A DNA stretch of 49,694 bases, taken from IMG/VR virus record IMGVR_UViG_3300025162_000069, positions 1-49,694 of that record. One strand, given 5' to 3'. Below the pieces are notes generated by a model. The model was not told the DNA's origin, made no database searches, and saw only the letters and a program-made list of their open reading frames with translations. Source of the DNA: a virus. Of the stretch, positions 1-49,694 are shown one piece after another; positions within the stretch are counted from its first letter, which is position 1, and each line of letters begins with the position of its first letter. Position numbers and translations under genes: made by a program.

Positions 1-35
1 TTTATTTTTACTTTTACTTTTTCTGTTAATATCAT
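1..35 (-). CDS. Partial leftward ORF cut by the window edge
   Basis: An ATG at 35 opens a leftward frame that reads MILTEKVKVKI up to the window edge. A TATA-rich stretch lies upstream, in the region shared with the divergent RNase H gene. Eleven codons are too few to assign a function. It could be the start of a real gene or chance. Confidence 0.4.
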   Translation of the reverse strand, partial: MILTEKVKVKI

Positions 36-152
36 TTATTTAAATTATTTTTTATAGTTACCATCAACTATAAAGTATATATAAATAAATGAAGTTCCTA
101 TTTAAACAAATCAATAAAAAAATGATATATAAATAAAAAATAATATAAATAA

Positions 153-1130
153 ATGATTAGAATGAATTTAGTGTTGGATGCAAATTATTGTCTCTACAGA
201 TCCGTCTTCATCTTACATAAATTAAAAACACTTTACGGTGATTTAGAAACACTATTGCTAAACGATTATAATAAAATAACGCATGAATATCCGTTTAATT
301 TAATATACGTTATATCAGATAGCAAAAGAAATTGGAGAAAAAACATATATCCAGAATACAAAGGTAAAAGAAAGAAAGATTTGGATATTGATTGGGAATT
401 TGTATTTGATACATTTGACAAATTCAAAGAAAACATTAAACATAGACACAATTGTTTACAATATCAAATAGATCCTTTTGAAGGTGATGATATTATTGCT
501 CATATTGTGCATGAAACAAATAAAGAAGGTACATCTAATCTAATTTTATCTAATGATGGTGATATTCACCAATTATTAAAATTTAGTGTTGCAGAAAATT
601 ATATAAATATAATGTATAATCATAAATTTCAAAATGAAGTTCTTTTTGTTCCAAAAAATCATAGAATTTTCTTAAAACACATTGAAGATACCACTGAAGG
701 TGATATATTTGATATGGCTGATGACAATATTGATTTTATGAACTATTTTGATAAGGTAACAAGCAGAGCAAAAATTAAAGAAGTTGATAAAGAAGAATCA
801 TATTTCAAAAAATTGGTTGCTGGTGATAGTGGAGATAATGTTTTAAGTGTCGTTAAGTTTACACCAGAATTAAAAGGAATTGGTGATGCTGGATCAAGTA
901 CAGTTTACAAAATGTTCAAAGATAGATTTCCAAATGAAATTGATTTTGACTCTGATGAATTTATAACTCAACTAAGTGATATATTGTACATTTATAAGAA
1001 AAATAGAGATATTGATTTTAAAGAAAAAGTAGTAGAAAATATTAAATTTTCTAGAACTTTGACAAGATTAGATGGAAGGTATTTACCTTCTGGATTTCAG
1101 GATGTTCTATTTAATAATATCAGAATTTAA
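153..1130 (+). CDS. rnh: T4 RNase H-like 5'-3' exonuclease / flap endonuclease
   Basis: This 325-residue protein matches the FEN-1/T4 RNase H family (T4 Rnh is about 305 residues), which removes RNA primers and 5' flaps during lagging-strand synthesis. Visible motifs in order are LVLDAN near the N-terminus, the basic segment NWRKNIYPEYKGKRKK, the metal-binding EGDDIIAHIV, ILSNDGD, and the C-terminal VAGDSGDNVL followed by the helix-hairpin-helix-like KGIGDAGSSTV. The acidic residues of the two-metal site are present. The start at 153 has an A/T-only leader with TATATAAATA upstream; Met4 (162) is an alternative start. A strong hairpin terminator follows directly. Confidence 0.9.
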   Translation: MIRMNLVLDANYCLYRSVFILHKLKTLYGDLETLLLNDYNKITHEYPFNLIYVISDSKRNWRKNIYPEYKGKRKKDLDIDWEFVFDTFDKFKENIKHRHNCLQYQIDPFEGDDIIAHIVHETNKEGTSNLILSNDGDIHQLLKFSVAENYINIMYNHKFQNEVLFVPKNHRIFLKHIEDTTEGDIFDMADDNIDFMNYFDKVTSRAKIKEVDKEESYFKKLVAGDSGDNVLSVVKFTPELKGIGDAGSSTVYKMFKDRFPNEIDFDSDEFITQLSDILYIYKKNRDIDFKEKVVENIKFSRTLTRLDGRYLPSGFQDVLFNNIRI

Positions 1131-1131
1131 A

Positions 1132-1196
1132 TTGCAATAAACACCGAAAAAAGGTGTTTATTGCAAGTTAAAAAATCCTTCTATTGAAGGATTTTT
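1132..1196. terminator. Tandem hairpin terminators
   Basis: Two hairpins sit back to back after the RNase H gene. The first has a 14-bp stem (TTGCAATAAACACC with its complement); the second is AAAATCCTTC/GAAGGATTTTT followed by T residues. They separate rnh from the tagged-protein operon. Confidence 0.8.
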
Positions 1197-1222
1197 CATT
1201 TTAAATTTAATATATAGTTAGT

Positions 1223-1498
1223 ATGAAATATATCAAAACATTTGAAGCAAAAAAAGAATATGAAATAGGAGATACTGTTGTTTTTAAATTAAAGAAAGCT
1301 GTAGGTGTATATGATATAAAAGTAGGAGTCATTAAAGAAAAATCAAAAGCATTTGATAATTGGTGGACTATAACAGATTTAGATAATAGAATATATGGTG
1401 ATTTATCTATAAGACCATCTCATATAGTAAAAAAAGCCAGTAAAAAAGATATTGATAAGTATATGATAGAACCAATATCAAAAAAGTATAACATATGA
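1223..1498 (+). CDS. Small tagged protein, MKYIKTFEA N-terminus
   Basis: This 91-residue protein of unknown function starts MKYIKTFEAKKEYE, a member of the N-terminal tag family seen through the window. The body has an SH3/KOW-like beta pattern (EIGDTVVFKL, then KVGVIKEKS) with many lysines. It ends KKYNI, and its TGA stop overlaps the next ATG (ATGA), so translation is coupled. An ATATATAG element about 10 nt before the ATG looks like a late promoter. By analogy with T4 internal proteins, the tag may direct it into the prohead with cleavage after the Glu; this is inference. Confidence 0.75.
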   Translation: MKYIKTFEAKKEYEIGDTVVFKLKKAVGVYDIKVGVIKEKSKAFDNWWTITDLDNRIYGDLSIRPSHIVKKASKKDIDKYMIEPISKKYNI

Positions 1499-1998
1499 AA
1501 ATAGAAAGATTTAATAGTATAAACGAAAATTTAGCAAGTGATGTTAAACAATTTGCTGAAGATTTTACAGGAAATACTGACAGTGGTATTATAGATTGGA
1601 TTTCTGTCGTTGGAAATGAAACAAAATTAAGTGAGTATAAGAATTTTACAGATAAAAAAGCTTTAAATTTCGCAAAATCAAGAAATTTAAAAAAAGTATT
1701 AGAATATTTGCCTATTGATAAAGAAATTGAAAAAAAAGAAAAAGAATTAGAGCAATTAAATACAAAAAAAGAAAAACTTAAAATAGAAGCAGGTGCTGAA
1801 TTATTATATAATTTTCAAGAAGATTTATTTAATAGAGATTTTAATAGTTTTTATAAATTTTTCATAGAAGATGGAGTGGAAGAATCAAATGGTGACATTG
1901 AAGATATATTACGTTTTTCTGAAATCCATCCAAAAATATTAAAAAAATATAGAGATAAAATAATAATCGGTATATCAGCAAATAAATACAACATATGA
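1495..1998 (+). CDS. Tagged coiled-coil protein
   Basis: This 167-residue protein begins MKIERFNSINEN, a looser form of the MKxxKxFE tag. A lysine/glutamate coiled coil spans roughly residues 76-100 (KEIEKKEKELEQLNTKKEKL). It ends NKYNI and overlaps the next start by ATGA. It is the middle gene of a three-gene coupled operon. No enzymatic motif is seen. Confidence 0.75.
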   Translation: MKIERFNSINENLASDVKQFAEDFTGNTDSGIIDWISVVGNETKLSEYKNFTDKKALNFAKSRNLKKVLEYLPIDKEIEKKEKELEQLNTKKEKLKIEAGAELLYNFQEDLFNRDFNSFYKFFIEDGVEESNGDIEDILRFSEIHPKILKKYRDKIIIGISANKYNI

Positions 1999-2306
1999 AA
2001 ACATACAATCAATTTATAGAAGCATCAACAGGAAAATATATAAATGTTGAATATAAGATAATTATAAGAGATTTGAAAGATAATCCAGAATTATTAATAA
2101 CTGATTTCACAATTGTCAACTCAGAAGATAAAAAATTAAAAGTAAAAGCCAAAGGATATGAAAATGTTTATCTAAACGGTTATAATGATGGAAAAAAGAA
2201 AAAAGGATGGTCAGCTTTTGATGATTTTAAGGATGATAAAACCAGAACTGTTTGGAATAAAAATTTTGAAAACGGTTCTAAAAAAATTAAAGTAATTTCT
2301 CAATAA
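1995..2306 (+). CDS. Tagged protein with T4-like capsid-targeting start (MKTYNQFIEA)
   Basis: This 103-residue protein starts MKTYNQFIEASTG, the member closest to the T4 capsid-targeting sequence MKTYQEFI-x-E of internal proteins IPI-III. The prohead protease cuts T4 proteins after an I/L-x-E site, and FIE/A fits that. The remainder is lysine-rich and beta-like (INVEYKIIIRDL) with no known domain. It ends the coupled operon, and its last 20 bases overlap the convergent nucleotidyltransferase gene. Confidence 0.75.
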   Translation: MKTYNQFIEASTGKYINVEYKIIIRDLKDNPELLITDFTIVNSEDKKLKVKAKGYENVYLNGYNDGKKKKGWSAFDDFKDDKTRTVWNKNFENGSKKIKVISQ

Positions 2307-2775
2307 TACTTGTTGTTGAATAACCATCAGTTAATTCAACAGTTATTACTTCTCCTCCATTTTCCTTAACAACACTATACCCAACTATATTCTCTGTAAT
2401 ATAGTCTTTACCCTTTGTTAAAACATCAGGCACTATCATTTTTATCAGTTCTATTGGTGTTTCTTCTTGAAAATGAACAACAGCATCAACAAAAAATAAA
2501 GATGATAAAACTATTGATCTAGTGTCTTGGTTATTGATTGGTCTATTTGGTCCTTTTGTAAGCCAATATGGTGAATTATCTGAATTCATCCCAACTATAA
2601 GAATATCACCAAAATCAGCAGCTTTCGATAAATATTCTACATGACCACGATGTATAATATCAAAGCATCCATTAGTAAATACTATTTTTTTATTTTCAGA
2701 TCGCCAAATTTCAATTTGATCCTTAAGTGTTTCCCAATTGTGAATTTTAGATTTAATAGTTTTAAGATTTTCCAT
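2287..2775 (-). CDS. RfaE2/HldE-type heptose-1-phosphate nucleotidyltransferase domain protein
   Basis: This 162-residue protein is a single cytidylyltransferase-fold domain. It has the nucleotide-binding signature TNGCFDIIHRGHVEYL (HxGH), then GMNSD, RPINNQDTRSIVLSSL, TPIELI, PDVLTKGKDY and the late GYSTTSIIEKL. This motif order is that of the adenylyltransferase half of bacterial HldE/RfaE, which makes ADP-heptose for LPS cores. Related glycerol-3-phosphate cytidylyltransferases cannot be excluded. The kinase half is absent. A role in modifying host surface sugar or phage glycans is inference; a glycosyltransferase lies at 40.6-41.6 kb. Confidence 0.85.
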   Translation of the reverse strand: MENLKTIKSKIHNWETLKDQIEIWRSENKKIVFTNGCFDIIHRGHVEYLSKAADFGDILIVGMNSDNSPYWLTKGPNRPINNQDTRSIVLSSLFFVDAVVHFQEETPIELIKMIVPDVLTKGKDYITENIVGYSVVKENGGEVITVELTDGYSTTSIIEKLL

Positions 2776-2816
2776 AATTTATATATTATATAAATTAGAT
2801 CCTAAATAATTTTTTA

Positions 2817-2840
2817 CTTCAAAAAAGTATATTATCTTTG
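2817..2840 (+). promoter_or_regulatory. Host-type promoter, TATCTTTG box
   Basis: TATCTTTG (2833-2840) matches the Bacteroidota -7 consensus TAnnTTTG. An A-run (TTCAAAAAAG) lies 5-15 nt upstream, as in the other copies at 5.3, 20.8, 21.06 and 48.07 kb. The start codon of the lipoprotein gene is 30 nt downstream. Confidence 0.6.
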
Positions 2841-2869
2841 CGTTTCATAACTTATAAAAAATTAAAAAT

Positions 2870-4750
2870 ATGAGATATTTTCTATTATTTCTTATTATTC
2901 TACTTGTTAGTTGCTCTAAAAGAGAATTAGAACCAGATATACAAATTCCGCAATTTGAAATGTTAGCACCAGTTGTTGCTAATGCCATAAATATTACAAA
3001 TGAAGTTGATACATTGTCTGGTGGATATTTAAGTCCAATTTACATCTTAAATTCCAATGTTATGCCAATCGCATCTGGAGACATATCTCTTGGTGATAAT
3101 GGTTTTTCTATTGTTTCAGTTGCCACACAATACGGAAAAGGTAAAGTCATGGCTGTTGGTCATGAAGGATTATTATTAACTGATGGTAAATATGACAACT
3201 TAAAATTTTTCGTAAATTCTATGAAATGGTTAAATTCAGACAATAAAAAAATATTAATAAAAAATGGATTTGCCAATATTAATAATATGACAGTATTATT
3301 GAAAGAATTAGAATCTAATGGATTTACAATTACAAACACTAATAACAAAATAACTGAAAATGATCTAAAAAATGTTGGAATAGTTTTATTTGGGAATGAC
3401 TGGAATAATGCTGTGCCATATTCTGAATCTGAAGTTTTAGTTATAAAGAATTTTGTTCAAAATGGGGGAGGAGTTTTAATTGCTGGCCTTGGTTGGAGCT
3501 ATACTTCATATTGTAATCCAAAAATTGATGATTATGCAATGAATAGTATTGCAATACCATTCGGATTTAAATTTAGCAATGAACTTATGTGGAATACTCC
3601 AATAGTCACTAATTTTTATCCATTAATTGAAGATTGGACATTATCTGGCTCAATTAAAAATATAAGAACTATAATCAAAGACTATCCAAATAACCTAATA
3701 CCAACTCTTCAAAATAATGAAGCAATTAGGAAGAAATTCACGAATGCTAATGTATTTATAGGATACACAGTAAATTTTTTACCTAAAAATGATATACTAA
3801 GAGACACTATTTATAATTTTTATACCAAATTAATTCGTTCTCATTCAGAATTTAAAAAAGGAAAAGTATATGACCAAACATCAGAATCTTCAATAATCTG
3901 GAATAGAGAAAGAATTCATGGTACACTTATAAACACTAAGGAATTAACAAGCAATATCATAGATGAAATTGGTGTAACTTTAGGTTTAACAGATGAATAT
4001 TTATCAATTTGGAAAAATAATCAAATCGTACTTTTTGATAATTCAAAATTAGATAAGAATCAAAAAAAATTCGCACAAGATATTTTAAGTTTAATACCAA
4101 GCAAACTACACAATTTAAGTGGAATTTCATTTAGTGACTTCTTAGGAAAAACATATAGTGTTGGGCTTGGAGGTAGTTATGGGGCTGTTAATTCATTTTC
4201 ATATCCAATAGGTCAATATCCTGAAAATCAATTTCCAAATGATGTTAGCCCTGGTGTGACCTCAGTATTTTGTTCAGCATTATCACATGAAATTAATCAT
4301 ATTGTTGATGCATATTATATTAATGTAAATGAAAAATTGTTTTCAAGAAAAAATCAAATTATTAAACAAGCTGGTACAATTTCTTCAAATTATCTAAGGG
4401 GTAGTAGCACACCAGATTTTTCAGATTTTTTTACCAATAATCCACAAGAATTTTTTGCATCACTATCAAATGAATGGTTCACAAATTCAGAAAAAGTGTT
4501 AGAATTAGCAATTATTAGGTTTAATAAAAAATCTATTGAACCAATAAATCAATTTTTATTTTACGCTGACATATATAGTTTAGGTACAAATTCAACTATA
4601 TTCTATTATAATGATTTAAATGGTAATATTTCGTCTAAAAAAATACCTATTACAAGAGATAATCAAAATATGATCAATTCAATTACAGTAAATAATAAAA
4701 CTTACAATTTTGTTTTGAACACTTCTGGTAATGTAATATCAATAAACTGA
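2870..4750 (+). CDS. Lipoprotein with HExxH zinc metalloprotease domain (M60/TCAF-like N-terminal region)
   Basis: This 626-residue secreted protein has a lipoprotein signal (FLIILLVSC, lipid-anchored Cys near residue 15), so it should be tethered outside the inner membrane. The middle has NGGGVLIAGLGW, resembling the Rossmann-like module beside M60 peptidases in TCAF proteins. Around residue 475, SHEINHIVD gives a HExxH zinc site, and PQEFFASLSNEW about 45 residues later offers the third ligand Glu. A TATCTTTG promoter directly upstream suggests expression by host polymerase from its own transcript. A likely role is in processing or protecting the host envelope; the substrate is unknown. Confidence 0.75.
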   Translation: MRYFLLFLIILLVSCSKRELEPDIQIPQFEMLAPVVANAINITNEVDTLSGGYLSPIYILNSNVMPIASGDISLGDNGFSIVSVATQYGKGKVMAVGHEGLLLTDGKYDNLKFFVNSMKWLNSDNKKILIKNGFANINNMTVLLKELESNGFTITNTNNKITENDLKNVGIVLFGNDWNNAVPYSESEVLVIKNFVQNGGGVLIAGLGWSYTSYCNPKIDDYAMNSIAIPFGFKFSNELMWNTPIVTNFYPLIEDWTLSGSIKNIRTIIKDYPNNLIPTLQNNEAIRKKFTNANVFIGYTVNFLPKNDILRDTIYNFYTKLIRSHSEFKKGKVYDQTSESSIIWNRERIHGTLINTKELTSNIIDEIGVTLGLTDEYLSIWKNNQIVLFDNSKLDKNQKKFAQDILSLIPSKLHNLSGISFSDFLGKTYSVGLGGSYGAVNSFSYPIGQYPENQFPNDVSPGVTSVFCSALSHEINHIVDAYYINVNEKLFSRKNQIIKQAGTISSNYLRGSSTPDFSDFFTNNPQEFFASLSNEWFTNSEKVLELAIIRFNKKSIEPINQFLFYADIYSLGTNSTIFYYNDLNGNISSKKIPITRDNQNMINSITVNNKTYNFVLNTSGNVISIN

Positions 4751-4872
4751 CATTTTGACATATATTTATTAAACTATTCAGACAAACCATCATATATTTT
4801 ATTTGGCACACATATTGTTTATTTATAATCATAATAAACAAGGTTAAAAACCTAAAAAATAAATGAAAGAAT

Positions 4873-5307
4873 ATGAATAGAAGTTTAGTTAACAGATCAG
4901 AAAGTCCATTTTTGGATTTAGCAAGGAAGTTTTTTGATAATGATTTTGATTATTATCTACCAGCATCATTAACAAGAAATGGTGGATTATCAAATGTTTC
5001 AGAAAATGAAAATGAATATCTTGTTGAGATTTCAGCACCAGGTCTCAAAAAAGAAGATATTAAAATTGAATTAGAGAATGATGTTCTTAAAATTTCTTCA
5101 AATGTTGAAGATAATAAAGAAGAAAAAAATGAAAGTTATTACAGAAGAGAATTCTACAAATCTAGTTTTGAAAGAAGTTTCGCAATTCCTAAAGGTGTAA
5201 ACAAGGATGAAATTTCAGCAACTATGGATAATGGAATATTAATTGTAGAAATTCCAAAATTAAAACAAGAAGAAAAGAAAGAGAACATTAAAATCACAAT
5301 TAAATAA
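4873..5307 (+). CDS. Small heat-shock protein (Hsp20/alpha-crystallin)
   Basis: This 144-residue protein is a standard Hsp20. The alpha-crystallin domain starts near residue 40 (NVSENENEYLVEISAPGLKK), contains LENDVLKIS and FERSFAIPKGVN, and ends with the conserved ATMDNGILIVEIPK near residue 125. The C-terminal IKITIK supplies the IxI tail used in oligomer assembly. It is an ATP-independent holdase in the cytoplasm. It is transcribed alone and closed by a strong terminator. Small Hsps occur in several large phages, where they may support virion protein folding. Confidence 0.93.
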   Translation: MNRSLVNRSESPFLDLARKFFDNDFDYYLPASLTRNGGLSNVSENENEYLVEISAPGLKKEDIKIELENDVLKISSNVEDNKEEKNESYYRREFYKSSFERSFAIPKGVNKDEISATMDNGILIVEIPKLKQEEKKENIKITIK

Positions 5308-5336
5308 AAAAAAAGAGCCAAAGGCTCTTTTTTTTT
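5305..5336. terminator. Intrinsic terminator after Hsp20
   Basis: A-run, GAGCC/GGCTC hairpin and T8 run. It is symmetric and may work in both directions. Confidence 0.85.
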
Positions 5337-5356
5337 GAAAAAATATATTATCTTTG
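5334..5356 (+). promoter_or_regulatory. Host-type promoter, TATCTTTG box
   Basis: TATCTTTG at 5349-5356 preceded by TTGAAAAAAT, 31 nt before the ATG at 5387. The spacing between TTG and the -7 box is only about 11 nt, shorter than the roughly 19 nt of typical Bacteroidota promoters. Confidence 0.6.
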
Positions 5357-5386
5357 TATCATATTTATTAACTAAAATTAAAAAAG

Positions 5387-7219
5387 ATGATTTTCTTAAT
5401 TTCTTTAATCGTTGCTATTGTAGGAGCACTTCCTATTCTTTTATCAAAATCAGATAGCAAAACACCAACCTTCATTATCACTGGAGTAATCTATGTTTTT
5501 CTATCATGGCTTATTTTTTATGGTCTAATGCCGTCACTTGCATATCCTCTAGGAGGTTGGATTGGTGGTTGGTTATTTATTCTATTTGTTATTTCTGCTG
5601 TTGTTGGTAGTTCTATTGATGAAGATTCAGTTAATGTACCATCAATTTTACTTGCAATTGGCTCTATTGTTGTTATAATAGGTTATGCTATTGGAACTTC
5701 TGGTATGTTTAGATCATCTGATTATGCTAAACTTATTGGTACAATTAGTGATAAAACAGAAAAACATTGGACACAGGACACAAAACAAATTGATCCAACA
5801 AACATTAGGTTAGTTCCACCAAATTACGCATTTTCTATGGCTAAAACTGTAGTTAAAGATGGTAGTCAATTTCAACTATCAGGAAATCACATAACACTAC
5901 AGAAAATTGAAGGTAAAAATGGCTTAGAATATGTCTATCTTATTCCATTAGATTTTACAGGTTATTTTGTATGGTTAAATGTAGATTGTGTACCTGGATA
6001 TGTTAAAGTAAGTGCAACAGATCCATATGCAACACCGAAATTGATAAATAACGTTAAAATGAAATATACACCAGAAGCATTTTTTGGTGACAATCTAGAA
6101 CGTATGTTATATCGTAAATATCCTAATAAAGTTTTAATGGACTATTCATTTGAATCTGATAATAATGGTGAAGTATTCTATGTGGTTACAGTGTGTAAAC
6201 CAACTATTGGATATTCTGGTTTAGTTGTTGAAGGTGTGATTGCCTTTAATCCTCAAACTGGAACAGATAGTGGTATTATTCCAATCGGAACCACTCCATC
6301 TTGGATTGATAGAGTAATGCCAGCAGAAATTGCTTCAAGTTACGTAGATTATTGGGGTCTATATCAAGGTGGTTGGGTTAATAGTTGGTCTGGTAAAAGA
6401 GGTCTTAAACAATCAGAGAATGTAACTCTTAATTATTCAACTGAAAATGAATGTGTATTTGCTATCCCTATAACATCCACAAATAATTCAGACCATAGTA
6501 TGTTGAGTATTATGTATGTAAATTCTAGAACTGGAAAGGCAACTAATTATGTATTAACTGATAATGGTGGAACAGAAGATGCAATTGTTGGTGCAGTTAA
6601 TGCCAAAGTTAGCTTCAAAAATATGCATGCAAGTGGTCAAGTAGTTTATGAAAATGTATATGGTATTCTTTCAGCACTTGTGCCAGTTTTAGGTCAAAAA
6701 TACAATTATGAAGGCTTAGCGATTGTAGAAACATCGACTAAAAGGGTGGCTTTTGGTGAAACACCTGCTAAAGCATTAGCCGCATATCAGAAAATCCTTA
6801 TGGAACGCAATGGCCAAATCGTTACAGATAATGCAATTCAGTTAAACAAAATTAATGATGTTATTTATCGTATGGGTTGGGAATTAAGTGGCTCAGATAA
6901 AATGTACTATTTAATGTTCAAGAATAATTCTCATTCATTTCAGATTAATAGTAACATTGCTTCTGAGCTTAGTTTAAGTAGAGAAGGTGACTTAGTTGAA
7001 ATTAAGTATGTTGATTCTAATGAAAATGTCATTCCAACTACATATTTTCATAATTTAACTATAAATATTAAATCTAGTGCATCTCAAGACACTGTTGAAC
7101 ACAAATTCATTAAAAGTGAAGAAGTTAGAAAGGATAGAGTTGATGCTAATGACATACGAAACAGGGTTAATGATATGTCTGATGAAGATATATTAAAACT
7201 AGTTAAAAGTAAGAAATAA
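5387..7219 (+). CDS. Large membrane-anchored protein, unknown function
   Basis: This 610-residue protein has about four transmembrane helices in the first 110 residues (for example FLISLIVAIVGALPILL, VYVFLSWLIFYGLM-like and GSIVVIIGYAIG segments). A soluble region of about 500 residues follows with no motif I recognise. That part is aromatic and beta-rich in places (YWGLYQGGWVNSWSG). The C-terminal 40 residues are charged and helical. It is monocistronic with its own TATCTTTG promoter and a terminator, which suggests host-directed expression rather than a virion gene. Its topology and role are unknown. Confidence 0.8.
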   Translation: MIFLISLIVAIVGALPILLSKSDSKTPTFIITGVIYVFLSWLIFYGLMPSLAYPLGGWIGGWLFILFVISAVVGSSIDEDSVNVPSILLAIGSIVVIIGYAIGTSGMFRSSDYAKLIGTISDKTEKHWTQDTKQIDPTNIRLVPPNYAFSMAKTVVKDGSQFQLSGNHITLQKIEGKNGLEYVYLIPLDFTGYFVWLNVDCVPGYVKVSATDPYATPKLINNVKMKYTPEAFFGDNLERMLYRKYPNKVLMDYSFESDNNGEVFYVVTVCKPTIGYSGLVVEGVIAFNPQTGTDSGIIPIGTTPSWIDRVMPAEIASSYVDYWGLYQGGWVNSWSGKRGLKQSENVTLNYSTENECVFAIPITSTNNSDHSMLSIMYVNSRTGKATNYVLTDNGGTEDAIVGAVNAKVSFKNMHASGQVVYENVYGILSALVPVLGQKYNYEGLAIVETSTKRVAFGETPAKALAAYQKILMERNGQIVTDNAIQLNKINDVIYRMGWELSGSDKMYYLMFKNNSHSFQINSNIASELSLSREGDLVEIKYVDSNENVIPTTYFHNLTINIKSSASQDTVEHKFIKSEEVRKDRVDANDIRNRVNDMSDEDILKLVKSKK

Positions 7220-7249
7220 AAAAAGAGGCAATTGCCTCTTTTTTTTTAT
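7217..7249. terminator. Convergent terminator
   Basis: AGAGGCAA/TTGCCTCT hairpin with A-run on one side and T9 on the other, between the rightward membrane-protein gene and the end of the leftward gene at 7246. Confidence 0.85.
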
Positions 7250-8082
7250 TTCATTCCACTCATTGCTCCATCAACTTCTTTCCATCTTGGTGGGTATAAA
7301 TCTGGGTTGTTTTTTTCAACTTCTGAAATTTCACCATTATCAAAATCTTCTATTGGCTCTGGTTTAACATCTTCTGCACCATTTTGTTCATCAAATTTAT
7401 TAACCTTTTTAATCAAACTCTCATAATCTTCAATTAAAAATTTTTCCATTATCTCTCTATATCTTCTATAAAGAAGTTCTTCAATATTAAAATCTCTTTG
7501 TTCCATAAATATGTGAGATTCTGCTTGATCTTCATCAAAAACTTCAATTGGAAATCCACTATTATCATTATAAAATGGTGTAGCTTTTACAACTATGCCA
7601 TCAGCTTCATCAACAAATTTAAATATACCTTCTGATGGATCATAATCAAATTCAAATTCACCAATTTTTTTATCTTCAAACAATTTTTTTGAAAAATAAC
7701 TAAGAACACTTGCTTTATATTGATTTTCCACTCTTGAATCTTGAATTTTTTCAAGTAAAACAAACTCAGATCCAATTTTAAACTTTTTTAAATTTTCGAT
7801 TTGTTCATTCAACCATTTCATATCGAAATTTCTATAAACATTTTTCTTAACTGTTTCTAATGTTAAAGTTCTTTCTTTAATTCTAACATCATCAATCAAA
7901 CCTTTAATCTTTTCAACCAATTCTTCTTTACCATGAATATCTATATCTGCATGCACAGATTTATCACTTGAAAATTTAAGTAAAATAGTATTCTCTATCA
8001 ATGAATAAATCTGATTCCTAAGTGAATCTTTCAATTCATATTTTTGTTTAATTTCTGTATCTAACGTGCTAAATTTTTTCAT
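7246..8082 (-). CDS. Hypothetical protein, probable virion or assembly component
   Basis: This 278-residue acidic, charged protein has no domain I recognise. Helical segments dominate residues 1-130 (KQKYELKDSLRNQIYSLIENT). A beta-rich centre (EFEFDYDPSEGIFKFVDEADGIVVKA) follows, and an acidic tail ends RWKEVDGAMSGMK. It lies downstream of two short virion-like genes in the same direction with a TTATAAATAAATAAA leader. Its placement among adhesin genes suggests a structural role; this is inference. Confidence 0.7.
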   Translation of the reverse strand: MKKFSTLDTEIKQKYELKDSLRNQIYSLIENTILLKFSSDKSVHADIDIHGKEELVEKIKGLIDDVRIKERTLTLETVKKNVYRNFDMKWLNEQIENLKKFKIGSEFVLLEKIQDSRVENQYKASVLSYFSKKLFEDKKIGEFEFDYDPSEGIFKFVDEADGIVVKATPFYNDNSGFPIEVFDEDQAESHIFMEQRDFNIEELLYRRYREIMEKFLIEDYESLIKKVNKFDEQNGAEDVKPEPIEDFDNGEISEVEKNNPDLYPPRWKEVDGAMSGMK

Positions 8083-8097
8083 ATTTTTATTTTTTAT

Positions 8098-8373
8098 TTA
8101 TTTATAAATATATCCTGCTCTATCCGCCCAAACAAGTCCAGATAATTGTAAATAAGTTACATTGTTTACATCTATTGCTGGATATGTATTTGCCATTGTT
8201 GTTCCAGTTATATAAGGATATTCATATTTTAAAACACCTCCAACAACAGTTTTTCTTGAAATCGACCATAATGCATCTGTATCTTGTGTACCTGCTGTTG
8301 CATAACCATAATATGTTAATCCTGTATTACTATCTCCATCCCAAGGATCTATTCTTTGAAGTTCTAGTGCCAT
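8098..8373 (-). CDS. Small virion-like protein
   Basis: This 91-residue protein is rich in Tyr, Thr and Gly (GLTYYGYATAGTQDTDALWSI), as is usual for tail or fibre accessory proteins. It has no signal peptide or known domain. TATATATAATAAAA lies about 25 nt upstream of the ATG, matching the late-promoter-like element ahead of other structural genes here. It is the middle member of a three-gene leftward group. Confidence 0.7.
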   Translation of the reverse strand: MALELQRIDPWDGDSNTGLTYYGYATAGTQDTDALWSISRKTVVGGVLKYEYPYITGTTMANTYPAIDVNNVTYLQLSGLVWADRAGYIYK

Positions 8374-8419
8374 AATAATTTTATTTTTTTATTATATATA
8401 AAAATTTTATAACCATATT

Positions 8420-9241
8420 TTAAATTAATAAAAATTTAGTATATCCACTACCAATTGCCTCAGTGTAACTTCCACCATATGGATTTGCTGATGCTGTTTC
8501 AGTTAAATCACTCGTAGGCACTGTGAATCCTGCTTGTGTATAAATACCCAATCCTTTAATCCATCTAAAATTTGATATTAAGCCATTTATATAGCACTCT
8601 GGATCACTCAATTTATCATCTTGTGAAATAATCAAAGGCGTTGTAATATTATTTAGATTATTATTATCTACAAATGAGGTTTTTAAATTAGCATCCTTAT
8701 ACATAGATGTGAATCCACTAATGCGAACAATTGCAAAGTGATGCCATTGACCAATCAAATCACCACCTATATTTGGACTTGTATTGTAGTTTGGAGGAAT
8801 AACACTAACCCATGCACCATTCTCACCAAACCACCATAAATCAGCTTCAACAGAACAATCCATCGTTGCACCATCATAATAATTTCCAATACTAAAAAAT
8901 CTAGGATGATCCTTTTGCATATTCTCATTATAAAACCATTCAATTGTATAATCTCCAGTACCTAATGCAGTATCAGAACCTGGATAAATTTCAATAAATC
9001 CATTAGTTCCATTAAATGCATATGAACCACTTCCACCTACAAACGGAGTGCTTCCAGTTAAAGAAACACCTTGAGTATATTGACCAATACCACCAGCAAG
9101 TTGTGTATATGTGAATGGACTAGTTGTCGTCGTCGTGGTTGTAATTTCTTCACCGTGCAAAATTTCTTGCATAGCTCTAACTCTTGATTCGTCTCTTGAT
9201 GTAAGTTTACCTTTTGAGATTCTTCTTCTATATATACTCAT
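8420..9241 (-). CDS. LamG/concanavalin-like tail adhesin
   Basis: This 273-residue protein has a basic N-terminus (YRRRISKGKL), a run of seven threonines as linker near residue 35, and a LamG-like jelly roll. Typical LamG segments are visible: SYAFNGTNGFIEIYPG, LGTGDYTIEWFYNEN, GQWHHFAIVRISG and CYINGLISNFRWIKG. This fold usually binds glycans, so host-surface attachment is likely. TATATATAAAAG lies about 15 nt upstream of the start. Confidence 0.8.
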   Translation of the reverse strand: MSIYRRRISKGKLTSRDESRVRAMQEILHGEEITTTTTTTSPFTYTQLAGGIGQYTQGVSLTGSTPFVGGSGSYAFNGTNGFIEIYPGSDTALGTGDYTIEWFYNENMQKDHPRFFSIGNYYDGATMDCSVEADLWWFGENGAWVSVIPPNYNTSPNIGGDLIGQWHHFAIVRISGFTSMYKDANLKTSFVDNNNLNNITTPLIISQDDKLSDPECYINGLISNFRWIKGLGIYTQAGFTVPTSDLTETASANPYGGSYTEAIGSGYTKFLLI

Positions 9242-9290
9242 TCTTTATTTTTCTTTTATATATAAAAAAATTTTAATCCATATTTAAAAC

Positions 9291-9324
9291 AAAAAAAGAG
9301 TTGATAATTTCTTATCAACTCTTA
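9291..9324 (-). terminator. Terminator of the tmRNA gene
   Basis: Read leftward: AGAGTTGATAA, GAAA loop, TTATCAACTCT, then T7. It lies about 20 nt beyond the tmRNA 3' end. Confidence 0.85.
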
Positions 9325-9343
9325 ACTATCTGATTATCAGATG

Positions 9344-9708
9344 TGGAGGTGGGGGATACGACTCCCCGTCCAATAACGCCTTTTGGCATCTTCTACAAGT
9401 TTATTTTATTTTTTCTAAAACAAACAAAAATAAATAATTTTGAAAAGGTAATTATTAAATCCTCTAACCATTTATGATAATCTCAAAATCGTTTACGAAA
9501 AAGAATGTTCTGGTTTTCCTGTTTAGGCTACAGAAACTTCGGTCTCAACTACAGTTCCAGCAACTGCGATTGTTGATTTAGAAGTAACGATATGCGTATG
9601 TGCTTCGCCATTTATTGTTTATACCCACTAATTTATTAATCGCCACTCTAGACAATGCGATACTTGCTGATAACCTCATTCTACATTACTGTCAAAACAT
9701 GCACCCCC
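9344..9708 (-). ncRNA. ssrA: tmRNA (ssrA) with a long, unusual proteolysis tag
   Basis: Read leftward, this 365-nt RNA starts GGGGGTG and ends CACCTCC plus A, giving a 7-bp tRNA-like acceptor stem with one G-U. The 5' end continues TGTTTTGACAG, matching the Bacteroidota tmRNA 5' domain (CTGGTTTTGACAG). The 3' end has CTTGTAGAAGATGCC, then a T-arm around GGGGAGTCGTATCCCC. In between, an open frame resumes at GGC GAA and ends at TAA. The tag is 28 residues, starting GEAHTHIVTS and ending ETEVSVA. The GE start fits Bacteroidota tags, but it is far longer than their usual 8-10 residues and ends VSVA instead of ALAA. CCA is not encoded. It would rescue stalled ribosomes. Confidence 0.9.
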
Positions 9709-9757
9709 AAATTTTCAAAGAACTAATAGTTTCTAAGTTATATATTAAATAAATAAA

Positions 9758-11002
9758 TTAGTTTAAAGTTAATTTAATAACTTTTGGGTTAACTACAAAA
9801 CCCTCTATTCCATTTGAAAAAACATTTGGAATTGCTTTTCTTAATATGTTATAACTACCATTTATATCAGCATTGATAGACCGTCCATCGGACTTAACTT
9901 TATATAAACCTCTTGATTTACGATATCCACTAAATATGTGCATGGTATCATTATTCTTATCGTAAATTGGCATAACATCTAAATTCAAGAAAGATGCTTT
10001 ACTGGTATAACTTTCTTCTTGAACGATAACACGAATACCCTCTTTTTCGCATTTATACTGGATCATTTGTATAAATCTACTATGTGGTATCTGAATAAAA
10101 TTTTGATTAGATTGCTTTGACATTTTGGTTTCAAACTTCCAACCATCATTTTTACCAATAACTAATTTTGACATATTATTAGCAACTAAAGTTTTAACTA
10201 TTTCTTTGCTTGCTTTATGTAAATAATTATCTACCTTATTGTTTCTTTTATTTGTTAATAACCTTAATTTTTTACTTGATTTTTTCTTATTTACTAACTC
10301 AAGTTTTGACTTCATTAAAGCCATTTTTTTATTATAATACTGATTTATTGATTTTAATGGTTTTCCATTAAAAATTAATGGTTGAAATCCTTTAATACTT
10401 GATGTGAATGTTGCTAAATTGCTTACACCTAAATCAATAGAACCATATCTTTTATTGTCTCTAACCTGTGATCTTTCATTAAAAGTATAGCACACTTCAA
10501 TAATATACTGATTTAATCTTGGTATAATTCTAACACAATCAATTGTTTCAAAATCTTTTAATTTGGTAGTAAATTCAATATTTGTTCCTGATAGTTTGAT
10601 CTTGTTTGCTGCCTTAAATACTTTTTTTGATATTGCTTGATAATTATACGATATTATAAATCTACCCTTTTCTTTGCTTAAAAACCTTGGTTGTTCTGGC
10701 CTACTTTTATATTTTGTAGGATTTTTACCATAATATATCATTGATTTAAAGAATGATTTATATATTTTTTGAACCTGAATTGTGGTTGCTGTCGCAACTT
10801 TCATAGGTAATTCCTTAAAACAATCTTCTGATTTCATATAATTAAATAATTTATTAAGAACATCATATTTATTGTCTTTCAAGTCTTCTTTGATTAGATA
10901 TAGTGACCTGTTATAGATATTTTTTGATTTAAAACATAAATCATCACACTCTTTAAAGTTAGGATGATATTTTGTTATTATATGTCTTTCAGTTAATTTC
11001 AA
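9758..11002 (-). CDS. tnpB: TnpB/IS605 OrfB-family RNA-guided nuclease (subfamily without zinc ribbon cysteines)
   Basis: This 414-residue protein matches the OrfB/TnpB family. RuvC segments are GSIDLGVSNLATF (catalytic Asp), LVIGKNDGWK, and DGRSINADINGSYNILRKA (last Asp). Between them, EESYTSKASFLN and SGYRKSRGLYK replace the usual CxxC ribbon, as in one branch of the family. The start is TTG. No TnpA transposase is present. The gene ends only 49 nt before the tmRNA 5' end, so any 3'-encoded guide RNA would border that gene. GGGTT/AACCC near the 3' end could belong to such an RNA. It may behave as a homing nuclease for the tmRNA locus; that is inference. Confidence 0.88.
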   Translation of the reverse strand: MKLTERHIITKYHPNFKECDDLCFKSKNIYNRSLYLIKEDLKDNKYDVLNKLFNYMKSEDCFKELPMKVATATTIQVQKIYKSFFKSMIYYGKNPTKYKSRPEQPRFLSKEKGRFIISYNYQAISKKVFKAANKIKLSGTNIEFTTKLKDFETIDCVRIIPRLNQYIIEVCYTFNERSQVRDNKRYGSIDLGVSNLATFTSSIKGFQPLIFNGKPLKSINQYYNKKMALMKSKLELVNKKKSSKKLRLLTNKRNNKVDNYLHKASKEIVKTLVANNMSKLVIGKNDGWKFETKMSKQSNQNFIQIPHSRFIQMIQYKCEKEGIRVIVQEESYTSKASFLNLDVMPIYDKNNDTMHIFSGYRKSRGLYKVKSDGRSINADINGSYNILRKAIPNVFSNGIEGFVVNPKVIKLTLN

Positions 11003-11109
11003 GTATATATACTTTTATTTATTATTATATATAAATAAAATATACCGAAAAAGGTCAATTTAATATAATTTTAACATCATTTAACAATCTTTAACTTTAT
11101 CTATTTTAT

Positions 11110-11574
11110 TCATATATTTCCCCTTTTTAAATAAAGTATCGAATTTTCATAATCTATTATCGCATTTCTAATAATCAAATAATCAGATCCAATAAGACCA
11201 GCAATTTTCAAATTATCTTTTTTGAAATATGGATTTAATTCTTCTAAACTGATGCCAAGAAATGCAATATGCATCCCTTTAATTTCATAATCTACAACAG
11301 TGTAAATATTTTCCAAACCTCCAATACCAGCATATTTTTCAATAGGTTTATCTATATAAGTGAAATGATAAGTTGTTGCTTTATTTATATCTAAAAATGA
11401 TTTGCTTGAACCAGTATCAAGTAAAAATAATGTAGGTTTATCATTTAATGTTAATTGAACAAATAATAAATTATTTTGCTTTATAATATAATATGCATCA
11501 TACTGAGAATAGAAATTCTTCATAGTTGCACAACTGCACAATAATAATACTAATATAATTAAAAAATGTTTCAT
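11110..11574 (-). CDS. Lipoprotein with retropepsin-like aspartic protease domain
   Basis: This 154-residue protein has a lipoprotein signal (MKHFLIILVLLLCSC) followed by a single-lobe clan AA protease domain. The catalytic motif is FLLDTGSSKSFLD with Asp near residue 53. The second conserved part is AGLIGSDYLIIRNAIIDYENSILYL near residue 125, matching the G-x-D-x-L strand pattern of bacterial retropepsins. Such enzymes act as dimers. It should sit on the host's periplasmic or outer surface. It is the last gene of a four-gene leftward operon (ATGA overlap with the gene before it). Confidence 0.8.
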   Translation of the reverse strand: MKHFLIILVLLLCSCATMKNFYSQYDAYYIIKQNNLLFVQLTLNDKPTLFLLDTGSSKSFLDINKATTYHFTYIDKPIEKYAGIGGLENIYTVVDYEIKGMHIAFLGISLEELNPYFKKDNLKIAGLIGSDYLIIRNAIIDYENSILYLKRGNI

Positions 11575-11942
11575 TCATCAACTCTAGACATTATATCTTT
11601 TTCTATCTCTTCCTGTTTAATTCCAGGATACTTGCTTGTTATTGCTAAATACAATTTATCTCTATCTGTTTTTAAATTCTCTATTTTATCATAATATGGT
11701 TTAATTATATCTTGAATATTTTTTATTTCTTTCTCTATAACTATCAACTTATTATTAAGTTCCAACATTTTTTTAACTTCATTTAAATCAGACTTAACAG
11801 TGGCTTCCATTTCATCTTTTATTTTTTCGAAAAAATTCTTTCTCTCTAAAATAATAGGTTCCTGCTTTAAAATCTCTTTTAAGTTTTGAATATATGCTTT
11901 TCTTATTCTTATACCTTCATTAATATATTGTTCAGCAATCAT
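11571..11942 (-). CDS. Coiled-coil protein
   Basis: This 123-residue protein is almost wholly helical and charged. Heptad-like stretches run through residues 35-100 (EVKKMLELNNKLIVIEKEIK). It overlaps its neighbours by one to four bases on both sides, so it belongs to the coupled operon from 13118 leftward. The function is unknown. Confidence 0.7.
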   Translation of the reverse strand: MIAEQYINEGIRIRKAYIQNLKEILKQEPIILERKNFFEKIKDEMEATVKSDLNEVKKMLELNNKLIVIEKEIKNIQDIIKPYYDKIENLKTDRDKLYLAITSKYPGIKQEEIEKDIMSRVDE

Positions 11943-12307
11943 TATTCTGTTTCATTTTTTCTTTTTTCAATCATATACTGAATATATTCGTCTTCATCCA
12001 TATTTTTGGTCTCAGTCCAGTTACTTAAAACTTCCTTTGAATCTCTAACTTTATACCATTCAGAAATATCAAAATCAAAATCCTCAATTTTTTCATTTAA
12101 TCCAAATTCGTTATATTTAGAAACCAAATATCCAATATCATAACTTTCAAAATAATCTATCAAATAACTAGAAATATCAGAATAATCATCAGATTCTATT
12201 GCTCTATCAATATAATAATCAGCAAGATATCCAGACATTTTGGTTATCTTCATTTGAAACTCCTTAAACTTTCTAAGTCTTATAAGTTCATTGTCTATGT
12301 TCGTCAT
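11942..12307 (-). CDS. Hypothetical acidic protein
   Basis: This 121-residue protein is rich in Asp, Glu and Tyr (AIESDDYSDISSYLIDYFESYDIGYL) with no recognised domain. Its stop overlaps the next gene's start, and its start follows the 13118 gene by one base. The context suggests a virion or assembly operon. Confidence 0.7.
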   Translation of the reverse strand: MTNIDNELIRLRKFKEFQMKITKMSGYLADYYIDRAIESDDYSDISSYLIDYFESYDIGYLVSKYNEFGLNEKIEDFDFDISEWYKVRDSKEVLSNWTETKNMDEDEYIQYMIEKRKNETE

Positions 12308-12308
12308 A

Positions 12309-13118
12309 TTATTCTTCTTTTTCTTTTTCTTCCTCTACAATACCCAACTCTTTATTTATAATACTTTTAAGTTGATTATAAATTTGATCTTTAAGTTTAG
12401 AAGGATCTTTTAATAATTTGTCTGATATTAAATTTGCATAATATTCAACAGCATCAGCTTCAACATTTTCTTGAACCATTCCAATAAATGTTGGATTAGG
12501 TATATTTTCTTCTATTAAAACGCTTAATTTAACTGGATAATTATTTTTAAACATTTTAAACATCATTTGAATTGGATCAACTTTTGGTTGTTCTACTGGT
12601 TTAACACGTTGTGGTCTTGATTGTGCTTCTTGAATTGCAACAGGATCTAGTTCATTAAAGAGTCTTTCTTCTTCATCATCCCAATTTTTTGGTTCTGGAG
12701 CACCTTGTGCGCCAGGCATACTTTGTCTCCATTGAGCCAACATAGCATCTTTTTGTTCCTTAGACAGTTTAATTTCACCTTCCATTTGAGGTTGTTTTAC
12801 AACACCTCCTGGTGGTAATGATGTATCAGAAAGAATAACTGGTGCTTGAACAAATTTAACACTAGCACCACCACCTTGATTTTCATTCACTTTACTACTA
12901 TCTATATTTCTGATTTGATTAGCAATATTTAATAATGGATCTGTTGAATAGTTAGTACTAAAAAAACTATTAGGGTCAATCTCCACTTCTTGCTCATATT
13001 TTCTAGCAAAGACATCTTTCTTAATACTAACACTATTATTTAATACATAAAAATTCGTATCCTCACTTATTATACTGACTTTTTCACCAGTTGCTTTATC
13101 TACATAAAAACTTGACAT
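12309..13118 (-). CDS. Hypothetical proline/glutamine-rich protein, first gene of a leftward operon
   Basis: This 269-residue protein has a compact N-terminus (SSFYVDKATGEKVSII) and a low-complexity middle rich in Pro, Gln and Gly (about residues 85-180, including MPGAQGAPEPK). The C-terminal domain is helical and ends in a Glu/Lys tail (EEEKEKEE). Such a layout suits a scaffold or hub protein but no family is recognised. ATATATAC lies in its leader and the AAAGTCATATTTTTC motif lies about 60 nt upstream. Confidence 0.7.
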   Translation of the reverse strand: MSSFYVDKATGEKVSIISEDTNFYVLNNSVSIKKDVFARKYEQEVEIDPNSFFSTNYSTDPLLNIANQIRNIDSSKVNENQGGGASVKFVQAPVILSDTSLPPGGVVKQPQMEGEIKLSKEQKDAMLAQWRQSMPGAQGAPEPKNWDDEEERLFNELDPVAIQEAQSRPQRVKPVEQPKVDPIQMMFKMFKNNYPVKLSVLIEENIPNPTFIGMVQENVEADAVEYYANLISDKLLKDPSKLKDQIYNQLKSIINKELGIVEEEKEKEE

Positions 13119-13175
13119 AACAAAATTATTATTTTTTAAGTATATATATTCTTATAGTGGTTCCCTTATAAGAAA

Positions 13176-13204
13176 GTTACAAAAATAGAAAAATATGACT
13201 TTAT
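13176..13204 (-). promoter_or_regulatory. Shared intergenic motif, copy 1
   Basis: Read leftward this is ATAAAATAAAGTCATATTTT followed by TCTATTTTTG. It is nearly identical to the copy at 20597-20625. Shorter copies lie at 27212 and 48119, all in gene-start regions. Its function is unknown. Confidence 0.5.
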
Positions 13205-13239
13205 TTTATTTATATATAGAGTATAAAATTATTATACTT

Positions 13240-14412
13240 ATGTTAAAGGCAATTAAAATAAAAATTTATCCAAACGAAAATCAGCAATCTTATATAAATA
13301 AGATGCTGGGTACTTGTAGATTTGTTTATAATAATTGCTTATCATATAAAATAAATGAATATAATGAAAATAAAAAATCTACTTCGTTTGGGGAAGTTGG
13401 AAAATATCTAACATCACTAAAAACTGAGTATATTTGGATTAGAGATAGTCATTCTAAAGTTATTCAACAAACACTCATAAATCTAGAAAGCGCATATAAA
13501 TCATTTTTCAAAAATGATTATGGATTTCCAAAATTTAAATCAAAAAAAGACAACAAACAATCTTGTAGATTTCCTAGTGATGCTATTATTGGAATAACAG
13601 GCAATATGATAAATTTAACTAGGTCGTTAAATTGTATTCATTATAAATGTTCAAAAAATGATGAAAAATTTATTAATAAAAATCAAAAAAAGATAAAATC
13701 AATAACACTAACAAAAACAAGATCAAATAAATATTATTTATCTATTTTAATTGATAGAGATAATAATAAAAAATTACCAAATACTAATAAAGTAATTGGA
13801 ATTGATGTTGGTATAAAAACTTTCATTGTTGGTTCTGATGGAATTAATTTTGATAATATCAAGATTAGAAGAAATAATGAAGATAAGTTAAAAAAACTTC
13901 ATCAATTGCATTCAAGAAAAGAAAATAATAGCAAGAATAAAGAAAAGTCAAGAATTAAATTAGCAAGATTTTACGAAAAATTAAATAATAAAAAAGAATA
14001 CTATCTACATTCGATTACAAATAAATTACTTAACGAAAACCAAGTTATAGTAATAGAAAATTTAAATGTTAAAGGAATGATTAAAAATCATTGTTTAGCA
14101 AAATCAATAAATGAATTAAGTTTATATAGATTTAAAGAAATATTAAAATATAAAGCAAGTTGGTATGGTAGAGATATAATTGAAATAGATAGATGGTTTC
14201 CTTCAAGTAAATTATGTTCTAATTGTGGATATAAGAAAGATGATTTAACATTAAATGATCGCAATTGGATTTGTCCAAAATGTGGTTCAAATCACGATAG
14301 AGATTTTAATGCCGCAAAGAATATTGAAAATGAAGGAAAACGAATTTTAAAAATAGGGTTGAGTTCACCCAAATTAACGCCTTTGAAGACCAGAACATTA
14401 GTTCAGTCATAG
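13240..14412 (+). CDS. tnpB: TnpB RNA-guided nuclease, zinc-ribbon type
   Basis: This 390-residue protein is a classic TnpB. The N-terminal MLKAIKIKIYPNENQQSYI is typical and sets the start at 13240 rather than upstream. RuvC motifs are IGIDVGIKTF (Asp), VIVIENLNVKGM (Glu) and DRDFNAAKNI (Asp). The zinc ribbon is CSNCGY then CPKCGS. All catalytic residues are intact. No TnpA is present, so the element is non-autonomous for transposition, as with many phage tnpB genes. The final residues (LSSPKLTPLKTRT) are encoded by what should also be the omega RNA scaffold. It occupies the intergenic region between two oppositely directed operons. Confidence 0.92.
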   Translation: MLKAIKIKIYPNENQQSYINKMLGTCRFVYNNCLSYKINEYNENKKSTSFGEVGKYLTSLKTEYIWIRDSHSKVIQQTLINLESAYKSFFKNDYGFPKFKSKKDNKQSCRFPSDAIIGITGNMINLTRSLNCIHYKCSKNDEKFINKNQKKIKSITLTKTRSNKYYLSILIDRDNNKKLPNTNKVIGIDVGIKTFIVGSDGINFDNIKIRRNNEDKLKKLHQLHSRKENNSKNKEKSRIKLARFYEKLNNKKEYYLHSITNKLLNENQVIVIENLNVKGMIKNHCLAKSINELSLYRFKEILKYKASWYGRDIIEIDRWFPSSKLCSNCGYKKDDLTLNDRNWICPKCGSNHDRDFNAAKNIENEGKRILKIGLSSPKLTPLKTRTLVQS

Positions 14413-14455
14413 AATTAGGAAAAGAATGTAAGAAATTACAGAACTATATATAATA
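14340..14455 (+). ncRNA. Probable omega RNA (reRNA) overlapping the tnpB 3' end
   Basis: TnpB guide RNAs are typically transcribed from the 3' end of the ORF into the flank. Here GGGTTGAGTTCACCC forms a hairpin, followed by AACGCCTTTGAAGACC, close to the conserved AACGCCTGTGGAGACC of IS605-type scaffolds. The exact element end, and therefore the guide, cannot be fixed by eye. Confidence 0.55.
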
Positions 14456-14511
14456 ACATATTGTAAAAATTAAAATTAAAAATTTATATATAATAAAAAT
14501 ATAATATAAAT

Positions 14512-15621
14512 ATGTCTGATAATCGTTACTCCGAACTTAAATTCAACGGTCAAACCTACACAGAGCAATGGAAGATTGACGAAATTCTAATTAAAAACAA
14601 ATTTAATTGGATGGTCAATGCTGAAATTAAAAATGCAAGACTTGAAATATTTGAAAATACATTAGTTTGGAATGCAGGTATTTGGTATAATGGCTCTTGG
14701 TATTTCGGTGTTTGGAGAGATGGAGAATGGAGATACGGCACTTGGCAAAATGGAGTATGGTACAATGGAGTTTGGAGAGATGGAACATTCAAATCAGGTA
14801 TCATATATAAAGGTAAATTTTTTAAAGGTACAATAGAAAGTGGTGAAATTAGAGGTGGTCAATTTATTGATATTAAAATAGATCCTAAAGTTGTAGAATA
14901 CACTGAAGATGAATATCAAGTAAAAAAACAAGAAGAACAAAAATCAGTACAACAAGCTGCAGTTGCAACTGCTCAACCAGCTCCTGTACCTCAAACAGAT
15001 ACAGTTAAAGTACATAGTACACCACCAGCAAGTCAACAGCCAGTATCTGCACAACCAAGAATACAACAAGAAAAAATAAATCATAATATGAAAAAGATAA
15101 AAACATTCGGAAAATTTTTAGAATCTGTTGGTGAATATGAAGATAGTTTTGTTAAAGTTAATATAGACGAAACAGATTTAGAAACATCAGATAGACCAAA
15201 TTTAGGTAAACTAAAACAAAAAGATGGTAAAATAATTATTGAAACTCCTAGTAAAACAGATGCTTATAATGCAAAAATGAGATTAGGTGGTGATGTTATT
15301 CAAGAACCAGGATTTTCTGATAAGCAAATTCATCATGTTAAAAGCGTTAAAGAATCTCTTATAAATGAAATCAGTCCAGAAGTAAAACAGGAAATAGAAG
15401 ATTTAGGAATAAAATTAGAAGGAGGATTTCAAGGAAATCTTGTAGTTCTTATTTTTAGACCTGGCACTGGACAACTTAGATTTTTAATAGATAAAGACGG
15501 ACAATTCTATAAACATAGCGCAGAATTATATTGTGCTGATACTAATCAATTAGGTCCACAAGAAAAACAAAATCTTCAAACTGCTATTAATAAAATTAAA
15601 GCAGATTCTCAACCAGTATAA
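14512..15621 (+). CDS. WxxG-repeat protein fused to a tagged domain
   Basis: This 369-residue protein has three parts. Residues 50-125 carry repeats of W-x-x-G (WYNGSWYFGVWRDGEWRYG), a beta-solenoid-like MORN-type pattern. Residues 140-190 are a Gln/Pro/Ala linker. From residue 193 a second module begins MKKIKTFGKFLESVGEYED, the same N-terminal tag seen elsewhere, preceded by an A/T leader (AATAAATCATAAT) like other start sites. The C-terminal module could therefore also be made separately as a 177-residue protein from 15088. TATATATAATAAAA lies upstream of the first start. Function unknown; probably virion-associated. Confidence 0.75.
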   Translation: MSDNRYSELKFNGQTYTEQWKIDEILIKNKFNWMVNAEIKNARLEIFENTLVWNAGIWYNGSWYFGVWRDGEWRYGTWQNGVWYNGVWRDGTFKSGIIYKGKFFKGTIESGEIRGGQFIDIKIDPKVVEYTEDEYQVKKQEEQKSVQQAAVATAQPAPVPQTDTVKVHSTPPASQQPVSAQPRIQQEKINHNMKKIKTFGKFLESVGEYEDSFVKVNIDETDLETSDRPNLGKLKQKDGKIIIETPSKTDAYNAKMRLGGDVIQEPGFSDKQIHHVKSVKESLINEISPEVKQEIEDLGIKLEGGFQGNLVVLIFRPGTGQLRFLIDKDGQFYKHSAELYCADTNQLGPQEKQNLQTAINKIKADSQPV

Positions 15622-15672
15622 AAAATTAAACCCATAATTATAAATATATAATAAAAATTATTCTTTATAATT

Positions 15673-15990
15673 ATGGGATTTGTTTATATATTAGAAAACA
15701 CAAATGATTCAAATACAGTTTACAAAATTGGTTTCACCACAGGAACAATTCAAAGTAGAATAAAACCTCTACAAACTGGCAATCCTTATAAAATATACGA
15801 ACTATATAAATTCCCTACGAAATATAATAGAAAATTAGAAACTGCCGTACATCGTTATTATAAAATAAACAGAATGGAAGGTGAATGGTTTAATCTCGAA
15901 GAAAATGAAGTTGATAATTTTCTTGAAATTTGTGAAAGATATGAAAAAGGATTTGATGCATTAAAAGATAATCCATTTTTCAAGTATTAA
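15673..15990 (+). CDS. T5orf172 (GIY-YIG-related) domain protein
   Basis: This 105-residue protein is a single T5orf172 domain. FVYILE and YKIGFTTGTIQSRIKPLQTG correspond to the GIY-YIG-like strands and Arg helix. ETAVHRYYKINRMEGEWFNL is the conserved C-terminal block with His and Glu. These are predicted nucleases or DNA-binding proteins common in phages. It is convergent with the leftward gene at 15987, overlapping by four bases. Confidence 0.85.
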   Translation: MGFVYILENTNDSNTVYKIGFTTGTIQSRIKPLQTGNPYKIYELYKFPTKYNRKLETAVHRYYKINRMEGEWFNLEENEVDNFLEICERYEKGFDALKDNPFFKY

Positions 15991-16328
15991 ACTTTTCCTA
16001 ACTTAAATAACTCTTTTATAATTTCCTTATCTATTTCTTTTGCTAATTCTTCACTAAGTTTCCACGATAAATTAGCAACGGTTGAATTGTCAAGTATTTT
16101 CTGAATTATTTTATATATCTCATTATCAGAAATTTTAAAAAGTTTTAATTTACGCAATATTTTATTATCTATTGAATAATAGATTTTATCTGTAAGGATA
16201 TGTTCAACATTAAAATGTCTTTCAACAATTTTTCTTTCTTCTTTACTTTCAAATTTATATTCAAAAATACCAAAATATTTCACATCTTCGTACATTCGCT
16301 GTGTCCAGGTTGCATTAATTGGCTTCAT
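15987..16328 (-). CDS. Hypothetical protein with RKLKL motif
   Basis: This 113-residue protein has no assigned domain. Residues 50-70 read YYSIDNKILRKLKLFKI, a motif shared with the proteins at 17608, 18002, 27367 and 27807 (aromatic pair, about nine residues, then R-K/Q-I/L-K). The C-terminal part is helical. It overlaps the upstream gene start and is the last gene of the 20 kb to 16 kb leftward operon. Confidence 0.65.
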   Translation of the reverse strand: MKPINATWTQRMYEDVKYFGIFEYKFESKEERKIVERHFNVEHILTDKIYYSIDNKILRKLKLFKISDNEIYKIIQKILDNSTVANLSWKLSEELAKEIDKEIIKELFKLGKV

Positions 16329-16650
16329 TTATTTTTTTTAATTTTTTAATTCTGTCGTATTTAAGTATAATTTTTTGCAAATCATCTCTAGTAACATCAC
16401 ACATAAAGCCATCTATCATACTAGGATAAAAACACATATTCTCTGCATAACTATGTTTTAGAAAAATTTTTTGACTTCTATTATTACAAGTTAATAAAAT
16501 TATAGCGCCCAAATATCCAAATTTTGCGTAATTATCTGGATATTTTCTTGTCATTTCAGTATCCAAAATTTCAACCACGATAATATCTTTAAGATAATTG
16601 TTCATTTTCTTAACTGCTTCCAATATAAATGCTGACATATCTTCTTTCAT
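16315..16650 (-). CDS. Hypothetical protein downstream of the dUTPase-motif microprotein
   Basis: This 111-residue protein starts at an ATG that overlaps the microprotein's stop (ATGA). It has a mixed alpha/beta look (DIIVVEILDTEM, FGYLGAIILLTCNN, then HSYAENMCFYPSMIDGFMCDV). No family is recognised. Because it is translationally coupled to a dUTPase motif V peptide, a nucleotide-binding role is worth testing, but nothing in its own sequence proves it. Confidence 0.65.
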   Translation of the reverse strand: MKEDMSAFILEAVKKMNNYLKDIIVVEILDTEMTRKYPDNYAKFGYLGAIILLTCNNRSQKIFLKHSYAENMCFYPSMIDGFMCDVTRDDLQKIILKYDRIKKLKKINEAN

Positions 16651-16712
16651 TTTCCTGTACTTCCAAATCCGCCTTCACCACGTTCCGATTTGTTTACAAT
16701 TTTAACTTTCAT
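16647..16712 (-). CDS. 21-residue microprotein consisting of dUTPase motif V
   Basis: The frame reads MKVKIVNKSERGEGGFGSTG plus a final Lys. RGEGGFGSTG is the glycine-rich fifth motif of trimeric dUTPases, the mobile C-terminal arm that closes over the neighbouring subunit's active site. The other four motifs are absent from this window. The ATG lies inside the last codons of the upstream gene (its stop overlaps), and the TGA overlaps the downstream ATG, so the peptide is embedded in a translationally coupled operon. It is either a relic of a deleted dUTPase or a functional peptide working in trans. Confidence 0.75.
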   Translation of the reverse strand: MKVKIVNKSERGEGGFGSTGK

Positions 16713-17154
16713 AATTTTTTTCTATTTTTTTTAATTTTATTCTTCTAATATCTTTTATTGCAAGGTATGGATCATTGTCAATAGTCGCAATATTGAATGT
16801 TATCAACTCATTAATCGTTACAAAACAATCAGAATTAACAGAGCCTAAAGACATTGGTCTTACAGAAAAATATTCATCACTATCATATAACTTTTGAAGA
16901 ATTTTTCCGTAAGGAGTGTCCAATATTGTTATCTTACCAATCAGCTTTTCATCTTTAACCCAAATATCATCAATAGAATGTGAAATTTTGCTAATATCTA
17001 TACTTCCTGACTCTACTAAATCCATAAAAGTTCCATATTTAGGTCTATTGTCTAAAAATTTTTGAATGTGTGGCTCAAAATTTTCCTTGGTATAAATCCT
17101 ATTAAGTTTATTTTTAACACCAAATGGTATAATTATTTTTATAACTTCTGTCAT
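16702..17154 (-). CDS. Protein resembling the T4 gp21-type prohead protease fold
   Basis: This 150-residue protein has the order of segments seen in the gp21/prohead-protease-like family: NRIYTKENFEPHIQKFLDN, then ISKISHSIDDIWVKDEKLIGKI, ILDTPYGKILQKL, FSVRPMSLGSV and INELITFNIATIDNDPY. A serine sits in FSVRP where the catalytic Ser is expected. The usual GELxHP histidine block is replaced by GTFMDL, so the enzyme may be inactive or may be a different relative. If active, it would be a candidate for cutting the N-terminal tags seen elsewhere. Overlaps the GNAT gene stop by ATGA. Confidence 0.5.
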   Translation of the reverse strand: MTEVIKIIIPFGVKNKLNRIYTKENFEPHIQKFLDNRPKYGTFMDLVESGSIDISKISHSIDDIWVKDEKLIGKITILDTPYGKILQKLYDSDEYFSVRPMSLGSVNSDCFVTINELITFNIATIDNDPYLAIKDIRRIKLKKIEKNYES

Positions 17155-17624
17155 AACAATTTCAAATAAATTATTTTATCATCACCAATTCTATAAAAAT
17201 CTCTAATGGTTGCTTCTTTAATATATCCATTACTTTCATAAAATTTGTGAGTTGGTAAGTACTTCTCAATTGATGACGTCTCAGCTATAAGATACCTTCC
17301 ACCTTCTTCCTTTATCCGATGATGAGTTTCCTCTAATAACAATTTGCCTATGCCCTGACCTCTGTAATCATTATGGGTGACTATCCAATATAAATCATAG
17401 CCTCCAATAGTACCTTCAATTGAACCATAACAAGTATAAGCCACAGTTTTTCCATAAATTTCAGCAAATAAAAATTTATAATCTTCGCCATCTTTAATTG
17501 TACTTTCTACAAGTCCAACAGCAATAGGAATCTCAATGTCATAAAAGAAACCAGTTGATTCAACTATTTCTTTAATAACATATTTATCAAAATAATTTAT
17601 AGTATTTCTAAATATTAATTGCAT
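17151..17624 (-). CDS. GNAT-family N-acetyltransferase
   Basis: This 157-residue protein is a GNAT. The acetyl-CoA-binding motif A is HNDYRGQGIGKLLLEETHHRI, preceded by strand DLYWIV. Motif B is ETSS-IEKYLPTHKFYESNGYI, and the final strand is KIIYLKLL. The acceptor is unknown. It overlaps both neighbours (17 bases with the gene before it, four with the gp21-like gene), so it is part of the coupled operon. Confidence 0.9.
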   Translation of the reverse strand: MQLIFRNTINYFDKYVIKEIVESTGFFYDIEIPIAVGLVESTIKDGEDYKFLFAEIYGKTVAYTCYGSIEGTIGGYDLYWIVTHNDYRGQGIGKLLLEETHHRIKEEGGRYLIAETSSIEKYLPTHKFYESNGYIKEATIRDFYRIGDDKIIYLKLL

Positions 17625-17868
17625 TTATTCTTTCCAATTTTATTTTTCTTTGTTCTTTTATATCTATGAAATATTTATCAAAATATTCTTTTTGAAATTT
17701 ATCACAACATCCATAATTTGCACCTTTACACAATGTTCTCATCATTTTATGCCATTCTGGATTTAATACATGATAAACCAATTTATTATTATAGTAAATT
17801 ATTTCACAATCATAAACCTCATCTTTGTTGTATGAATAGCGATCAATTGAATTACACACAACTTTCAT
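17608..17868 (-). CDS. Small RKIKL-family protein
   Basis: This 86-residue protein contains four cysteines in the second half (TLCKGANYGCCDKF) and ends YFIDIKEQRKIKLERINAINI. The Y-F-x-I-x5-R-K-I-K-L motif links it to four other small proteins in this window. Its start overlaps the stop of the 41-codon ORF at 17865-17990 (ATGA). Function unknown. Confidence 0.65.
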   Translation of the reverse strand: MKVVCNSIDRYSYNKDEVYDCEIIYYNNKLVYHVLNPEWHKMMRTLCKGANYGCCDKFQKEYFDKYFIDIKEQRKIKLERINAINI

Positions 17869-17990
17869 CTTAATGCATCATTTATTATCATTTCTATCAT
17901 ATCATTATAAGTAAAAGCATCTTCTAAACAAGCAGCATAAAAACCACCAGATTCTGATATACAAGGATTTAAATTATTCTTTATTATCAA
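17865..17990 (-). CDS. Small ORF with TTG start, coupled to the next gene
   Basis: This 41-residue frame reads from a TTG and includes CISESGGFYAACLEDAFTYN, then a helical tail ending INDALR. The TGA overlaps the ATG of the 17868 gene (ATGA), as is usual in this operon. Codon use matches the neighbours. No ATG is available, so it could also be the tail of a decayed gene. Confidence 0.45.
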   Translation of the reverse strand: MIIKNNLNPCISESGGFYAACLEDAFTYNDMIEMIINDALR

Positions 17991-18001
17991 TAACTATTTT
18001 T

Positions 18002-18454
18002 CTATAATATTTCTTCTTTTTCATTGACTTCCTTTAATTTAGATAATTTAATTTGTCTCTCTTCTCTTAATGTGTAAAAATAATCAGATATAAATGTTTC
18101 AGAAATTTGAGTACTATTTATAGTATAACTCGTCCAATTATAACTAGCTGGATATGTTGTAGATGTAGTCGTTGTTGTTGTTGATCCAATACTTGTTGTG
18201 GTTGTTGATGTTAATCCTGAATATGATGGAGGATTAGCAATTAATATTGATGTTGAACCAGAAGAACTAGGTGTTGTTGATGTTGTTGAATATGCAGAAG
18301 CATTTGATGTTGAATATGGAAAAGTAATAACTTCTTTTACAACTTTATACTTTTGACCCTTTACAAACATAGGCTTCTTAAATAAATTTAAAAAAGTATT
18401 TCCACTATCAGAATAGTAATTCTTTTTACACAACAATAAATATTCTGTTCTCAT
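18002..18454 (-). CDS. Ser/Thr-rich RQIKL-family protein
   Basis: This protein (150 residues from the ATG at 18454, which overlaps the methylase stop) has a compact N-terminus (MRTEYLLLCKKNYYSDSGN). A low-complexity stretch of Ser/Thr follows, encoded by repeats (STTPSSSGSTS and TSIGSTTTTTTSTT). The tail is DYFYTLREERQIKLSKLKEV, the shared motif. The insert resembles the GTSGSSG inserts of the relatives at 27.4-28.2 kb. Possibly a small virion surface protein; unproven. Confidence 0.65.
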   Translation of the reverse strand: MRTEYLLLCKKNYYSDSGNTFLNLFKKPMFVKGQKYKVVKEVITFPYSTSNASAYSTTSTTPSSSGSTSILIANPPSYSGLTSTTTTSIGSTTTTTTSTTYPASYNWTSYTINSTQISETFISDYFYTLREERQIKLSKLKEVNEKEEIL

Positions 18455-19650
18455 AACCAAAAGTCATCTATTTCTTCTTTTTTTACTTCTTCAACGTTCA
18501 AGTCTTTCTTAACTTCTTCAACTTTCAAATCCTTCTTAACTTCTTCAACTTTCAAGTCTTTCTTTTCAACTAATTCCCAAAAATGATCATTTACAACTTT
18601 TGCATATTCTGGTTCAAGATCCTTCTGATTTGATACAAGTTTTTCTACAAAATCTTTGAGTATTTTCACATCCTCTTTTAATGGTGCAATAAAAGCTCCC
18701 CCATTTGCTTCTTCAATTTCATCAACTAATTTCTCAGAAATAGGAGTTGAACTTGTAATAAGTTTAGGATCATAATTTAAAATTAGTAATTCCGTACCTT
18801 TTGTATCTTTAGTATCTGAAAAACTTGCAGATGATCTAAAAAAATCTTTTTCTAACCAAGTATATTTGTCTTTTGGAAGGTGCTCAGATAATGCTGGGAA
18901 ATCATAATAAGAAAGAGCCCATCTTGATTTTGTTGTTTTTAACAATTCTAACAATTGGATATGTTCTTTTTGACCAAATTCATCTTTTGTTCCATACCAA
19001 CCAGCTCTTTGATCATCTGATCCTTTTTTCTCAACGGAATTATACGGAGGATCTAAATAAATAAATGTATCTGGCGAATCATACTTCATTATAATTTCCT
19101 CAAAACTCAATGTCTCAAATATATTTATTTTATCTAATTTTTTTTGTAATTCTACATTTTTCAATTTATTCAAAAAAGTTTTCAATTTAAATCCACTAAA
19201 CCCAGCTGCAGTATATGAACAACTTGAAAATGCTGATGTCAAAAGAAAAGAATATAATGATGCTCTTTTAAAATCTGGAATATTAAAAGTTTCATTTCTA
19301 AAGTTAGATTTTTTTAATGAATAATATAATTCTTTATAATGAATTTTTATCAATTCAGAATCAGTTTCTTTACAATATAATGATCCTGTGACAGAATCTA
19401 ATTCATTTTTCAGATAATCATAAAATTTTTCATACTGCTTTGAACATGCAACTAAATTTGCCTGATCCCTATTTATATCATTATATATAACCTTAGTATC
19501 TTTTGGCATATCAAGAAAAAAATAAACGCCAAACGAGCCAGCAAATGGCTCCAGATATACTTTATAATTTAATGGTACAATAGGTTTTATGTAATCTTCG
19601 AAACGATTCTTTCCACCGAAATATGAATGAAGTGCTGGTGTTTTTGCCAT
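18451..19650 (-). CDS. dam: Dam-type (D12 class) DNA adenine N6-methyltransferase
   Basis: This 399-residue protein has the SAM-binding start HSYFGGKNRFEDYI, EPFAGSFGVYF and the catalytic DPPYN (in FIYLDPPYNS), with the order of D12-class Dam enzymes. The methylase core covers about residues 1-290. A C-terminal extension holds three nine-residue repeats (KKDLKVEEV) before the end DDFWL. Phage Dam enzymes usually protect DNA from host restriction. It starts the coupled operon downstream of an HNH gene. A fragment of a second methylase lies at 22011-22115. Confidence 0.92.
   Translation of the reverse strand: MAKTPALHSYFGGKNRFEDYIKPIVPLNYKVYLEPFAGSFGVYFFLDMPKDTKVIYNDINRDQANLVACSKQYEKFYDYLKNELDSVTGSLYCKETDSELIKIHYKELYYSLKKSNFRNETFNIPDFKRASLYSFLLTSAFSSCSYTAAGFSGFKLKTFLNKLKNVELQKKLDKINIFETLSFEEIIMKYDSPDTFIYLDPPYNSVEKKGSDDQRAGWYGTKDEFGQKEHIQLLELLKTTKSRWALSYYDFPALSEHLPKDKYTWLEKDFFRSSASFSDTKDTKGTELLILNYDPKLITSSTPISEKLVDEIEEANGGAFIAPLKEDVKILKDFVEKLVSNQKDLEPEYAKVVNDHFWELVEKKDLKVEEVKKDLKVEEVKKDLNVEEVKKEEIDDFWL
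18485..18565 (-). repeat. Three 27-bp tandem repeats inside dam
   Basis: Three consecutive 27-bp units encode (E)VKKDLxVE at the C-terminus of the methylase. The units differ by only a few bases, so copy number may vary between relatives. Confidence 0.8.
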
Positions 19651-19665
19651 AGATTTTATTTTTAT

Positions 19666-20400
19666 TTAGTTAAATTTCTTTCCTTTGTTTAAATTTCCTT
19701 CATATAAAATTCCATCAATAACTCTATTTGTAGACCACATTGGATTCAAGTTAGTCAAAGCATTAACAATAGAAGGATTAGTATCATAACCAAATAATAT
19801 AACTGGCTTTATATGATCAATGTGCCATTCTCCATAATTTTCCCAAGTCATTCCTGTAGTAAATTTATTTTCTATGACTATTTTTAAATCTAATGCTGAA
19901 AATCCCAATATGTCAATAGTCTTACCTTCTTTTTTCATACCAAGCCTTTTTAAAGCATTTCTTAATAACGATCTCCAAGCATAGACATGAGGATTTTTTT
20001 CAGAATGTGCTTTAATATATTTTCGTCTATATTCTCTATATGAATCATCATCCCTTTTTATTTTTTCTCTATTTCTAAATTTTTCTAAATTATTACTACG
20101 ATAATTTCTATTTTTTTCACATATTTCTATTTTATTATTTGGATAACTCTTTATATGTTTTTCTTTATTATATTTCTTTATATTATCAACATTGGTTTTT
20201 CTCCATCTCTTTTTAGTTTCCTTACATTTATCACTACCATTATATGTATTGTTATAATTTTTAGACCGTTCTTTTATTTTTTCTTTATTGTCTTTATAGT
20301 ATTCTAAAGATTTTTCAGCCTCGCATTTTTTACAAATTCCTATATGTTTTCTAAACTCCTCAACATTCTTATCCTCAACACATCTTTTACATATTTTTTT
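19666..20400 (-). CDS. HNH homing endonuclease
   Basis: The protein (244 residues from Met at 20400) has an N-terminal zinc-binding pair (CKRCVEDK and ICKKC), a long lysine/arginine-rich middle with repeated K-N-x-E-K segments, and an HNH nuclease near the C-terminus. The nuclease is WHIDHIKPVILFGYDTN followed by LTNLNPMWSTNR. This is the layout of phage free-standing HNH genes that bind DNA and promote their own spread. It sits between dam and a ribbon-helix-helix gene whose last codons overlap its start. Confidence 0.88.
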   Translation of the reverse strand, partial: KKICKRCVEDKNVEEFRKHIGICKKCEAEKSLEYYKDNKEKIKERSKNYNNTYNGSDKCKETKKRWRKTNVDNIKKYNKEKHIKSYPNNKIEICEKNRNYRSNNLEKFRNREKIKRDDDSYREYRRKYIKAHSEKNPHVYAWRSLLRNALKRLGMKKEGKTIDILGFSALDLKIVIENKFTTGMTWENYGEWHIDHIKPVILFGYDTNPSIVNALTNLNPMWSTNRVIDGILYEGNLNKGKKFN

Positions 20401-20566
20401 CATAACTATAATATTCTTTTTTTTCAATTGCATTATTTTTAATCAAATCCTCATATATCAAATATTCAATATATTTTGAAGTGTTTTCAATATTACTTTT
20501 TAAATATTCTCTAATTTCAATGCTTAAAGCAACTGAAATCTTTTCTTTAGTTTTTATCTTTTTCAT
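20387..20566 (-). CDS. Ribbon-helix-helix DNA-binding protein
   Basis: This 59-residue protein (MKKIKTKEKISVALSIEIRE at its start) has the RHH pattern: strand KISVALS, helix IEIREYLKSN, turn NTS and helix KYIEYLIYEDLIK. RHH dimers are typical small repressors. It is transcribed away from another RHH gene at 20664. The last codons overlap the HNH start. It may repress its own promoter through the repeats at 20570-20588. Confidence 0.75.
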   Translation of the reverse strand: MKKIKTKEKISVALSIEIREYLKSNIENTSKYIEYLIYEDLIKNNAIEKKEYYSYEKNM

Positions 20567-20569
20567 AAA

Positions 20570-20590
20570 ATAGGTATTTTATAGGTATAT
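20570..20590. promoter_or_regulatory. Direct-repeat operator candidate overlapping a promoter
   Basis: ATAGGTAT occurs at 20570-20577 and again at 20581-20588, spaced 11 bp (one helical turn), between two divergent RHH genes. The second copy runs into TATATATAAATA. RHH repressors bind such tandem half-sites. Confidence 0.5.
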
Positions 20591-20596
20591 ATAAAT

Positions 20597-20625
20597 AAAA
20601 TAAAGTCATATTTTTCCATTTTTAA
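20597..20625 (+). promoter_or_regulatory. Shared intergenic motif, copy 2
   Basis: ATAAAATAAAGTCATATTTT followed by TCCATTTTT, matching copy 1 (13176-13204) with one difference over 28 bases. It lies about 40 nt upstream of the rightward RHH gene. Confidence 0.5.
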
Positions 20626-20663
20626 ATATTTTTTTGACTATAATAAAAAAAAATCATAATGAA

Positions 20664-20813
20664 ATGGTAAGACCAAAATCAGAATCAAAAAAAAAATCTA
20701 TTGGAATAACAATAGATAAAGAACTTAATGAAAAACTTGAAAAATATCTACAAGAAAAAAAATTAAGCAAATCTGAATATATTGAATTTCTTATAAAAAA
20801 AGCTCGAGAATAA
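20664..20813 (+). CDS. Ribbon-helix-helix DNA-binding protein (divergent partner)
   Basis: This 49-residue protein starts MVRPKSESKKKSIGITIDKE and has strand SIGITID, helix KELNEKLEKYLQEKK, turn LSKS and helix EYIEFLIKKARE. This is a compact CopG/Arc-type RHH. Together with the leftward RHH gene it forms a divergent regulator pair around a 97-bp region that holds the repeats and shared motif. Confidence 0.75.
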   Translation: MVRPKSESKKKSIGITIDKELNEKLEKYLQEKKLSKSEYIEFLIKKARE

Positions 20814-20821
20814 TTGTATTG

Positions 20822-20844
20822 TTGAAATATTTTAATTATCTTTG
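20822..20844 (+). promoter_or_regulatory. Host-type promoter, TATCTTTG box
   Basis: TTGAAATATTTTAAT then TATCTTTG (20837-20844), 24 nt before the zinc-ribbon gene. A second TTG lies at the roughly 20-nt spacing typical of Bacteroidota promoters. Confidence 0.6.
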
Positions 20845-20867
20845 TCCATAATAAATACTTAAATATT

Positions 20868-21047
20868 ATGAGTTTTTTTGATTTAGATACAATGAGGGAA
20901 CAGGATGCTATAATGCAGTGTCCTTATTGTTTTAATGATCTGAAAATTGAAGATGTTGTTGGCGAATGTACTTATGATAAATCTTTTTCAAAAGATGAAA
21001 TAGATGAAAAATATTGTCCAGATTGTGGAAATTCCTTTTTTATTTAA
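20868..21047 (+). CDS. Small zinc-ribbon protein
   Basis: This 59-residue acidic protein holds a four-cysteine zinc ribbon: CPYC near residue 18 and CPDCG near residue 51, with 30 residues between. It begins MSFFDLDTMREQ and ends GNSFFI. It has its own TATCTTTG promoter. Small ribbons like this often bind RNA polymerase or other proteins, but the partner cannot be told from sequence. Confidence 0.75.
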   Translation: MSFFDLDTMREQDAIMQCPYCFNDLKIEDVVGECTYDKSFSKDEIDEKYCPDCGNSFFI

Positions 21048-21058
21048 AAAATTAGTTT

Positions 21059-21066
21059 TATCTTTG
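21059..21066 (+). promoter_or_regulatory. Host-type promoter, TATCTTTG box
   Basis: TATCTTTG 42 nt before the SPFH lipoprotein gene, preceded by TTTAAAAAATTAG as in the other copies. Confidence 0.6.
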
Positions 21067-21107
21067 TAGTCATTCTTATAAACATTATTCACATAAAATT
21101 TCTAAAC

Positions 21108-21938
21108 ATGAAAAATTTTAAGTTTCTATTTCTTTCGTTGCTTTTTGCATTGTCATTGACAAGTTGTTACCGAGTTCAGCCAGATGCAGGTGTTGAATCT
21201 GTGTTGATTTACAAGCCTATGTTCTTTGGTCATGGTGGTGTTGACAAGACTCCAGTTTCAGCAGGTTCTACTTGGTGTGTGTTCACTACAGATCATAAAG
21301 AGTTCGCCATCACTCCTGAAACAATTACAGAAGATTTCGTAAATATGATTCCTTCTGATAACACACCAGTTTCATTTAGTGCATATCTTAAAGTTCTAGT
21401 TCAAAGTGGTAATACACCAGTACTTTATGAAAAATTTTCCGCAGAATGGTATAAACATAGTTTACAAGCATCATTTAGAACAATGGTACGAGACAAGGCT
21501 TGTGCATTTAAGATGTTTGACTTGGCAAGTAAACGTGAGATTTCTGCACAACTTGAACGAGACATTTTTACAGACATTACTGCTTATGCAAAGAAATTAA
21601 ATTTGCCTGTTGAAATTCTTCAAGTTTCCATTGGTGCTATTACACCACCAGAACAAGTATTAACAGAAACTAAATTAACAGCCGCACAAAATCAAAGTAT
21701 TCTAACACAGAATGCAAGGGCAGATGCCGAATTCGCAAGGAAACAAGCAGAAATCAATAAGGCTATTGCTGACAAGGCATATAAAAACGAAATGGGTATG
21801 TCAGTTTCAGAATATCTAAGTTTAAGGCATCTTGAAATTGAGAAAGAAAAAGTTGAATTGGTTAAAGATAAAAAAGATGCAAATCTTACCTTCATCTTTG
21901 GTAGTGCAACACCAGTTTATAACGCAGGAGGCAAATAA
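21108..21938 (+). CDS. SPFH/Band-7 domain lipoprotein
   Basis: This 276-residue protein has a lipoprotein signal (LFALSLTSC, Cys near residue 20). The SPFH region spans about residues 30-190. It ends with the prohibitin-like LPVEILQVSIGAITPPEQVL, followed by the long helix typical of SPFH proteins (NARADAEFARKQAEINKAIADKAY). GC content here is higher than in the neighbours, as if acquired more recently. SPFH proteins form membrane rings or microdomains; in phages their role is open. It is monocistronic, with a TATCTTTG promoter and a terminator. Confidence 0.85.
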   Translation: MKNFKFLFLSLLFALSLTSCYRVQPDAGVESVLIYKPMFFGHGGVDKTPVSAGSTWCVFTTDHKEFAITPETITEDFVNMIPSDNTPVSFSAYLKVLVQSGNTPVLYEKFSAEWYKHSLQASFRTMVRDKACAFKMFDLASKREISAQLERDIFTDITAYAKKLNLPVEILQVSIGAITPPEQVLTETKLTAAQNQSILTQNARADAEFARKQAEINKAIADKAYKNEMGMSVSEYLSLRHLEIEKEKVELVKDKKDANLTFIFGSATPVYNAGGK

Positions 21939-21954
21939 TCTGAAAAATATAAAC

Positions 21955-21984
21955 AAAAAAATCCAGAGAAATCTGGATTTTTTT
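21955..21984 (+). terminator. Intrinsic terminator after the SPFH gene
   Basis: AAATCCAGA/TCTGGATTT hairpin with a GAAA-like loop and T7. The hairpin and downstream bases recur at 22964-23050. Confidence 0.85.
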
Positions 21985-22041
21985 GTTTTAAAAAAGTTCC
22001 GTAGATTCGTTCAGTATAAAAAACTTTTAACAATATTTTTC
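21985..22041. repeat. Duplicated terminator-leader segment, copy A
   Basis: TTTTAAAAAAG followed by a variable stretch and then AAAACTTTTAACAATATTTT-TTC. The same arrangement follows the next terminator (copy B, 22993-23050). Copy A runs into the 3' end of a broken methylase fragment on the other strand. Confidence 0.7.
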
Positions 22042-22115
22042 GTTGCTATATCTTTTGGAATGAATTGATATATCCATTCTCCCATTTTACTTTTACCACC
22101 AAAAAAACTTAGCAT
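22011..22115 (-). pseudogene. N-terminal fragment of a D12-class DNA adenine methylase
   Basis: A leftward 34-codon frame reads MLSFFGGKSKMGEWIYQFIP then KDIATKNIVKSFLY. FFGGKSKMGEWIYQFIPKDI is the typical opening of Dam-type enzymes (compare YFGGKNRF in the intact gene at 18451). The reading then runs into the duplicated leader segment and stops. The rest of the gene is missing, so this is a remnant left by a rearrangement. Confidence 0.7.
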
Positions 22116-22193
22116 AATGTCTATTTATTATTTTTATTTATTTAGTGAATTTTTCATTTTTTGTTTATTAATATATAGAATAAAAAAAAACTT

Positions 22194-22946
22194 ATGAAAA
22201 AAAATTATGGTTGGAAGCCTGATCTACCAGATCAAAGAGACTACACTTATAAAGTAATGGCTCCCATTACTTTGCCGCCTAAGGTTGATTTATCACCTTT
22301 ATGTCCACCAGTTTATGATCAAGGTCAACTTGGATCATGCACAGGAAATGCAATCGCTGGCTCAATAGAATATGAACAAATAAAGAAAAAAGACCCTAAA
22401 CCTTTTGTGCCATCTAGATTATTTATATATTATAACGAAAGAGTTATTGAAAATACAGTAAAACAAGATTCTGGTGCAATGATACGTGATGGTATGAAAG
22501 CTGTGAGCACACAAGGTGCTTGCAATGAAACAACTTGGCCATATGTTATTTCAAAATTTAAAACAAAGCCATCAACAACGGCATTTAAAGAAGGATTAAA
22601 ATATGTATCTAAAGTTTATTCAAGAGTACCACAAGATTTGAATTCTCTTAAACAATGTCTTGCTGCTGGTGATCCTTTTGTATTTGGATTTACAGTCTAT
22701 ACAAGTTTTGAATCTGATACTGTTGCAAAAACTGGGATTGTACCAATGCCAGCTAAAAATGAAACTGTGCTTGGTGGTCATGCTGTTCTTTGTGTTGGTT
22801 ATGATGATTCTACACAAAGATTCATTGTTAGAAATAGTTGGGGTCCAAATTGGGGAATGAAAGGCTATTTCACTATACCTTATGCTTATGTAACAAATAA
22901 TAATTTGGCAGATGACCTTTGGGTTATAAAAGATGTTAGTATTTAA
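22194..22946 (+). CDS. Papain-family (C1A) cysteine protease
   Basis: This 250-residue enzyme has the full papain catalytic set: the oxyanion Gln and catalytic Cys in YDQGQLGSCTGNA (Cys near 49), His in LGGHAVLCVGYDD (near 196) and Asn in VRNSWGPNWGMKGYF (near 214). There is no signal peptide and no long propeptide, as in bacterial and phage C1 peptidases of the bleomycin-hydrolase-like group. It therefore probably acts inside the host cell. It lies between two copies of a duplicated terminator-leader segment, which suggests insertion as a cassette. Confidence 0.92.
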   Translation: MKKNYGWKPDLPDQRDYTYKVMAPITLPPKVDLSPLCPPVYDQGQLGSCTGNAIAGSIEYEQIKKKDPKPFVPSRLFIYYNERVIENTVKQDSGAMIRDGMKAVSTQGACNETTWPYVISKFKTKPSTTAFKEGLKYVSKVYSRVPQDLNSLKQCLAAGDPFVFGFTVYTSFESDTVAKTGIVPMPAKNETVLGGHAVLCVGYDDSTQRFIVRNSWGPNWGMKGYFTIPYAYVTNNNLADDLWVIKDVSI

Positions 22947-22963
22947 TAAATAATGTTAAAATA

Positions 22964-22992
22964 AAAAATTCAGAGAAATCTGAATTTTTTTT
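22964..22992 (+). terminator. Intrinsic terminator after the C1A protease
   Basis: AAATTCAGA/TCTGAATTT hairpin followed by T-rich sequence; a near copy of the terminator at 21955. Confidence 0.85.
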
Positions 22993-23050
22993 GTTTTAAA
23001 AAAGATTCTTATATTGCGTGACGAACAAAACTTTTAACAATATTTTTCAT
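22993..23050. repeat. Duplicated terminator-leader segment, copy B
   Basis: TTTTAAAAAAGATTC, TATATTGCG, then AAAACTTTTAACAATATTTT-TC, paired with copy A at 21985-22041. TATATTGCG resembles a weak form of the TATCTTTG box and could promote prs. Confidence 0.65.
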
Positions 23051-23074
23051 ATAAACCCCAAATTAAAAGAAAAT

Positions 23075-24091
23075 ATGTCAGTAAAAATTTTTTCAAGTTC
23101 TAAATCAATCTATTTAGCAGAACAAATAGCTTCTTCATATGGTGTCGAACTAAGCAAAAGTAATTTCAAAGTTTTCTCAGACGGTGAGTTTTGCCATGGT
23201 TTAGATGAAAATGTAAGAGGTGATAAGGTCTTCCTCATATCCTCTCTATATTCATCTTATAATGAAGCTGAGAGAATAGTACAACTTATACCACCAGAAA
23301 AACAAGAAGAAGCCAGAGAATATCTAAAATATCTCATCTCATCATCTGACAGTGTTTTTGAATTACTTCAAATGATTGATGCAGCTAAGAGGGCATCAGC
23401 AAAAGACATTGTTGCAGTTATTCCATACTTTGGATGGGCAAGACAAGATAGAAAAGATAGACCAAGAGTTCCAATCACAGCTAAAATGTTAGCGGACATA
23501 ATTCAAACCGCAGGAGCAACCAGAATCATAACAATAGACCTTCATGCAGATCAAATTAGTGGATTTTTCAATATTCCAGTTGACGCATTAAAAAGTTCTT
23601 ATGTTTTTATGCCATATATTGAAACATTAAACCTTAAAAATATGGTCATTGGCTCACCAGATGAAGGTGGCGGAAAAAGAGTAAAACCTTATGCAGAGCA
23701 CTTTAAGACTAGAATGATCTTTATGTATAAAGAAAGAAGTGTTGCAAATACGATAGATAAAATGGAACTTATTGGAGACGTTAATGGTTGTAATGTTATT
23801 TTTATTGATGATATTATTGACACTGCTGGAACAATTACTACAGCCGCTGATATTTTAATAAACAAAAAAGGAGCATTAAGTGTAAGAGCTTGTATTCCAC
23901 ACGCAGTTTTATCAGGTCCAGCATATGAGAGAATTGAAAAATCTAAAATTACAGAAATTATAATCACTGACACAATTCCATTGACAATCAAATCAGATAA
24001 AATAAAAGTTATAAGTGTAGCAGACTTAATAGCAAAGTCTATAAATAGAGTAAATACACACGCATCTATTTCAGACTTATTCAAAAAATAA
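23075..24091 (+). CDS. prs: Ribose-phosphate pyrophosphokinase (PRPP synthetase)
   Basis: This protein (338 residues from the ATG at 23075, MSVKIFSSSKS) is a Prs. Motifs are FSDGEF, the ATP-binding IPYFGWARQDRKDRPRVPIT, IDLHADQISGFF with metal/ATP His, and the PRPP loop VIFIDDIIDTAGTI. It makes PRPP from ribose-5-phosphate and ATP for nucleotide and NAD synthesis. Large phages often carry prs beside a nicotinamide phosphoribosyltransferase; no such partner is in this window. An in-frame GTG at 23018 lies inside the repeat and is unlikely to be the start. Confidence 0.92.
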   Translation: MSVKIFSSSKSIYLAEQIASSYGVELSKSNFKVFSDGEFCHGLDENVRGDKVFLISSLYSSYNEAERIVQLIPPEKQEEAREYLKYLISSSDSVFELLQMIDAAKRASAKDIVAVIPYFGWARQDRKDRPRVPITAKMLADIIQTAGATRIITIDLHADQISGFFNIPVDALKSSYVFMPYIETLNLKNMVIGSPDEGGGKRVKPYAEHFKTRMIFMYKERSVANTIDKMELIGDVNGCNVIFIDDIIDTAGTITTAADILINKKGALSVRACIPHAVLSGPAYERIEKSKITEIIITDTIPLTIKSDKIKVISVADLIAKSINRVNTHASISDLFKK

Positions 24092-24100
24092 TTAAACAAT

Positions 24101-24271
24101 ATGATTACAAGTGAAAATAGAAGATGGGCTAGAAGTAAGCCTGATGATCTTAGAATTAAACCAGAAAATATTAATGATGAATTAAAACTAAAAGTATTAA
24201 TAGCAGCATATAATAAATACACACTTGAAGAATTACAAGAAAAATTAAATATTAAGAATAACGAATACTAA
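24101..24271 (+). CDS. Small protein downstream of prs
   Basis: This 56-residue protein begins nine bases after prs and reads MITSENRRWARSKPDDLRIK, then a helical half with LKVLIAAYNKYTLEELQEKL. The C-terminal part resembles a short helix-turn-helix but is too small for a firm call. It is probably cotranscribed with prs. Confidence 0.6.
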   Translation: MITSENRRWARSKPDDLRIKPENINDELKLKVLIAAYNKYTLEELQEKLNIKNNEY

Positions 24272-24405
24272 TGGCGATTATTTGTGGTATAGATTATGGT
24301 GATCTTGAACCATCTTTATTTTCTGAAAACTCCTGTTTGATTCTATCAGATTTATTTTTTTTCATAATTACATATTTATTACAACAAATATACAAAAATA
24401 TTTAA
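24271..24405 (+). CDS. Short ORF overlapping by TAATG, doubtful
   Basis: This 44-residue frame starts MAIICGIDYGDLEPSLFSEN and ends in a hydrophobic stretch (LILSDLFFFIITYLLQQIY). The TAATG overlap with the gene before it supports coupling. The second half could be read from the other strand instead. It may be the stump of a larger gene. Confidence 0.35.
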   Translation: MAIICGIDYGDLEPSLFSENSCLILSDLFFFIITYLLQQIYKNI

Positions 24406-24407
24406 AA

Positions 24408-24435
24408 TAAAAAAACCTCCGAAGAGGTTTTTTTT
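24408..24435. terminator. Convergent terminator
   Basis: AAAACCTC CGAA GAGGTTTT hairpin with A and T runs on either side, between the rightward prs group and the leftward DUF2828 gene. Confidence 0.85.
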
Positions 24436-24437
24436 AT

Positions 24438-25421
24438 TTAAGCTGTGATTGGTTGGTACCTTTCACTATTTATAGTTTTCAACATCAAACTTTCTGGTGT
24501 ATCAATGCTACCTGATAGAACAGATTTTAATATTGCTGGACTGAATCCTGAAACTAGTCCTACATTCTTTGCTTTAAAGTTTGAAGGAACATTACCAAGT
24601 CTACCATTAACATTCCAGAAAATGATATCTGGCAATTTATAACCAGCCTCAGAATACATTCTCTTTATCATTGATAAAGCAGTATCATTTCCATTTTGAG
24701 CACATTGATTAAATTCCATATCAGAAATAATCAATATTTTAGTTGGCATTTCGCTCTCTGGAAGGTTATTCTTAGTTGCTTTATTCAATATCAACTTATA
24801 AACACCTTCTAAGTTAGTGCTCATACCCCATTCAGCACTTTCCAACTGACGAAGTCTTTCATACAATGAACCTTTCAAATATTGCATTGTTGGTTCACTT
24901 GAGAATGTAATAAATGCGTCCTTGAAAATACTTCTATTTCTTTCAGACATATATACACCCAATGCTACTGAAACTGACATTGGAAGACCTGACATACTAC
25001 CTGATACGTCGCAAACTGGAATGACTCTCTCATTCGAATCTGCCATGAAGTCTGGAAGATTATTCCATTGTGCCTCGACTGCTCTTTTATCTTCATGTCT
25101 CTTCCAAGCTTCATATAACATATGTGGAAACAAAACACCAGCCTTGATTTCTTCCTTACCTTCGTGTACCAGTTCAATATACTCATTGAAACGGCCCATA
25201 TCATTCTTTAAGAATGCTTTTCTATACTTGTTCATAGCAACTGAAGGTACATGTGAATAGGTAATTTCTTCCCAATCCTTTGCACACATTTTTTGCTCAA
25301 CAGTATTTGATAAACCAACAACAAGTTTACGATATTCCTTTGGGGATAATCCCATATACTTACGAACCTTGTTAAATTCATATCCTTTTCTACTTAACCA
25401 TTTTGCTAATAAATTTTTCAT
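24438..25421 (-). CDS. DUF2828/vWA protein, C-terminal half (split gene)
   Basis: These 327 residues carry the second half of DUF2828. LLAKWLSRKG and LSPKEYRKLVVGLSN are followed by VEQKMCAKDWEEITYSHVPS and AGVLFPHMLYEAWK. A von Willebrand A domain comes next, with MIDAS DVSGSMSGLP and later SDMEFNQC. The first half is encoded at 26255-26689. An endonuclease ORF lies between, and its last codons overlap the start of this piece. The joint in the ancestral gene would have been D-K-N-L-L-A-K-W. DUF2828 proteins resemble TROVE/Ro60 RNA-binding proteins in architecture. Confidence 0.85.
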   Translation of the reverse strand: MKNLLAKWLSRKGYEFNKVRKYMGLSPKEYRKLVVGLSNTVEQKMCAKDWEEITYSHVPSVAMNKYRKAFLKNDMGRFNEYIELVHEGKEEIKAGVLFPHMLYEAWKRHEDKRAVEAQWNNLPDFMADSNERVIPVCDVSGSMSGLPMSVSVALGVYMSERNRSIFKDAFITFSSEPTMQYLKGSLYERLRQLESAEWGMSTNLEGVYKLILNKATKNNLPESEMPTKILIISDMEFNQCAQNGNDTALSMIKRMYSEAGYKLPDIIFWNVNGRLGNVPSNFKAKNVGLVSGFSPAILKSVLSGSIDTPESLMLKTINSERYQPITA

Positions 25422-26265
25422 ACGTCTTAATTTTATTTTTATTGTTATTGTTTTTTATATCTTTTAAAAAATTCTGTGCATCAACTTCATCTTTAAATCT
25501 CTTTGCTTTTTGTTTATTAAATTCATCCTTATAAGGAACCTTCCAAACTTTTTCAGCAGTATTAAAATGATAACCTTTAGGTGTATATACAGCAATTTCT
25601 AAATATTTTTCATATTTTCTGTCCATATAAATTGTGGAATTATCATATAGTAAATCTAATATTTTTTTACTAACTCTATTTCCACTATAAATAAGTCTCC
25701 AATATTTTTCATTTTTTTCTAAATCTTCAAAATTATCACTTTTAATATTTTTATCTTCCAAATTTAGAACTTGTTGTAACCAATTTTTAATAGTTTCTAA
25801 TAATCTACTATTATAAGAAACAAAACCGACAGAGCATCTTGGATTTCTATTCCAATTATGTTTTTTATCTTTCCATTTTGAAAAAAATATAGTACCATCA
25901 CCATCTAAAAATCCTCTGGCAAAATGTCTTTTTAAATTATCAGGAACATTATTAAAAACAACATCATCAATTTGATAAGTCTTATTTACAACAAATCCAA
26001 TTTTTCTCAATGAGTCAACAGTTTGTTTACTACATATATTAAAACCAATCGCTTTATAAATTTTACCATTTTTATTTTTTACATCTTTAATAGAAGTTGG
26101 CTTATCTAAAATATTTGCCAATTTCTCAAGATGTGCTTTATCTTTTATTGATAACCTAACTGAAATCACATACTCTGATAAAGTAGCATCAGCATAAAAA
26201 AATCCAATTAAATATGCTTTTAATTCAGAGTCAATTACACTAAAATCAATATAATCATTTGTCAC
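25390..26265 (-). CDS. LAGLIDADG homing endonuclease inserted in DUF2828
   Basis: This 291-residue protein has two LAGLIDADG helices: LKAYLIGFFYADA near residue 20 and KRHFARGFLDGDGTIFF near residue 120, each with its acidic metal ligand. It begins at GTG inside the last codons of the N-terminal DUF2828 piece and ends inside the first codons of the C-terminal piece, in a different frame from both. No room is left for a group I intron core, and no intein splice motifs are visible. It is therefore a free-standing nuclease that has split the host gene in two. Confidence 0.9.
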   Translation of the reverse strand: MTNDYIDFSVIDSELKAYLIGFFYADATLSEYVISVRLSIKDKAHLEKLANILDKPTSIKDVKNKNGKIYKAIGFNICSKQTVDSLRKIGFVVNKTYQIDDVVFNNVPDNLKRHFARGFLDGDGTIFFSKWKDKKHNWNRNPRCSVGFVSYNSRLLETIKNWLQQVLNLEDKNIKSDNFEDLEKNEKYWRLIYSGNRVSKKILDLLYDNSTIYMDRKYEKYLEIAVYTPKGYHFNTAEKVWKVPYKDEFNKQKAKRFKDEVDAQNFLKDIKNNNNKNKIKTYEKFISKMVK

Positions 26266-26689
26266 CTTCTAAAGTTTCTTTTATATATGATAGAATTTCT
26301 TTATCCACTTTATCATTTTCACCTTCGCTCAACAAAAAAGTCAAATCATCATATCTTCCATATTCAGCAATATGTTTCAAATTTTTAAGTAAATATTCTG
26401 GATAATTCTTACGAAGAAACATAGCACAAATTCTAAAGAACCTTCTTTCTCCAGCTCCACCTCTTGGGTCTCTTGACCAGAACATAAGTTTTAAAGCAAC
26501 TGATGGATCTTCCACAATCGCCTTTTGGAAAAGGGTTTCAATATCTTTTTCTGACATTTTCCTTGAAGCTCCCGCTAAAAAGAACATATCAACATTTGAA
26601 TTCAAACTGGTTGAATTTGTTACCATACCATTATTTGTTAAGGTATTTTCTTGTCTTGTCACATTTACTAAATTTGATGCTGATTGCAT
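26255..26689 (-). CDS. DUF2828/vWA protein, N-terminal half (split gene)
   Basis: These 144 residues hold the first part of DUF2828: NTLTNNGMVTNSTS, then DMFFLAGASRKMSEKDIE, ALKLMFWSRDPRGGAGERRF and NLKHIAEYGRYDDLTFLL. The frame stops just after E-G-D-K where the nuclease ORF begins. Unlike most genes here it has a full Shine-Dalgarno, GGAGG, six bases before the ATG. Both halves keep an intact frame, so they may assemble into a working protein, as the split NrdA of phage Aeh1 does. Confidence 0.85.
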   Translation of the reverse strand: MQSASNLVNVTRQENTLTNNGMVTNSTSLNSNVDMFFLAGASRKMSEKDIETLFQKAIVEDPSVALKLMFWSRDPRGGAGERRFFRICAMFLRKNYPEYLLKNLKHIAEYGRYDDLTFLLSEGENDKVDKEILSYIKETLEGDK

Positions 26690-26695
26690 AATAAA

Positions 26696-26700
26696 CCTCC
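26696..26700 (-). promoter_or_regulatory. Canonical Shine-Dalgarno GGAGG
   Basis: AAAAGGAGG with six bases before the DUF2828 ATG. Most starts in this window have only A/T-rich leaders, as usual in Bacteroidota, so this gene is an exception. Confidence 0.7.
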
Positions 26701-26731
26701 TTTTTGTTTTTTTTTGTTTTTGTTATTAAAT

Positions 26732-26766
26732 AAAAAATCCCAACTAAAAATTCATTTAGTTGGGAT
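26732..26766 (-). terminator. Terminator of the candidate ncRNA
   Basis: Read leftward: ATCCCAACTAAA, short loop, TTTAGTTGGGAT, then T6. It lies upstream of the DUF2828 start and closes the structured RNA. Confidence 0.85.
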
Positions 26767-26915
26767 CTTCACCCAGGTATCAAAACCTAGGATTTGTTCC
26801 AGGCCAGCCGAATCCGTACAGATCCATAGGTCTAGATGTGAAAATCTCAACAGAATACAAGGGTTTTTCTCAAAAACCCAGAGTAAACTTTCTTTTCAAA
26901 ATTTTTTGTTCTGTT
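26733..26915 (-). ncRNA. Structured non-coding RNA candidate upstream of the DUF2828 gene
   Basis: Between a TATAAATA box (26922-26929, read leftward) and a strong terminator lies about 180 nt without a credible ORF and with clearly higher GC than its surroundings. The core at 26763-26825 folds as a three-way junction: closing stem GGATCT/AGATCC, arm GGATT/AATCC, and arm CCTAGGT/ACCTGGG with a TTTGAT loop resembling a T-loop. Ro60/TROVE proteins bind Y RNAs that are often encoded beside them, and some bacterial Y RNAs contain a tRNA-like part. A similar partnership here is inference. Confidence 0.55.
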
Positions 26916-27211
26916 TTAGCCTATTTATAGTGGTGTGCAAACAAAGTGGAAACCTTAGAAAAGTTAAAAACACTTACACACTCACAGCTTTTCTGTTATT
27001 TATCTAGTTTTTAGATTTTGCAGAATGTATTCTTTATGAGTATTATATTTTTATAAAAATTAACTGAATACGATTTTTTCCATATAAGGGTTTTTTGTCG
27101 CTGTATGTATTCATCAATAATTTTTATGTTTTGTCAAAGAACGAATATATTGTTATTTCAAAAAAATTAAAAAGTTTAAGAAATTTTCAACATTATTATA
27201 TATTTTTTAAA

Positions 27212-27233
27212 AAATGTCATATTTTTCTATTTC
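27212..27233 (+). promoter_or_regulatory. Shared intergenic motif, copy 3
   Basis: AAATGTCATATTTTTCTATT, matching copies at 13.2, 20.6 and 48.1 kb. Downstream at about 27280 is TTGAAAAGTTTAATTTATTT, which also has a partner after the 48.1 kb copy. The rest of 26930-27366 is AT-rich with no gene that I can support. Confidence 0.45.
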
Positions 27234-27366
27234 CAATGAACTTTTTTCTTTTCAGAAAAGTGTAATAAGTTTATAGTTTAGGAAAATTGAAAAGTTTAAT
27301 TTATTTTCAAAATATTTTTATCTAAACTAATTGTTAGATTATGTATATAAAAAATAAAAAAAGTTT

Positions 27367-27817
27367 ATGTATTTTACAATTAAAAAATGGCAAGAAAAAG
27401 AAGAAATTGATAAAGTTATCAGTACTTTTTCAGAAGTAGAAAAAATGAATGATGATAGATTTAAACATCCAATTATGGATTACTATTATCTAGACATAAA
27501 ACAAATTAGAAAAATTAAAATTCTAAGTTTGCATGATGAATCTGCAAAAAAAAAGATTGAAAACATTGCAAACATTATTGTACGATAAAGAGTTAATTAC
27601 TCTTAGTGAAGAAAAACCTCAATTTTATCAAGAATCTGGTACTACTGGTTCTAGTGGAACAAATGGTAGAAGTGGAACAAGTGGATCAAGTGGTTCAAAA
27701 CCTTCTTCTACTGATTTAAATTTCGATCTAAATATCAATACTAGTGAAACTCCAGAAATGTCAATTGCTGATATTTTAATTGAAAAATTAAAATTTGAAA
27801 TAGAAAATGTATTTTAA
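27367..27817 (+). CDS. RKIKI-family protein with GTSGSSG insert, frame-shifted at an A9 run
   Basis: The frame from 27367 (MYFTIKKWQEKEE) contains YYYLDIKQIRKIKILSL and stops at 27588. A second frame entering at the A9 run (27546-27554) continues LLYDKELITLSEEKPQFYQE and a GTTGSSGTNGRSGTSGSSG insert to 27817. The intact paralogue at 27807 has these parts in one frame (RKLKLLNIS, LLYDE, then GTSGSSG). So this is one gene broken by a one-base change in a homopolymer. A sequencing error, decay, or transcript slippage on A9 are all possible. Confidence 0.65.
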
Positions 27818-28199
27818 AATAGTAAATAGTAACAATGAAATAATTAGAGAATTTATTCACACTTTTCCTGAAATTGAAATTGTGGAAGATTCAATAAATG
27901 GTATTGTTGTACAAACATGTTATCATTTATCATCAACTAATATTAGGAAGTTGAAACTATTAAACATAAGCACAACTAATGGTCAAATAATCAAATTATT
28001 CAAATTACTATATGATGAAAATATAATTCACAACTATGGTGATAATAAACCATTGATATATTTTTCTACAGGAACATCTGGTTCGTCTGGTGCGACACCT
28101 TTTCATCAAAAACCAACATATAAAAAAATAACTAAAAAATTTGATCCGCATAAAGTAATAGGCAAATGTTTAAAAATGAAAAAGAGATTCAAAGTTTGA
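27807..28199 (+). CDS. RKLKL-family protein with GTSGSSG insert
   Basis: This 130-residue protein overlaps the end of the frame-shifted paralogue. It starts MYFKIVNSNNEIIREFIHTF, has CYHLSSTNIRKLKLLNIS near residue 50, LLYDEN, and a short STGTSGSSGATPF insert like the fibre repeats, then a basic tail. The family is otherwise unknown to me. The triplet insert, shared with the tail fibres, suggests a virion surface role. Confidence 0.7.
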   Translation: MYFKIVNSNNEIIREFIHTFPEIEIVEDSINGIVVQTCYHLSSTNIRKLKLLNISTTNGQIIKLFKLLYDENIIHNYGDNKPLIYFSTGTSGSSGATPFHQKPTYKKITKKFDPHKVIGKCLKMKKRFKV

Positions 28200-28212
28200 A
28201 TCTCTTTTTTTA
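28179..28212 (+). terminator. Intrinsic terminator
   Basis: AGAGATTCAAA/TTTGAATCTCT hairpin with T7, closing the gene at 28199. Confidence 0.85.
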
Positions 28213-28235
28213 TAATTTTTTTTAATATATATTAT

Positions 28236-29165
28236 ATGAAATACATTAAAGAATTTACTCAATATGAACATATAGATGAAAAGATAAAATTTTGGGATGT
28301 TGCAATGTACTTAACTATGTTATATGCTGGTTATACTACAGTTAATAATTACAGTGAGATAAACAATTTATATACAATAGTCAACTCAGCATCATATGAC
28401 GGCACATCTGATCAAAAACACCAAATAGATAGTCTAAAAACAAACATCATAGAACAAATTAAAATTTCACCAAGATTTAAATCTGATGTAAAATCATACA
28501 TTCTAGATTCATTGAGAAATATAACAATAAAATTTGCTAATCCAACTGGCAAAAACATACTTAAAAAAACTACTGTTGCATTGTATATGAAACTTGGCGA
28601 TCTTGAAAAATCAATGGGCAGAAATCCAATTTATTATCCATTATTTAAACTAAATAAAACTTCAACTGAAAATATAATTATTGTTAATAAAATGTATGAA
28701 AATGATGATGATTTAGTTAATACATTAGTTCATGAAATTTATCACTACGTAGATGCTTTATTAGGTCAAAAAGGTGATTTAAGTGTAGAATTAAATCTAC
28801 CTCAATTTATTGATAAAAGTGTAAAAGATAAAGATGAAAATTATATACATAGGAAATATGCATCTATTTTTGGCGCAAGATTTAATAAAAGTGGTCAAGA
28901 AATAAAAAAATTAATTAAGGATTTATCTGATAAAACAATAAATCATATTGAATATTTATCATCAGCGCCAGAAATATTCGCTAGATGGAAAACATTTAAA
29001 AGTTATATGGTAAAAAAAGGATATATTAAGGATATGAATAGTCCAGTTGATAATGAATTGTTTATTAAATACATATCAACAGTAAGGCCGTCAACAGATG
29101 ATATAGAATTTTTATTAGCAATAGATTGGAATAAAATTTCAGAACTAGATAAAATAAGTATGTAA
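28236..29165 (+). CDS. Tagged H-E-x-x-H zinc metalloprotease
   Basis: This 309-residue protein carries the tag MKYIKEFTQYEHIDE, then a hydrophobic helix (WDVAMYLTMLYAGYTTV). The protease domain has LVHEIYHYVDALLG near residue 165 (HExxH zinc site). About 75 residues later, SSAPEIFARWKTF supplies the third ligand Glu. The arrangement resembles the larger lipoprotein at 2870 (SHEINH, PQEFFA). If the tag means packaging into the capsid, this would be a protease delivered with the DNA; that is inference. TATATATTATATG surrounds the start. Confidence 0.75.
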   Translation: MKYIKEFTQYEHIDEKIKFWDVAMYLTMLYAGYTTVNNYSEINNLYTIVNSASYDGTSDQKHQIDSLKTNIIEQIKISPRFKSDVKSYILDSLRNITIKFANPTGKNILKKTTVALYMKLGDLEKSMGRNPIYYPLFKLNKTSTENIIIVNKMYENDDDLVNTLVHEIYHYVDALLGQKGDLSVELNLPQFIDKSVKDKDENYIHRKYASIFGARFNKSGQEIKKLIKDLSDKTINHIEYLSSAPEIFARWKTFKSYMVKKGYIKDMNSPVDNELFIKYISTVRPSTDDIEFLLAIDWNKISELDKISM

Positions 29166-29876
29166 TTATAATTCTTTAAGTAATTCTAAAGATTTTTTAT
29201 AAAAATCATCTCTTTTCTTTGATAAAGAATCAATTATTTCTAAATCATTATCAAATTCAGTTATTCTCTCAATAGTAACATCATGGTCATGCCACAATCC
29301 GATTGTTTCCTGAATATCATCTATCTTATTAATCTTAGACTTTTCATCCAACATTAAAAGAGTATAATAAATTCTCTTTAATCTGATTCTTATCTCATGC
29401 AAATTTGTTGGTGTAATTTCTATATTGCAAATATCAGACAGTCCAATCTCCACTCTAGAATTAACATTTGCTAGGATTTGTTCATCAATATGAAATTCCT
29501 CTATTCGATCCAATTTATCACTCAAATGTTTAAATTCTTCTTGAAAGCTTTCTTTAATCTTAAAAAGCTCTAGTTTCTTTTCAAGCATTTCAGAAAGATA
29601 TAATTGATAAGGATCTTTATAATCTGCTAAAATCTTTTGCTGGATTTGAATATCTCTGATCTCACCTGACAGTTTAAATAAATTAGTAAAGCCCGTGGGG
29701 AAATCCTTATCTCTGAAAAGTAAGCCATCTAGTAAGATGTTAAAATTTTTCAGTCTTTTAAGTGTAGTTCTTATCTTATGAATATCTTCCTCAGTCACAT
29801 CTATGAGCAATCTGGAATGATGTTCATTAAAAATTCTAATTTGATCTTCAAAGTATTCTTGTAATCGTGTCATCAT
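29166..29876 (-). CDS. CHAD-domain protein (predicted polyphosphate binding)
   Basis: This protein (236 residues from 29876) is two helical CHAD repeats. The first has EEDIHKIRTTLKRLKNF and GEIRDIQI; the second has NLHEIRIRLKRIYYTLLML and GLWHDHDVT. The conserved His and Arg/Lys residues line a basic pocket that binds inorganic polyphosphate in characterised CHAD proteins. The first in-frame codon is TTG at 29882; two ATGs follow at 29876 and 29873. It is convergent with the tagged protease gene, with no gap between the stops. CHAD is uncommon in phages. Confidence 0.85.
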   Translation of the reverse strand: MMTRLQEYFEDQIRIFNEHHSRLLIDVTEEDIHKIRTTLKRLKNFNILLDGLLFRDKDFPTGFTNLFKLSGEIRDIQIQQKILADYKDPYQLYLSEMLEKKLELFKIKESFQEEFKHLSDKLDRIEEFHIDEQILANVNSRVEIGLSDICNIEITPTNLHEIRIRLKRIYYTLLMLDEKSKINKIDDIQETIGLWHDHDVTIERITEFDNDLEIIDSLSKKRDDFYKKSLELLKEL

Positions 29877-29927
29877 ATGCAAATGTAATCATTTTTTTAT
29901 ACATAAAAAATTATATATAGATATTAT

Positions 29928-30218
29928 ATGAAATATTTAAAAAAGTTTGAAGCATATAGAAGATATAAGATTAATGATTATATTTTGATAAATGTTAAGT
30001 TACTAACAAAAAACTTAAACAATCTAAGTATTCCACCACATTCCCTTGCAAAAATAATTGATATAGATTATTCAAGATTTAGTGAGTCTCCATATTATAT
30101 TAAATATCCGAATGGTGAGGAAGATGCAATACAAGAAAAAGAAATAGTTAGGTTATTAACATCAGAAGAAATAGAGAAATATGATTATGAAGAGAGAATT
30201 AATAAATATAATGTATGA
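29928..30218 (+). CDS. Small tagged protein MKYLKKFEA, first of a five-gene coupled operon
   Basis: This 96-residue protein begins MKYLKKFEAYRRYK and has a beta-rich body (NDYILINVKLL, SLAKIIDIDYS, YYIKYPNGEED) like the 91-residue protein at 1223. It ends INKYNV and overlaps the next ATG by ATGA. TTATATATAG lies about 10 nt upstream. The bodies at 1223, 29928, 30215 and 31952 look like diverged copies of one small SH3-like domain. Confidence 0.75.
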   Translation: MKYLKKFEAYRRYKINDYILINVKLLTKNLNNLSIPPHSLAKIIDIDYSRFSESPYYIKYPNGEEDAIQEKEIVRLLTSEEIEKYDYEERINKYNV

Positions 30219-30505
30219 AATATTTAAAAATGTTTGAAACTAGTATACCACACATACCTGTAAAATATAATTATAGTTATGTATATTTTGATGGTGGAAC
30301 TCCATACGATCATTATGCAAAAGTAATTGGATTACAATATTTATATGGGCAAAACAAGGTTCAATATAAAATTGAAGTTTTTGATTTAGATAAAAACAAA
30401 TTAGTAACTCTTAATAATGTCGATACTGAAATAAAAAGAAAACTAAAACCGAAAGAAATATTCAAATTTGAATACAAAAAAAATTTAGCTAAATATAATA
30501 TATGA
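30215..30505 (+). CDS. Small tagged protein MKYLKMFE
   Basis: This 96-residue protein starts MKYLKMFETSIPHI. The body is beta-rich (YNYSYVYFDGGTPYDHYAKVIGL, QYKIEVFDLD). It ends LAKYNI and overlaps the next start (ATGA). Function unknown; a tagged-family member. Confidence 0.72.
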   Translation: MKYLKMFETSIPHIPVKYNYSYVYFDGGTPYDHYAKVIGLQYLYGQNKVQYKIEVFDLDKNKLVTLNNVDTEIKRKLKPKEIFKFEYKKNLAKYNI

Positions 30506-31599
30506 ATCATATTAAAAAATTTAATGAAGGTGTAGCTGACGAATATGCAGAAAAAAGATTTTATTTTGAAAATCCTAATAAAGATTTTGAATATAAATAT
30601 CAAAACTATATCTCTAAAATACCGCCAGTTGCATATGTTAAAGATCCTTATGATAAAAAAATAGCACTATTCAAAAATCCTAAAACACTAAAAAATTTTG
30701 AAGATAATGTAAGAGCTATTGGAACATCTGATGGTGATTTATATGTTGCACAAAGAAATATGTCATTTTATCATAGCACAATGGGAGAAGCATTAGAGCT
30801 GGTAGAAAAAGGTAGTAGAATATATGACCTTAATACAAAATTTGTTTTCTTTTATAGATTAAGAAATGAAAATGCATTTGCAATTGGTATATCTACAGAA
30901 AATTATAATGATCTTAGTAAAAAAAATGAAAAAATAACAGAAGATTTACTTAAAAAAATAAAAAGAAAAAATCCGCAATTTGATTTTTATAATTATTCAA
31001 AAAGTCAACTATATAGTAATAAAAAACCTCCTGTAATTCTAGACATTACAGAACCTTATAAATCAGAACAAAAAACTCAATTTTCTTTCGGTACTGACTC
31101 TCAAAAACAAGGAATATTCACTAAATTTAAAAAATTCATTAAAAACGAATCTATGCAGTATCCTAGAAAAGATTCATCTAATCCAATCGAAAGAGAAAAA
31201 TATTTAGAACAAGAAGAAAAAGATAAATTAAAAGAAAAAATTCAAGAAGAATTTTCAAAACATTTAAAAGAAACATCATCAAGTCTTTGTGTAGAGGAAA
31301 CAATATTCCTATTAGATGATGATTATGGATGTAAAATATTTAGTATTGAAACTATAAATAGAGGAATTTACAGATATAACACAAAATTTATTGTACAAGT
31401 TCGTAGTATAAAAAATAATCCAAGAACAAATGAATTCAGAAATGGTAATTTAGTATCTAGATATGATTCTGGAGAAAATATTTCTGTTGAAGACTTTGTT
31501 AAAAAATTCGTTGATAAATTAAAAAGAACCAATGAACAAAGATTAAAAAATAGAGAAACTGTAAAATTAAAACAAATTTCAAATAAATTTAATCTATGA
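30502..31599 (+). CDS. Large tagged protein MNHIKKFNEG
   Basis: This 365-residue protein starts MNHIKKFNEGVADEYAEK. The N-terminal part to about residue 150 is mixed alpha/beta (TSDGDLYVAQRNMSFYHSTMGEALEL, FVFFYRLRNENAFAIGIS). A charged helix follows around residues 230-260, then a beta domain. It ends SNKFNL and overlaps the next gene by ATGA. No enzyme signature is certain. T4 packages the ADP-ribosyltransferase Alt through a similar tag, but I do not see convincing ART motifs here. Confidence 0.72.
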   Translation: MNHIKKFNEGVADEYAEKRFYFENPNKDFEYKYQNYISKIPPVAYVKDPYDKKIALFKNPKTLKNFEDNVRAIGTSDGDLYVAQRNMSFYHSTMGEALELVEKGSRIYDLNTKFVFFYRLRNENAFAIGISTENYNDLSKKNEKITEDLLKKIKRKNPQFDFYNYSKSQLYSNKKPPVILDITEPYKSEQKTQFSFGTDSQKQGIFTKFKKFIKNESMQYPRKDSSNPIEREKYLEQEEKDKLKEKIQEEFSKHLKETSSSLCVEETIFLLDDDYGCKIFSIETINRGIYRYNTKFIVQVRSIKNNPRTNEFRNGNLVSRYDSGENISVEDFVKKFVDKLKRTNEQRLKNRETVKLKQISNKFNL

Positions 31600-31955
31600 A
31601 ACATCTAAAACAGTTTGAAGAAGTTGTATTCTCATTTAATAGAAGTAATAGACCGAAAGATTGTGATTATGTCATAATAAAATGCAGAGAACGTAATAAT
31701 TTTTCATCTAATTATACAGAATTTGAAAAATTTATAAATACTAATATAGGAAAAATTATAGATACAAAATCTATTTTTATTCATGTTAAGTATAAAAATA
31801 TACCAAATAATATTTTAAATCATTTTTCATCTTGGGGTAATTCTCAAATGGATAAAAATAACCCATTATACTATCATTCATTTCAATATAGTGATGTCGT
31901 AGCTTATTCTGACGATGATAAAGAATTAGAAACATTAATAAAATATAATCTATGA
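31596..31955 (+). CDS. Small tagged protein MKHLKQFEE
   Basis: This 119-residue protein starts MKHLKQFEEVVFSF. The body has alternating strands (DCDYVIIKCRE, IGKIIDTKSIFIHVKYKNI). It ends LIKYNL with an ATGA overlap to the next gene. Function unknown. Confidence 0.72.
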   Translation: MKHLKQFEEVVFSFNRSNRPKDCDYVIIKCRERNNFSSNYTEFEKFINTNIGKIIDTKSIFIHVKYKNIPNNILNHFSSWGNSQMDKNNPLYYHSFQYSDVVAYSDDDKELETLIKYNL

Positions 31956-32245
31956 AATACCTAAAAACATTTGAAGAAATAGAATTTCAGATTTACAAAG
32001 AAAATGATTATGTTTTAATTAAAAATTATAAATCAAATTATATACCAGGAAAAATTGTAACAATTAAATATAGAAAAGATTATAAACTTGATATTATAAA
32101 TATGCACACTTTCATCTTACTAAAAGAAAATGGAATAAAAGAATATTATGATGATACACCTGGAACTTCAATTGAAAGAAAATTAACAACAGAAGAAATT
32201 GATAATTTTAAATTAAAATTACAAACAATAAAATTTAATATTTAA
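31952..32245 (+). CDS. Small tagged protein MKYLKTFEE
   Basis: This 97-residue protein starts MKYLKTFEEIEFQI and has the small beta-domain pattern (ENDYVLIKNYKS, IPGKIVTIKYRKD). It ends TIKFNI, here with TAA and no overlap, because the following tagged frame at 32255 is separated by nine bases. Confidence 0.72.
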   Translation: MKYLKTFEEIEFQIYKENDYVLIKNYKSNYIPGKIVTIKYRKDYKLDIINMHTFILLKENGIKEYYDDTPGTSIERKLTTEEIDNFKLKLQTIKFNI

Positions 32246-32254
32246 GAGATATAA

Positions 32255-32381
32255 ATGAAATATCTAAAAACATTTGAAAGTCGTAATTATTGGACGGAAG
32301 AACGCAGCACATTCTAAAGGATTACTTGGAGACCTATTTAAAAATCATTATAATCAAGGATATTCTCGAAAACGATTTTAA
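32255..32381 (+). pseudogene. Frame-shifted tagged minigene
   Basis: Frame one reads MKYLKTFESRNYWTEERSTF and stops at 32317. Skipping one base after the Ser codon instead gives MKYLKTFES then VIIGRKNAAHSKGLLGDLFK and a basic tail ending YSRKRF at 32381. Either the 20-residue frame is a remnant, or a 41-residue tagged basic peptide has been broken by one base. Its end overlaps the lysozyme stop on the other strand. Confidence 0.5.
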
Positions 32382-33088
32382 GATATAAACATTTTATATT
32401 CTTCTAATCTTCTCTTCTCCAATCCAGGAAATTTTTCACTGATACCAGTAATTCTAATTTGCTTAGCAGCTCTAGTAAGTTTATTTTCCTTAATAAATTG
32501 AATGAAATTACTTGTTCGTAAATCGGTGACACCAAGATTGTATGCCAAACTCACAAGCACATCATATTGATTTTGAGTAAGTTTAATATTAATACCCTGC
32601 TCTTTCCATTCTTCAAATATTCTTTTAACACCCTTAGCTGCAACATTCATATCCTGAATAAATAAATTATTTGCAGTTTTAACAGAAATCTTATCTCCAA
32701 CTTTATATTTAGACTCATCAACTGGTAGTGCATGACCATATCCAATAGTAATCATTCCATCACCAATTGAATACGCCTGCAATTTTAATTTTTCGTGCTT
32801 TCTTATATGATCCCAACCAGAATGACTTAATCTCAATGTTAATGGATCATGATATTTTTTAATAGCTTGAACTAATACAACTTTATCTTTATGATCCAAA
32901 TCTGTTCTATTTTCTATAAAATTAGTTGCTTGTGCAACACTTGATACAGCCAATAAACTACCAACAATTAATGTTGCAATAGCATTTTTATTTACTGATG
33001 ATTTTAATAAATTCAATAATGGCTGAAGATCCAATCTTTCTAAAATTAAATCATCATTATAAGACTCAAAAGTTTTTAAATACTCCAT
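32378..33088 (-). CDS. Tagged T4-type (GH24) lysozyme
   Basis: This 236-residue protein starts with the tag variant MEYLKTFESYNDD. A hydrophobic segment follows near residues 36-55 (NAIATLIVGSLLAVSSVAQA), then a GH24 lysozyme domain from about residue 100. Catalytic Glu is in IRKHEKLKLQAY, and the Thr and conserved GYGH are in GMITIGYGHALP. LTQNQYDVLVSLAYNLG and FPGLEKRRLEEYKMF complete the fold. The Asp usually nine residues after Glu is Ile here, with Asp two positions further on. A tag on a muralytic enzyme fits either a virion lysin used at entry or an exported lysin. Confidence 0.85.
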   Translation of the reverse strand: MEYLKTFESYNDDLILERLDLQPLLNLLKSSVNKNAIATLIVGSLLAVSSVAQATNFIENRTDLDHKDKVVLVQAIKKYHDPLTLRLSHSGWDHIRKHEKLKLQAYSIGDGMITIGYGHALPVDESKYKVGDKISVKTANNLFIQDMNVAAKGVKRIFEEWKEQGINIKLTQNQYDVLVSLAYNLGVTDLRTSNFIQFIKENKLTRAAKQIRITGISEKFPGLEKRRLEEYKMFIS

Positions 33089-33159
33089 AAAGTATATATT
33101 AAAACTTTAATTTATAATTTATACATTGATTCCATCAAAAGTAACTCTATTTTTTATTT

Positions 33160-33369
33160 TTATATAAAGCCAAAATCAGTAATCAAAACATTTGGTATCT
33201 CACTTACTGTATTATCATCGAATAAAACATCATTTGCAGTACCATTTACGCCTATTATTTCATCTATTAATGGATTATCAAATACAATATCATTTACCGT
33301 ACCAGTGATACCAGTCAATTCCATTATAAAATAATCAGATTCTGTATATACTATATCAGATATTGCCAT
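33160..33369 (-). CDS. Small hypothetical virion-region protein
   Basis: This 69-residue acidic protein has an internal repeat: ITGTVNDIVFDNPLIDEI and VNGTANDVLFDDNTVSEI. The repeat suggests a small beta structure. It follows the DUF3850 gene by two bases in the fibre operon. Function unknown. Confidence 0.65.
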   Translation of the reverse strand: MAISDIVYTESDYFIMELTGITGTVNDIVFDNPLIDEIIGVNGTANDVLFDDNTVSEIPNVLITDFGFI

Positions 33370-33371
33370 AA

Positions 33372-33596
33372 TTATTTCAATTCAATTGATATTATTATAA
33401 ATCCACTTAAAGATAAAAGAGGACTATCATACATAATATACGTGATAACACTCTCACAAGTATTATTAATTTCATCACTATGAATTATTGTATCACCAAT
33501 ATCATATATTCTATCATTAGGTCTAAAATCAAATTTTCTTCTACCATCAACAATTGCTATAAATGCATCCCTATCTATTTTTAGATTATGTATCAT
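33372..33596 (-). CDS. DUF3850 (ASCH/PUA-like) protein
   Basis: This 74-residue protein matches DUF3850: HNLKIDRDAFIAIVDGRRKFDFRPNDRIYDIGD, then ITYIMYDSPLLSLSGFIIISI. The family has a PUA/ASCH-like fold predicted to bind RNA or modified nucleotides. It lies 15 bases after the 1061-residue fibre gene in the same direction, an odd place for a nucleic-acid-binding protein. Confidence 0.8.
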   Translation of the reverse strand: MIHNLKIDRDAFIAIVDGRRKFDFRPNDRIYDIGDTIIHSDEINNTCESVITYIMYDSPLLSLSGFIIISIELK

Positions 33597-33611
33597 ATTT
33601 TATATTTATTT

Positions 33612-36600
33612 TTATAATAATGTTAATACTGCCTTAATTATTATATTATTTGCCGTTGAAGCAGGTGTATATCTCAAATAAGTAGTTTCATTTCCTTTAT
33701 CTGCATTTGTCCAGTTAGTCCAGTTAGCGCCATCATTAGTTGTTATTTGAAAACTACCAGAAGCTGGATTAGTATCAGTATTATCATCACATTGCATAAC
33801 ACCAGAAACAGCATCATATAATCTAACTCTTAAATTTGGAATAGTACCTCCAGAAAGTGCAAAAGGTGTAGCGAATTTCCAAGCAAACTGTTTACCTGAC
33901 ACTGATGATTTACCAACTGATGGTTGATAATGACTATCAGAAGTAACACCATCTTCCCAAGTTAAGCCCAGTGAAGTAATCTCAGGTGAAATACAAGTCC
34001 AATTAAGTATATCAAAAACTATCTTAAACTGAATTGAAGCCGCCGCTGTCACATTATATAAAGATGCTTCGTCATTAATTATAGTCCATGCACCTGAATT
34101 ATCAGAAATACCAGTTGTTCTATAATAAATATCATATCTTTCTTTTGAATAACTTCCACTACCACCTCTTTTTTCAGATGTATATACTCTATAAAAAGCA
34201 GTCGCATTAGTTGTGAGAATTTCTTTTGTTATAACATAAGATCCTTGTGCTCCAACTTCTATTAATAATAATTGTTGAGCAGCTGGAACGGCGGCAGTCA
34301 AACCTTGTCTTGGTACTATTAATGTTCTATCAGCATAGCCAATTCTCACAGAAAGCATCGTTGCAGCTACAGCAGGTAAATATGCACCAGCAATTGGATT
34401 AGTTTCAAAATTTACTATACCCCAAAATCTTTCTAATGGTAAACCTGGATTATAAATTCCCCTATAATTTCTAAATGAACCATTACTTAAAATTATAAAA
34501 TAATCATTAAACGAATCATATGCAAGTCCTGCCCAGTTATTTACAGGCTGTTGAATTGTTGCACCTAATGGTGGAATATCAGTTATATAATCATCTTCAC
34601 CAATTAATGTTGCGATTACTCTTCCATTTGTATCAGGCATATCAGCTTCGTTAGGTCCAATATTTACATATTGAATCGTTGTTGCATTAGCAAATGTTAT
34701 AACTACTTGAATACCTGGTTCTTTTCCAAATCCACCATTATTATAAGTCACACCACTAACACCAGTAAATCCATAAACAATAACTCTTTGGTTAACAGTA
34801 AAGTTGTGTGAAGCAAATGTTAATGTTGCGGTATTATTAAGTCTTGATCTTCTTGTAGTTGGCGTTGCCGCAGTAAATCTACTTATAACAACTCTTCCGA
34901 CTCTTGCAGCCGCAGTCCCACGAGTAAGGAATAAAGCAGTGACTCCTGAAATACCAACAGGATGATTAGCACCTGGTGACGCAATTGTAATCTGTGAAAC
35001 AGTAGCAGATGGTAAGTTAGAAGCATATTCTGATGTCATAATTGCAGAACTAAATCTTGAAGTATCTGGAACAGTTATAATTCCATTTTGTGAAGTTAAT
35101 CCTGAACTCAAATCTAATAAAGTTAGTGCAGGAGCAGCAACAGAATTTGTTGACTGTATTATATATACTTTACAATTACCATTATTCACACCAGTATTAT
35201 TTGTATTATCCAATGCAATATTAGAAATAGTTGAAAGTACATTATTTGTAGATCCAACTTTAGCAGGATACATATTAGGAGCAGGACTACATCCAACTGC
35301 TTGTCCAATTAACTGAGGTAAATTAGTTAAAACACCGTTCCAAGTCACACAATCATGTGAATATGCCGCAGTAAATGAACCAGCGCCCTTAGTACCTACT
35401 GCTGTAAATACTGTACCATTAAAACATACACCATTACCACCAGAAATTGCTGGAAACATTGTAACACCAGCACCAGTCCAGTTAATACCATCTGTTGACC
35501 AAGCTATTGTATGTGATGCTCCAATACCAACAGCACACCATCTTGGTGTAATTGCTGTACCTGGTGTAACTATATTACCTACTTGTGCACCCCAACACAC
35601 AGCGTTTCCTTGTGTAAATGGAGGTGAAGCACATGCTGTCCATTGAGTACCATTAGAAGAATATGCCATTGTCATACCACCAATTCCCATTGCAACATAT
35701 TGACTACCATTATATGCAATGCCATAACCTGCGGTTGAGAATGGAGAGTGATTTGCGCCACCATCAGCAGCTTGACCATAGCCAGTCCAGTTTATACCAT
35801 CAGGTGATGATGCTAATGTATTTGTACCTTGACCAACTGCCCAGAAATTTGTACCATCCCAGCACACACCATATGCGCCAGTAGTGAACACACCAGTAGC
35901 CGTAATACCTTGTGCGGGAATAACCCAGTTTACACCATCATTAGAATAAATAATAGAGTTTGTACCTACACCAACAGCAACCCATCTACCACCAACTCCA
36001 GGAATTTCACCATAACACACACCTCTACCTCTTGTAGAAAAGTTACCAACACCAGAAGCAATCGCTGTCCAAGTTATACCATCATAAGACCAAGCTAATG
36101 AGTTTGTTCCTTCACCTGCTGAAACCCATAATCCTCCTCCATAAGCAACAGCCCATCCTGATGTAGCATAAATTGCTGTTGCAACTGTATATGTAGCAGC
36201 ACCTGCTTGTGTAGCAAGTGTTGTACCGTTTTGAGTTGAATAAGACTGAAAGTTAGTACCAGAACCAACAACAACTGTTCTATCAATAACACCTGATCTA
36301 ATTAAATAACACATTCTTGGTGCAATTGTATTAATACCAGCAAGCAAAGTTACACCAGCCCAATCATTTGTAGTAAGTCCATAAACCCAAGCAAGTCCAC
36401 CTTGTAATGCAGTTGCTGCTGTAAAACCAACAATCACTTCTGTAGAACCAGAATTAACCCAAATATCTCTACAAGTATTTATTTCTGATGCTTTAGATAA
36501 AGTCATAATAATGTATCCAGCCCAAATCTGTGTTTTTTTATTCCATCTGTTTACTCTAACTGTTAAACCAGTAGCCATTGTAGTAACTGTATAAATATAA

Positions 36601-36797
36601 TTTGAATCAGCATATACGGAGTTGGCTAGTAATGCGCCATTACCTTGTTCAAGATATGGAATTACCCTTGGTAATGGTACTCGAATTACACCATTAGTAA
36701 CTTCCAAACCTCCAAAAATACTATTTTTTGTTGAATCATATGTATTTCCTGTTGTATACGACTCTGTAAAATCTATTGTGCTCCATTGCTTTGCCAT
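33612..36797 (-). CDS. Large tail fibre/adhesin with Asp-box beta-propeller repeats
   Basis: This 1061-residue protein has, in its first half, at least six repeats ending in an Asp-box-like S-x-D-G-x-x-W (YSNDGVNWV, SSPDGINWTG, YSSNGTQWTA, WSTDGINWTG). Each is preceded by WVAVGVGTNS-like strands, so a beta-propeller is likely. The rest is Thr/Ser/Gly-rich beta structure ending in a carbohydrate-binding-like segment. GC content is above the local average. It follows the collagen-like fibre gene by 17 bases. It is probably a distal receptor-binding or enzymatic part of the fibre. Confidence 0.82.
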   Translation of the reverse strand: MAKQWSTIDFTESYTTGNTYDSTKNSIFGGLEVTNGVIRVPLPRVIPYLEQGNGALLANSVYADSNYIYTVTTMATGLTVRVNRWNKKTQIWAGYIIMTLSKASEINTCRDIWVNSGSTEVIVGFTAATALQGGLAWVYGLTTNDWAGVTLLAGINTIAPRMCYLIRSGVIDRTVVVGSGTNFQSYSTQNGTTLATQAGAATYTVATAIYATSGWAVAYGGGLWVSAGEGTNSLAWSYDGITWTAIASGVGNFSTRGRGVCYGEIPGVGGRWVAVGVGTNSIIYSNDGVNWVIPAQGITATGVFTTGAYGVCWDGTNFWAVGQGTNTLASSPDGINWTGYGQAADGGANHSPFSTAGYGIAYNGSQYVAMGIGGMTMAYSSNGTQWTACASPPFTQGNAVCWGAQVGNIVTPGTAITPRWCAVGIGASHTIAWSTDGINWTGAGVTMFPAISGGNGVCFNGTVFTAVGTKGAGSFTAAYSHDCVTWNGVLTNLPQLIGQAVGCSPAPNMYPAKVGSTNNVLSTISNIALDNTNNTGVNNGNCKVYIIQSTNSVAAPALTLLDLSSGLTSQNGIITVPDTSRFSSAIMTSEYASNLPSATVSQITIASPGANHPVGISGVTALFLTRGTAAARVGRVVISRFTAATPTTRRSRLNNTATLTFASHNFTVNQRVIVYGFTGVSGVTYNNGGFGKEPGIQVVITFANATTIQYVNIGPNEADMPDTNGRVIATLIGEDDYITDIPPLGATIQQPVNNWAGLAYDSFNDYFIILSNGSFRNYRGIYNPGLPLERFWGIVNFETNPIAGAYLPAVAATMLSVRIGYADRTLIVPRQGLTAAVPAAQQLLLIEVGAQGSYVITKEILTTNATAFYRVYTSEKRGGSGSYSKERYDIYYRTTGISDNSGAWTIINDEASLYNVTAAASIQFKIVFDILNWTCISPEITSLGLTWEDGVTSDSHYQPSVGKSSVSGKQFAWKFATPFALSGGTIPNLRVRLYDAVSGVMQCDDNTDTNPASGSFQITTNDGANWTNWTNADKGNETTYLRYTPASTANNIIIKAVLTLL

Positions 36798-36814
36798 GTT
36801 ATTATTATTGTTTT

Positions 36815-39800
36815 TTAAATTTGTATTTTTAATTGAACTGATATATCTCCACCTGGTGTTGTACTACCAACTTGATCTACATCTATTGATAAAATATCAC
36901 CTTCTGCAATAGAAGTTATATCAAAAGATGATTGAGTTCCATAGGTCTGACCACTTAAAATTTTTAATCTGTTAGATTGCGTAATATTCCATATACTCAC
37001 ACCATTTCTATATATATCAAAAATATCGTCCGCACCTTGTGGTCCAGTTCCAGAACTTGCATATGCTTTTAATATTGTTCCTACATATGGAACTGTAACT
37101 CTTGCTTTATTAGTACCAGTTGTTAATATAGTTCCTACTGCTAATAAAAAAGTAATATTGGATATACCTACACCATTTGTGCCAGAAGTACCAGCATTTC
37201 CTTTTGTTGCAGTTGAAAATCCTATCAACTCATTTAATGCAAATGTTCCATTTCCTACTATATATGTTACTGGCATATCATCTACTCCAGCACCACTTGT
37301 GAATCCAGAACTTAATTGAAATAAATGAAATTTTGTATTATCTTGTTCCGAAAAAATCTTAATATAATCTCCTACACCAACTGAATCTAAATATTTATCT
37401 ATATTTGCACCGTTTCTATCTGTTTCACTAACATATAAATGAGTAACACTTGATAATGTCAAATTATTAAATTGAGTATACCCAGTTGTTGTAGTTGCTA
37501 ATGTAGAACCACTAAATCTAAATAACATAGTAACACCACCAGTAACACCATTTATTCCTGATGTTCCATTAGTTCCTGATGTTCCTACACCTGATGTACC
37601 TGATGTTCCATTTGTTCCAACACCAGATGTGCCTGATGTTCCATTTGTTCCATTTGTTCCAACACCAGATGTGCCTGATGTTCCATTTGTTCCAGATGTT
37701 CCTACTCCAGATGTACCTGATGTTCCATTAGTTCCAACGCCAGATGTACCTGATGTTCCATTTGTTCCATTAGTTCCTACTCCAGACGTGCCTGATGTTC
37801 CATTTGTTCCTACTCCAGACGTGCCTGATGTTCCATTTGTTCCTACTCCAGACGTGCCTGATGTTCCATTTGTTCCAGATGTTCCATTAGTTCCTACTCC
37901 AGATGTACCTGATGTTCCATTAGTTCCATTTGTACCATTTGTGCCAGAAGTTCCATTAGTTCCAGAAATACCAGATGTGCCTGATGTTCCGTTAGTTCCA
38001 GATGTACCTGAGGTTCCGTTAGTTCCAGATGTACCTGATGTTCCATTAGTTCCAGAAATACCTATACCAGATGTACCTGATGTTCCATTTGTTCCAACAC
38101 CAGATGTACCTGATGTTCCATTAGTTCCTACTCCAGATGTACCAGATGTACCATTAGTACCTGATGTGCCTGATGTTCCAGTACTTATATTTGTTAAAAA
38201 TAAATCCAATGTATTACTTGAAGGATTATCAATAACTGTTATACCAGAATATGCATTTATATTTTTAAATCTTAAATCTACACCCAATTTATCGTGAAAT
38301 AATCCTTGACCATATAAACCTATATTTGAAGCTGTTGTAATACCTCCACTTACTCCTGTTCCAGTTGAACTTGACACTAAACCAAACTTTCCTGCTGAAA
38401 TAAATCTTGCTTGATTATCACTATTTAACTCAGTAGCACCTTGTTTAACAATTAACCATCCTCTAAATGTATCCATATTTAAATACGGATTAATTGCAAC
38501 TATATTATTTATATCTGCTAAAGCGTTTTCTTTTGAAGTATATACCTTTTGACCATATTGAATATCCACATTTAGGCTAACATTATCTAATGGAGCATAA
38601 TAGAATATCATTTGAATAGTATATCCTGAAGCAGTTACACCAGTTAATCCATTTCCAGTATCATATCTATTAGGGTCAATGCTTTGTGTGTAGTCACCAA
38701 ATTCCCAAGTTGAACCACTTCTAAAATAATAATTAAACCAACACTTTGATATCGAATCACTAATAACTAATGATGGTGTTTTTTTATCAATATAATAATT
38801 GTTATTATTATCAAATGTCTCACCAGCAGTTTTACTCACATTTAAATTTGATCCATTAGCATAAAAAACATTACCAGTAACATTAAATGCGCCAAACATT
38901 TGTAAAAAACTATCTAATTTAACTAATGGCTCTGTTATTGATACTGGCTCTGGTATAACATAATCAATATCACCACCATCATCATAATGTCCTAATGTTC
39001 CTAATACAATTAAATCTGTTCTTTGTGCATCTGTAAATTGATTTACTTGTTGAAAAACATTACCATTTATATCAATTGCAACATTTGATTCTTCACCATC
39101 CAACCAACTAAATTCTGATGTTATTCCTGTTAATCCACTCCAACTTATAATAGTTTTAATTGGATTTAATGGATCAGTATAATTATTTATTATATAACCA
39201 GTACCATCTGTTATATTAAAATATGTAGCAGTTGATCCAGTTGAAGGTATTTGTAAAATACCACCAGTCAATACACCAGTTGATTGTATATTTATTAATT
39301 CATTTGGATTTAAAGATATACCAGAAGATCCTGATGTTCCATTAGTTCCAGAAATACCAACACCTGAAGTTCCTGATGTACCATTCGTTCCAGATGTACC
39401 ATTTGTACCATTCGTACCATTTGTACCATTCGTTCCAGATGTACCATTCGTTCCAGATGTACCATTTGTACCATTCGTTCCAGATGTACCATTCGTTCCA
39501 GATGTACCATTTGTGCCATTCGTTCCAGATGTGCCATTTGTACCATTCGTTCCAGATGTACCATTCGTTCCAGATGTACCATTTGTACCATTTGTACCAT
39601 TCGTTCCAGATGTACCATTTGTACCATTCGTTCCAGATGTACCATTCGTTCCAGATGTACCATTTGTACCATTTGTACCATTCGTGCCTGATGTACCATT
39701 CGTTCCTGATGTTCCAGATGTACCATTTGTGCCTGATGTACCATTAGTTCCAGATGTACCATTTGTGCCTGATGTACCATTAGTTCCAGATGTACCATTT

Positions 39801-40468
39801 GTGCCTGATGTACCATTCGTTCCATTCGTACCGTTAGTGCCCGATGTTCCATCCGTTCCATTCGTACCGTTAGTACCTGATGTTCCATCCGTTCCATTCG
39901 TACCGTTAGTGCCCGATGTTCCATCCGTTCCGTTAGTGCCCGATGTTCCATCCGTCCCATTAGTACCTGATGTTCCATCTGTTCCATTCGTGCCTGATGT
40001 TCCATCTGTTCCATTTGTGCCTGATGTTCCATCAGTTCCATTCGTACCGTTAGTGCCCGATGTTCCATCCGTTCCATTCGTACCGTTAGTACCTGATGTA
40101 CCATCAGTTCCATTAGTGCCCGATGTACCATCCGTTCCGTTAGTGCCCGATGTTCCATCCGTCCCATTAGTACCTGATGTTCCATCTGTTCCATTCGTGC
40201 CTGATGTTCCTGAAGTTCCATCAACACCAGACAAGCCTGAACTTCCTGAACTTCCTAAAAAAACACCATCTTTACCAGATGTACCAGATGTGCCAGATGT
40301 ACCAGATGTGCCAGATGTACCAGAAGTTCCATCAGAACCTGATGTTCCAGAAGTACCAGAAGTATAAGTAAGACCAGATGCAACTATAAAATCAACAGTG
40401 CTTTTTAATTCATTTAATTTCCTTCTTATTGGTTCACCTTCTTCATACTGTAAAATCCATTCGCTCAT
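36815..40468 (-). CDS. Giant tail fibre with collagen-like Gly-Thr-Ser/Asn/Asp triplets
   Basis: This 1217-residue protein begins MSEWILQYEEGEPIRRKLNE, a short attachment domain. A first triplet region of about 350 residues follows (GTS, GTN, GTD units). A globular domain spans roughly residues 385-760, then a second triplet region of about 215 residues, and a final globular tip. G-x-y triplets with Thr form rigid trimeric rods, common in fibres of Bacteroidota phages. Codons for Gly (GGA, GGC, GGT) and Thr (ACA, ACG, ACT) are mixed, and the phage supplies matching tRNAs at 43-48 kb. AAGGTG serves as ribosome site and TATATATATG lies upstream. Confidence 0.92.
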   Translation of the reverse strand: MSEWILQYEEGEPIRRKLNELKSTVDFIVASGLTYTSGTSGTSGSDGTSGTSGTSGTSGTSGTSGKDGVFLGSSGSSGLSGVDGTSGTSGTNGTDGTSGTNGTDGTSGTNGTDGTSGTNGTDGTSGTNGTNGTDGTSGTNGTNGTDGTSGTNGTDGTSGTNGTDGTSGTNGTDGTSGTNGTDGTSGTNGTNGTDGTSGTNGTNGTDGTSGTNGTNGTNGTSGTNGTSGTNGTSGTNGTSGTNGTSGTNGTSGTSGTNGTSGTNGTNGTNGTSGTNGTSGTNGTNGTSGTNGTNGTNGTSGTNGTSGTNGTNGTSGTNGTNGTSGTNGTSGTNGTNGTSGTNGTSGTNGTNGTNGTNGTSGTNGTSGTSGVGISGTNGTSGSSGISLNPNELINIQSTGVLTGGILQIPSTGSTATYFNITDGTGYIINNYTDPLNPIKTIISWSGLTGITSEFSWLDGEESNVAIDINGNVFQQVNQFTDAQRTDLIVLGTLGHYDDGGDIDYVIPEPVSITEPLVKLDSFLQMFGAFNVTGNVFYANGSNLNVSKTAGETFDNNNNYYIDKKTPSLVISDSISKCWFNYYFRSGSTWEFGDYTQSIDPNRYDTGNGLTGVTASGYTIQMIFYYAPLDNVSLNVDIQYGQKVYTSKENALADINNIVAINPYLNMDTFRGWLIVKQGATELNSDNQARFISAGKFGLVSSSTGTGVSGGITTASNIGLYGQGLFHDKLGVDLRFKNINAYSGITVIDNPSSNTLDLFLTNISTGTSGTSGTNGTSGTSGVGTNGTSGTSGVGTNGTSGTSGIGISGTNGTSGTSGTNGTSGTSGTNGTSGTSGISGTNGTSGTNGTNGTNGTSGTSGVGTNGTSGTNGTSGTSGVGTNGTSGTSGVGTNGTSGTSGVGTNGTNGTSGTSGVGTNGTSGTSGVGTSGTNGTSGTSGVGTNGTNGTSGTSGVGTNGTSGTSGVGTSGTNGTSGINGVTGGVTMLFRFSGSTLATTTTGYTQFNNLTLSSVTHLYVSETDRNGANIDKYLDSVGVGDYIKIFSEQDNTKFHLFQLSSGFTSGAGVDDMPVTYIVGNGTFALNELIGFSTATKGNAGTSGTNGVGISNITFLLAVGTILTTGTNKARVTVPYVGTILKAYASSGTGPQGADDIFDIYRNGVSIWNITQSNRLKILSGQTYGTQSSFDITSIAEGDILSIDVDQVGSTTPGGDISVQLKIQI
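37545..38195. repeat. Triplet-coding repeat block 2
   Basis: Degenerate 9-bp units (variants of GGAACATCA/GGTACATCT) coding GTS, GTN and GVG. Long stretches are near identical, so recombination could change rod length. Confidence 0.85.
39325..40370. repeat. Triplet-coding repeat block 1
   Basis: About one kilobase of 9-bp units coding GTS/GTN/GTD in patterns of 9, 18 and 27 bases. Both strands stay open, giving long false ORFs on the plus strand. Confidence 0.88.
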
Positions 40469-40519
40469 GTTTCACCTTATTTTATAAACATATATATAAT
40501 TTTCTAAAAACAGAAAACA

Positions 40520-40551
40520 GAAAAAGCCTGAAAATTTTTCCAGGCTTTTCT
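40520..40551. terminator. Terminator between fibre and glycosyltransferase genes
   Basis: AAAAAGCCTG/CAGGCTTTT hairpin with A and T runs. The same stem recurs at 41680 and in part at 41800. Confidence 0.8.
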
Positions 40552-40568
40552 ATAATGATAAATACATT

Positions 40569-41633
40569 TTACTTAAAATAACTAACCCAAATATTTTTAG
40601 ATGTATTAGTATAACGAGTTAATAATAGTTGATTTGTTATAACATTAAAATATGGATGAAAATATAAACGTTTTAATTTATTAACCATACAATCAGTACT
40701 AGTCGGATCAGCCATATATAACTTATTCATCCAAACAATTTCAGCAGATCCAATTAATGGAACACCCTGACTAATCAAATCACAGCCAACAATATTAAAA
40801 GTTTCAGAAAAAGAAACCTGCATTCCAATATCCATTTTTTCACATAATTCTAAAAAAACTTCTCTAGGCATCCATTCATGCTCAATTAACTTATGATGAC
40901 TATTTGAAAGTTGATCAAACATACCCTTCAAATTCTTATAAACTGGATCTCCCTTCATTTCAAACCTTCCAACATTAATGTGGAAATGTAGATGCTTACC
41001 AAGAGATTCTGCAAACCTTAATGCAGCTAATGCCTGATTCAAATGATTCTTTAAAGGTCTAACAGCTCCAAAACAAGCAACATTAAGGACTTCTTTCTTT
41101 TTATCATATTTTTTTACCTTATAATCTTGTGGAAAATAATTTGGAAAATATAATACTCTATGATCAACTTCTTTTTCTGACCAACTCATTTCTGTTTTAA
41201 TGTAAAATTTAAAATCTTTTAAGATTCTTTTTGCATTAAATGCAATACTAACATTTTCATATTTAACATATTCACCCAACCAAGTCATCGCATTTCCTTC
41301 ATTTGCTATAAATGGAATCTCACTGTGCATTCTTATTATCCATTTAACATTAGGATGAAGTTTATGTAAAATTGCGAATTTTTCTGGCACGACCCAAAGT
41401 GCTTCAATAACAACATGAGTTGGTCTATGTTTAGTAACCTCTCTATCAATATCATTATTATCATTAACAACAACCATATGAGAATTAATACCATTCTCAA
41501 CCAACATCTCATTAACAAATCTTGCAGAATTATATAAACCAGTACTTAAACTTTTATGATCATGATGTTTAGGACCGTAATCTTCTCTCTTCTTTAGTAT
41601 AAACAATACCTTTTTCTCTTTGTAATTTTTCAC
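40569..41633 (-). CDS. Glycosyltransferase, GT-B fold (group 1-like)
   Basis: The protein (354 residues from a GTG at 41633) shows GT-B features. An N-terminal segment has GLYNSARFVNEMLVENGIN and THVVIEALWVVPEK. VACFGAVRPLKNHLNQALAA opens the second domain. The nucleotide-sugar region is MDIGMQVSFSETFNIVGCDLISQGVPLIGS. The frame extends upstream to 41681, but that part contains TATATATAAAA, which looks like its promoter, so the GTG start is preferred. It could glycosylate virion or host-surface components. Confidence 0.85.
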   Translation of the reverse strand: MKNYKEKKVLFILKKREDYGPKHHDHKSLSTGLYNSARFVNEMLVENGINSHMVVVNDNNDIDREVTKHRPTHVVIEALWVVPEKFAILHKLHPNVKWIIRMHSEIPFIANEGNAMTWLGEYVKYENVSIAFNAKRILKDFKFYIKTEMSWSEKEVDHRVLYFPNYFPQDYKVKKYDKKKEVLNVACFGAVRPLKNHLNQALAALRFAESLGKHLHFHINVGRFEMKGDPVYKNLKGMFDQLSNSHHKLIEHEWMPREVFLELCEKMDIGMQVSFSETFNIVGCDLISQGVPLIGSAEIVWMNKLYMADPTSTDCMVNKLKRLYFHPYFNVITNQLLLTRYTNTSKNIWVSYFK

Positions 41634-41679
41634 CGTAGTTTTTACTTTTATATATAAAAATAAAAAATACAATAAGTAC

Positions 41680-41718
41680 AAAAAAAGCCTGAAAATGAAT
41701 TATTTTCAGGCTTTTTTA
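41680..41718. terminator. Terminator with AAGCCTGAAAA stem
   Basis: AAAAAAGCCTGAAAAT/ATTTTCAGGCTTTTTT hairpin. The sequence TTTTCAGGCTTTTTTAGTTA-AATT at 41703-41726 is repeated at 41800-41823. Confidence 0.8.
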
Positions 41719-41772
41719 GTTAAATTTTTGTAATATTTTTAGTGAACAAAAAATCCAAATCCTACAGAAATA

Positions 41773-41823
41773 AAAAAACCCTGAAAGTTTAATTCAGGGT
41801 TTTCAGGCTTTTTTAGTTAAATT
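41773..41823. terminator. Second terminator, partly duplicated
   Basis: AAACCCTGAA/TTCAGGGTTT hairpin followed by a copy of TTTTCAGGCTTTTTT from the terminator at 41680. It probably arose by local duplication. The 41719-41772 gap holds nothing I can support. Confidence 0.7.
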
Positions 41824-41829
41824 ATGTTT

Positions 41830-42009
41830 TTATTTTTTCTTAGAAAACCAATCCCAATGCAACACAAAAAATGCAGCAAACCCAGAAAAAATAATAATAA
41901 CTGCTCCTATATCAGCAAGAATTTCAACAAGCGTAGCAATCAATATTACTGCTAAAATTCCAATAATAAATAATATAATCAAAATAATATTGCGTATTTT
42001 ATCTGTCAT
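41830..42009 (-). CDS. Small membrane protein with two helices
   Basis: This 59-residue protein (MTDKIRNIILIILFIIGILA at its start) has two transmembrane helices, about residues 7-28 and 33-50, and a basic end WDWFSKKK. Its ATG overlaps the DUF4419 stop (ATGA). Size and shape would suit a holin or other small inner-membrane protein, but nothing proves that. Confidence 0.65.
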   Translation of the reverse strand: MTDKIRNIILIILFIIGILAVILIATLVEILADIGAVIIIFSGFAAFFVLHWDWFSKKK

Positions 42010-42953
42010 AAACTCACTATAAATTTTTCAAATTCAGGAATTAAATATCCATCCTCAATTTTTGAAGAAAATATACCAGTGCTAAAAGCATATTTTTTAT
42101 TTGATAATATTTCTGTATATTCACAAATTGCATAATGAGCATCACGCAATTGCAAAGGCATAATCCAACCATCTAAATTTTGTGATATATATCCATATTC
42201 TGTCCAAAGAATTCTTTCCCAAAATTTATCATCATCATAATTTCTATCAATTTTATGAAATGTTTCACTTACAGAATCATAAAATTTATTTATCTTATCA
42301 ATCTTGTAATGTCCTGGAATAAGTTTATTAATCAAATCATTAAATGATTTAGATAAAACTTCATAATCCTTTTTTGTGCCAAGAATTTTTATTTTATTAT
42401 AACCACAACCATAAAAACGATAATCATAATAAGGAGAACAAGTATCAAGAAACGCAGTTGCACAAGCCAATTCAAATTCTGGTGTAGTGGTACTAATTTT
42501 TGGTAAAATATATGATTTTTTTATTTTAGATGGTAATTGTTTAAGAATTAAATCCATCATTTTTTCAATTGGCATCTCAATCATACTTACTCCACCTTCT
42601 TTTAACTCAACTATTGTTTTTTCTTCTTTTTCTGATTTGGTAAAAAACTTCTTAAATAGATCAGCATCATCTTTAATAATTTTTGCCAAACTACAAAGAA
42701 TTGTGAACCAAATATGATTAGGACTAATAACTATACCATAATCATTATTATATGCTATTTTAAGATATTCAACATAATTTCTATGCAATACAGATCCAGA
42801 AATATTGTTTAATACAATATCACTAAATTTGCCACGTATAAGATCAGGATTACTTTCATCAAAGAACAGGGTTTCAAATGTACACTCATGACCATATTCA
42901 GTTTGCTGTACAATTGGCTTCAATTTTGTGTTTTTAAAAATTATCTCTCTCAT
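42006..42953 (-). CDS. DUF4419-family protein
   Basis: This 315-residue protein matches DUF4419. ISGSVLHRNYVEYLKIAY is followed by GIVISPNHIWFTILCSLAKII, then ISTTTPEFELACATAFLDTCSPYYDYRFYGCGYNKIKILGTKKDYEVLSK. The family is widespread and uncharacterised. It is cotranscribed with a small membrane protein. It lies directly downstream of the tRNA array in the leftward direction, with an 89-base gap to the last tRNA. Confidence 0.82.
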   Translation of the reverse strand: MREIIFKNTKLKPIVQQTEYGHECTFETLFFDESNPDLIRGKFSDIVLNNISGSVLHRNYVEYLKIAYNNDYGIVISPNHIWFTILCSLAKIIKDDADLFKKFFTKSEKEEKTIVELKEGGVSMIEMPIEKMMDLILKQLPSKIKKSYILPKISTTTPEFELACATAFLDTCSPYYDYRFYGCGYNKIKILGTKKDYEVLSKSFNDLINKLIPGHYKIDKINKFYDSVSETFHKIDRNYDDDKFWERILWTEYGYISQNLDGWIMPLQLRDAHYAICEYTEILSNKKYAFSTGIFSSKIEDGYLIPEFEKFIVSL

Positions 42954-43042
42954 TTTTGAAAATTTATTTATAAAATATTATAAATTAAAAAAATATAAAA
43001 GTTTAATATTTTTAGAGAGATTAATTTAAGATTTAGAATTGG

Positions 43043-43120
43043 GCACCAGATGGGATTCGAACCCACATTTTTCATTCCGTTATGCACATAGAGTTTAGGA
43101 AACTCCGCCATTACAGGTGC
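43043..43120 (-). tRNA. tRNA-Arg(CCU), D-stem missing, extended variable region
   Basis: Acceptor GCACCTG/CTGGTGC (one T-T mismatch), T-arm GTGGG TTCGAAT CCCAT. The anticodon arm GGAGT TTCCTAA ACTCT gives CCU, decoding AGG. Only seven bases (TAATGGC) lie between acceptor and anticodon stems, so both D-stem strands are gone but the D-loop GG remains. The variable region is 23 nt. A sister with the same layout is at 47523. Confidence 0.7.
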
Positions 43121-43121
43121 A

Positions 43122-43167
43122 TGGTGTCGGCGGGCTGCTCGCCAGCAGTGCGTTCCCGTTCCCGACA
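43122..43167 (-). ncRNA. 46-nt GC-rich hairpin ending in CCA inside the tRNA array
   Basis: Read leftward it folds as one hairpin: TGTCGG/CCGACA, CGGG/CCCG and CTGCT/AGCAG, loop GGCG. The 3' side is continuous and the 5' side has bulges GAA and AACGCA. It ends CCA and then, after one base, the tRNA-Arg(CCU) begins. At about 65% GC it stands out from an AT-rich genome. It looks like a minihelix with a discriminator A and CCA. Whether it is processed or charged is unknown. Confidence 0.6.
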
Positions 43168-43176
43168 TATTTTTGA

Positions 43177-43247
43177 GCAGAAGACGAGATTCGAACTCGC
43201 TACCTGAAGATTGAAATCTCCTACTCGACCTAATGAGCTTCTTCTGC
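43177..43247 (-). tRNA. tRNA with a shortened anticodon loop, Glu(UUC) or UCA
   Basis: Acceptor GCAGAAG/CTTCTGC, D-arm GCTC ATTAGGTC GAGT, T-arm GCGAG TTCGAAT CTCGT. The anticodon arm GGAGA TTTCAA TCTTC is one base short, leaving a six-base loop, so the register is unclear: UUC (Glu) or UCA (reads UGA). Glu is the conservative reading. Confidence 0.7.
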
Positions 43248-43254
43248 GTTATAG

Positions 43255-43326
43255 TAGCCTCACTGAGACTCGAACTCAGATGGCGGGATTAGAAATCCCG
43301 AATTTTATCCCTTAAATTATGAAGCC
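43255..43326 (-). tRNA. tRNA-Arg(UCU), canonical
   Basis: Acceptor GGCTTCA/TGAGGCT, D-stem ATTT/AAAT, anticodon arm CGGGA TTTCTAA TCCCG (UCU, reads AGA), T-arm CTGAG TTCGAGT CTCAG. 72 nt. AGA is the main Arg codon in this phage. Confidence 0.88.
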
Positions 43327-43332
43327 ATTTTG

Positions 43333-43417
43333 AGCCTTCTGTCGGATTCGAACCGACGTGTCTTAATTCAGATCCTGATTACAAGTCAGGTGCAATCGAC
43401 CGCTATGCGAAGAAGGC
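43333..43417 (-). tRNA. tRNA-Thr(UGU) with class II-like body
   Basis: Acceptor GCCTTCT/AGAAGGC, three-base D-stem GCA/TGC with loop TAGCGGTCGAT, anticodon arm CCTGA CTTGTAA TCAGG (UGU), 16-nt variable arm with a TCT/AGA stem, T-arm GTCGG TTCGAAT CCGAC. The body looks like Ser/Leu tRNAs although the anticodon is Thr. The upstream nuclease ORF ends at a TAG inside this tRNA's D-arm. Confidence 0.82.
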
Positions 43418-44242
43418 ATTATTATAAAATTCTAAAAACTTATCAATTTCATTTTTTATGTAATTTTTACCGTCATTTGTTTGTATTTCTTTCCACTTTA
43501 TTCTATACACTATAAATCCATTTTTTATCAATGTAAAATCTCTTAATTCATCATTTTCTATTCTATCCTCATAATTATGTTGCTTTCCATCTATTTCTAA
43601 ATCTATATTTTTATCTTTCAGATAAAAATCTAAAAAATAATTAGCATCACAATCTAAACCTAAACTTCTTTTTGAAATAACTTTATTGAATTTATATTTT
43701 ATCCCATTATTTTCTAAAACTATCTTAAAAAATTTCTCTGGATAACTTTCAATATTTCTACTTTGCCAGCCTTTATGTGTTCCATTCTTAACTTTTTCTT
43801 TTATTATCAAACTAACTTTTTCTTTCATACTGGAATTAGTACAACCAGAACTACAATGCTTACTATGTGATAAAGTATTGTTATTAAGTCTCCATACTAT
43901 GAACTCTTTTTTGCAATATGAACATATTCTTTTATGTTCCTTAATATTTTCGCTTAATTTTTCGTTTCTTTTAATGCCAGATAAACTTAAACTTACTTTC
44001 TTTTTTTGCTCATCTGATACTATTCGTCCTTTATTATTATAACTTGCAGAGCATGAACTAGAGCAAAATTTATTATTCTTCTTTTCATAACTTAATACTT
44101 TATCACAACATAAACAAAAAGATGGCTCGGAATAATATTTTTTAATTCTTTCTACCTTTAATTCTTTTAATTTTTTTAATCCTAATAAAATTGAATTTCT
44201 TGCATTGTCTTTATGCTCTTTTGATCCTAAATAATTATTCAT
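43403..44242 (-). CDS. Homing endonuclease: zinc fingers, NUMOD3-like helix, Vsr/DUF559-type nuclease
   Basis: This 279-residue protein has Cys pairs in CLCCDKVL and KFCSSSCSASYNNKGR, a NUMOD3-like SDEQKKKVSLSLSG, a second finger (CSYCKKEF), and a C-terminal PD-(D/E)xK/Vsr-like domain. The nuclease shows FFKIVLENNGIKYKF, then DFYLKDKNIDLEIDGKQHNYEDRIENDELRD and GFIVYRIKW. It ends AFFA and a TAG that all lie within the tRNA-Thr gene (43333-43417). So the nuclease sits directly 5' of a tRNA and uses its bases to finish its frame. Confidence 0.85.
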   Translation of the reverse strand: MNNYLGSKEHKDNARNSILLGLKKLKELKVERIKKYYSEPSFCLCCDKVLSYEKKNNKFCSSSCSASYNNKGRIVSDEQKKKVSLSLSGIKRNEKLSENIKEHKRICSYCKKEFIVWRLNNNTLSHSKHCSSGCTNSSMKEKVSLIIKEKVKNGTHKGWQSRNIESYPEKFFKIVLENNGIKYKFNKVISKRSLGLDCDANYFLDFYLKDKNIDLEIDGKQHNYEDRIENDELRDFTLIKNGFIVYRIKWKEIQTNDGKNYIKNEIDKFLEFYNNAFFA

Positions 44243-44297
44243 ATAGTATATAGTAATAAAAATATATCAAGTTTATACTATTTGAACCTAAATATTG

Positions 44298-44377
44298 TCG
44301 AGGTTGCAGGATTCGAACCTGCGATAATTGCTCCACATCCCAAATGTGGCGGGGTGACCTGACTCCCCAAAACCTCG
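44298..44377 (-). tRNA. tRNA-Pro(UGG)
   Basis: Acceptor CGAGGTT/AACCTCG, D-arm GGGG AGTCAGGTCA CCCC, anticodon arm CCACA TTTGGGA TGTGG (UGG), variable loop of 10 nt, T-arm GCAGG TTCGAAT CCTGC. Slightly long variable region. Confidence 0.87.
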
Positions 44378-44390
44378 TTGTTTGTTTTTG

Positions 44391-44461
44391 AGCTTCTGAC
44401 AAGTCTTGAACTTGCATTCTCCGAGTTACGAATTCGGCATTTTACATTAAATTACAGAAGC
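44391..44461 (-). tRNA. tRNA-Thr(CGU)
   Basis: Acceptor GCTTCTG/CAGAAGC, D-stem ATTT/AAAT, anticodon arm CCGAA TTCGTAA CTCGG (CGU, reads ACG; one mismatch next to the loop), T-arm GCAAG TTCAAGA CTTGT. 71 nt. Confidence 0.85.
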
Positions 44462-44481
44462 GTAAATTAAAATAGTTTTTG

Positions 44482-44554
44482 AGCAGACTGTGAGATTCGA
44501 ACTCACGTACCTGGGTTACAAAGCCAGAATAATAACCAACTATATTAAGACTGC
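44482..44554 (-). tRNA. tRNA-Thr(UGU), class I
   Basis: Acceptor GCAGTCT/AGTCTGC with one mismatch, anticodon arm CTGGC TTTGTAA CCCAG (UGU; C-C at the loop base), T-arm GTGAG TTCGAAT CTCAC. 73 nt; a normal-size second Thr(UGU). Confidence 0.82.
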
Positions 44555-44646
44555 ATAAAATATATTGATAAAAAAATCACAAATATTCAAAAAATATATA
44601 AAATGTGAGAAAAATTACAATATATTGATTATTTTATCACAATTTG

Positions 44647-44720
44647 TTTACGGAGTGGGATTCGAGCCCACGACCTCTTGCATGTCACACAAGTATTCTG
44701 ACCTACTGAACTATCCGTAA
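44647..44720 (-). tRNA. tRNA-Val(GAC)
   Basis: Acceptor TTACGGA/TCCGTAA, D-arm GTTC AGTAGGTCA GAAT, anticodon arm CTTGT GTGACAT GCAAG (GAC), T-arm GTGGG CTCGAAT CCCAC. The T-loop starts with C in place of T. Confidence 0.83.
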
Positions 44721-44729
44721 ATTTATTTG

Positions 44730-44805
44730 TATCCCCACAAGGACTCGAACCTTGGATCTTCTGCATGTAAAACAGACGCTTTATAGCCAACTAAGCGATG
44801 GGGAC
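44730..44805 (-). tRNA. tRNA-Val(UAC), copy 1
   Basis: Acceptor GTCCCCA/TGGGGAT, D-arm GCTT AGTTGGCTATA AAGC, anticodon arm TCTGT TTTACAT GCAGA (UAC), T-arm CAAGG TTCGAGT CCTTG. The nuclease ORF upstream ends at a TAG inside its D-arm. Confidence 0.9.
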
Positions 44806-45651
44806 ATTTGTATTTAAAAAATCTATAAATTCATTATAATTATAAAAAATTTTAAAATCTAATTTTTTTTCTTTATATTCATTCAATTTATCTAACCAAT
44901 AATTATATTCTTTACTTAACCATTTTTTTCTTTTTTCTCTATTAATTCCATCCAATTCAATCCATATATTTTTATCTGAAAAATATATATCACATATTTT
45001 GCTAGAATCTGGCAAACTCTTATGAGGTTCAAACTCTATTTTATTTTCTTCTAAAAACTCAAAACATTTTTTTTCAAAAGTACTCTGATAATAAATACCA
45101 TTAATAGTATAGCCACTCTTACCAAATCCTCCTTTTCTACCGATTTCTCTCAATCTTATTCTTTCATTAATATCTTCACATCTATTTTTAGCAGATATAC
45201 TTAATTTTAATTTAGATTCATCAGAAAAAATTTTTCCAATATATAATAAACTTAATTTCTGTTTATTTATTTCACCTTCATCTGTTTTATAAAAATTTTT
45301 CAAAGAACTAGATAACTTTTGTTTAGTTTCATCAGAAATAACTTTAATTTCTTTTTTATATTCTTTTTTACAATCATCAGAACAAAAATTTAATTTTTCA
45401 CCTTTTTCGTTATAAAAAGGACTTTGACAATTTTTGCACAATTTAGGTTTTCTTTTTTTAAGAAAATTAATTTTATTAGATTCAATAATGTTATTTAATC
45501 CAGTTTCACTTAAATTATAAACATATTTACCTTTTCTATTTTTATTATTAAAAATAGCGGCACATGAACTTCCACAAAATTTATTATTTCTTTTTTCATA
45601 TGTTAGTGAACAACCACAATTAAGACATTTTTTATTTTCCATATTTTCCAT
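44791..45651 (-). CDS. Homing endonuclease with NUMOD3 repeats and Vsr-like nuclease
   Basis: The protein (286 residues from Met at 45651) has zinc motifs CLNCGCSL and KFCGSSCAAIFNNKNR, a second finger (CKNCQSPF, FCSDDC), and two NUMOD3-like helices (ISDETKQKLSSSLK and FSDESKLKLSISAK). The nuclease domain is STFEKKCFEFLEENKIEFEPHK with CDIYFSDKNIWIELDG. A TATATATAG promoter lies just upstream of 45651, so the longer frame to 45690 is not used. Its last codons (VPIA, TAG) are the first 15 bases of tRNA-Val. This mirrors the nuclease at 43403. Confidence 0.83.
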   Translation of the reverse strand: MENMENKKCLNCGCSLTYEKRNNKFCGSSCAAIFNNKNRKGKYVYNLSETGLNNIIESNKINFLKKRKPKLCKNCQSPFYNEKGEKLNFCSDDCKKEYKKEIKVISDETKQKLSSSLKNFYKTDEGEINKQKLSLLYIGKIFSDESKLKLSISAKNRCEDINERIRLREIGRKGGFGKSGYTINGIYYQSTFEKKCFEFLEENKIEFEPHKSLPDSSKICDIYFSDKNIWIELDGINREKRKKWLSKEYNYWLDKLNEYKEKKLDFKIFYNYNEFIDFLNTNVPIA

Positions 45652-45725
45652 ACATATTTTATTACTATATATAAAAAAAGTTGAAGTCAAATCACATCTT
45701 TGTCTTTTATTTGCTTTTTATTTTG

Positions 45726-45801
45726 TACATCCTGACGGATTCGAACCGCCGATCCTCTGTGTGTAAAACAGATGCTTTAAAACCAACTAAGCGAAGGATG
45801 C
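45726..45801 (-). tRNA. tRNA-Val(UAC), copy 2
   Basis: Acceptor GCATCCT/AGGATGT, D-arm GCTT AGTTGGTTTTA AAGC, anticodon arm TCTGT TTTACAC ACAGA (UAC), T-arm GGCGG TTCGAAT CCGTC. D-arm and anticodon stem are close to copy 1, so the two are recent duplicates. Confidence 0.9.
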
Positions 45802-45812
45802 ATTTTAATATT

Positions 45813-45959
45813 TTATTCTATTTCAAATTTATTATTTTTTCTTCTCATAGAAGCATTAAAATAAAGTAATCTTTTCAATTTCATATCGCTTACTTTCAAA
45901 GCAAAGCCATGATTTGAATAACAATTTTTTTCTTTTCTTTTTTTGTTTTTAGAACTCAT
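45813..45959 (-). CDS. Small basic protein between tRNAs
   Basis: This 48-residue frame starts MSSKNKKRKEKNCYSNHGFA and contains SDMKLKRLLYFNASMRRK. It is rich in Lys and Arg and could bind RNA. It lies between tRNA-Gly(GCC) and tRNA-Val and might be a minor gene or chance; codon use is like that of the neighbours. Confidence 0.42.
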   Translation of the reverse strand: MSSKNKKRKEKNCYSNHGFALKVSDMKLKRLLYFNASMRRKNNKFEIE

Positions 45960-45976
45960 AATTTTTAATTTTAATT

Positions 45977-46064
45977 TGGAGCAGTAAGTGGGATTCGAAC
46001 CCACGATGCGCTTTCACTAACTGGATTGGCAACCCAGTTCCATCGGCCACTAGGAGATTACTGC
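45977..46064 (-). tRNA. tRNA-Gly(GCC) with class II-like body, CCA encoded
   Basis: Acceptor GCAGTAA/TTACTGC, discriminator T and encoded CCA. D-stem TCC/GGA with loop TAGTGGCCGAT, anticodon arm CTGGG TTGCCAA TCCAG (GCC), 16-nt variable arm, T-arm GTGGG TTCGAAT CCCAC. The Ser/Leu-like body carries a Gly anticodon. Confidence 0.85.
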
Positions 46065-46070
46065 AAAACG

Positions 46071-46156
46071 AGCGAGAAAAGGGATTCGAACCCTCGGTGT
46101 GATATTATCTTTCCAGCTTGGAAGGCTGGCGCAATCGACCACTATGCGACTCTCGC
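46071..46156 (-). tRNA. tRNA-Gly(UCC) with class II-like body
   Basis: Acceptor GCGAGAG/TTCTCGC, D-stem GCA/TGC? with loop TAGTGGTCGAT (shared with tRNA-Thr at 43333), anticodon arm CCAGC CTTCCAA GCTGG (UCC), 17-nt variable arm with a GAT/ATC stem, T-arm GAGGG TTCGAAT CCCTT. 86 nt. The D-stem here is GC(A)/(T)GC as in the Thr copy. Confidence 0.85.
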
Positions 46157-46158
46157 AA

Positions 46159-46842
46159 TTATTTTCTTCTATATTTTCTTCCTCTACCTTTATTTCTACC
46201 ACCATAAAATTCAGTTAATGAATGACAAGATGGACAAAGAGGTCTTAAATTTTCTTCTTTACTATTTAAATGATTACCATCAATATGGTCAACCTCTAAT
46301 GGGACAACACCTGTAAAAATATTAACTTCATTCCAACCACACACTGAACATTTATTGTTATATTTTTTAATAATATATTTGCGTATTGTTACAGACAAAC
46401 CTTCTTTATTAATACCAGTGTTACCATCAATTTCACCATTTTTCCATTTTTCTATAAGATTATCAGTTTGAAATTCTATTTGACATTTTTGTGAACAATA
46501 TTTACTATTTTTATTAACTAGTTCACATTTACAATTTAAACATAATTTAATTTCTGTAACTTTTTTTCTAGTTATTGTTTTATTATTAAATATTGCAGAA
46601 CAACTATTACTACAAAATTTTCTATTTTTATCTTTATTATCAATAAATTCTTTATTGCATTCTACACAATAAAATTTTTTTGTCTTATCTTTCTTATAAC
46701 TACTACTTTTTATATTTAATCTAAAACATCTATTTCTAATAGAATTTGGTGACATATTAATTTCATCTGAAATTTCATTATAAGATTTGCCATTTTTAAC
46801 CAAATTTATTATTTTTTCATCTAATTCTTTTATCCATTTCAT
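46159..46842 (-). CDS. HNH homing endonuclease
   Basis: This 227-residue protein has an N-terminal helix-turn-helix (KSYNEISDEINMSPNSIRNR), zinc motifs CVECNKEF and KFCSNSCSAIFNNK, a second pair (CLNCKCEL, YCSQKC), and a C-terminal HNH nuclease. The nuclease is CSVCGWNEVNIFTGVVPLEVDHIDGNHLN followed by LCPSCHSLTE. The finger KFCS-x-SC-x-A-x-x-NNK is the same module as in the two Vsr-like nucleases of the array, joined to a different nuclease. Its stop lies two bases before tRNA-Gly(UCC). Confidence 0.92.
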   Translation of the reverse strand: MKWIKELDEKIINLVKNGKSYNEISDEINMSPNSIRNRCFRLNIKSSSYKKDKTKKFYCVECNKEFIDNKDKNRKFCSNSCSAIFNNKTITRKKVTEIKLCLNCKCELVNKNSKYCSQKCQIEFQTDNLIEKWKNGEIDGNTGINKEGLSVTIRKYIIKKYNNKCSVCGWNEVNIFTGVVPLEVDHIDGNHLNSKEENLRPLCPSCHSLTEFYGGRNKGRGRKYRRK

Positions 46843-46898
46843 ATTTACTTTTTATTATTATATATAACAAAAAAGCATTTTTGTTTTCTTTATTTTAG

Positions 46899-46971
46899 AG
46901 CAAAAGGTGGGAATCGAACCCACGACATCATCTATACCACAGATGCATTCTACCTACTGAACTACAATTGC
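46899..46971 (-). tRNA. tRNA-Thr(GGU)
   Basis: D-arm GTTC AGTAGGTA GAAT, anticodon arm CATCT GTGGTAT AGATG (GGU), T-arm GTGGG TTCGATT CCCAC. Acceptor GCAATTG/CTTTTGC has two T-T mismatches, so function is less certain. Confidence 0.75.
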
Positions 46972-47039
46972 AAATTCGATTTTTCTTTCTCAACTATAAA
47001 AGTTTCAAGGAAATATAAAATCGTAAAACCCTACATCGT

Positions 47040-47112
47040 GGATACATACGGGCATCAAACCCGTGACTGGAGAGTGCAAAACTCCTGTGATAGTCAACTT
47101 CACCAATGACCC
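47040..47112 (-). tRNA. tRNA-Ala(UGC)-like, weak acceptor
   Basis: D-stem GTGA/TCAC, anticodon arm GGAGT TTTGCAC TCTCC (UGC), T-arm ACGGG TTTGATG CCCGT. The acceptor GGGTCAT/ATGTATC has two mismatches. It may be decaying or rely on editing; a good Ala(UGC) follows next to it. Confidence 0.55.
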
Positions 47113-47113
47113 A

Positions 47114-47190
47114 TGGTGGAGACGAGGATGAACGATATCCCAACCTCTTGAATGCAAATCAAGTGCTCTAGCCAATTGAGCTACGTCCCC
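47114..47190 (-). tRNA. tRNA-Ala(UGC), CCA encoded
   Basis: Acceptor GGGGACG/CGTCTCC, discriminator A and CCA encoded, D-arm GCTC AATTGGCTA GAGC, anticodon arm CTTGA TTTGCAT TCAAG (UGC), T-arm GGGAT ATCGTTC ATCCT. A GTGAAGAT/ATCTTCAC hairpin lies just upstream at 47196-47215. Confidence 0.88.
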
Positions 47191-47254
47191 AATTTGTGAA
47201 GATTCACATCTTCACTAATTCTAAATCTTAAATATGTCAAAGAACAAGAAATTT

Positions 47255-47506
47255 TTAGTTTCTTAATTCAAAATTATTATATCTTTCAATAAATTCGTCA
47301 AATGAATATTCTGTTGATCTATATTCTCTACCACCCCAATACCATTCTTCCCATTTAAATGTTGCAGAATTTTCATTTACTTCCAAATAGTCAAAAATAA
47401 ATTCTGCATAATTCTGTAATTCTTCCCAATTATCATTATCATTTATATATGATCTTGAAAAACTACTATCTTCATCTAACCATTTCACAAATTCATCTTT
47501 ATTCAT
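47255..47506 (-). CDS. Small acidic hypothetical protein within the tRNA array
   Basis: This 83-residue protein is very acidic and aromatic (FVKWLDEDSSFSRSYI, TFKWEEWYWGGREYRSTEYS). No domain is recognised. Acidic proteins of this size sometimes mimic DNA or bind nucleic-acid enzymes, but there is no direct evidence. It lies between tRNA-Arg (47523) and tRNA-Ala (47114). Confidence 0.65.
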   Translation of the reverse strand: MNKDEFVKWLDEDSSFSRSYINDNDNWEELQNYAEFIFDYLEVNENSATFKWEEWYWGGREYRSTEYSFDEFIERYNNFELRN

Positions 47507-47522
47507 AACAATTATTTTTTAG

Positions 47523-47601
47523 TGATCCAGGTGGGACTCGAACCCACATTTTCATTTCCATTATGCACATCTCGCTTAGAAGGCGGAGCCAATACAGGAC
47601 C
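47523..47601 (-). tRNA. tRNA-Arg(UCU), D-stem missing, extended variable region
   Basis: Acceptor GGTCCTG/CTGGATC, six to seven bases TATTGGC in place of the D-arm, anticodon arm TCCGC CTTCTAA GCGAG (UCU; one mismatch), 23-nt variable region framed by ATGTG repeats, T-arm GTGGG TTCGAGT CCCAC. The anticodon stem covaries with the sister at 43043, which supports this fold. Confidence 0.7.
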
Positions 47602-47609
47602 ATTTTTTG

Positions 47610-47684
47610 TCGGGGTGACAGGATTCGAACCTGCGGACCGATGTTTCCAGAACACCGTAGTATAACCAGCTGCAGTACACCCCG
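47610..47684 (-). tRNA. tRNA-Pro(UGG), atypical anticodon loop
   Basis: Acceptor CGGGGTG/CACCCCG and discriminator A are those of bacterial tRNA-Pro. The anticodon arm GGTGT TCTGGAA ACATC gives UGG, but position 33 is C instead of the near-universal U, and 37 is A instead of G. The D-arm is irregular. Confidence 0.68.
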
Positions 47685-47690
47685 ATAACT

Positions 47691-47731
47691 GAATTTCTAA
47701 GCTTCCGTTTTCTGAACGGTCTATGAAATTC
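47691..47731 (-). other. Nested hairpin between two tRNA-Pro genes
   Basis: Outer stem GAATTTC/GAAATTC (7 bp) and inner stem CCGTT/AACGG with loop CAGAA. No tRNA features and no T-run. It could guide processing of the array transcript. Confidence 0.4.
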
Positions 47732-47746
47732 TAACAGTCTAGCTTG

Positions 47747-47836
47747 TCTAATAGGTGGGATTCGAACCCACGTATGAACTTTCGTTGCCTCTTGATCCCA
47801 AATCAAGCGAGGTAAACCTGACTCCTCCACTATTAG
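47747..47836 (-). tRNA. tRNA-Pro(UGG) with 19-nt variable arm
   Basis: Acceptor CTAATAG/CTATTAG, D-stem GAGG/CCTC, anticodon arm CTTGA TTTGGGA TCAAG (UGG), variable arm with AAC GAAA GTT hairpin, T-arm GTGGG TTCGAAT CCCAC. It is the first tRNA after the attenuator-like terminator. Confidence 0.85.
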
Positions 47837-47852
47837 ATAACTTACTAAAAAC

Positions 47853-47882
47853 AAAAAACCTGAGTTGGTTGACAACTCAGGT
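47853..47882 (-). terminator. Terminator between the leader ORF and the tRNA array (attenuator candidate)
   Basis: Read leftward: ACCTGAGTTG, loop, CAACTCAGGT, then T5. The 5' arm ACCTGAG can instead pair with CTCAGGT inside the last codons of the leader ORF (47928-47934), a 7-bp antiterminator. The tRNA array starts 16 nt further on. Confidence 0.8.
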
Positions 47883-47909
47883 TTTTTTGATAACTAATTA
47901 AACTATATA

Positions 47910-48014
47910 TTAAATTAGGTACAATACACCTGAGCGTAGTCTGACTGGTCTGCCTCCTACGGGGGCTGTTGTTGTCGTTGCCACTGTCGCTGTATTTGTC
48001 CTAATGTTTTTCAT
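47910..48014 (-). CDS. 34-residue leader peptide rich in codons read by the phage tRNAs
   Basis: The frame begins MKNIRTNTATVATTTTAPVG and ends GVLYLI. Of 34 residues, 23 are Thr, Val, Arg, Ala, Gly or Pro, the six firm isotypes of the array downstream. Codons 5-25 are almost only these. Among them are AGG, AGA, ACA, ACG, CCA, GTA, GTC, GGA, GGC and GCA, the exact codons for 10 of the 11 firm anticodons. GC is near 50% in an AT-rich genome. A TATCTTTG promoter lies about 50 nt upstream and a terminator with antiterminator pairing follows. This is the layout of an attenuation leader peptide. Confidence 0.7.
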   Translation of the reverse strand: MKNIRTNTATVATTTTAPVGGRPVRLRSGVLYLI

Positions 48015-48064
48015 AATTTCTATTTATTATCTTGTTTTGTTTTTTTATATTCTTAATTTCTGTA

Positions 48065-48083
48065 CAAAGATAAAGACTTTTTC
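48065..48083 (-). promoter_or_regulatory. Host-type promoter for leader ORF and tRNA array
   Basis: Read leftward: TTTGGAAAAAGTCTT then TATCTTTG (48072-48065), matching TAnnTTTG and the other four copies. It is the only clear host-type box I see ahead of the array. Confidence 0.6.
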
Positions 48084-48118
48084 CAAATAAAAAAATATAA
48101 TTCTATATATTTATCAAA

Positions 48119-48141
48119 AAAAGTCATTTTTTTCTATTTTT
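48119..48141 (+). promoter_or_regulatory. Shared intergenic motif, copy 4
   Basis: AAAGTCATTTTTTTCTATTT-TTG, followed at about 48160 by TTGAAAAATTTTAAAAGTTT, which parallels the arrangement at 27.2-27.3 kb. It lies about 100 nt before the DUF2158 gene. Confidence 0.45.
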
Positions 48142-48237
48142 GATTGTTTTTAGTATATATTGAAAAATTTTAAAAGTTTATTTTATTTTTCCATAAACAT
48201 TATAAATAATATCTTATATATTAAAATAAAAAATATT

Positions 48238-48438
48238 ATGAATGAATTTAAAGTAGGTGATGTTGTTACATTAAACTCTGGTGGTCCTAAAATGACTATC
48301 AGTTCAATTGATGGAGATTTGGTTTGTTGTACTTGGTTTATGACTTCTAGTGTAGTATATATTCACAGCGATGAACAATCTATCTATGAAGGACCATTTG
48401 AATATGAATTTACTAGTGGTTCTTTGACATTAGTTTAA
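48238..48438 (+). CDS. DUF2158 (YodC-like) small protein
   Basis: This 66-residue protein is DUF2158: EFKVGDVVTLNSGGPKMTIS followed by VCCTWFM. The start is at 48238 because the upstream frame (to 48160) lies in AT-rich leader sequence. The family is an uncharacterised SH3-like fold common in bacteria. It is closed by its own terminator. Confidence 0.88.
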   Translation: MNEFKVGDVVTLNSGGPKMTISSIDGDLVCCTWFMTSSVVYIHSDEQSIYEGPFEYEFTSGSLTLV

Positions 48439-48468
48439 CAAAAAACACCTTAAAAAGGTGTTTTTTTA
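48439..48468. terminator. Terminator after DUF2158
   Basis: AAAAACACCTT/AAGGTGTTTTT hairpin, able to serve the converging gene ending at 48480 as well. Confidence 0.85.
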
Positions 48469-48479
48469 TAAATTATTTT

Positions 48480-48923
48480 TTATTCAGTTTCAAAGAAAAA
48501 ATATTCATCGTTAACTTCACCTTGACTGGATAAAGACCCAAGTCTAGCATCTATCATTTTTGAAAATTTTCTTGCCGCTTTTTCATTTTTAAAAGGTATT
48601 AAACAGTGTCCAAGTTTATTTGGCTCATTTAAAAATATTGTAGATACAATATAATCTACACCAGATTCTTTAAGATAATCTATAATTTCATTATCAAAAC
48701 AGGTATTATCTTTTCGACCACAAGAAGTACCAAAGCCTTCTAATTCGTCGACATCAATTTTTACACCACTAATCATATCACCATAAAAATCATAAACATT
48801 TGGACTAACTTCTTCACCTTCTAATTGCAAAATGTCAATAATTTCATCTTTATCTGATCTATTATTGATCCATTCTATGAAATTATCAGAATTTTTCATC
48901 TCGTTTACTTTTTTAATTTTCAT
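48480..48923 (-). CDS. Tagged-like acidic protein MKIKKVNEM
   Basis: This 147-residue protein starts MKIKKVNEMKNSDNF, a variant shared with the gene at 49539 and similar in spacing to the MKxxKxFE tag. The body is acidic, with GFGTSCGRKDNTCF in the middle and a C-terminal alpha/beta part (HCLIPFKNEKAARKFSKMI). Function unknown. Confidence 0.72.
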   Translation of the reverse strand: MKIKKVNEMKNSDNFIEWINNRSDKDEIIDILQLEGEEVSPNVYDFYGDMISGVKIDVDELEGFGTSCGRKDNTCFDNEIIDYLKESGVDYIVSTIFLNEPNKLGHCLIPFKNEKAARKFSKMIDARLGSLSSQGEVNDEYFFFETE

Positions 48924-48927
48924 ATTA

Positions 48928-49137
48928 TTAAATTATTTTTAATGCTTGTGTATCAATTCCACAATAAAAATCATCATCAAATTGTATTGTTGCGTATCCT
49001 CTTTTGTTGTTATGAAAAATTACAGTTGCCTTTATTCCATTTTTTGTTCTACTTATAATTTCATTTTGATTTCCAAATTCTTTTACTTTATCATATACTT
49101 CAAGGTCAACTATAACTCTATCTTTTTCTTTTATCAT
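48928..49137 (-). CDS. Small hypothetical protein
   Basis: This 69-residue protein has an SH3-like look (KDRVIVDLEVYDKVK, GIKATVIFHNNKRGYATIQFDDD). It lies between two MKIKKVNE proteins, one base from the upstream gene and four from the next, so all are one leftward operon. Function unknown. Confidence 0.68.
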   Translation of the reverse strand: MIKEKDRVIVDLEVYDKVKEFGNQNEIISRTKNGIKATVIFHNNKRGYATIQFDDDFYCGIDTQALKII

Positions 49138-49539
49138 TTATTTTTTATTTACTAATATTGTTAATTTTTCTAAAAATTCAATAATTTCTTTGTCTTTCTT
49201 ACCAAATCTAATATCTTCAAATTCTTGATCAACAATTTCAATTGATGTTCCTTTACCTTTTGCAGTAAAAACATTAAATGTTATGTCTTTATATTTTAAA
49301 ATCCACAATTTTGTTAAAAACTCTAACCTTAATCCTCTATTATATGTTCCAAAAAGTTCAGTCAATTCAACAATTAAATTTTGCATTAAATTTTTCTCAG
49401 TTTTGAATTGAGTATTAACAATCCAATCTAAAACTTTTCTACTATTAGTTACTGGAATAGAATTATCACTAAATTTTTTACCTTCAATTTTAATTATATC
49501 TGAAGAATCTGATATTTCATTAACTTTTTTTATCTTCAT
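49138..49539 (-). CDS. Tagged-like protein MKIKKVNEI
   Basis: This protein (133 residues from the ATG at 49539) begins MKIKKVNEISDSSDI. The middle is helical with conserved hydrophobic spacing (LDWIVNTQFKTEKNLMQNLI); the end is charged. The ATG lies within the last codons of the acidic gene upstream. No domain is recognised. Paralogous start with the gene at 48480. Confidence 0.72.
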   Translation of the reverse strand: MKIKKVNEISDSSDIIKIEGKKFSDNSIPVTNSRKVLDWIVNTQFKTEKNLMQNLIVELTELFGTYNRGLRLEFLTKLWILKYKDITFNVFTAKGKGTSIEIVDQEFEDIRFGKKDKEIIEFLEKLTILVNKK

Positions 49540-49694
49540 TGCCACCTTTTTTAATAATTCTATTATTTTTATATTGTTTCTTAAGGTCTATAACTTCTTT
49601 CATAAGAATTTCTAATGTTTCTTTAATTTTTTTAAGATCAGAATCATCATCATCCTCATCTTCGTCTTCATCCTCTTCTACATTCTCTTGAATT
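49520..49694 (-). CDS. Partial gene, acidic stretch and coiled coil at the C-terminus
   Basis: Only the 3' end is in the window. The last 57 residues include a run of Glu/Asp (EEDEDEDEDDDD), then a coiled coil (LKKIKETLEILMKEVIDLKK) and end NEDKKS. The stop overlaps the start of the MKIKKVNE gene by 20 bases. It resembles a small scaffold or chaperone tail, but the rest is not seen. Confidence 0.65.
   Translation of the reverse strand, partial: IQENVEEDEDEDEDDDDSDLKKIKETLEILMKEVIDLKKQYKNNRIIKKGGNEDKKS

Follow-up and report, generated by a model that had tools for sequence, protein, structure and literature searches.

A putative leader-peptide attenuator ahead of the tRNA array of a phage, and leaders that match their own tRNA arrays in other phages

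The window analysed here is the whole stretch of 49,694 nucleotides of IMG/VR virus record IMGVR_UViG_3300025162_000069. Its minus strand carries a promoter, a short leader ORF, an intrinsic terminator and an array of tRNA genes, with the following features:

48065 to 48072, minus strand: promoter box TATCTTTG, of the Bacteroidota −7 type, recognised from its sequence and from relatives
47910 to 48014, minus strand: leader ORF of 34 codons, MKNIRTNTATVATTTTAPVGGRPVRLRSGVLYLI, homologous to five other leader types
47943 to 48002, minus strand: sensor block, codons 5 to 24, mostly Thr, Ala, Pro, Val, Gly and Arg
47990 to 48005, minus strand: segment 1, with a covarying ATTAGG:CCTAAT core, the partner of segment 2 on a ribosome-free leader
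47953 to 47958, minus strand: AGGAGG within the leader ORF, invariant in all homologues
47914 to 47934, minus strand: segment 2, with the core CTCAGGT, forming an antiterminator with the 5' arm of the terminator
47876 to 47882, minus strand: segment 3, ACCTGAG, common to the antiterminator and the terminator
47853 to 47887, minus strand: intrinsic terminator, segments 3:4, with 15 pairs and a U tract
43041 to 47836, minus strand: array of 18 tRNA genes, with the isotypes Pro, Ala, Thr, Gly, Val and Arg

The promoter, the ORF and the terminator lie where the initial annotation had placed them (48072-48065, 48014-47910 and 47887-47853), and transcription is predicted to start at about 48059. The TATCTTTG box occurs at an unchanged position in the relatives L052 and L057/L059, and as TATATTTG in L055; across the leader units described below, TAnnTTTG lies at most 90 nt from the leader ATG in 17 of 41, compared with 1.6 expected. 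The terminator hairpin has an energy of −18.7 kcal/mol, and the leader RNA together with the terminator folds very stably relative to shuffled sequences (z = −7.0). The leader codons are GC-rich in a phage genome of 27% GC. The count of 18 tRNA genes was right, as the Rfam tRNA model detects 18 in the near-identical contig G028, although ARAGORN detects 17 in the window. Three HNH-type endonuclease genes and one small ORF are located between the tRNA genes.

The six isotypes of the array dominate the leader: they account for 23 of the 33 residues following the methionine, whereas the phage's own genes would lead one to expect 29.9% (binomial p = 3e-6). The sensor block ends with the conserved codons GGA GGC AGA CCA GTC. 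An exact codon is present for 10 of the 11 firm anticodons of the array, as the initial annotation had claimed, and no set of 33 consecutive codons from the genes of this phage covers more than 8. However, the number of exact-codon positions is not above background in the window leader (17 observed, 13.6 expected from codon usage, p = 0.10), nor is exact codon-anticodon matching enriched across all leaders (284 vs 282). Exact matching was therefore dropped as an organising principle and, as exact codons are not enriched, codon-by-codon sensing of the array's own tRNAs has no sequence sign. The leader matches its array by isotype and not by exact codon. At the third base, leaders exhibit 92 NNC/NNG codons vs 36 expected and 42 NNT codons vs 101 expected. 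This preference for rare third bases fits sensitive control codons, and may also serve RNA structure. The AGGAGG within the leader is a perfect Shine-Dalgarno-like sequence, although the likely hosts (Bacteroidota) seldom use such sites. It may be a mere consequence of the Gly-Gly codons or may act as a Shine-Dalgarno-like internal pause.

Further leader types were found via exonuclease-based relatives and a degenerate DNA pattern. These five additional types are related to the window leader but diverged, and each heads a tRNA array whose isotypes come from the same set: MKNLRTNTTTATATTTAPVTGGRPVGLRSGVLYLT (L052), MKNFRKNTAVATTTPVTGGRPVGLCSGVYLK (L057, L059), MKNISVNIATVAATATTPTTGGRPVSLCPSEILYLM (L055), MNNISRNITANTTATTPVTGGRPVAYLGDNNLS (L054, L063) and MNNISRHITTGTATTTATTPVTGGRPVAYLGDNNLS (L056, L060, L062). 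In all six homologous types, including that of the window, the peptide and its position are kept and an array of the same isotypes follows. The reading frame is conserved along with the peptide, the differences in length correspond to whole codons, and the T/A-rich part upstream is variable in its order and its length but constant in composition. A peptide alignment search in viral contigs returned the same phage only, as did searches with array-adjacent proteins as queries, and tblastn of the leader peptide in phages gave no matches, probably owing to its short length and low complexity. In 84,980 host genomes, the degenerate pattern matched only twice, in Streptomyces and Porphyrobacter, probably by chance. 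Promoter-only matches in G017 and G019 were rejected as unrelated AT-rich sequence without tRNAs.

The terminators of these relatives differ in sequence, and the ends of the ORFs change along with them. The proposed pairing of CTCAGGT (47934-47928) with ACCTGAG (47882-47876) is present in the window and is conserved through compensatory changes in the relatives, as TTCGGGT/ACCCGAA, CTCGGG/CCCGAG, TCCATCGG/CCGATGGA and TTTGGGT/ACCCAAA. Segments 2 and 3 form runs of 6-8 Watson-Crick pairs across five different terminator sequences, and the longest Watson-Crick run of each leader is with its own terminator arm. The pairing of segments 1 and 2, between the beginning and the end of the ORF, also covaries (ATTAGG/CCTAAT, ACTTTAGG/CCTAAAGT, ACATTAG/CTAATGT). 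Judging from the sequences, the predicted 1:2, 2:3 and 3:4 pairings are those of a classical attenuator.

The exonuclease also leads to the huge phages LR756501 (735 kb), LR756504, LR756502, LR745206 and LR756500. Huge phages with such arrays span 462-735 kb; the tRNAs of each are split over several arrays, most of which stand behind their own leader and terminator. According to PMC7162821, the five genomes above 634 kb belong to the Mahaphage clade, with Bacteroidetes hosts. Units were collected by a rule blind to composition: an ATG ORF of 15-50 codons whose end lies no more than 75 nt from a following intrinsic terminator, a tRNA being present within 1 kb. The leaders of these huge phages, and of other phages, differ according to their arrays:

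Leu x5 array: leader MNNILHINLLNSLCLLGIKLIG
Trp/His/Phe/Lys/Ser array: leader MLQTSKHSKHFSSSSKWFTTFG..., with ...SKHSKHFSSSSKWF...
Met/Gln/Ile/Glu array: leader MNFRIINMIQEQMQQIQN...
Arg/Thr/Val/Ala/Gly/Pro array: leader ...TPAPAVAFRRGTGTGTGTCVPAG...
Leu/Ser/Cys array: leader MKAMILSLCLSLSLSL...
Gln-only arrays: leaders MTTSFQQQQQQQINRTD (W03) and MTTTQQIQQQQINQTD
Lys-only array (W02): leader MRTILIIKKKKRDAIPIKIE
Arg/Ser array: leader MKTINNTSKSSSRSSSM...
Pro/Asp array, then Gln: leader ...PVNPQPQDQDP...
Leu-only array, the second array of G025: leader MKNYNNIMNLLLSNLLL...
His/Pro/Arg/Gly/Cys/Met array of Lak phage MK250024 (code 15): leader MKTLNMTYCMHPVCGMIHMFPCGGGRLM...
Pro/Glu/Gln/His/Leu/Arg array of phage phi38:1: leader MNVTLLHQEPLEQLRLPSR...
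Phe/Val/Ile/Gln/Arg array, Caulobacter phage: leader ...YRQFVRQIQVVRNIR...
Val/Ile/Gln/Asn/Arg array, Caulobacter phage: leader ...YRNNVRQIRVRQFN...

Lys, Gln and Asn/Leu arrays are preceded by AT-rich leaders that match them in composition. Some tRNA groups of the huge phages, such as W01 690585, have no detectable leader, and several ORFs picked up mechanically did not match (W03 L090, the alternative frame of L085, L092 7527, L101 5653, L110 37305 and L105 12248); whenever the choice rule picked one of these decoys, it was retained for the permutation tests. Lak phage MK250024 has a second leader unit as well. The small cultured Cellulophaga baltica phage phi38:1 (L110) has three units, with leaders at 35180-35283, 36650-36744 and 37890-37987. 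All three exhibit a near-identical promoter block, TAAGTTTTTTTATATCAAAAAAAAGTTGTATATTT, which suggests co-regulated or duplicated attenuator cassettes. In the Caulobacter jumbo phages CcrMagneto and CcrColossus, the units differ as their arrays differ; these units are GC-rich, so the match between leader and array is weaker evidence there. The same mechanical rule found no such unit in T4, T5 and one Campylobacter phage. The arrangement is widespread and not peculiar to the phage of the window.

The match between leader and array was evaluated by swapping arrays among leaders within each phage. In the huge phages, where W01-W04 share ancestry and the units are not all independent, own-array isotypes account for 37.7% of leader residues vs 16.7% after permutation (0/20,000), and the own array ranked first for 27 of the 32 leaders of the mechanical search (5.1 expected). 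Over 44 units from 10 phages, the corresponding values are 39.8% vs 19.7%, and 92% of array isotypes are present in the leader vs 66% (0/20,000 in both cases). The 2:3 pairing, in 34 distinct units, is specific to the own terminator, with a mean run of 6.3 vs 4.3 and a duplex energy of −10.6 vs −6.5 kcal/mol (0/20,000 in both cases). Chance is untenable as an explanation, given the permutation inside each phage, the units of the Lak phage and of phi38:1, and the rewriting of leaders from one array to another.

Folding of the leader transcript with a modelled ribosome gave the two competing structures that had been anticipated for the window. With the ribosomal P site at or before codon 22, the 5' arm of the terminator is fully paired upstream, whereas a P site at codon 24 or later leaves segment 3 free and allows the terminator, which forms; once the ribosome has moved past codon 23, the antiterminator is blocked. 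Without a ribosome, the 1:2 pairing hides segment 2 and the terminator forms. For all units taken together, a ribosome stalled on cognate codons gives the antiterminator a probability of 0.79, compared with 0.24 for one at the stop codon and 0.60 with swapped terminators (p = 5e-9). The cognate codons lie before the switch point in 486 of 588 cases (83%). In the ribosome-free equilibrium fold, the antiterminator has a mean probability of 0.77 and is favoured in many units, compared with 0.11 in the window; the modelled default state without a ribosome may differ between units. The 1:2 hairpin, which would terminate transcription without translation, is seen in the window and covaries in its clade, but is not general.

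The locus comprises a leader ORF rich in codons for the isotypes of the array, an intervening intrinsic terminator and a mutually exclusive antiterminator; in the model, segment 2 is left free by a stalled ribosome and covered by one that has reached the stop codon, except that the Caulobacter units show no clear switch at the stop codon. We consider it very probable, from sequence and modelled folds, that the window element is a trp/his-type transcription attenuator, mediated by the ribosome and placed before the tRNA array of the phage, which would be regulated by the supply of its own products. This interpretation, already put forward in the initial annotation, is supported by the conserved ORF, composition and pairing, and by leaders tracking their arrays in dozens of other cases; those of its refuting conditions that can be computed did not come true.

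According to this mechanism, transcription would start at about 48059 and a ribosome would translate the leader. When charged Thr, Ala, Pro, Val, Gly and Arg tRNAs are plentiful, the ribosome would run on and cover segment 2, and the terminator would form. If any sensed tRNA were short, the ribosome would stall in the sensor block, segments 2 and 3 would pair, and the array would be transcribed in place of termination. As the thing sensed would be the product of the operon, the result would be a homeostatic loop. The shortage could arise from the host destroying its tRNAs during infection or from phage demand exceeding supply. Loss caused by defence would be in line with work in which phage tRNAs stand in for host tRNAs that defence nucleases have cut (PMC10264068, PMC11555353, PMC12409363). 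There, as proposed here, phage tRNA arrays answer tRNA loss in infection; that work concerns the tRNAs themselves, whereas the present one concerns a putative control circuit, and neither a leader nor attenuation is mentioned in PMC10264068. The same design, with leaders rewritten for each array, would precede the separate tRNA arrays of many phages. We give roughly even odds to a general control in Bacteroidota and Caulobacter phages, whereby a shortage of own isotypes switches arrays on, the natural trigger being antiphage nucleases that destroy host tRNAs or a shutdown of host tRNA supply; the attenuators would then be detectors of tRNA-targeting defence.

Other explanations of the leader were considered. 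The nascent peptide, with its conserved ...PVTGGRPV, could stall the ribosome on a signal other than tRNA supply, the stall freeing the antiterminator. GGRPV and nearly all its nucleotides (AGGAGG.AGACCAGT) are kept in the six leader types of the clade, which is more than free codon content would need. Nevertheless, an arrest peptide is improbable, as the peptide is kept in the clade of the window only, the upstream T/A-rich part is free to vary in order and length at constant composition, and the leaders of other arrays are wholly different peptides that follow the array isotypes. Phages commonly carry short genes ahead of terminators, so the ORF could encode a small functional protein that lies by chance before an ordinary terminator, with the array unregulated. 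This is very unlikely, since it leaves unexplained both the covariation of the ORF end with the terminator and the match in composition between leader and array, and the peptides of different arrays are unrelated.

The very stable fold of the leader would also be expected of an untranslated, structured RNA acting as a riboswitch, with the 1:2 hairpin as the binding site of a ligand or protein. However, the conserved frame and peptide, the length changes by whole codons and the match at the amino acid level make such a riboswitch hardly plausible, and no Rfam family other than tRNA scored above the cut-off. Finally, the GC-rich codons in a genome poor in GC could be a by-product of the neighbouring GC-rich tRNA genes, with a coincidental isotype match. 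This is contradicted because the permutation tests never reached the observed match (0/20,000), and the Lys, Gln and Asn/Leu arrays have matching AT-rich leaders; we regard it as extremely unlikely. The attenuator hypothesis predicts that leader amino acids track their own array, and none of these rivals does.

Ribosome-mediated attenuation is known from the trp, his, thr, leu and ilv leaders, which control amino acid biosynthesis operons in enterobacteria. The phage units resemble these in their short leader ORF with control codons, their 1:2, 2:3 and 3:4 segments and their intrinsic terminator before the operon. In contrast, the phage operon makes tRNAs, so that the product is the sensed decoder, and a single leader can match as many as about 11 isotypes, with several leaders per genome. 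T-box riboswitches bind tRNA directly, without translation. They share with the phage units a readthrough of transcription that answers tRNA charging (here predicted), whereas the phage leader is predicted to be translated; no T-box or specifier structure scored above the cut-off of the Rfam model, tRNA being the sole match. Papers on huge phages (PMC7162821) and Lak phages (PMC6784885, PMC8346664) concern tRNA-rich genomes of the same groups, from which we examined LR756500-LR756504, LR745206 and MK250024; their main texts do not mention leaders or attenuators. In open-access PMC full text, the scope of our search, we found no leader-peptide attenuation of tRNA arrays, in agreement with the initial annotation. 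The class of mechanism is old, but its use on tRNA genes, with self-sensing of the product and many isotypes per leader, appears to be new.

It has been an open question for decades why phages have large tRNA arrays and under what conditions these are used. The leaders spell out, isotype by isotype, what each array would respond to, and the leader peptide would predict the inducing shortage. Read across a genome, the leaders would indicate the tRNAs whose loss a phage expects. The arrays would form a new class of tRNA genes regulated by feedback from their product, and the leaders a natural set of sensors for multiple amino acids.

Several other features were observed. In L084 (W02:C1 398000-406000), downstream of the Lys-only leader, an ORF ending in ...GVGIGIDRLIMLALNYRNISDVITFPC immediately precedes a tRNA-Lys gene (7265, reverse strand), and its end resembles the C-terminus of lysyl-tRNA synthetase. 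In the window, two different TnpB-like transposon-associated proteins are encoded at 9758-11002 (minus strand) and 13195-14412 (plus strand), the latter with a zinc ribbon, CSNCG...CPKCG. A Ro60/TROVE-like protein is seemingly split in two by a homing-endonuclease-like ORF (24438-25421, 25390-26265 and 26255-26689, all minus strand). The 1217-residue protein encoded at 36815-40468 (minus strand) exhibits long TSGTSGTNGTDG collagen-like repeats, and the opposite strand is also open over long stretches. Many proteins share a similar short N-terminal motif (MKIKKVNE, MKYIKEFTQYE, MNHIKKFNE, MEYLKTFESYN), at 1495, 28236, 30502, 32378 (minus strand), 48480 (minus strand) and 49138 (minus strand). 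The motif resembles the capsid-targeting N-terminus of T4 internal proteins, and these proteins may be packaged and injected.
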